Shown piece after piece: positions 1 through 20,052 of a stretch of 20,052 bases of DNA. Position 1 is the stretch's first letter; the number at the start of each line of letters is the position of its first letter. A model generated the notes under the pieces. The model had not been told where the DNA came from, searched no databases, and saw nothing but the letters and a program-made list of their open reading frames with translations. A program made the position numbers and the translations under genes. The stretch covers positions 46,980-67,031 of the IMG/VR virus record IMGVR_UViG_3300030419_006513. One strand, given 5' to 3'. Source of the DNA: a virus.

Positions 1-353
1 AAATCTTGTACAAGCAGGGTAAGCCATATAAAGTTCTCTTCACCATACAAATCTTTGAATTCTGCCGCTTTAGGCGCTATATTTACACAATAACTGCACC
101 ACATTGCAGAAAGATCAATCACAATGACTTTACCATAATAATCATATAGATTAACCATTTCGCCATTTTGATCCATAAGTTCGAAATTACAAGGATGACT
201 GTCAACCCATTGGTTGCATTCCTCCCAAGTTACAAAATCCCAACTTTTCTCTTCAACTTCAACTACAGTTGTATCTGCGACACTAGAATCTTCTTTGACT
301 GTCTTTTGGCAGCCGGCACAAGCCATTAAAAATGGTAATATAAATTTAATCAT
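1..353 (-). CDS. TlpA/thioredoxin-like lipoprotein, C-terminus cut by window edge
   Basis: Only the first 117 codons are in the window; the gene runs off the left edge. The start begins with a short hydrophobic stretch ending in L-M-A-C (Cys12), a lipobox for signal peptidase II, so the mature protein should be a lipid-anchored periplasmic protein. Residues 55-80 read like the entry strands of the AhpC/TSA-TlpA fold (P-C-N-F-E-L-x-D-Q-N-G, then Y-G-K-V-I-V-I-D). These are followed by the redox motif W-C-S-Y-C (Cys86/Cys89). Its expected role is thiol-disulfide exchange outside the cytoplasm. The ATG overlaps the stop of the HTH gene as TAATG, suggesting translational coupling. A secreted redoxin is unusual cargo for a phage late region, and the gene is probably host-derived. 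Substrate and partner are unknown. Confidence 0.8.
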   Translation of the reverse strand, partial: MIKFILPFLMACAGCQKTVKEDSSVADTTVVEVEEKSWDFVTWEECNQWVDSHPCNFELMDQNGEMVNLYDYYGKVIVIDLSAMWCSYCVNIAPKAAEFKDLYGEENFIWLTLLVQD

Positions 354-697
354 TATTTTCTCCTTACTGTATTCCTCTCTATTTGATATCCAAACTGTTT
401 TAAATATTTCTTATAATCACTCAAGTCCACCCCAAGCATCCTAGATGCCTCTGATTTACTTGAAGCTATTTTAAAACTAACTTTCAACAAAGCATCTCTG
501 ACCATATCAGGTACTGATTTCCATAAAGGAAACCCAAACAATTTATAATTAATGTGTCTGGAAAATAATTCTACTTTAATTCCAATTATATCTTCCAGTG
601 TAAGTGCATCACACATCATAACAAACTGATCATCAATTGAATTATTTTTCTTTAATTCTTTAATTATTGAATAATTTCTATACTTTAAACGTTTCAT
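353..697 (-). CDS. Small HTH (Fis-type/HTH_8-like) putative DNA-binding protein
   Basis: This 114-aa basic protein has a C-terminal stretch (residues about 70-104) that matches the Fis-type helix-turn-helix pattern: A-L-L-K, then S-K-S-E-A-S-R-M-L-G-V, then Y-K-K-Y-L-K-Q-F-G-Y. The middle part (T-L-E-D-I-I-G-I-K-V-E-L-F-S-R, then G-F-P-L-W-K-S-V) resembles a small protein I associate with marine tailed-phage genomes, where the family has no firm role. It probably binds DNA, perhaps as a late regulator. The Shine-Dalgarno is weak (TTGGAA about 11 nt before ATG). It ends in a 1-base TAATG overlap with the redoxin gene, so the two may be co-translated. Confidence 0.7.
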   Translation of the reverse strand: MKRLKYRNYSIIKELKKNNSIDDQFVMMCDALTLEDIIGIKVELFSRHINYKLFGFPLWKSVPDMVRDALLKVSFKIASSKSEASRMLGVDLSDYKKYLKQFGYQIERNTVRRK

Positions 698-721
698 AAT
701 TAATTAAATTCCAATTATAAA

Positions 722-1543
722 TTAAATTTCAAATTCTTCTTCTGGAGTCTCTGTATCTTCACCACCACCTTCTGCATCTAGCGCTTCTTCTCCCCTAGCT
801 ACAGCATCTTCAACTTCTGGACTAGTGGGTTTTTCAAGATTATCTTTATCTTCGTCTTCCCATGATTTAAAATAAAGCTCAAGGTTTGCTATGCTATAGA
901 TTTTAAAATCTTTTCTATCTTCTGGATTACCCAGACCAATATAATAATCAGTTATACTCTTTTTTATTTTATCAAAAGCTATTTTTGCTCTATTAATCCC
1001 AGTGTCATCACTAGGTTCGCCTTTAGGTTCTTCAGTAGGTTCATCTTCTTCTTCTTTTTCTTCTCTAGCTTTTGGACCTACAACAGGTACATTTTCATCA
1101 GAAACTGTAATCGAGATATCTTCTTCTTCGTTTAAAATTCTCTGTAATGATTCAGCTAAAGTTTCTTCTTTTTCTGGTCCTTTTCTTGTTCCTGTAGCGT
1201 CTTCTATTTTGTACAAATTGACAATACTATTAATAATATGATTTTTAAAGTCAGTTCTTTGTTTTTCAGACGTTGTTAGACTATTATATTCAGTCTCTAG
1301 CGTTTTTAAAACATTTGAGTTCATAAACAAATCATCTAGTACATTTAAACCAGTGCTGTCATATCTAACCTGTTGTTTAGCTTCGATAATTCTTTGAATC
1401 TTCTTCCGAATTATTTTTTCAGCTAAATATTGCTCTTTTTTTGAATTGAAAAAATTAGCAAATCTTTTTCGAACTTTATGTCTATAAAGTTTTTCGTATA
1501 ATGCTTGTTTATCAATATCTTCATATAATTGTTCTCTTTTCAT
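722..1543 (-). CDS. Acidic hypothetical protein, possible head-core protein
   Basis: I do not recognise a family. The 273-aa protein has a basic, helical N-terminal third (K-V-R-K-R-F-A-N-F-F, then A-E-K-I-I-R-K-K-I-Q-R-I-I-E-A). A long Glu/Asp/Pro-rich low-complexity middle (about residues 125-185) is followed by a short ordered segment and a very acidic tail ending E-E-E-F-E-I. Charge segregation like this is common in phage scaffold or prohead-core proteins. The I-I-E-A at about residue 52 could be a prohead-protease site, but that is inference. The start is supported by GGAG 9 nt upstream of ATG, and the gene sits 15 nt after the ligase/nucleotidyltransferase fusion gene. Confidence 0.75.
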   Translation of the reverse strand: MKREQLYEDIDKQALYEKLYRHKVRKRFANFFNSKKEQYLAEKIIRKKIQRIIEAKQQVRYDSTGLNVLDDLFMNSNVLKTLETEYNSLTTSEKQRTDFKNHIINSIVNLYKIEDATGTRKGPEKEETLAESLQRILNEEEDISITVSDENVPVVGPKAREEKEEEDEPTEEPKGEPSDDTGINRAKIAFDKIKKSITDYYIGLGNPEDRKDFKIYSIANLELYFKSWEDEDKDNLEKPTSPEVEDAVARGEEALDAEGGGEDTETPEEEFEI

Positions 1544-1558
1544 GAATAAAAACTCCAG

Positions 1559-4153
1559 TTATTTCGTCATAGTATTAAGTATCTCTTGAACTAAATGTTC
1601 AACTTCATCCCCGGGCTTATAGTAAGGCTCTCTATCTGTTATGGGGTCATCTAAATTTAGCATACCGGAATATTTAACAGCTTTTTTTGCCCAAGCGTCA
1701 TCTGTATTCCCATATGTTATGTTGCTAGTCTGAGTAGCAGGTAATGTTGTTCTTCTACGCAATTTGCCGGGCGGCAATTGACTTTTCATTGTTACTGCAA
1801 TGTGTTCCTCAAGATCTTCTTCTATTTCTTGCTTTTTCAACCATTCACTTTCTTCGTGTGGGATAGGTTCATTTTTTTTTAATTTTGATTTGCGAGGTTT
1901 TGGACGAGCAGCAGCTACAGTAACATTACCATATGCCATTCCAGAGCTTTCATCCAAAATTACTTTTTCTACAAAATTATAAATTATTTCTCTTATCTTT
2001 TCTTCTTCAGATGAGTGACCAACAGCGCCAATATAACTTTCAACATCTGCATTACCAATAAAATCTTTAATCATATCCAAGACAGTGCCGGTTTTATTTT
2101 TTCCAGATAAGTAAAGACCTATAAGATACCGCAAATCTGAGGCGTGAAAATCTTTAGGATCTTTTTCTGGCTTTACCACGCCCGGCAATTTACGATAATC
2201 TTCTGGTGAATTATTAGCCAATATAGCTAGCAACTCTTCATAATGACCTGAGTGTTCAGAAGCTGGGAATTGTAATATCTCAGCGTCAATGCCATTTTCT
2301 TTAGCTTTTTGAATTGCACCTTTATATCTGGATGTACTATCTTTTTCAGATAAAACCAAGAATACTTTATCATACTTTCTTAAATCTAAATTAAGTTCAG
2401 TTGTTAAAACACTGTCTCCCATTAACATTTCATAAACAACTGATACAGGAGAAGGTAACCTATTTTCCATCATTGGTATTTTAATTTTTGTATCTTTGTC
2501 TAATGCTTTCCATAAGTTAACTGCATCTTCATAAGATATAAGTTTATTAATAAAATTAATTGGCCTTTGTGTTTTTGGTGATTGAGGATCAGAAACAATA
2601 ACATAAACTTCATCCGACTTAGATAAAGCTTGTAAGGCTAATTTATAATGCCCAATGTGTGGGGGCTTGAACGATCCGGGTAAAAAAGCAATAGATTTAA
2701 ATGTTTTATCTACATTTTCCACCGTATTGTCTCTGTTAAATATTAAACCCATTAACATTCCCATATCTTCAGATAACCTTGATTCACTTACAGTTCCGAC
2801 AGAAAAACCACCAGCAGTTCCAGAAAATATAAAATCTCCGGTGATTTTTATATTCTTATGTGTCTTAAAAATATCTGGATCGTTCATGACAATGCCTTCG
2901 TGACTATTCAGATCAGCCGCGCCAACTTCATTTGCATTTATATATCCTTTGAGAACTTCTCTACCCAAGATCCTAGTTGCATGATAAAATAAAGCAGAGC
3001 TAACAAATTTCATATAATGTTCTGTATATTGCCTTTCTTCATCTGCTATAATTTCTTGTACGGAAATTGCATCACCTTTATTAGGTATTAAATATTGATA
3101 CACTTGCTTGCTAAAAACTGACATTTTTTTACCATTTGCAAAAACCATCCGATCAGTGTAACTTGGCAAAATCATTTCGGGGTCATTAAGCCATTGCTCT
3201 AGTGTTTTTACTACAGGTTTCTCATCTTTAAAAAATTTAATTGATATATTTTCAGATAATGGCTTTTCAAAGCTAATTTTTATTTCAGAATTTACTTTTG
3301 CAAACACATCGCGAGGGGTAAAAAATACTTTAGTATTTTGATGTGGATTATTTTTTTTCATGAGATCAACAATTTTGGCAACCATTGTATAATAAGGAGA
3401 TCCCTTTACAAGTGGAATTAGGTCTGACTTTCTGGCTCCTCTTTTAGATTTTGGATCAACATATATTTCTCTCAACCCATGAATCGCAACAACATCTCCC
3501 TCACCATATTCAATAGCATTAACAGCGGCGCCATCAGTTGAACCTTCCATAATCATTTCACATGAAAAAACTATTTGAGAATTTTCATGCCGAAGTAAAT
3601 CTTCAGATAATCTTTGTATGCTTTCAACTATTCCTTCTGTGTTTGCTTTTAAAGCAGAATTAAATATTTCCAAAAGGATTGTATTAGAAAAAACCATACC
3701 ATGAGGGATGACCTCTTTTATTCTCACTTTAACTGTTTTCTTTTTATGAGTTATATCAACAATTCTACCCTCTTCTATATCGGCCGGAACAAGCCCAAAT
3801 TTAAGCATTTTCTCTGCATTAGAGGATATCTCTGCTCCTGTCTCTAAAACCTGCAAAATGACCTTTTTTGGGAATCTCTGTTCCAAATTATCAATGGTTA
3901 CACCATTGACATCTAGATCTGACGCAGAACCCCTATCAATTGCAAAACCATAATCATTATTATCATTACGAATTAATTTAACAGTAGCATTTGACCCGTC
4001 AAGTTTTATATCAGGGTTTTGGTTGGTCTGAACATAAGCCATAACTCTTTTTTGAAAAAAGTCTAGCAAATGTTTACCAGTAGTTACATCTGGTAGATCA
4101 AAAGGGTGCCACATATGTCCACCACCTGCTCCTTCTGTTAAAAATTTACTCAT
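1559..4153 (-). CDS. Fusion: DNA/RNA-ligase-like domain plus HxGH nucleotidyltransferase domain
   Basis: This is an 864-aa two-domain protein. Residues 1-8 (F-L-T-E|G) look like a prohead-protease site. The N-terminal half carries the covalent nucleotidyltransferase signature: motif I K-L-D-G (50-53, Lys50 the likely AMP acceptor), a motif III candidate F-S-C-E-M (196-200), motif IV E-G-I-V-M (419-423) and a motif V candidate K-N-I-K-I-T-G (433-439). The gap between III and IV is unusually long. The second domain (about 487-680) has G-S-F-K-P-P-H-I-G-H (493-502), the ATP-binding motif of cytidylyltransferases and NMN adenylyltransferases. A-S-D-L-R (671-675) is a possible counterpart of their S-x-x-x-R loop. 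The C-terminal 180 residues are low-complexity and unrecognised. Likely chemistry is nucleotidyl transfer or ligation at one site and adenylyl or cytidylyl transfer at the other; substrates are unknown. It overlaps the upstream 84-aa gene by 8 bases. Confidence 0.8.
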   Translation of the reverse strand: MSKFLTEGAGGGHMWHPFDLPDVTTGKHLLDFFQKRVMAYVQTNQNPDIKLDGSNATVKLIRNDNNDYGFAIDRGSASDLDVNGVTIDNLEQRFPKKVILQVLETGAEISSNAEKMLKFGLVPADIEEGRIVDITHKKKTVKVRIKEVIPHGMVFSNTILLEIFNSALKANTEGIVESIQRLSEDLLRHENSQIVFSCEMIMEGSTDGAAVNAIEYGEGDVVAIHGLREIYVDPKSKRGARKSDLIPLVKGSPYYTMVAKIVDLMKKNNPHQNTKVFFTPRDVFAKVNSEIKISFEKPLSENISIKFFKDEKPVVKTLEQWLNDPEMILPSYTDRMVFANGKKMSVFSKQVYQYLIPNKGDAISVQEIIADEERQYTEHYMKFVSSALFYHATRILGREVLKGYINANEVGAADLNSHEGIVMNDPDIFKTHKNIKITGDFIFSGTAGGFSVGTVSESRLSEDMGMLMGLIFNRDNTVENVDKTFKSIAFLPGSFKPPHIGHYKLALQALSKSDEVYVIVSDPQSPKTQRPINFINKLISYEDAVNLWKALDKDTKIKIPMMENRLPSPVSVVYEMLMGDSVLTTELNLDLRKYDKVFLVLSEKDSTSRYKGAIQKAKENGIDAEILQFPASEHSGHYEELLAILANNSPEDYRKLPGVVKPEKDPKDFHASDLRYLIGLYLSGKNKTGTVLDMIKDFIGNADVESYIGAVGHSSEEEKIREIIYNFVEKVILDESSGMAYGNVTVAAARPKPRKSKLKKNEPIPHEESEWLKKQEIEEDLEEHIAVTMKSQLPPGKLRRRTTLPATQTSNITYGNTDDAWAKKAVKYSGMLNLDDPITDREPYYKPGDEVEHLVQEILNTMTK

Positions 4154-4400
4154 TAGCTGCTTTGTTCTCCTCTAAAATAGTTACTTGCTCTTCAAGAGTG
4201 TGTATTCTAGTGTGCATTCGGCGCACTTGTCTTCGAATTTCATTTAAATTATTCTGTGCTGCCTTCAGTCGACGACGACCAGAAACAGTTTTAGGGTTCA
4301 TCCCACGAAGATTCTCTTGTAATGATTGTAGATATACATCGATATCAGGCATTTCTCCCTCATTTAAGAGAAAGATCCTAGTCATTTTGTCATAATCCAT
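4146..4400 (-). CDS. Small coiled-coil protein with cleavage-like N-terminus
   Basis: This 84-aa protein is not a family I recognise. The N-terminus, M-T-R-I-F-L-L-N-E|G-E, has the hydrophobic-x-Glu-Gly pattern of prohead-protease sites in T4-type phages. Residues 35-80 are a highly charged heptad-rich helix (R-R-R-L-K-A, then L-N-E-I-R-R-Q-V-R-R-M, then I-H-T-L-E-E-Q-V-T-I-L-E-E-N) that should form a coiled coil. AAGGAG lies 7 nt before the ATG, and the start overlaps the upstream stop as TAATG. It is probably a small virion or core component; the function is unassigned. Confidence 0.75.
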   Translation of the reverse strand: MDYDKMTRIFLLNEGEMPDIDVYLQSLQENLRGMNPKTVSGRRRLKAAQNNLNEIRRQVRRMHTRIHTLEEQVTILEENKAANE

Positions 4401-5134
4401 TACTTTCTCCTTTTGCGAACAGTAACTCTTCTTTTATTCGTTTTATTGAAATTAAAAGATTCCAGCATCAATCTCACTTTATTTCTAAATATTCGGTCTT
4501 TTTTGGATTCTTTTAAATCTTTAGGAATTTTTCCATCATTATCCATTATTGCCTTTTCAACTTTTTCTTGTGAAAGTTTAGAATCTGGATTATCTTCGAG
4601 CCACTTCACAGCCATGGCCGCTAGTGTTGAATCGTTTGCTTCATTAACTTTTTTCTTTTTGGCTTGTTTGCTCATAGATTTTTCAATTGCTTTTGCACGT
4701 TTTTCCTCATATCCGGACAATTTATTATCATCATTTAAATCAGCCTTTTCTTTATCTTTAACTTCAGAATCATCTTCCTTATCTTTGCTGGCATCTTTAA
4801 CTGGAGGGTGCTTGCTTTTATTTGCTTCTCCGCCATGTTCATTTAAAGTAAAGGCTTCCAATACAAGAAGTTTAGAAATTGGAACATTTCTCTTGATACT
4901 TCCATCTTTGAATCTGATATCGTACTTTGTAACTTGTTGTTTTTTACTGTCCCAATTATGGTCTACGGTATAAGCTTCTTGCCCTTCGTAAACAACATGA
5001 TGCGCACAATAATGATTTGGAGCAAAAATTCTATCTTGATCCTCTTCGAGATTATACTCTTTTTCACTTTTAATTCCAAACCGCTCCATGAGAAGTCGAT
5101 TTAGCTCGTTATTTTTCCACTTATGAATGTCCAT
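4400..5134 (-). CDS. Possible separately translated C-terminal product of the metallopeptidase frame
   Basis: An in-frame internal ATG at 5134 is preceded by a textbook ribosome site (AAGGAG, 10-nt spacer), better than the one at the full-length start. The resulting 244-aa protein would begin M-D-I-H-K-W-K-N-N-E-L-N-R-L-L-M-E, which looks like a natural N-terminus of the tagged type seen in this cluster. An A/T motif, CTATTTATA, lies 32 nt upstream of this ATG on the coding strand (5167-5175). Either this is a nested gene giving a short and a long form, or two adjacent genes were fused by loss of a stop. One frame over, a TAA lies directly after the ribosome site. The evidence is sequence-only. 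Confidence 0.5.
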   Translation of the reverse strand: MDIHKWKNNELNRLLMERFGIKSEKEYNLEEDQDRIFAPNHYCAHHVVYEGQEAYTVDHNWDSKKQQVTKYDIRFKDGSIKRNVPISKLLVLEAFTLNEHGGEANKSKHPPVKDASKDKEDDSEVKDKEKADLNDDNKLSGYEEKRAKAIEKSMSKQAKKKKVNEANDSTLAAMAVKWLEDNPDSKLSQEKVEKAIMDNDGKIPKDLKESKKDRIFRNKVRLMLESFNFNKTNKRRVTVRKRRK

Positions 5135-5602
5135 TGTTTTATTTCTCCTTAATATTTGTTGTTGTTTATAAATAGATTCTAATACGGCATTTTTATATCC
5201 GTCTTCCCAATCTCGGAAACACATATTTCCCATCTCGTATGCCTGACGTTCCATTCCTCGTAGTTTATCATTGGATTGGGCATATCCCTCTCCAACTTCA
5301 CCAATATCCTCAAATTTGCCATCCTCGTTCTGTTTATGATGTATTAGTTCGTGAGCTATAGATCTCAATATATCTTTAGGGTGTCTTTTGGTCACAAATA
5401 CAGTAATAGTTGAATCACTAGGGTTGTAATAGGCAGTTTTACCTAACATCTTCTCTGCGTTTTTTGAGTCGTCTTGATATGTTATAGCAGAAGGAGGTTT
5501 ATTAAATCCTACTTTTTTTTGCATATATCCCATCAAATTCTTAGCCAAAGGATTTAAATCTGTTACGTCCATATCTGATTTGTTGTGAAATTTACAAGAC
5601 AT
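4400..5602 (-). CDS. HExxH zinc metallopeptidase-like domain fused to a tagged head-type protein
   Basis: The 400-aa frame has two parts. Residues 1-150 contain H-E-L-I-H (84-88), the gluzincin zinc-binding signature. Upstream is a beta-strand-like run (Y-Y-N-P-S-D-S-T-I-T-V-F-V) and downstream is E-R-Q-A-Y-E-M-G-N (118-126), where Glu118 or Glu123 could be the third zinc ligand. This is the layout of small phage and bacterial zincin domains. From Met157 the sequence restarts like a new protein: M-D-I-H-K-W-K-N-N-E-L-N-R-L-L-M-E-R-F-G. It continues with an SH3-like segment (I-R-F-K-D-G-S, then N-V-P-I-S-K-L-L-V-L) and a Lys/Glu-rich tail ending in a basic run. The gene start overlaps the upstream gene by 11 bases with only a weak AGAG ribosome site. 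Peptidase targets are unknown; a role in head maturation or an injected peptidase are both possible. Confidence 0.75.
   Translation of the reverse strand: MSCKFHNKSDMDVTDLNPLAKNLMGYMQKKVGFNKPPSAITYQDDSKNAEKMLGKTAYYNPSDSTITVFVTKRHPKDILRSIAHELIHHKQNEDGKFEDIGEVGEGYAQSNDKLRGMERQAYEMGNMCFRDWEDGYKNAVLESIYKQQQILRRNKTMDIHKWKNNELNRLLMERFGIKSEKEYNLEEDQDRIFAPNHYCAHHVVYEGQEAYTVDHNWDSKKQQVTKYDIRFKDGSIKRNVPISKLLVLEAFTLNEHGGEANKSKHPPVKDASKDKEDDSEVKDKEKADLNDDNKLSGYEEKRAKAIEKSMSKQAKKKKVNEANDSTLAAMAVKWLEDNPDSKLSQEKVEKAIMDNDGKIPKDLKESKKDRIFRNKVRLMLESFNFNKTNKRRVTVRKRRK
5132..5150 (-). promoter_or_regulatory. Internal Shine-Dalgarno and start codon inside the metallopeptidase gene
   Basis: On the coding strand AAGGAG (5150-5145) stands 10 nt before an in-frame ATG (5134-5132). 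Perfect ribosome sites rarely sit at such a spacing inside a gene by chance, and the codons they occupy (I-L-R-R-N-K-T-M) lie in a linker between two apparent domains. Confidence 0.6.
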
Positions 5603-8495
5603 TATATTTCTCTAAAATAATATCGAGATGCTTTAAGAATTTAGCTTCATTTATTTTGATTTTTTTGTCTTTTACATGTTTATTTAGAAATTTATAAATT
5701 AATCCTCGAACTTTCTCTATTTGCCGATCTTCTAGACCTAGAGCCTTGAGTCTTTTATTCGCGATTGCTTGAACTCCAATAGAGCCGGCCTCACCCGGTA
5801 CCCTGTCTTGCATTTGACCTTCAAAGTCTGTTCTGTCTCTCATATTATAGAAATTTGCAATTCCTTTCATATCTTGTGAGACTATTCTAGCCCATGTTTT
5901 GTCAAAAATCTCAGGTTTTTGCGTCATAGCTTTTAATTTAGGGATCAATACGTCAAGCGCTGCTTTATTTATAGACTTCTTCTTTTTTTGATCCAAATTT
6001 ATTAGTGCATCAAGTAAATTTTGTTTTTTGTTCTTAAAAGCTTTTGAAACATTTGGATCTTTAGATGCCCATTTATTCCACAACAAAGTCGACCACACTC
6101 CAAGATCTTTATTTCTGAAATCTGATTGGTATGTTGCTTTTCCAAGTTCTTCTAAGGCTCCTCCATTTTGATCAGGGATGGTTTTCATATCCGGACTCGA
6201 CGCTTCATCACTCTTATCGTCTTTTTCTTTTGTATCTTCGTTTTTCTCTGGAATTCCGGTAATTTCTATACCGTCTTCTTGTAGGGTAGGTTGCATTATT
6301 CTCATGAATTCATCGATAATTGCATCTTCACCACCATATTTTTTGCCATCGGTACCTAGGTCGTCCATTTGGTCGATCATATATGCTTTTACTTTTTCGT
6401 AATCATATTTTTCAAGCAACAACCAAGACGTATCACCACGAATAAAAGCTTCTGCAACTAATTTAACTTCGTCAGCCTCATCTTGAACATAGGTTGCAAG
6501 GGCCATTATCAATGTATCAGCAAATTCTTCTTCAGACCAATCTGGTTTAGATTTCATGAATGCTGCATTTAATTTCTTTTCATAATCTGCGATTTTGTAC
6601 TCTTTAGCCTCTTCTTGTTCTTCAGCGCCTTCTTCTGTGTCTTTTTCTTCATCTTCTCCACCTTCTTCTCCACCAGAATCATCAATAATTTTCTCTAGTT
6701 CTTGTGGTTCTAGTTTTTCATCTTGATCACCTTTGGCAGCTTCTATTTTTTGTTGTACTTCCTCTCTCTCTTCTTGTCCAAGTTTATAAACCTTATACGC
6801 GGTTTGTTTAAGAGTTTCTAATTCTTCTTTATCTTCTGGGTCAAGTTTTTTAAATTGCTTTTTATTAAAGATGTTCTTAATCGCTTTCTCTGCTTGTCTG
6901 GGTGTCATAGTTTTTCCAGCAAGCGAAGGATCAATTATTTGGTGTAAATCATCTAAAAACTTTTCATAATTGTTTTTATTTTTAACTTCTTGAGATTTAC
7001 CTTCAAATATAAAGTCTTTAAGTCCGTCCTTTAAGAACTCAAGTAGACTGTTTTTTCTTCTTGTTATTTCAGAATTTGGCGAAATAAACAATTTATATGT
7101 GTGCCTGTTAATTGCTTCTTGTAAAGCATCAGCAGGCTTTAACTTATCTGCCGGCTTCAAAGGTTCAGCTTGCTTGATTTCTCCTTTCTCCTTTTTACCT
7201 TTGTTTGGATCAGAAGTTTGCACTGTTTTAAGATTATTAGCCTTAAGGTGTTTAGATAAGTCTTTTAAAATAGCTTTTATAACTTGCTCAATTTTACCAG
7301 TATCCACTTTTTCTATTTGCTTATTTTGTTTCATCTGTTGCATCGTTGCGAACAATTCTTTTCTTAAAATATTAGCTAGAGATTTTCCACCCATACCTTT
7401 TCCTACTTTGAAAAGTGGTATACCAAATTGCTCTTTTTCGCCTTCCTCTGGGGGTTCTGATTTTGGATCATTAGGGTCTGTTCCTTTTTCTTTTTCTTCT
7501 GCATCAGGAGTGCCATCGCCATCGCTATCAGGTCCACCTTTATTGTCATCATCAACAATATCTTTTGCCTTTTCGGCAGTCTTTTTAACTTTATCGCCAA
7601 TTGGAACCTTTTGTTGTAACGCTTGCGCAATTAAAAGGTCTAAGATCTTTAGCATTATATCATCTTGTCGGTTAACCGGGGCATTCTGGGCTTGATTAAA
7701 CCCTCTGTTTACAGCTTTGGCAAAATTTGCTGGCATTTTAAACATTTCATCGTAAGTTGTCTTAAGGGATCCCCATATGCTCTTAATTGTACCAAACAAG
7801 CTTTTGGCATTTGGGTTTTCGACATTAGGAGTGCCAATTTTTTCTGGTCCATCGGGTTCACCTTGTGAATTAGGGCCTTGATCGGGTCCTCCCTCAGTTG
7901 GGGCAGCACCAGCACCAGCAGGATCAAGCTTTCCATCATCTGGAGCTAATATTTCCAATTCCTGCTTCTTCATATCACCAGTCGCATCGTCTATAAAGAA
8001 TTTTATTGGCTTTAGGTTATTTTTAGAGCGAATATTATTCAATTTGTTAGAAAGTTCTTGAGCTTCTGCTTCAAGTTTTCTAGCTTCTTGTTTCATTTTA
8101 GCTAATTCTATTTCTCTGTCTGATCCTTGTTCAACGCCTTTTTCTGCCATTTGCTTGTCAGCTTGTACAAGCCCTGCATAATCTTTTCTCATTCTGGCAG
8201 CCTTTTGAAGAAGTTGTTTAACTTGAGCCTCAATGGCGGCCGCTTCTTTTTGGTCATCTGGCTTTAACTTGGCTTTAATTCCAGCAAAAGCTCCTTTAAA
8301 CCAATCACCTAAACCTTCATTTAACAGTATATTAGGAGTTGCAATAGCTTCATGTAAAAAATAGTCATAATTTTCGACTACCATTTGATATTCCCTTTTG
8401 GAATGCTTATGTTTTACCTCATTTAGAATTAATTTGCGCAAAAGTTCTTGATTAAAAATTCTTTTTTGCGACTCTGACAACATTTTTGTATTCAT
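5592..8495 (-). CDS. Large tagged internal head-type protein with DxDGDG calcium-type repeat
   Basis: This 967-aa protein has no enzymatic family I recognise. The N-terminus holds tag-like and cleavage-like sequences: L-L-R-K-L-I-L-N-E-V (18-27), V-V-E-N-Y-D-Y-F-L-H-E|A (39-50) and I-L-L-N-E|G-L-G-D-W-F-K-G-A (56-69). Residues 85-160 are helical and charged. Residues 323-344 (D-S-D-G-D-G-T-P-D, then G-T-D-P-N-D-P) form one thrombospondin-type-3-like calcium-binding repeat. Asp/Glu/Pro-rich linkers surround it and recur near 590-632. A further cleavage-like F-I-F-E|G occurs at 495-499. This alternation of ordered and acidic linkers, with several cleavage-like sites, suggests a virion protein processed into pieces. 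The start has GAGG about 10 nt upstream, and the CTATTTA motif lies 36 nt upstream. Confidence 0.8.
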   Translation of the reverse strand: MNTKMLSESQKRIFNQELLRKLILNEVKHKHSKREYQMVVENYDYFLHEAIATPNILLNEGLGDWFKGAFAGIKAKLKPDDQKEAAAIEAQVKQLLQKAARMRKDYAGLVQADKQMAEKGVEQGSDREIELAKMKQEARKLEAEAQELSNKLNNIRSKNNLKPIKFFIDDATGDMKKQELEILAPDDGKLDPAGAGAAPTEGGPDQGPNSQGEPDGPEKIGTPNVENPNAKSLFGTIKSIWGSLKTTYDEMFKMPANFAKAVNRGFNQAQNAPVNRQDDIMLKILDLLIAQALQQKVPIGDKVKKTAEKAKDIVDDDNKGGPDSDGDGTPDAEEKEKGTDPNDPKSEPPEEGEKEQFGIPLFKVGKGMGGKSLANILRKELFATMQQMKQNKQIEKVDTGKIEQVIKAILKDLSKHLKANNLKTVQTSDPNKGKKEKGEIKQAEPLKPADKLKPADALQEAINRHTYKLFISPNSEITRRKNSLLEFLKDGLKDFIFEGKSQEVKNKNNYEKFLDDLHQIIDPSLAGKTMTPRQAEKAIKNIFNKKQFKKLDPEDKEELETLKQTAYKVYKLGQEEREEVQQKIEAAKGDQDEKLEPQELEKIIDDSGGEEGGEDEEKDTEEGAEEQEEAKEYKIADYEKKLNAAFMKSKPDWSEEEFADTLIMALATYVQDEADEVKLVAEAFIRGDTSWLLLEKYDYEKVKAYMIDQMDDLGTDGKKYGGEDAIIDEFMRIMQPTLQEDGIEITGIPEKNEDTKEKDDKSDEASSPDMKTIPDQNGGALEELGKATYQSDFRNKDLGVWSTLLWNKWASKDPNVSKAFKNKKQNLLDALINLDQKKKKSINKAALDVLIPKLKAMTQKPEIFDKTWARIVSQDMKGIANFYNMRDRTDFEGQMQDRVPGEAGSIGVQAIANKRLKALGLEDRQIEKVRGLIYKFLNKHVKDKKIKINEAKFLKHLDIILEKYNVL

Positions 8496-8530
8496 TCTTT
8501 TAAAACCTCATAAATTATAACTTAACTATA

Positions 8531-8797
8531 CTAAATAGTATTTCTGGACTCAATCTTTAGCGACATAACGAAAATTTTGGTGGGTTTTGCGCTTTTTCCG
8601 GTTGGTAACACTATAGCATATGCAACATCTCTGTTACCCTCTTCAATTATTGAAAAATCAACTACAACACCAAAAGATCTCTTTTTATCTGGTGGGACGT
8701 CCATCATATATGAATCTTCAAGCATTACAAAGCGATTCCAACTAACTAAATCACCAATTTTCAGCTTTTTTAACATAGATTCGCCAAAAATTGACAT
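8531..8797 (-). CDS. Small SH3-like/beta-barrel hypothetical protein
   Basis: This 88-aa protein contains L-K-I-G-D-L-V-S-W-N-R-F near its N-terminus, then F-G-V-V-V-D-F, then V-A-Y-A-I-V-L-P and a final strand I-F-V-M-S-L-K. This is the rhythm of a small SH3-like barrel often seen in marine phage genomes, with no known function. I chose the ATG at 8797 rather than the longer frame. It has GAAGGAT 5 nt upstream and follows the stop of the acidic protein by one base, whereas the longer start would add a poly-Lys segment overlapping the upstream gene. It stops with TAG. Confidence 0.75.
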   Translation of the reverse strand: MSIFGESMLKKLKIGDLVSWNRFVMLEDSYMMDVPPDKKRSFGVVVDFSIIEEGNRDVAYAIVLPTGKSAKPTKIFVMSLKIESRNTI

Positions 8798-8798
8798 T

Positions 8799-9848
8799 TT
8801 ATCCTTCTTTTTTCTCTTCTTCTGCTGCTTCGTCACCTTCTTCTCTTTTTTCTTCGTCTTTGGCAGCATTTTCTTCGTCTGCTTCTGCTCTAGAAGCATC
8901 TTTTTCTTGTTTATCTGCTAGTTCTTTCTGTTCATCTTTATAATCTTCAAATTGTTTTTCAAAATCGGCTACTTTACTTAAAGTGTCGCCCACTTCTTCT
9001 GGCTTCATATCGCCCATATTGTCAAGCATATCTGCTAACCCACCTTCTTCAGCTTTTTTGCTATCTTCAAGCCATTTATCGGGATCTAGACCAGAATCTT
9101 CTAATGCTTTCATGAATGCGGTAAGCTCTTCTGGCTCTAGATCTTCAAATTGTTGCCTAAATTCTTCTGCTTCTTCTTGAGTTTCTGCATCTGCTGCAAA
9201 CCTATCGGCCACTTGTTGCACCCATTCCGCTTGCGCCTTATCTTTTTCAGAAGTGGCTTTATTCCATGCATCCAAAGCTTTTGCATCTTCTTCTGCTGAT
9301 TTTTGATAAGCTTCTCCTTGTTCAACAGCAGCTTCTCCTTGAGCAGCGACAGAATTTGCCAAATCGCCAAAGCCACTAGCAACATCTTCTTGATTTTTGA
9401 AAAAGTTTGCAAGTGCCGCTTGTATAGCCTTTGCAATATCTGCTTGAGCGCTCTCCGATTCGGCTTGTTTTCCAGTGCTATCGCTAATTTCAGCAGCAAC
9501 ATCTCCAAGTTCTCCGAATTTCTTGGTAGTTTCTTCAGCGGCTTGAGCAGCCTCTTGATTAGTTTGCTCCATTTCTTTGAACTGATCTTCTATATCATCG
9601 CCCGGGCCAGTATCTTCTAATGTGTCTTTGATTGTATTTACCGCATCTTCTGATTCCTCTGCTGCTTTCTGTTGCGCGGCGGCTCCTTTTTGAAATTCGC
9701 CTGCACCTTTCTTTCTGGCATCAACCACTTTGCCCATTTGATCCCTAGCTGCCTTGGCTTTGTCTTCTCCTGCCTTTTCTGGTATTTCTTCGACATCAGC
9801 TTCGGTTAAAAATCCTCTCCAACCTTCCATTATTAATTTCATTTTCAT
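8799..9848 (-). CDS. Highly acidic tagged helical protein, putative capsid core/scaffold or internal protein
   Basis: This 349-aa protein begins M-K-M-K-L-I-M-E-G-W-R-G-F-L-T-E|A, a clear example of the second tag type with a prohead-protease-like L-T-E|A end. The rest is almost entirely Ala/Glu/Asp/Lys/Gln helix without Cys, ending in a Glu-rich tail (A-A-E-E-E-K-K-E-G). Composition and length fit a scaffold/core or internal head protein, but the region has no residue pattern that fixes a family. GGAG stands 10 nt before the ATG, and it overlaps the upstream tagged gene by ATGA, so the two tagged proteins are probably co-translated. Confidence 0.8.
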   Translation of the reverse strand: MKMKLIMEGWRGFLTEADVEEIPEKAGEDKAKAARDQMGKVVDARKKGAGEFQKGAAAQQKAAEESEDAVNTIKDTLEDTGPGDDIEDQFKEMEQTNQEAAQAAEETTKKFGELGDVAAEISDSTGKQAESESAQADIAKAIQAALANFFKNQEDVASGFGDLANSVAAQGEAAVEQGEAYQKSAEEDAKALDAWNKATSEKDKAQAEWVQQVADRFAADAETQEEAEEFRQQFEDLEPEELTAFMKALEDSGLDPDKWLEDSKKAEEGGLADMLDNMGDMKPEEVGDTLSKVADFEKQFEDYKDEQKELADKQEKDASRAEADEENAAKDEEKREEGDEAAEEEKKEG

Positions 9849-10201
9849 TTGATTTGTTCTCCAGTTTTCGCACTAACGTAAATCATGGCATCTCTTTTAA
9901 ATTTTGAGTTAATTATAGTATGTTGGATGTCATTAATTGTCTCCGGACTAGGATTTGGTGAATCTATATCTGGCCAATTGTGTGTATTCAAGAATTTAAT
10001 CAAATCTTCAACATCTTTTTGTTTTTTTGCTTTATAATAATCTGTCCTGATGGGCATATTAGACGGAAGATGTACGAGTTGGTACCATTTTTTGCTTTTT
10101 GTGTGACCTTGTAAGAGTCGTATACCCCAAACTCCACTAGACCAACGAATATCGTTACTTTCTTTAAGAAATTTATTCCAATTTTCCATTAATTTTTTCA
10201 T
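9845..10201 (-). CDS. Small tagged protein, putative capsid-internal
   Basis: This 118-aa protein begins M-K-K-L-M-E-N-W-N-K-F-L-K-E|S, the LMENW tag with a cleavage-like L-K-E|S. The mature part is a short alpha/beta sequence (W-G-I-R-L-L-Q-G-H, then W-Y-Q-L-V-H-L-P, then D-V-E-D-L-I-K-F-L-N-T-H) that I do not recognise. AGGAG with a 7-nt spacer supports the start. The ATG directly follows the stop of the broken gene upstream (TAAATG), and the TGA stop overlaps the next ATG. Its last codons show TGA is used as a normal stop in this genome. Confidence 0.75.
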   Translation of the reverse strand: MKKLMENWNKFLKESNDIRWSSGVWGIRLLQGHTKSKKWYQLVHLPSNMPIRTDYYKAKKQKDVEDLIKFLNTHNWPDIDSPNPSPETINDIQHTIINSKFKRDAMIYVSAKTGEQIK

Positions 10202-10366
10202 TTACAATCTCCTATACACTTCTTGTACGGCTTCATTTAAATTATATCCTTCTGTTATTAACTCAACAACCTGTTGAGCAGCATTATAGGCTCAGTTTTC
10301 TTCTAAACCTACTTTTTTTATAAACTTTTCTATGAGAATATATTTAAGTTCTTCAACTGCTGTCAT
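10202..10366 (-). pseudogene. 54-codon small gene interrupted by in-frame TGA
   Basis: From ATG at 10366 the frame reads M-T-A-V-E-E-L-K-Y-I-L-I-E-K-F, reaches TGA at codon 25 (10294-10292), then continues A-Y-N-A-A-Q-Q-V-V-E-L-I-T-E-G-Y to a TAA immediately before the next gene. The coding character and the tight junctions at both ends (ATGA with the basic gene upstream, TAAATG with the tagged gene downstream) show the whole frame was one gene. TGA probably replaces TGG (Trp). The options are a recent nonsense mutation, a sequencing error, or a short 24-aa product. TGA recoding is unlikely because neighbours stop at TGA and use TGG for Trp. Confidence 0.65.
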
Positions 10367-10590
10367 TGTTTCTTCCTTTTTTGTTTTATTTCAATAATAA
10401 TTTTTCTTCTTTTTGTTTTAGGAGTCTTTTTTTCATCTACTTTTTTTAAACAACTATCATATCGCTTTTTTTCTTCTTTAGACCACTCACTTCTTTCTTG
10501 TGTTCCCGCTGTTTTACCAATTGAGACAGTACAAATACGATATTTTTTTGATTTTTTAGTGTATTTTTTCTTAGATTTGCTTTTGGCCAC
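10363..10590 (-). CDS. Small very basic protein
   Basis: This 75-aa protein is rich in Lys/Arg at both ends. Its centre reads I-G-K-T-A-G-T-Q-E-R-S-E-W-S-K-E-E-K-K-R-Y, a pattern I associate with a small basic protein of unknown role in marine tailed phages. Nucleic-acid binding is plausible from charge alone. It starts at GTG with AGGAG 9 nt upstream; no ATG fits better. The A/T motif ACTATTTATA lies 33 nt upstream. It overlaps the broken gene downstream by ATGA. Confidence 0.7.
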   Translation of the reverse strand: MAKSKSKKKYTKKSKKYRICTVSIGKTAGTQERSEWSKEEKKRYDSCLKKVDEKKTPKTKRRKIIIEIKQKRKKQ

Positions 10591-10623
10591 TTATATGATC
10601 TCCTATATATTTTTAAAGACACA

Positions 10624-10633
10624 TATAAATAGT
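10624..10633 (-). promoter_or_regulatory. Candidate A/T promoter-like motif (ACTATTTATA) before the basic-protein gene
   Basis: In the 48-nt gap between the vWA gene and the basic-protein gene, the coding strand reads ACTATTTATA 33 nt before the GTG start. Similar sequences occur at comparable distances before other starts here (about 8532, 16629, 19517 and 5167). Its reverse complement is identical to the T4 late-promoter core TATAAATA, so direction is ambiguous. It is a candidate only. Confidence 0.35.
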
Positions 10634-10638
10634 TTATT

Positions 10639-11598
10639 TTAGTAGTTATAGGTTATTTCTACTAACGAATTTCCATCTGGTAGTATATCAAAGTATACTC
10701 GATTCTCAGAAGGCTCATAGTGCCAGTCATTATACACCATTCCGTTAACAAAAACAAATATAAAATTTTCATCCAAGGGAGCGTATGTTAGATCCCAATA
10801 TTCATATGGTTCAATTTGAGTTGAAGCATCCTGTACGCCGGCCGTCCAATCTTCAGAACAAATATCAATAACTTGACCACCAAAATAATTTGTAGCGTCA
10901 ATATATCTTGTTCCATCCCATGTAGCTTGATGTGGACATAGTGTATCCGCTTGTGGAAGATTAACAATTGATGCTAAATATACATTATTTCTGTATGAAG
11001 TAACCCAAGAGAGAAATTGATTAACTTGCGAAAAATATACGTTGCTCTGTTCCTGTTCGTCTGAAACAAATACGACTAATAAGGCGGCATCAGGGCGCAT
11101 CCAAGTCAAAGAATAGTCATTTTCCATTACATAAGCATATAAAGCATCAAATCCAGCTTCAAAAGCGCCCTTTTTTGATGCCAAATACATATTTTCTGCA
11201 TCTAAAGCAGTGTCGCCGGGCACTAAAGGGAACTGATCTTCATCTTTTGAGAATCTATGGTCTGCTGGGATAATAGCTAGCCGCCAGTCAGCCGATGGCA
11301 ATGCGGTCATCATAGCGCCGATTCCTTGCATTAATCGCGTTTGGTGGCTATTCATACTACCGGATGGATCAATAACCCAAATAATGTCCACTCCGTCCGT
11401 TTGTGAGGGTTGATAGAAGTGATCGACCCAAATATCTTCATAGTCTGGCGCTGTATCTTCAATTACAGTTATATTTTCTTCGATTGTAACTGCCATATCA
11501 TCGATATCAGGGTAAGAACCCTCTTTTTCAATGATAGTGTGTACTAAAGAAGTATCACTACATGCTATAGCGATAAAGAAAAGAAGAATAAAACGCAC
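10639..11598 (-). CDS. von Willebrand factor A domain lipoprotein
   Basis: This 319-aa protein opens with a short hydrophobic signal (R-F-I-L-L-F-F-I-A-I-A-C) whose Cys13 forms a lipobox, so an envelope lipoprotein is predicted. After an acidic linker the vWA domain begins with I-I-W-V-I-D-P-S-G-S-M (72-82), a complete MIDAS D-x-S-x-S. It continues to V-V-F-V-S-D-E-Q-E-Q-S (175-185), which supplies the later MIDAS aspartate. The C-terminal 70 residues look like a beta-sandwich with aromatic residues. vWA domains bind proteins through a divalent metal. The gene starts at GTG with GAGG 8 nt upstream; an ATG overlapping it is out of frame. It is flanked by gaps and may be its own transcription unit. 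It looks acquired from a host, and surface alteration or a virion-associated adhesin are both possible. Confidence 0.8.
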   Translation of the reverse strand: MRFILLFFIAIACSDTSLVHTIIEKEGSYPDIDDMAVTIEENITVIEDTAPDYEDIWVDHFYQPSQTDGVDIIWVIDPSGSMNSHQTRLMQGIGAMMTALPSADWRLAIIPADHRFSKDEDQFPLVPGDTALDAENMYLASKKGAFEAGFDALYAYVMENDYSLTWMRPDAALLVVFVSDEQEQSNVYFSQVNQFLSWVTSYRNNVYLASIVNLPQADTLCPHQATWDGTRYIDATNYFGGQVIDICSEDWTAGVQDASTQIEPYEYWDLTYAPLDENFIFVFVNGMVYNDWHYEPSENRVYFDILPDGNSLVEITYNY

Positions 11599-11615
11599 AT
11601 TTTGGCCCTCACAGA

Positions 11616-11661
11616 ATAGTGTCTATAAAATTAAGTATATGTTACTATCACGAAACACTAT
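11616..11661. repeat. Inverted repeat in the leader of the vWA gene
   Basis: In the 126-base gap upstream of the vWA lipoprotein gene, ATAGTGT (11616-11622) is matched by its inverse ACACTAT (11655-11661) across a 32-base A/T-rich spacer containing TTAATTTTATAG on the coding strand. It could be an operator around a promoter or chance; the arms are only 7 bp. Confidence 0.3.
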
Positions 11662-11724
11662 GAAAGCCAAAATAATGTCGAAAAAAACTTAGTTTTGTAA
11701 AAAAATGTCAAAAAGTTTTGCTAA

Positions 11725-12045
11725 TTACATAAAATTTTGAATAAAAAGGGCCATTGCCATTGCAAATTGTACAACTGCGAAAATTGTTATTGCTTTTGTC
11801 TTAAAAAGACGCAAATCTTCAACTTCTTTTTTGAGGTCTTTTAATTGAGTTGGAGAACACACTTCGTCAATCCTCTGTTTCCAATCCTTTAATTCGGCAA
11901 CATTGTCTTTTTGAACGCGCATATCGGCAATTTCAAGTTTCAATCCTTGCAATTCATCGCGAAGCTCTTTAATATTCTTTGAAAGAGTTTCTAATTCTCT
12001 TAAAACCATTAGGGAATGCTGTCCCCACCCATCACTATCAGTCAT
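11725..12045 (-). CDS. Coiled-coil protein with C-terminal membrane segment (holin/tail-anchor-like)
   Basis: This 106-aa protein starts M-T-D-S-D-G-W-G-Q-H-S-L-M-V-L-R-E-L-E. It runs as a coiled coil to about residue 80, with C-S-P-T-Q-L-K-D-L-K-K-E-V at 63-75. It ends in one hydrophobic helix (84-104, A-I-T-I-F-A-V-V-Q-F-A-M-A-M-A). The arrangement, N-terminal coiled coil plus C-terminal anchor, resembles XhlA-like or other small phage membrane proteins; a lysis role is possible but unproven. I use the ATG at 12045 because AAGGGGGG lies 6-7 nt upstream. A longer in-frame start would overlap the Nudix gene and add an unlikely leader. Confidence 0.75.
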   Translation of the reverse strand: MTDSDGWGQHSLMVLRELETLSKNIKELRDELQGLKLEIADMRVQKDNVAELKDWKQRIDEVCSPTQLKDLKKEVEDLRLFKTKAITIFAVVQFAMAMALFIQNFM

Positions 12046-12076
12046 AATAAACCCCCCTTTATTAGCTGTCTTATAA

Positions 12077-12496
12077 CTAGTCACTGAAGTCGGATGAGGA
12101 AATATATTTTTGAGCAAATTCTAATCCATCTCTTGCTGCTCTTGTTAAATTATAAGAATTATAATCTTGTATATCAACCCATTTATATTTTTCAACTTCT
12201 TCTAATTGTAAAATGATGTCTTTTCCTTTCCATTCGGATACAAAAAAGAAATGTTTTGGTTTTTTATGATTAGTTTCGCCAATTTTAACTGCTTTTTTAA
12301 CTTTTAATCCGGTTTCCTCAAAGCACTCTCTATAAAGACCTTGTTCTATGCTTTCTCCAAAATGTAAATGTCCGCCGGGTAAGTCATATGCCGTGTCATT
12401 TGTTATTTTTAGTAATAATATTTTTCCATATTCATTATAGAATACACCCTTTGATACAATATTAATGTCTTTATTCTTTTTTTCATTAATCATCAT
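12077..12496 (-). CDS. Nudix hydrolase
   Basis: This protein of about 139 aa carries a complete Nudix box, G-x5-E-x7-R-E-x-x-E-E-x-G at residues 42-63 (G-H-L-H-F-G-E, then R-E-C-F-E-E-T-G-L). These residues bind metal and cleave nucleoside diphosphates linked to another group. The flanking strands (K-G-V-F-Y-N-E-Y-G-K-I-L-L-L-K and Y-D-L-P-G-G) match the family fold. Substrate cannot be read from sequence: oxidised dNTP, NAD-type dinucleotide, RNA cap and sugar nucleotide are all possible. The ATG at 12496 is preferred over one at 12520 because it forms an ATGA overlap with the stop of the 50-aa membrane peptide gene. It ends in TAG. Confidence 0.85.
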   Translation of the reverse strand: MMINEKKNKDINIVSKGVFYNEYGKILLLKITNDTAYDLPGGHLHFGESIEQGLYRECFEETGLKVKKAVKIGETNHKKPKHFFFVSEWKGKDIILQLEEVEKYKWVDIQDYNSYNLTRAARDGLEFAQKYISSSDFSD

Positions 12497-12645
12497 TTTT
12501 CTCTTTGGGTTATTCTGCATTGATTGTTTTCTAAATCTTTTATTTTTTTATTAAGAAAATGAATCTCTAATTTCATCACGATTGCTAGATATATCATTAA
12601 GCAAACACACAACACGTTAACCCAATCAGATATATAAATTTTCAT
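12493..12645 (-). CDS. 50-aa single-span membrane peptide
   Basis: The frame reads M-K-I-Y-I-S-D-W-V-N-V-L-C-V-C-L-M-I-Y-L, then a charged helix L-N-K-K-I-K-D-L-E-N-N. Residues 8-24 should span a membrane, followed by a short coiled-coil-like tail. GGTGA stands 5 nt before the ATG, and the TGA stop overlaps the Nudix start as ATGA, which is the strongest support that it is real. No family is recognised. Small phage peptides with this shape can be lysis accessories or membrane anchors. Confidence 0.55.
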   Translation of the reverse strand: MKIYISDWVNVLCVCLMIYLAIVMKLEIHFLNKKIKDLENNQCRITQREK

Positions 12646-12674
12646 ATATCACCATTTATAAATAAATAGTGTAA

Positions 12675-13010
12675 TTATTTGGAGATTACCTCAAATAAAC
12701 CTTGTTCAAACCATTCTTCATTAATTAGCTTATATGTTTCGTATATATATTTTTCATCGGTAAACCAATAAACATGATATATCATCGACATTTCAGACTC
12801 ATAAGGATCAACGGTTAGTGGGTAACATAATGTTGACCGAAACCACTCATCATCAAATATATATTGCTCTTGAATATCTTTTAAAGTTTGTATTTTATGT
12901 ACAATTCCATATGATATTATTGCTGCTTCATTAAACAAACTATTCCATTTTGTCGTAAATTTAATTAAATCTCCAATTTTAGGAGGGTTGTTTATGTCGT
13001 ATGGCGCCAT
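12675..13010 (-). CDS. Hypothetical protein with SH3-like N-terminus
   Basis: This 111-aa protein has P-K-I-G-D-L-I-K-F-T-T-K-W near the start and I-I-S-Y-G-I-V-H-K-I next, paralleling the G-D-L-V, then Y-G-V/I-V pattern of the small protein at 8531. It then becomes aromatic and acidic (Y-H-V-Y-W-F-T-D-E, then I-N-E-E-W-F-E-Q-G-L). No family is recognised. Its leader is the terminator hairpin just upstream: the only GGAGG lies 16 nt before the ATG and within the stem, so translation may be weak or structure-controlled. Confidence 0.65.
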   Translation of the reverse strand: MAPYDINNPPKIGDLIKFTTKWNSLFNEAAIISYGIVHKIQTLKDIQEQYIFDDEWFRSTLCYPLTVDPYESEMSMIYHVYWFTDEKYIYETYKLINEEWFEQGLFEVISK

Positions 13011-13023
13011 ACAATAAATATAA

Positions 13024-13045
13024 AAGCCTCCTATAAAGGAGGCTT
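13024..13045 (-). terminator. Hairpin terminator after the double-tagged gene
   Basis: AAGCCTCCT and AGGAGGCTT form a perfect 9-bp stem with a 4-base loop. On the coding (minus) strand it begins 22 nt after the stop of the gene at 13068 and is followed by TTTATATTTATT, which fits a rho-independent terminator. The stem also hides the GGAGG that precedes the next gene. Confidence 0.75.
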
Positions 13046-13067
13046 GTTAAATAAGAATAAAGTAATT

Positions 13068-13673
13068 TTATTTAATTTTGTTGATTTCTTCTTTAATTAA
13101 TTTTTTCAAATAAGAAGTGGTAACTTTTGATTCTTGCATCATTTTCATGGCCGGTTCTTCCATAGCTGGCTCCATAGCAGCAGGTTTTGCCATATCCATT
13201 ACATCTTGTCCTAGTTTCATTCCGATCTGTAGCATTTGGTCTATATTCAACAAATACCCCTCACCAGATACACTCTGTACGTTCATTTGAAATTCACGCC
13301 CCGGAACGGCATAATACCAGCTACCGGGCTTTTGCATTGAAGCTTCACTTCGATTAATAGAATCAATACCTGTAACAACTGGATATGGTTCTCTAGTTTT
13401 ATAAGCTAGTGCCGATTCTTTGTTATACAAGCGATATCTACCCATCGGTTTATCGCCTCTTTTAATTGCTCTAACGGTAACTAAATCTCCCTCTTTAATC
13501 CCTGTTCCCGGAATAGTTGCCGCAGAAACACCAGTCACTACAGGCTGCTTGCGATAATCGCCATCACCCTTAAAATCTTTTAATTTCAATACTTCGTTAA
13601 TAAGTGACTTTGGGTTAATATTTTCCATTTCTTCTTTAATTAGTTTTTTCAAATAAGATGTTGTAATATTCAT
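13068..13673 (-). CDS. Protein carrying the N-terminal tag at both ends
   Basis: This 201-aa protein begins M-N-I-T-T-S-Y-L-K-K-L-I-K-E-E and ends V-T-T-S-Y-L-K-K-L-I-K-E-E-I-N-K-I-K, so the tag is repeated almost exactly at the C-terminus. After the first tag, S-L-I-N-E|V is a cleavage-like site. The body has a beta-rich part (E-G-D-L-V-T-V-R-A-I, then G-S-W-Y-Y-A-V-P-G-R-E-F). A Met/Pro/Ala/Glu-rich linker (A-A-M-E-P-A-M-E-E-P-A-M) precedes the second tag. The body is not recognised. AGAGG with a 7-nt spacer supports the start, and it overlaps the upstream gene by ATGA. A hairpin terminator follows. Confidence 0.8.
   Translation of the reverse strand: MNITTSYLKKLIKEEMENINPKSLINEVLKLKDFKGDGDYRKQPVVTGVSAATIPGTGIKEGDLVTVRAIKRGDKPMGRYRLYNKESALAYKTREPYPVVTGIDSINRSEASMQKPGSWYYAVPGREFQMNVQSVSGEGYLLNIDQMLQIGMKLGQDVMDMAKPAAMEPAMEEPAMKMMQESKVTTSYLKKLIKEEINKIK
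13084..13124 (-). repeat. Direct repeat copy 1, encoding the C-terminal tag
   Basis: This 41-bp segment matches 13627-13667 at 37 of 41 positions by eye, in the same orientation. It encodes T-T-S-Y-L-K-K-L-I-K-E-E at the C-terminus of the gene. High DNA identity suggests a recent duplication. Confidence 0.75.
13627..13667 (-). repeat. Direct repeat copy 2, encoding the N-terminal tag
   Basis: This is the partner of 13084-13124, encoding the N-terminal T-T-S-Y-L-K-K-L-I-K-E-E of the same protein. The two copies lie about 540 bp apart and could recombine to add or remove a tag. Confidence 0.75.
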
Positions 13674-13882
13674 TTTTTATCCTCTCTAATATTTTTTAAA
13701 AATTTTTGCATTGATTTGACATCGCCACCTAGTGGGGGATGAATAAATGGAAAAATTGCATGAATTAGTTGGGCATATGCAGCAATTTGCATTTTAGCTG
13801 ACAATAATAATGCACACTTCATGTGTCCAAAATAAGATTCATTAATTTCTTTCAAATGTTTAGTTAAAAATTTCATTTTCAT
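13670..13882 (-). CDS. DUF6356-like small membrane-associated protein
   Basis: The 70-aa sequence N-E-S-Y-F-G-H-M-K-C-A-L-L-L-S-A-K-M, then L-I-H-A-I-F-P-F-I, then L-x-K-F-L matches my recollection of the short DUF6356 family (E-S-Y-x-x-H, then a hydrophobic helix, then H-A-x-x-P). That family's function is unknown. Residues about 20-45 could lie in a membrane. The N-terminus (K-F-L-T-K-H-L-K-E-I-N-E|S) also ends in a cleavage-like motif. There is no clear Shine-Dalgarno; the start may be coupled to the gene upstream, whose stop lies 11 nt away. It overlaps the next gene by ATGA. Confidence 0.65.
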   Translation of the reverse strand: MKMKFLTKHLKEINESYFGHMKCALLLSAKMQIAAYAQLIHAIFPFIHPPLGGDVKSMQKFLKNIREDKK

Positions 13883-13893
13883 ATTTTAAATAG

Positions 13894-14397
13894 TTATTCA
13901 TCTCTTGATATTTCTTTTAATTTCCATCCAATAGCAAGAATTCTTTTTGTCTTCCCAGTTAATGCAACAGAATAGAAATTATTATCATAACCATGTTTAA
14001 AATCCCATGACCCTAAAATATTATCCATACTAACTGCATTAAGAACAATGCCAGATTTTTCCAGTTCCCTTATTATATCATCAGTCACGCCTATATCAAG
14101 CTTTTTCATAACAATACCAATATCTTTATCGTGCCTAACTAAAGTACCTACTGGTAATTCCCCATGCGAATAAATAATATCATCCGGATCTGACCAATTT
14201 AAATCAGGTAATGGCTCTCCAGTGTTAAACATTGGCGGCCAAGTCGAACTACAGTTAATGCCATATGCATAATCTTCATCAGTGTAGCCATATACTTTAT
14301 CATAATCCTCATCAGTATATGTTTTATATGCTTCTTCTAATTCTCTTATAGCTAGCTCTGATTTTGCCTTTATCTTTTTGTCTTTCTTATCAGACAT
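13894..14397 (-). CDS. Hypothetical protein with SH3-like core and Tyr/Asp-rich repeat
   Basis: This 167-aa protein starts with a basic run, then a short duplicated Y-T-D-E-D-Y (about residues 27-43). Next is an acidic-aromatic linker with W-S-D-P-D-D, and then L-P-V-G-T-L-V-R-H-D-K-D-I-G-I-V-M-K-K, another small-barrel-like element. The end (K-R-I-L-A-I-G-W-K-L-K-E-I) is a beta strand and tail. No family is recognised. It overlaps the stop of the tagged upstream gene by one base (TAATG), with AAGGAT 11 nt upstream. Confidence 0.7.
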   Translation of the reverse strand: MSDKKDKKIKAKSELAIRELEEAYKTYTDEDYDKVYGYTDEDYAYGINCSSTWPPMFNTGEPLPDLNWSDPDDIIYSHGELPVGTLVRHDKDIGIVMKKLDIGVTDDIIRELEKSGIVLNAVSMDNILGSWDFKHGYDNNFYSVALTGKTKRILAIGWKLKEISRDE

Positions 14398-15029
14398 TAA
14401 CTGGCTAATCCTTTTTCCCGGTCACGGGCAGCTTTCATTTGAGCGAGTTTTCGCTGAAGTCCATCATCGGCAACTTGCTTTTCATCTCCAGCGGGAGGGA
14501 AAGGAACGCCTTTACTAGCCATTATACTTTCTATTTTGGCCATAAGTTCATCTGATGATGGCTCTCTACCAGCTTCACTCTTTGCTTTAATATAATCCCA
14601 AAGCATTTTAAGTCCAAACGCCCCACCAGCAACTGCACCCATGGCCATTACTGGGTCATCTATCATTTCGTTCATTGGTTGCTTTTCAAGAGAGATCATC
14701 GCATCAGCATCATGATCCATATTAAGTTCCTCTTCTAAATAATGATATACCATTGAAATATAATCAGAAGCTTTGGTAATCTTTGCTTGAACCCATGAAG
14801 GTAAATTAGCTTCTGGCATGTTTTCCATTCTAGAGGCTAGTGATTGTGAGTATTTAGCGGCTTTGTTTAATTGTTTGTATGCCATTCGAATTTCATGATC
14901 TGATCCACCTGTGATAGTGGTGTTCTCCCCGGTATGCAAGTGAGAATCGCTAGTACCTTGGCTATCTGCCATAACAGCAGCACATTCTTCTTGTATAATT
15001 TGTCTAAGTCTTTTTTTAGTAATATTCAT
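14397..15029 (-). CDS. Tagged phage head-type protein
   Basis: This 210-aa protein begins with a full tag, M-N-I-T-K-K-R-L-R-Q-I-I-Q-E-E. The central region M-A-Y-K-Q-L-N-K-A-A-K-Y-S, then L-P-S-W-V-Q-A-K-I-T-K-A-S-D-Y-I, then Y-H-Y-L-E-E-E-L resembles a helical segment (W-V-Q-x-K-I-T-K-A-x-D-Y) that I recall as repeated in marine T4-like phage virion proteins of unknown function. A Gly/Ala-rich hydrophobic stretch follows (V-M-A-M-G-A-V-A-G-G-A-F-G-L) and may touch membrane. AAGGA with a 9-nt spacer supports the start. The role is inferred as capsid-internal. Confidence 0.8.
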   Translation of the reverse strand: MNITKKRLRQIIQEECAAVMADSQGTSDSHLHTGENTTITGGSDHEIRMAYKQLNKAAKYSQSLASRMENMPEANLPSWVQAKITKASDYISMVYHYLEEELNMDHDADAMISLEKQPMNEMIDDPVMAMGAVAGGAFGLKMLWDYIKAKSEAGREPSSDELMAKIESIMASKGVPFPPAGDEKQVADDGLQRKLAQMKAARDREKGLAS

Positions 15030-15041
15030 TTTTATTATTCC

Positions 15042-15437
15042 TTATTTGTTCGGGTTCCTTTCTGGTGCAATTTTATAAAGCAAGTCTTCCACAGCGTTGG
15101 GTTCGTTGCGATCAATCTTGTATGCCTTTATAAGTAAGTCCAAGAAATCATTTTCTGAAAAATTTTTATAGAATATAGGCTTGATATTGACTAGCTGCCC
15201 ATCATCATCCCAATATTTTATATCATCGGGTTTAACCCCGGGGTGTTCTTCTCCTAAATATAAGCCAATCCATGCCAAAGCTATTTCTGTTTTGCCTCTA
15301 GGGGTTTGAACCCTCCAAAGACCTAATTTTTCTCTTTTTTCATATGGTTCAGCCCCGGTCGGCTTAAGACCCAAACTTAATTGCATTTCTTTGATGACCA
15401 TTTCTTTTAGCATTTTATATGTTAAGGTGTTTGACAT
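15042..15437 (-). CDS. Hypothetical protein with a diverged tag
   Basis: This 131-aa protein has an N-terminus, L-T-Y-K-M-L-K-E-M-V-I-K-E-M, that is a looser version of the I-I-K-E-E tag. The body is alpha/beta (G-L-W-R-V-Q-T-P-R-G-K-T-E-I-A-L-A-W-I-G-L, then D-F-L-D-L-L-I-K-A-Y-K). No family is recognised. It follows the upstream gene by 6 bases, using GAG in that gene's last codons as a weak ribosome site, so it is probably co-translated. Confidence 0.7.
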   Translation of the reverse strand: MSNTLTYKMLKEMVIKEMQLSLGLKPTGAEPYEKREKLGLWRVQTPRGKTEIALAWIGLYLGEEHPGVKPDDIKYWDDDGQLVNIKPIFYKNFSENDFLDLLIKAYKIDRNEPNAVEDLLYKIAPERNPNK

Positions 15438-15443
15438 ATTTGA

Positions 15444-16604
15444 TTATCTCGTAGCTTTAAGAGCATCGATTATAGCTTCTTTAGATTGATTAGGATCGAT
15501 GTTGAAATGTTCTAGTGTTTTTAAGTATCCTTTTGATTTCATAAATGTGTCGATATCCGCGCCGGGGTTTTGAAGTTTAGCTTGTATATGCATGCCCATG
15601 GTATCCCAGTTTATAGAATCTCCGGAAACTCCGGAACCTGCCTGATCCAACATTTCTTGAGCTTCTCTTGCATCCAATTTATCGATATATTCTTTCCCAC
15701 CTTTAACTAAATCAAGCATATCTTCGGCGGCAATAGTTAATCGCTGGCTATCACCGGAATTTAAAAACTCTTTAGCTTTCAGCGCGTTTGGATCTTCAGA
15801 TATAGCATTCGCAACTTCAGATAAATTAAGTTCACCTTTTAGATCTATAGTTTTCTTAAGCGCTTCAAGTGCAGCATCGTATCTTTCTGAACCAATACTC
15901 CTTGATAGAACTTCTGCTTTATCTGGGTCGGTCATAAGTTCATATATTCTTTTCATCTCTTCATTGGAAGCAATCATATCTGTCACGCCCTCGGCTGCAT
16001 CCGCCGGATTCCAATTATTTACAATCAGATCAGCAGCCTGCGCATCACTTGAAAGCAACACTGAAGCGGCCATTAGAGTGACAGTTGCAGCAACCATGTT
16101 TAATGTTTTATTGATTTTTGGATATTTTTTCGCAAATTTTGCTTTCATTTTAAAAAGCTTTTGCACACCCCCAACGAGTTTTCCGATCATTCCGCCTTTA
16201 AGAGCTTTTCTGCCCATGGCCATGGCTTTTTGACCTAGCATATATAATTGACGACCTAATTCTCCAACCGGATCTTTTGCAAATTCTTTTACAGTAGCGG
16301 CTGCTCCCTTAAGAAAGCTAACTAAGCCTTCTTTAAGAATTTTGTTGCGTTCGCCCCAAACACAATGAACAGACTTTTCCCATCGTCTATAAAGTTGATT
16401 CCATTCTTTAATTGTTTCAACTTTGTTGATCTCTTCCAAAAGCGAGGTTGAACCAACAACTTTTTTTCCTTCAAAAATGAGTAATTGAGAATCTCGCTTA
16501 AAGGTTTGGTGTTCTGTGGGGTTTCCCCTTGCAAACCGGCGAAAATTTTCCATTATTGTTTGCAAATCTTTATTTGCATGGCTTACATATTTCTTCGTTC
16601 TCAT
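15444..16604 (-). CDS. Tagged protein with buried signal-like membrane segment
   Basis: This 386-aa protein has a tag-like region, L-Q-T-I-M-E-N-F-R-R-F-A-R-G (14-27), and a cleavage-like I-L-K-E|G-L-V-S-F-L-K-G-A-A (89-102). An Ala/Lys-rich amphipathic region follows, then a hydrophobic helix (about 167-185) ending in S-S-D-A-Q-A|A-D, which reads like a signal-peptidase site. The rest is soluble and helical, with no recognised family. If residues 1-92 are removed in the prohead, the mature protein would start with a membrane-active segment. AAGGGG stands 8 nt before ATG, and the CTATTTAA motif lies about 24 nt upstream. Confidence 0.75.
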   Translation of the reverse strand: MRTKKYVSHANKDLQTIMENFRRFARGNPTEHQTFKRDSQLLIFEGKKVVGSTSLLEEINKVETIKEWNQLYRRWEKSVHCVWGERNKILKEGLVSFLKGAAATVKEFAKDPVGELGRQLYMLGQKAMAMGRKALKGGMIGKLVGGVQKLFKMKAKFAKKYPKINKTLNMVAATVTLMAASVLLSSDAQAADLIVNNWNPADAAEGVTDMIASNEEMKRIYELMTDPDKAEVLSRSIGSERYDAALEALKKTIDLKGELNLSEVANAISEDPNALKAKEFLNSGDSQRLTIAAEDMLDLVKGGKEYIDKLDAREAQEMLDQAGSGVSGDSINWDTMGMHIQAKLQNPGADIDTFMKSKGYLKTLEHFNIDPNQSKEAIIDALKATR

Positions 16605-16648
16605 AGATAAAATCCCCTTTTGTTACATTAAATAGTTTATTTGACGCT

Positions 16649-16762
16649 TTAAAGATCTAGATACAGCACTAAAAACAAAAAAACAAAAGTCAATATCATA
16701 AAGAGAGCTTCCATTTTGTCAAAACCGTCACATTCACATTTTTCTTTATTCTTTTTTGCCAT
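16649..16762 (-). CDS. 37-aa single-span membrane peptide
   Basis: The frame is M-A-K-K-N-K-E-K-C-E-C-D-G-F, then a long hydrophobic helix with I-L-T-F-V-F-L-F-L-V-L-Y-L (residues 20-35). A basic N-terminus, a C-x-C pair and a strong C-terminal membrane span suggest a real peptide inserted in the inner membrane. It begins inside the last codons of the thioesterase gene and fills the gap before the next gene. The ribosome site is weak (AAGG 11 nt upstream). No family is recognised. Confidence 0.5.
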   Translation of the reverse strand: MAKKNKEKCECDGFDKMEALFMILTFVFLFLVLYLDL

Positions 16763-17138
16763 ATTTATCTTTAACCTTTTGTGTTAATGGGATAGCCTCT
16801 CCATCTCCATCAATTCTGACAAAGACCATATTGATTGTGCATACTGCCTTTTGAGTACCGTTGTAAACAGAATGCCTTCTGGCCTCTAAGCGTATAGTCA
16901 TACTTGTATTTCCGACCCTAAGCACCTCGCCGTATATCTTGATTATCTGCCCGGGCCGGACCGGTTTTTCAAAGGTTACGGCCGATATATGTTTTGTAAC
17001 CATTCTGGGCGTATCGCAACACTGAGCAGCAAACGCTGCGCCTGCCTCATCGAGCCAAGCAAGCATTCGCCCACCAAAAAGATTGCCATGGTAGCCCACT
17101 TGGCTACTCTTGCAAAAGTAAGTCGTTATCAAATCCAT
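16746..17138 (-). CDS. Hot-dog fold acyl-CoA thioesterase (YciA-like)
   Basis: The 130-aa length is typical of single hot-dog acyl-CoA hydrolases. Residues 16-35 (Y-H-G-N-L-F-G-G-R-M-L-A-W-L-D-E-A-G) are the family signature N-x-F-G-G plus hot-dog helix with its acidic residue Asp30. The strands V-T-F-E-K-P-V-R-P-G-Q and K-I-Y-G-E-V follow as expected. It should cleave acyl-CoA to CoA and free acid as an oligomer in the cytoplasm. AAGGA with a 7-nt spacer supports the start. It is untagged, unlike its neighbours, and looks like an auxiliary metabolic gene; chain-length preference cannot be read. Confidence 0.85.
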   Translation of the reverse strand: MDLITTYFCKSSQVGYHGNLFGGRMLAWLDEAGAAFAAQCCDTPRMVTKHISAVTFEKPVRPGQIIKIYGEVLRVGNTSMTIRLEARRHSVYNGTQKAVCTINMVFVRIDGDGEAIPLTQKVKDKYGKKE

Positions 17139-17177
17139 TTTTCAATCCTTGTTTTCGTCGCCAAAATTTTCCGTTTT

Positions 17178-17732
17178 TTAACCTTGGTAGAACGGGTTAT
17201 CATAAACTTCGTCTTCAATAGTATCCATAAGTTTATTGAAAGCTATTAGAATCTTTCTATTGCCTTTATAAGTCTTGCCCAAATGTTTGCCTATAATATC
17301 ATCAATGCCCTTTCGAATTGCCGGAACTTTCTCTCCAATCGCAGCGACACCACCACTATGTTCGGCATCTTCTTGATCTTGGTATATAGAGCCTTTATAT
17401 TCATAGTCATCGGCATCACTATCACTATCAGCATCAGGTTGGTGTGCCCAATCCCATGCGGATCCTCCCTCTTTAAGTTGACCTTCAAAAAAGCTACCAC
17501 CACCAAGTGCAGCTTGGGACATTAGGCCCTTCTTATAATTATCCAAGAATTCTTTAACAATAGCCATAACAGTTTTAGATGGGTTGTCTAGTTGATGGGT
17601 TTTTATGAATTTTGCTATGGCATCCCGCAGCGCGTTTGCTTCCTTATCGGCGCTCAATATGGTGTTCTGTTCCATCAATGATTCTATCTCTTCTTTAATA
17701 ATTTGCTCAAGTTGTGTTTTCGAAATTTTCAT
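17178..17732 (-). CDS. Tagged protein, putative capsid-internal
   Basis: This 184-aa protein begins M-K-I-S-K-T-Q-L-E-Q-I-I-K-E-E-I-E-S-L-M-E|Q, a canonical tag with a cleavage-like end. A helical part follows (A-N-A-L-R-D-A-I-A-K-F-I, then V-K-E-F-L-D-N-Y-K-K-G-L). Next is a Gly/Asp/Ser-rich acidic linker (D-A-D-S-D-S-D-A-D-D), then a helical C-terminus with I-D-D-I-I-G-K-H-L-G-K. No family is recognised. AAGGAG lies 6-7 nt before ATG, and it overlaps the holin-like gene by TAATG. Confidence 0.75.
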   Translation of the reverse strand: MKISKTQLEQIIKEEIESLMEQNTILSADKEANALRDAIAKFIKTHQLDNPSKTVMAIVKEFLDNYKKGLMSQAALGGGSFFEGQLKEGGSAWDWAHQPDADSDSDADDYEYKGSIYQDQEDAEHSGGVAAIGEKVPAIRKGIDDIIGKHLGKTYKGNRKILIAFNKLMDTIEDEVYDNPFYQG

Positions 17733-18007
17733 TATTTGTCTCCTTTCATTCGCAGCATACGATCTTCCGCGTATTTTTCGCGCATTGCAGTTAGCCCGGA
17801 ATCGATTTTATCCAAAGCCCTTTCTAGAAGTTTTTCTTGAGTCTCTAGTTTCTCGGCTATCTTGTCTTGATGGTACCGCAAAGCTGCGTCTGCGCGCTTT
17901 TCGTCTTCTTTCATATCTTTGCGCATCTGCCAATTCATCCAAAGCAGGGATGCGGTCCAAAGCCCTAACGGGCCATATTGTGCCAATGCTTGTAAAATTG
18001 AATCCAT
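17732..18007 (-). CDS. Holin-like protein: N-terminal membrane span plus coiled coil
   Basis: This 91-aa protein has residues about 5-24 (L-Q-A-L-A-Q-Y-G-P-L-G-L-W-T-A-S-L-L-W) forming one membrane span. A long charged coiled coil to the end follows, with L-E-T-Q-E-K-L-L-E-R-A-L-D-K-I. The shape resembles BhlA-type small phage lysis proteins, but no residue pattern makes it certain. The start at 18007 has AAGAGGG about 7 nt upstream. The stop overlaps the next start (TAATG). Confidence 0.7.
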   Translation of the reverse strand: MDSILQALAQYGPLGLWTASLLWMNWQMRKDMKEDEKRADAALRYHQDKIAEKLETQEKLLERALDKIDSGLTAMREKYAEDRMLRMKGDK

Positions 18008-18027
18008 TCATATAACCCTCTTATTAT

Positions 18028-18822
18028 TTAAAAGTTCCCACCAGTTAAAGCAGTGTCTCCACCGACTTTCGAAGTAACATCATCTAGTCCATCAGCTACA
18101 ATATTAACTCCACCGACTATAGGACCAATCCAACCAAGCCATGCTTTCCAATCAGTTAAAGTTTGGCTAATCTTACTAACCAGATCAACACCAAAAAAAT
18201 TATTTAAAAAATCTAAGAGTTTTTTGCCATGCTGTTCAGCTAAAGCTTTAGCACCACTTTTTTTCGAAATTTCTATTAGCTCTTCGGCTAGCCCGCCAAT
18301 TTTCTTATAAACAAATTTTAAGATCACCAACGTTGACACAATAATCATAGCACCCTTCCAGCCAAGAGAGTTGTTCGCTTTTTCTATAAGTGAATTAAAA
18401 ACATCTAGCGCCTTGCTTATACCTTTCTTAATAAGCTCAGGTATTTTGTCAACTTGAAGTAAATTGGTAAGCACTCGTCTAAATACTTTAGCAATTTTAT
18501 TCATATTTCTTCTAGCAATATGAATAAAGCTTTTTAAAGCTTTAGGGTTCTTATAAATCCTATATAGAGTCTTTGTTAGGCGCTTTACTTTACCAGCCGT
18601 ATCTTTGGCTGCCTGCCATAGGCTTCCAAGAAACCCTTCGAAAAGCATATGCTCGGTTAATATCTGTTCCCGTATACTTTCTGAAATAATCGGGGTTTTA
18701 GATTCATCGAGTTGTAGCTTAATTCCTAGGGTATTGGTGATATACGAATAGTCTTCAAGGATGGACTCTTCCGACCTTGAGAATCCCCGCCAGTTCTCCA
18801 TTATAAGCTGCATATTGTTCAT
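18028..18822 (-). CDS. Tagged membrane-active protein
   Basis: This 264-aa protein begins M-Q-L-I-M-E-N-W-R-G-F-S (residues 4-14), a clear LIMENW tag. After a 45-residue propeptide-like stretch comes M-L-F-E|G-F-L-G-S-L-W-Q-A-A-K (59-73), matching the E-G-L-x-x-x-x-K-G-A junction in the genes at 5592 and 15444. A basic amphipathic region, one predicted span (156-170, A-M-I-I-V-S-T-L-V-I-L-K-F) and a C-terminal hydrophobic W-I-G-P-I-V-G-G-V segment follow. I infer an injected or capsid-internal membrane-interacting protein; no family is recognised. Its ATG directly follows the upstream stop (TAAATG). Confidence 0.75.
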   Translation of the reverse strand: MNNMQLIMENWRGFSRSEESILEDYSYITNTLGIKLQLDESKTPIISESIREQILTEHMLFEGFLGSLWQAAKDTAGKVKRLTKTLYRIYKNPKALKSFIHIARRNMNKIAKVFRRVLTNLLQVDKIPELIKKGISKALDVFNSLIEKANNSLGWKGAMIIVSTLVILKFVYKKIGGLAEELIEISKKSGAKALAEQHGKKLLDFLNNFFGVDLVSKISQTLTDWKAWLGWIGPIVGGVNIVADGLDDVTSKVGGDTALTGGNF

Positions 18823-19092
18823 TTACTTAGCTGCCTTAAGGTCTTTAATAAGCATATCTAGCTTTCTAAGCATAAGCTCTAATTCGCTGGGCTTCATATC
18901 TTCGGCATCGGCCTTAAGGTTGCGCACAATGTTGTCGACGTCGCCTGTATTGCCCTTACCTGACGGGATGTCTAGGTTTTCTTTAAGTATACCATTTAGA
19001 GTAGCCAATCTTTCTAAAATTGCGAACCGCATTTCGGCTTCATTGAGTTCTTCTCTAATGATCTGCATTAATCTTTTTTTGCTTATCTTCAT
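18823..19092 (-). CDS. Small tagged helical protein
   Basis: This 89-aa protein begins M-K-I-S-K-K-R-L-M-Q-I-I-R-E-E-L-N-E|A, the cleanest tag plus L-N-E|A cleavage pattern in the window. The remaining 70 residues are helical and charged (L-E-R-L-A-T-L-N-G-I-L, then L-M-L-R-K-L-D-M-L-I-K-D-L-K) with no recognised fold. It overlaps the upstream tagged gene by ATGA and abuts the downstream tagged gene. Confidence 0.75.
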   Translation of the reverse strand: MKISKKRLMQIIREELNEAEMRFAILERLATLNGILKENLDIPSGKGNTGDVDNIVRNLKADAEDMKPSELELMLRKLDMLIKDLKAAK

Positions 19093-19487
19093 TTGTTTTT
19101 CCGCCGCGCCCTGATCGTTTTGGTTTTTCTAGAGCGATTTTTTTTCTTTGATTCTTTCATAACATTATAGACGCCTTTCCTAGCGCTCTGGCTCGGATCC
19201 TCATGCGCAGAAGGTGATTGGGCTGCTTTTATTAGAACATCGTGCATTATATCATATGCTTGCTCATATTTTGCTGCTGCCTCTGGTGTTTGTCCATCTG
19301 TCGCCATTTCAAGCCACTCTTTTCCTGCGGCTGTCATTGCATTAATAAGGTCATTTACAATATCGATATGATCTGGTAGTCCATCTTCGGCGGATCCATC
19401 AAATTCATAACCACCTACTTCAACCTCCGATAGATTGGTCAATTCCTCTCGGATAATTCGCTGAAGTTGTTTTGTTGTAAGTTTCAT
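19089..19487 (-). CDS. Small tagged protein with basic tail
   Basis: This 132-aa protein begins M-K-L-T-T-K-Q-L-Q-R-I-I-R-E-E-L-T-N-L-S-E|V. The middle is acidic and helical; the last 20 residues are strongly Lys/Arg-rich (R-S-R-K-T-K-T-I-R-A-R-R-K) and could contact packaged DNA. AAGGAG with an 8-nt spacer supports the start, and a palindromic element lies just upstream. No family is recognised. Confidence 0.75.
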   Translation of the reverse strand: MKLTTKQLQRIIREELTNLSEVEVGGYEFDGSAEDGLPDHIDIVNDLINAMTAAGKEWLEMATDGQTPEAAAKYEQAYDIMHDVLIKAAQSPSAHEDPSQSARKGVYNVMKESKKKNRSRKTKTIRARRKNK

Positions 19488-19513
19488 TACATATTCTCCT
19501 TTTTATATATTAT

Positions 19514-19540
19514 GCTTATAAGTAGTTTGCTTATAAGCAA
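19514..19540. repeat. Palindromic element, two GCTTATAAG copies
   Basis: The gap between the genes at 19549 and 19089 contains TTGCTTATAAGCAA (19527-19540), a perfect 14-bp palindrome. A partial second copy, GCTTATAAG, lies at 19514-19522. There is no U-tract, so an operator or promoter element is more likely than a terminator. The coding strand here also reads ACTACTTATA, 29 nt before the next ATG. Confidence 0.5.
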
Positions 19541-19548
19541 TAAGTTTG

Positions 19549-20043
19549 TTAAGTTTCGATATCTACAATTATGATTTTTCCTGACGCAGCTAAGAATCTC
19601 ACATCTCCGTCGACGGCGTACTCGATAAATGAATCTAAATACTTTGTTATAACTTTTGACTCCGCGAATGATATATCTTTTATTTTATACCCATTTTTGA
19701 AATATGCAATAACTTCATCTTCGCCTTGCCCTTTATCAATATCAAATACTCTTGTTGTTCCGGCTTTGCATCTCAAAATGGCTGGTGTACCGGCGAACCC
19801 TTCTCCCATTCTGGTCGCGAAATTTCGGGCTTCACCTATGCTTGGTGTAAAAGAGTGAAATTTTTTGTTATATTTGTCGATAAATGAGTCTAAATTTTCC
19901 GAAGCTTTAATCTTTTCTATGACTTCTGTCAATTGCTCTTTGATGTCCGTCCATGGGTTGTCTTTGCCTTTTGCGCTTTCGGTTATATTTTTCCGCTTTT
20001 CTCTTACTTTTCTTTTCATCCGATCGCGAAAAGATGTGCGCAT
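19549..20043 (-). CDS. Possible ADP-ribosyltransferase-like protein with cleavage-like N-terminus
   Basis: At least 164 aa; the frame stays open to the window edge, so the true start may be outside. The N-terminus is basic and reaches N-I-T-E|S (19-23), a prohead-protease-like site. The order H-S-F-T-P-S-I-G-E-A-R-N-F-A (63-76), G-T-P-A-I-L-R (85-91), V-F-D-I-D (99-103) and G-E-D-E-V-I-A-Y-F (107-115) recalls the second half of the ADP-ribosyltransferase fold: the S-x-S strand, a core strand, and an E-x-E catalytic loop before a final strand. I do not see the first conserved Arg or His of that fold, so it may be degenerate, or something else. T4 packages the ADP-ribosyltransferase Alt, which makes the idea attractive. 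Structure prediction would decide. Confidence 0.6.
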   Translation of the reverse strand: MRTSFRDRMKRKVREKRKNITESAKGKDNPWTDIKEQLTEVIEKIKASENLDSFIDKYNKKFHSFTPSIGEARNFATRMGEGFAGTPAILRCKAGTTRVFDIDKGQGEDEVIAYFKNGYKIKDISFAESKVITKYLDSFIEYAVDGDVRFLAASGKIIIVDIET

Positions 20044-20052
20044 GTCGCGACT

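Follow-up and report, generated by a model that had tools for sequence, protein, structure and literature searches.

A tag of about 20 residues at the N-terminus of many otherwise unrelated viral proteins (class A; consensus MKITKxQLxxIIKEELxxLLxE) is best read, with a probability of about 0.8, as a capsid-targeting propeptide of T4-like phages that would be removed by the prohead protease. The tag was followed up in a window of 20,052 nucleotides, the whole stretch of DNA analysed, which lies at the right end of an IMG/VR virus contig of 67,031 bases (record G000) and in which all genes listed here lie on the minus strand. Under the proposed mechanism, a predicted amphipathic helix (residues ~3-20) would dock the tagged protein on the core of the assembling prohead, and a gp21-type serine protease would then cut after [L/I/V]xE at residues ~18-22 (~27 in one case). 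The tag peptide would be lost and the body would remain in the head as cargo, presumably to be ejected with the DNA into the next host. A second tag, class C, would perform the same role in the same phages. We infer helix formation, packaging, cleavage, the docking partner and ejection from sequence alone.

Class A copies were scored with a profile of 16 columns, for which 159 distinct tagged proteins, all from other IMG/VR contigs, served as input; the threshold was 10. The profile finds 7 N-terminal copies and 1 C-terminal copy in contig G000 (Table 1), and 0 matches in 20 rounds of composition-preserving shuffles of the contig's proteins. The initial annotation had described five window genes as starting with nearly the same residues; all five were recovered (scores 20-36), but "nearly the same" was generous, since pairwise identity over 16 residues ranges from 38 to 69% (mean 53%) and the set is less homogeneous than was implied. 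A sixth gene (15042..15437, minus strand), first regarded as a looser copy, scores -33 and was rejected as a class A member. The six genes do indeed have mutually unrelated bodies (best body-body BLAST E 0.8), and four of the five main genes, all but 14397, have the hydrophobic-x-Glu end noted earlier. Other phages have homologues of the 14397 body with class A tags, and one homologue forms part of a class C-tagged protein of 617 residues (L404). At the site equivalent to that of gene 17178-17732, beside a thioesterase gene, the nearest relative of the contig (G052) carries a divergent tag, MKIKQSELKAVIEEVVKEVLEE. The C-terminal tag on the 13068 protein is the sole C-terminal copy among all loci scanned. 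PHROG matches to the tag were weak only (excisionase phrog_12527; phrog_4223) and uninformative, and no relatives were found with the 967-residue protein encoded at 5592-8495 as query.

Table 1. Tags and tagged genes in the window and in the remainder of contig G000. A slash marks the predicted cut; scores are those of the class A profile.
Feature	Gene	Position of tag	Strand	Sequence	Remarks	Score
Class A tag	19089-19487	19425..19487	-	MKLTTKQLQRIIREELTNLSE / VEVGG	Residues 1-21; predicted cut after LSE-21	26.3
Class A tag	18823-19092	19039..19092	-	MKISKKRLMQIIREELNE / AEMRF	Residues 1-18; predicted cut after LNE-18	33.6
Class A tag	17178-17732	17670..17732	-	MKISKTQLEQIIKEEIESLME / QNTIL	Predicted cut after LME-21	35.9
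Class A tag	14397-15029	14982..15029	-	MNITKKRLRQIIQEEC (gene N-terminus MNITKKRLRQIIQEECAAVMA)	VMA-D, without LxE	21.1
Class A tag	13068-13673	13593..13673	-	MNITTSYLKKLIKEEMENINPKSLINE / VLK	Predicted cut after INE-27	20.2
C-terminal tag copy	13068-13673	13071..13130	-	SKVTTSYLKKLIKEEINKIK	Residues 182-201 of the protein	14.8
Extra class A genes, outside the window	45700-46059 and 46029-46751				Very Lys/Arg-rich, pI ~10
Class C tag	8799-9848	9801..9848	-	MKMKLIMEGWRGFLTE / AD	Resembles the T4 capsid-targeting sequence
Class C tag	9845-10201	10160..10201	-	MKKLMENWNKFLKE / SND
Partial class C tag	18028..18822		-	MNNMQLIMENWRGFSRSEES...	FLxE not directly after

The tag family is much larger than the initial annotation reported. 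Among all loci fetched from IMG/VR there are at least 418 distinct class A proteins, which fall into 336 unrelated body families. The DNA pattern M-K-I-[ST]-x3-L-x2-I-I-[KR]-E-E matches at least 120 stretches in IMG/VR, and its reversed form gives 0 matches in the whole collection. Among 45 tag-bearing records, each about 40 kb or longer, a looser pattern matches every record between 1 and 14 times, and its reversed form gives 0 matches. Tagged genes are often arranged in tandem and are spread through the genome, beyond the head cluster. Sought in non-phage DNA, as had been suggested at the outset, the tag matched just 11 stretches of sequence in 257 Gb from bacteria and archaea. These stretches lie on 8 contigs, all from metagenome-assembled genomes (MAGs); gp21 is present in 3 of the 7 MAG assemblies, and in one it adjoins a tagged gene on a short phage-like contig. 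Searches of cultured phages (tblastn and patterns) returned no isolate with a class A match, only the uncultured 484-kb LR756508, and no virion proteome or N-terminal sequence of a tag-bearing phage came to light. Flavobacterium phage immuto carries a look-alike, gp080 (MKKSQLRQIIKEALDAS), along with other N-termini ending in [L/V]xE; the paper on Baltic flavophages neither mentions this phage by name nor reports mass spectrometry of virions. No mention of the motif was found in open-licence papers, and within that literature class A appears to be an undescribed sequence class; an earlier description elsewhere is possible.

The tag occupies protein starts, with 470 instances at a Met start versus 6 elsewhere. 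Pairs of tags within a locus share 74% of residues, and their identity is 82% at codon positions 1 and 2 and 59% at position 3. The class A tag is conserved as protein and not as DNA, and the possibility that it is a DNA repeat or regulatory element was rejected because the DNA flanking the tags is only at background identity (27-29%). A motif of the form [LIVMF]xE falls within residues 17-26 in 63% of 406 tagged proteins. The corresponding figures are 12-13% for later windows and 28% (maximum 33% in 200 shuffles) for shuffled versions of the same residues. Roughly one in three tagged proteins, window gene 14397 among them, has no such motif at the expected place. The Glu of the motif lies mostly at residue 21 or 22, P3 is mainly Leu, G or A is commonest at P1', and sequence conservation ends after [L/I/V]xE at residues 18-22. 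The prohead protease gp21 of T4 cuts after L/I-x-E (PMC9026906). Among 21 related capsid proteins examined, 20 likewise have L-[TS]-E-G near the N-terminus.

A second tag in the window, class C (consensus MKLLMENWRxFLxE), had been missed by the initial annotation. It is present in G052 as well, and stands on two window genes (M..LIMENWRGFLTE), with a partial copy on a third (Table 1). The class C pattern matches at least 120 stretches in IMG/VR, and a class A gene is also found in 36 of the 120 matches listed. In T4, the internal proteins IPII and IPIII begin with MKTYQEFIAE, cut before A; residues 4 and 7 of this capsid-targeting sequence (CTS) govern targeting, and residues 8 and 10 govern processing. 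When W..FLxE of class C and Y..FIAE of T4 are aligned at the cut, an aromatic, a second aromatic, a hydrophobic residue and Glu stand in the same register, and the positions of agreement are precisely residues 4, 7, 8 and 10 of T4. Class A lacks the aromatic pair. As part of the same overall explanation, class C is very probably the direct counterpart of the T4 CTS and would do the same job as class A.

The strongest evidence that class A acts as a capsid-targeting sequence is its exchange with class C on homologous bodies, observed in three pairs of proteins. L040 (class A, MKFTKTQLRQIIKEELETLQE / DGHEDV) and L421 (class C, MKNLMENWEKFLNE / DGHDDV) share 69% of residues beyond the predicted cut and are unrelated ahead of it, so that the junction lies exactly at the cut. 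The P-loop kinases L097 and L415 share 62% identity over 209 residues (E 7e-84), and L120 and L440 share 37% over 143 residues; in these two pairs homology begins a few residues after the cut. These data also bear on the suggestion that the tag directs proteins to the head but usually stays uncut, with LxE simply capping the helix. Gene 14397 and the other tagged proteins without the motif would fit that suggestion, as would the incomplete conservation of inner head protein processing among giant phages (PMC5694885). We nevertheless consider it improbable, as LxE is five times as frequent as in the body and twice as frequent as in shuffles of the same residues, its position varies by one with the internal spacing unchanged, G or A is preferred after it, conservation stops there, and one tag swap has its junction precisely at this point.

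The viruses that bear the tag are largely of T4 type, and contigs that extend into the head genes usually encode the gp21-type protease. A gp21-type (S77) protease is encoded in 32 of the 45 tag-bearing records (E 1e-23 to 1e-37), versus 1 of 18 control records chosen via an unrelated 15-mer (Fisher p 2e-6), and the Gp23 capsid protein in 29 of the 45. Seven of the 13 records without S77 have a T4-type baseplate wedge, and the other 6 each have at least one T4-like tail or head-region homologue, some of them weak; because they mostly carry other T4-type genes, these 13 records look like fragments. Contig G000 encodes the T4-type baseplate proteins gp6 (phrog_219, E 2.5e-23) and gp25 (phrog_261, E 1.6e-15), which identifies it as a T4-like phage. 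Its nearest relative, G052, has 64% identity in gp6, is collinear with it over much of the genome and possesses gp21, gp22 and gp23. The prohead protease gene that the initial annotation had proposed to look for was thus located in most tag-bearing records and in G052, but G000 is a fragment without head genes, and its protease is therefore predicted from G052. It should be noted that the association of tag and protease could reflect shared ancestry, with both marking one lineage, and hence it is not taken alone as proof of function.

A connection to the head comes from the genes around gp21. In 7 of 17 head clusters a tagged gene is the immediate neighbour of gp21. The density of tags near gp21 (0.14/kb) exceeds that of the remaining head cluster (0.011/kb) and is similar to that in other stretches of tag-rich genomes (0.12/kb); with the whole genome as reference, no enrichment around gp21 was found. 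The gene between gp21 and the scaffold encodes a conserved core-like protein that starts with MKKSELKxIIKECVKEVIFEEG, or with the same sequence plus four residues. When compared with the class A profile by hhalign, this protein gives a probability of 92% (0.1% for the reversed sequence), but only 14 columns are aligned, and we therefore treat homology between the two as a lead rather than as proof. The C-terminal signature of the scaffold, R[WM]xxLAGI, is also found at the C-terminus of several proteins whose N-termini resemble class A. Class A cargo may join the core by imitating the core-like protein beside gp21. The occurrence of tagged genes throughout the genome, not in the head cluster alone, and the fact that a short helix could bind many partners agree with the notion that the tag is a docking helix for some other site, such as the tail or baseplate lumen, the replisome or a membrane; this notion is less probable still than an uncut tag, as it predicts neither the protease motif, nor the swap with a T4-CTS-like tag, nor the similarity to the core-like protein, nor the scaffold-like C-termini. 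Although tagged genes are often in tandem, it is hardly credible that the shared N-terminus is ancestral and without a targeting role, left by recent paralogues with diverged bodies or by a repeated DNA element, given 336 body families without detectable similarity, conservation of the tag in protein sequence (identity of 59% at third codon positions vs 82% at the first two) amid flanking DNA at background, and the same body bearing different tags in different phages.

The reading of the tag as a modular, gp21-cleaved capsid-targeting signal, which the initial annotation had put forward, fits best with the T4-like character of the viruses, the LxE end, the diversity of bodies and the class A/C swaps. 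Like the CTS of T4 IPI, IPII and IPIII, class A is a short N-terminal peptide common to unrelated proteins, some of them basic, with an [L/I]xE end (cut by gp21 in T4, and predicted to be cut here), and it occurs in phages that encode gp21, gp22 and gp23; class C in addition reproduces the Y4/F7/I8/E10 pattern. Unlike the T4 CTS, class A is ~21 rather than 10 residues long, K/E-rich and amphipathic, without an aromatic pair or sequence similarity to MKTYQEFIAE, and it is found on hundreds of body families and in up to 14 copies per genome, with two tag classes coexisting within one phage. In phage SPN3US, gp53 and gp54 have an identical 15-residue N-terminus and diverged bodies (PMC5694885). 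These proteins and those of the phiKZ inner body likewise have N-terminal propeptides, which are removed after x-x-E by a gp21 homologue. Unlike the class A tag, the giant-phage propeptides are mostly 100 or more residues long and are common to paralogues, not to hundreds of unrelated proteins. Encapsulin cargo-loading peptides are also short modular peptides that load unrelated cargo into an HK97-fold shell; unlike the class A tag, they are usually C-terminal and uncleaved, with no prohead protease.

Among 103 tagged proteins pooled from classes A, B and C, most cargo bodies are without a recognisable domain. Those that can be recognised include P-loop kinases, among them the zeta-toxin/polynucleotide-kinase type, and one each of a protein kinase, a cytosine methylase, a pentapeptide-repeat protein and an M23 peptidase. 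The T4 internal proteins delivered via the CTS include a restriction inhibitor, and Alt modifies the host RNA polymerase. A broader picture, which we regard as evenly poised between right and wrong, is that cargo loading in marine T4-like phages depends on interchangeable address tags of general use (class A, class C and perhaps a third, MKHLRxYIRxILxE), which bring hundreds of unrelated proteins into the head. In this picture class A would imitate the helix at the N-terminus of a conserved protein of the prohead core, and the host-takeover proteins that uncultured phages inject could therefore be read directly from sequence. If this is right, a 20-residue signature would mark those dark-matter proteins of large marine phages that travel inside the virion and are the first to enter the host, and such proteins would be likely anti-defence and takeover factors, comparable to IPI and Alt of T4. 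Hundreds of uncharacterised proteins would then become a defined and testable class, and the tag itself may offer a new handle for packaging.

A second N-terminal tag, M..LMENWRxFLxE, recurs in the window and in its nearest relative, G052, and its key residues agree with those of the T4 capsid-targeting sequence. A candidate third tag, MKHLRQYIRQIL(L/T)E, is carried by several genes in a row (2963-7897) on L211, a 305-kb contig that is phage-like yet filed as a Methylococcaceae MAG.

In the protein encoded at 13068-13673 of the window, a copy of the MKITKxQL-type tag stands at each end, paralleling T4 Alt, both termini of which are processed (PMC9026906). Immediately left of the window (45700-46751 of the whole contig) the tag heads two proteins whose bodies are rich in Lys and Arg (31-36% K+R, pI ~10) and recall the basic internal proteins of T4; a G052 homologue is untagged. 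Small Lys/Arg-rich proteins also recur in the head clusters L188-L207, next to the prohead protease gp21, between it and the scaffold; these resemble ribosomal protein S21, and in Microcystis phage Mel-JY01 such a protein is annotated RpsU.

Among the other window genes, the phage-encoded thioesterase and NUDIX hydrolase both have homologues in G052. The product of 10639-11598, predicted to be secreted or lipoprotein-like, has no Pfam match and contains DPSGSM, by eye a VWA-like DxSGS stretch.

Tagged genes, genes with scaffold-like ends and enzymes
Feature	Locus	Position	Remark
M..LMENWRxFLxE	window	8799-9848	
M..LMENWRxFLxE	window	9845-10201	
M..LMENWRxFLxE	window	18028-18822	partial copy
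M..LMENWRxFLxE	G052	98382, 102502, 103410, 154452, 169337	
R[WM]xxLAGI-like end	L206	519-1316	non-scaffold
R[WM]xxLAGI-like end	L193	2985-4598	non-scaffold
R[WM]xxLAGI-like end	L190	3405-5543	non-scaffold
R[WM]xxLAGI-like end	L203	gene after gp21	non-scaffold
R[WM]xxLAGI-like end	L091	3949-4146	non-scaffold
4HBT thioesterase	window	16746-17138	E 2.6e-18
NUDIX hydrolase	window	12077-12520	E 1.4e-15

The scaffold-like C-terminus R[WM]xxLAGI, or a close form of it, is also present on non-scaffold proteins, several of which have tag-like N-termini as well. This ending may possibly constitute a second assembly signal, located at the C-terminus.
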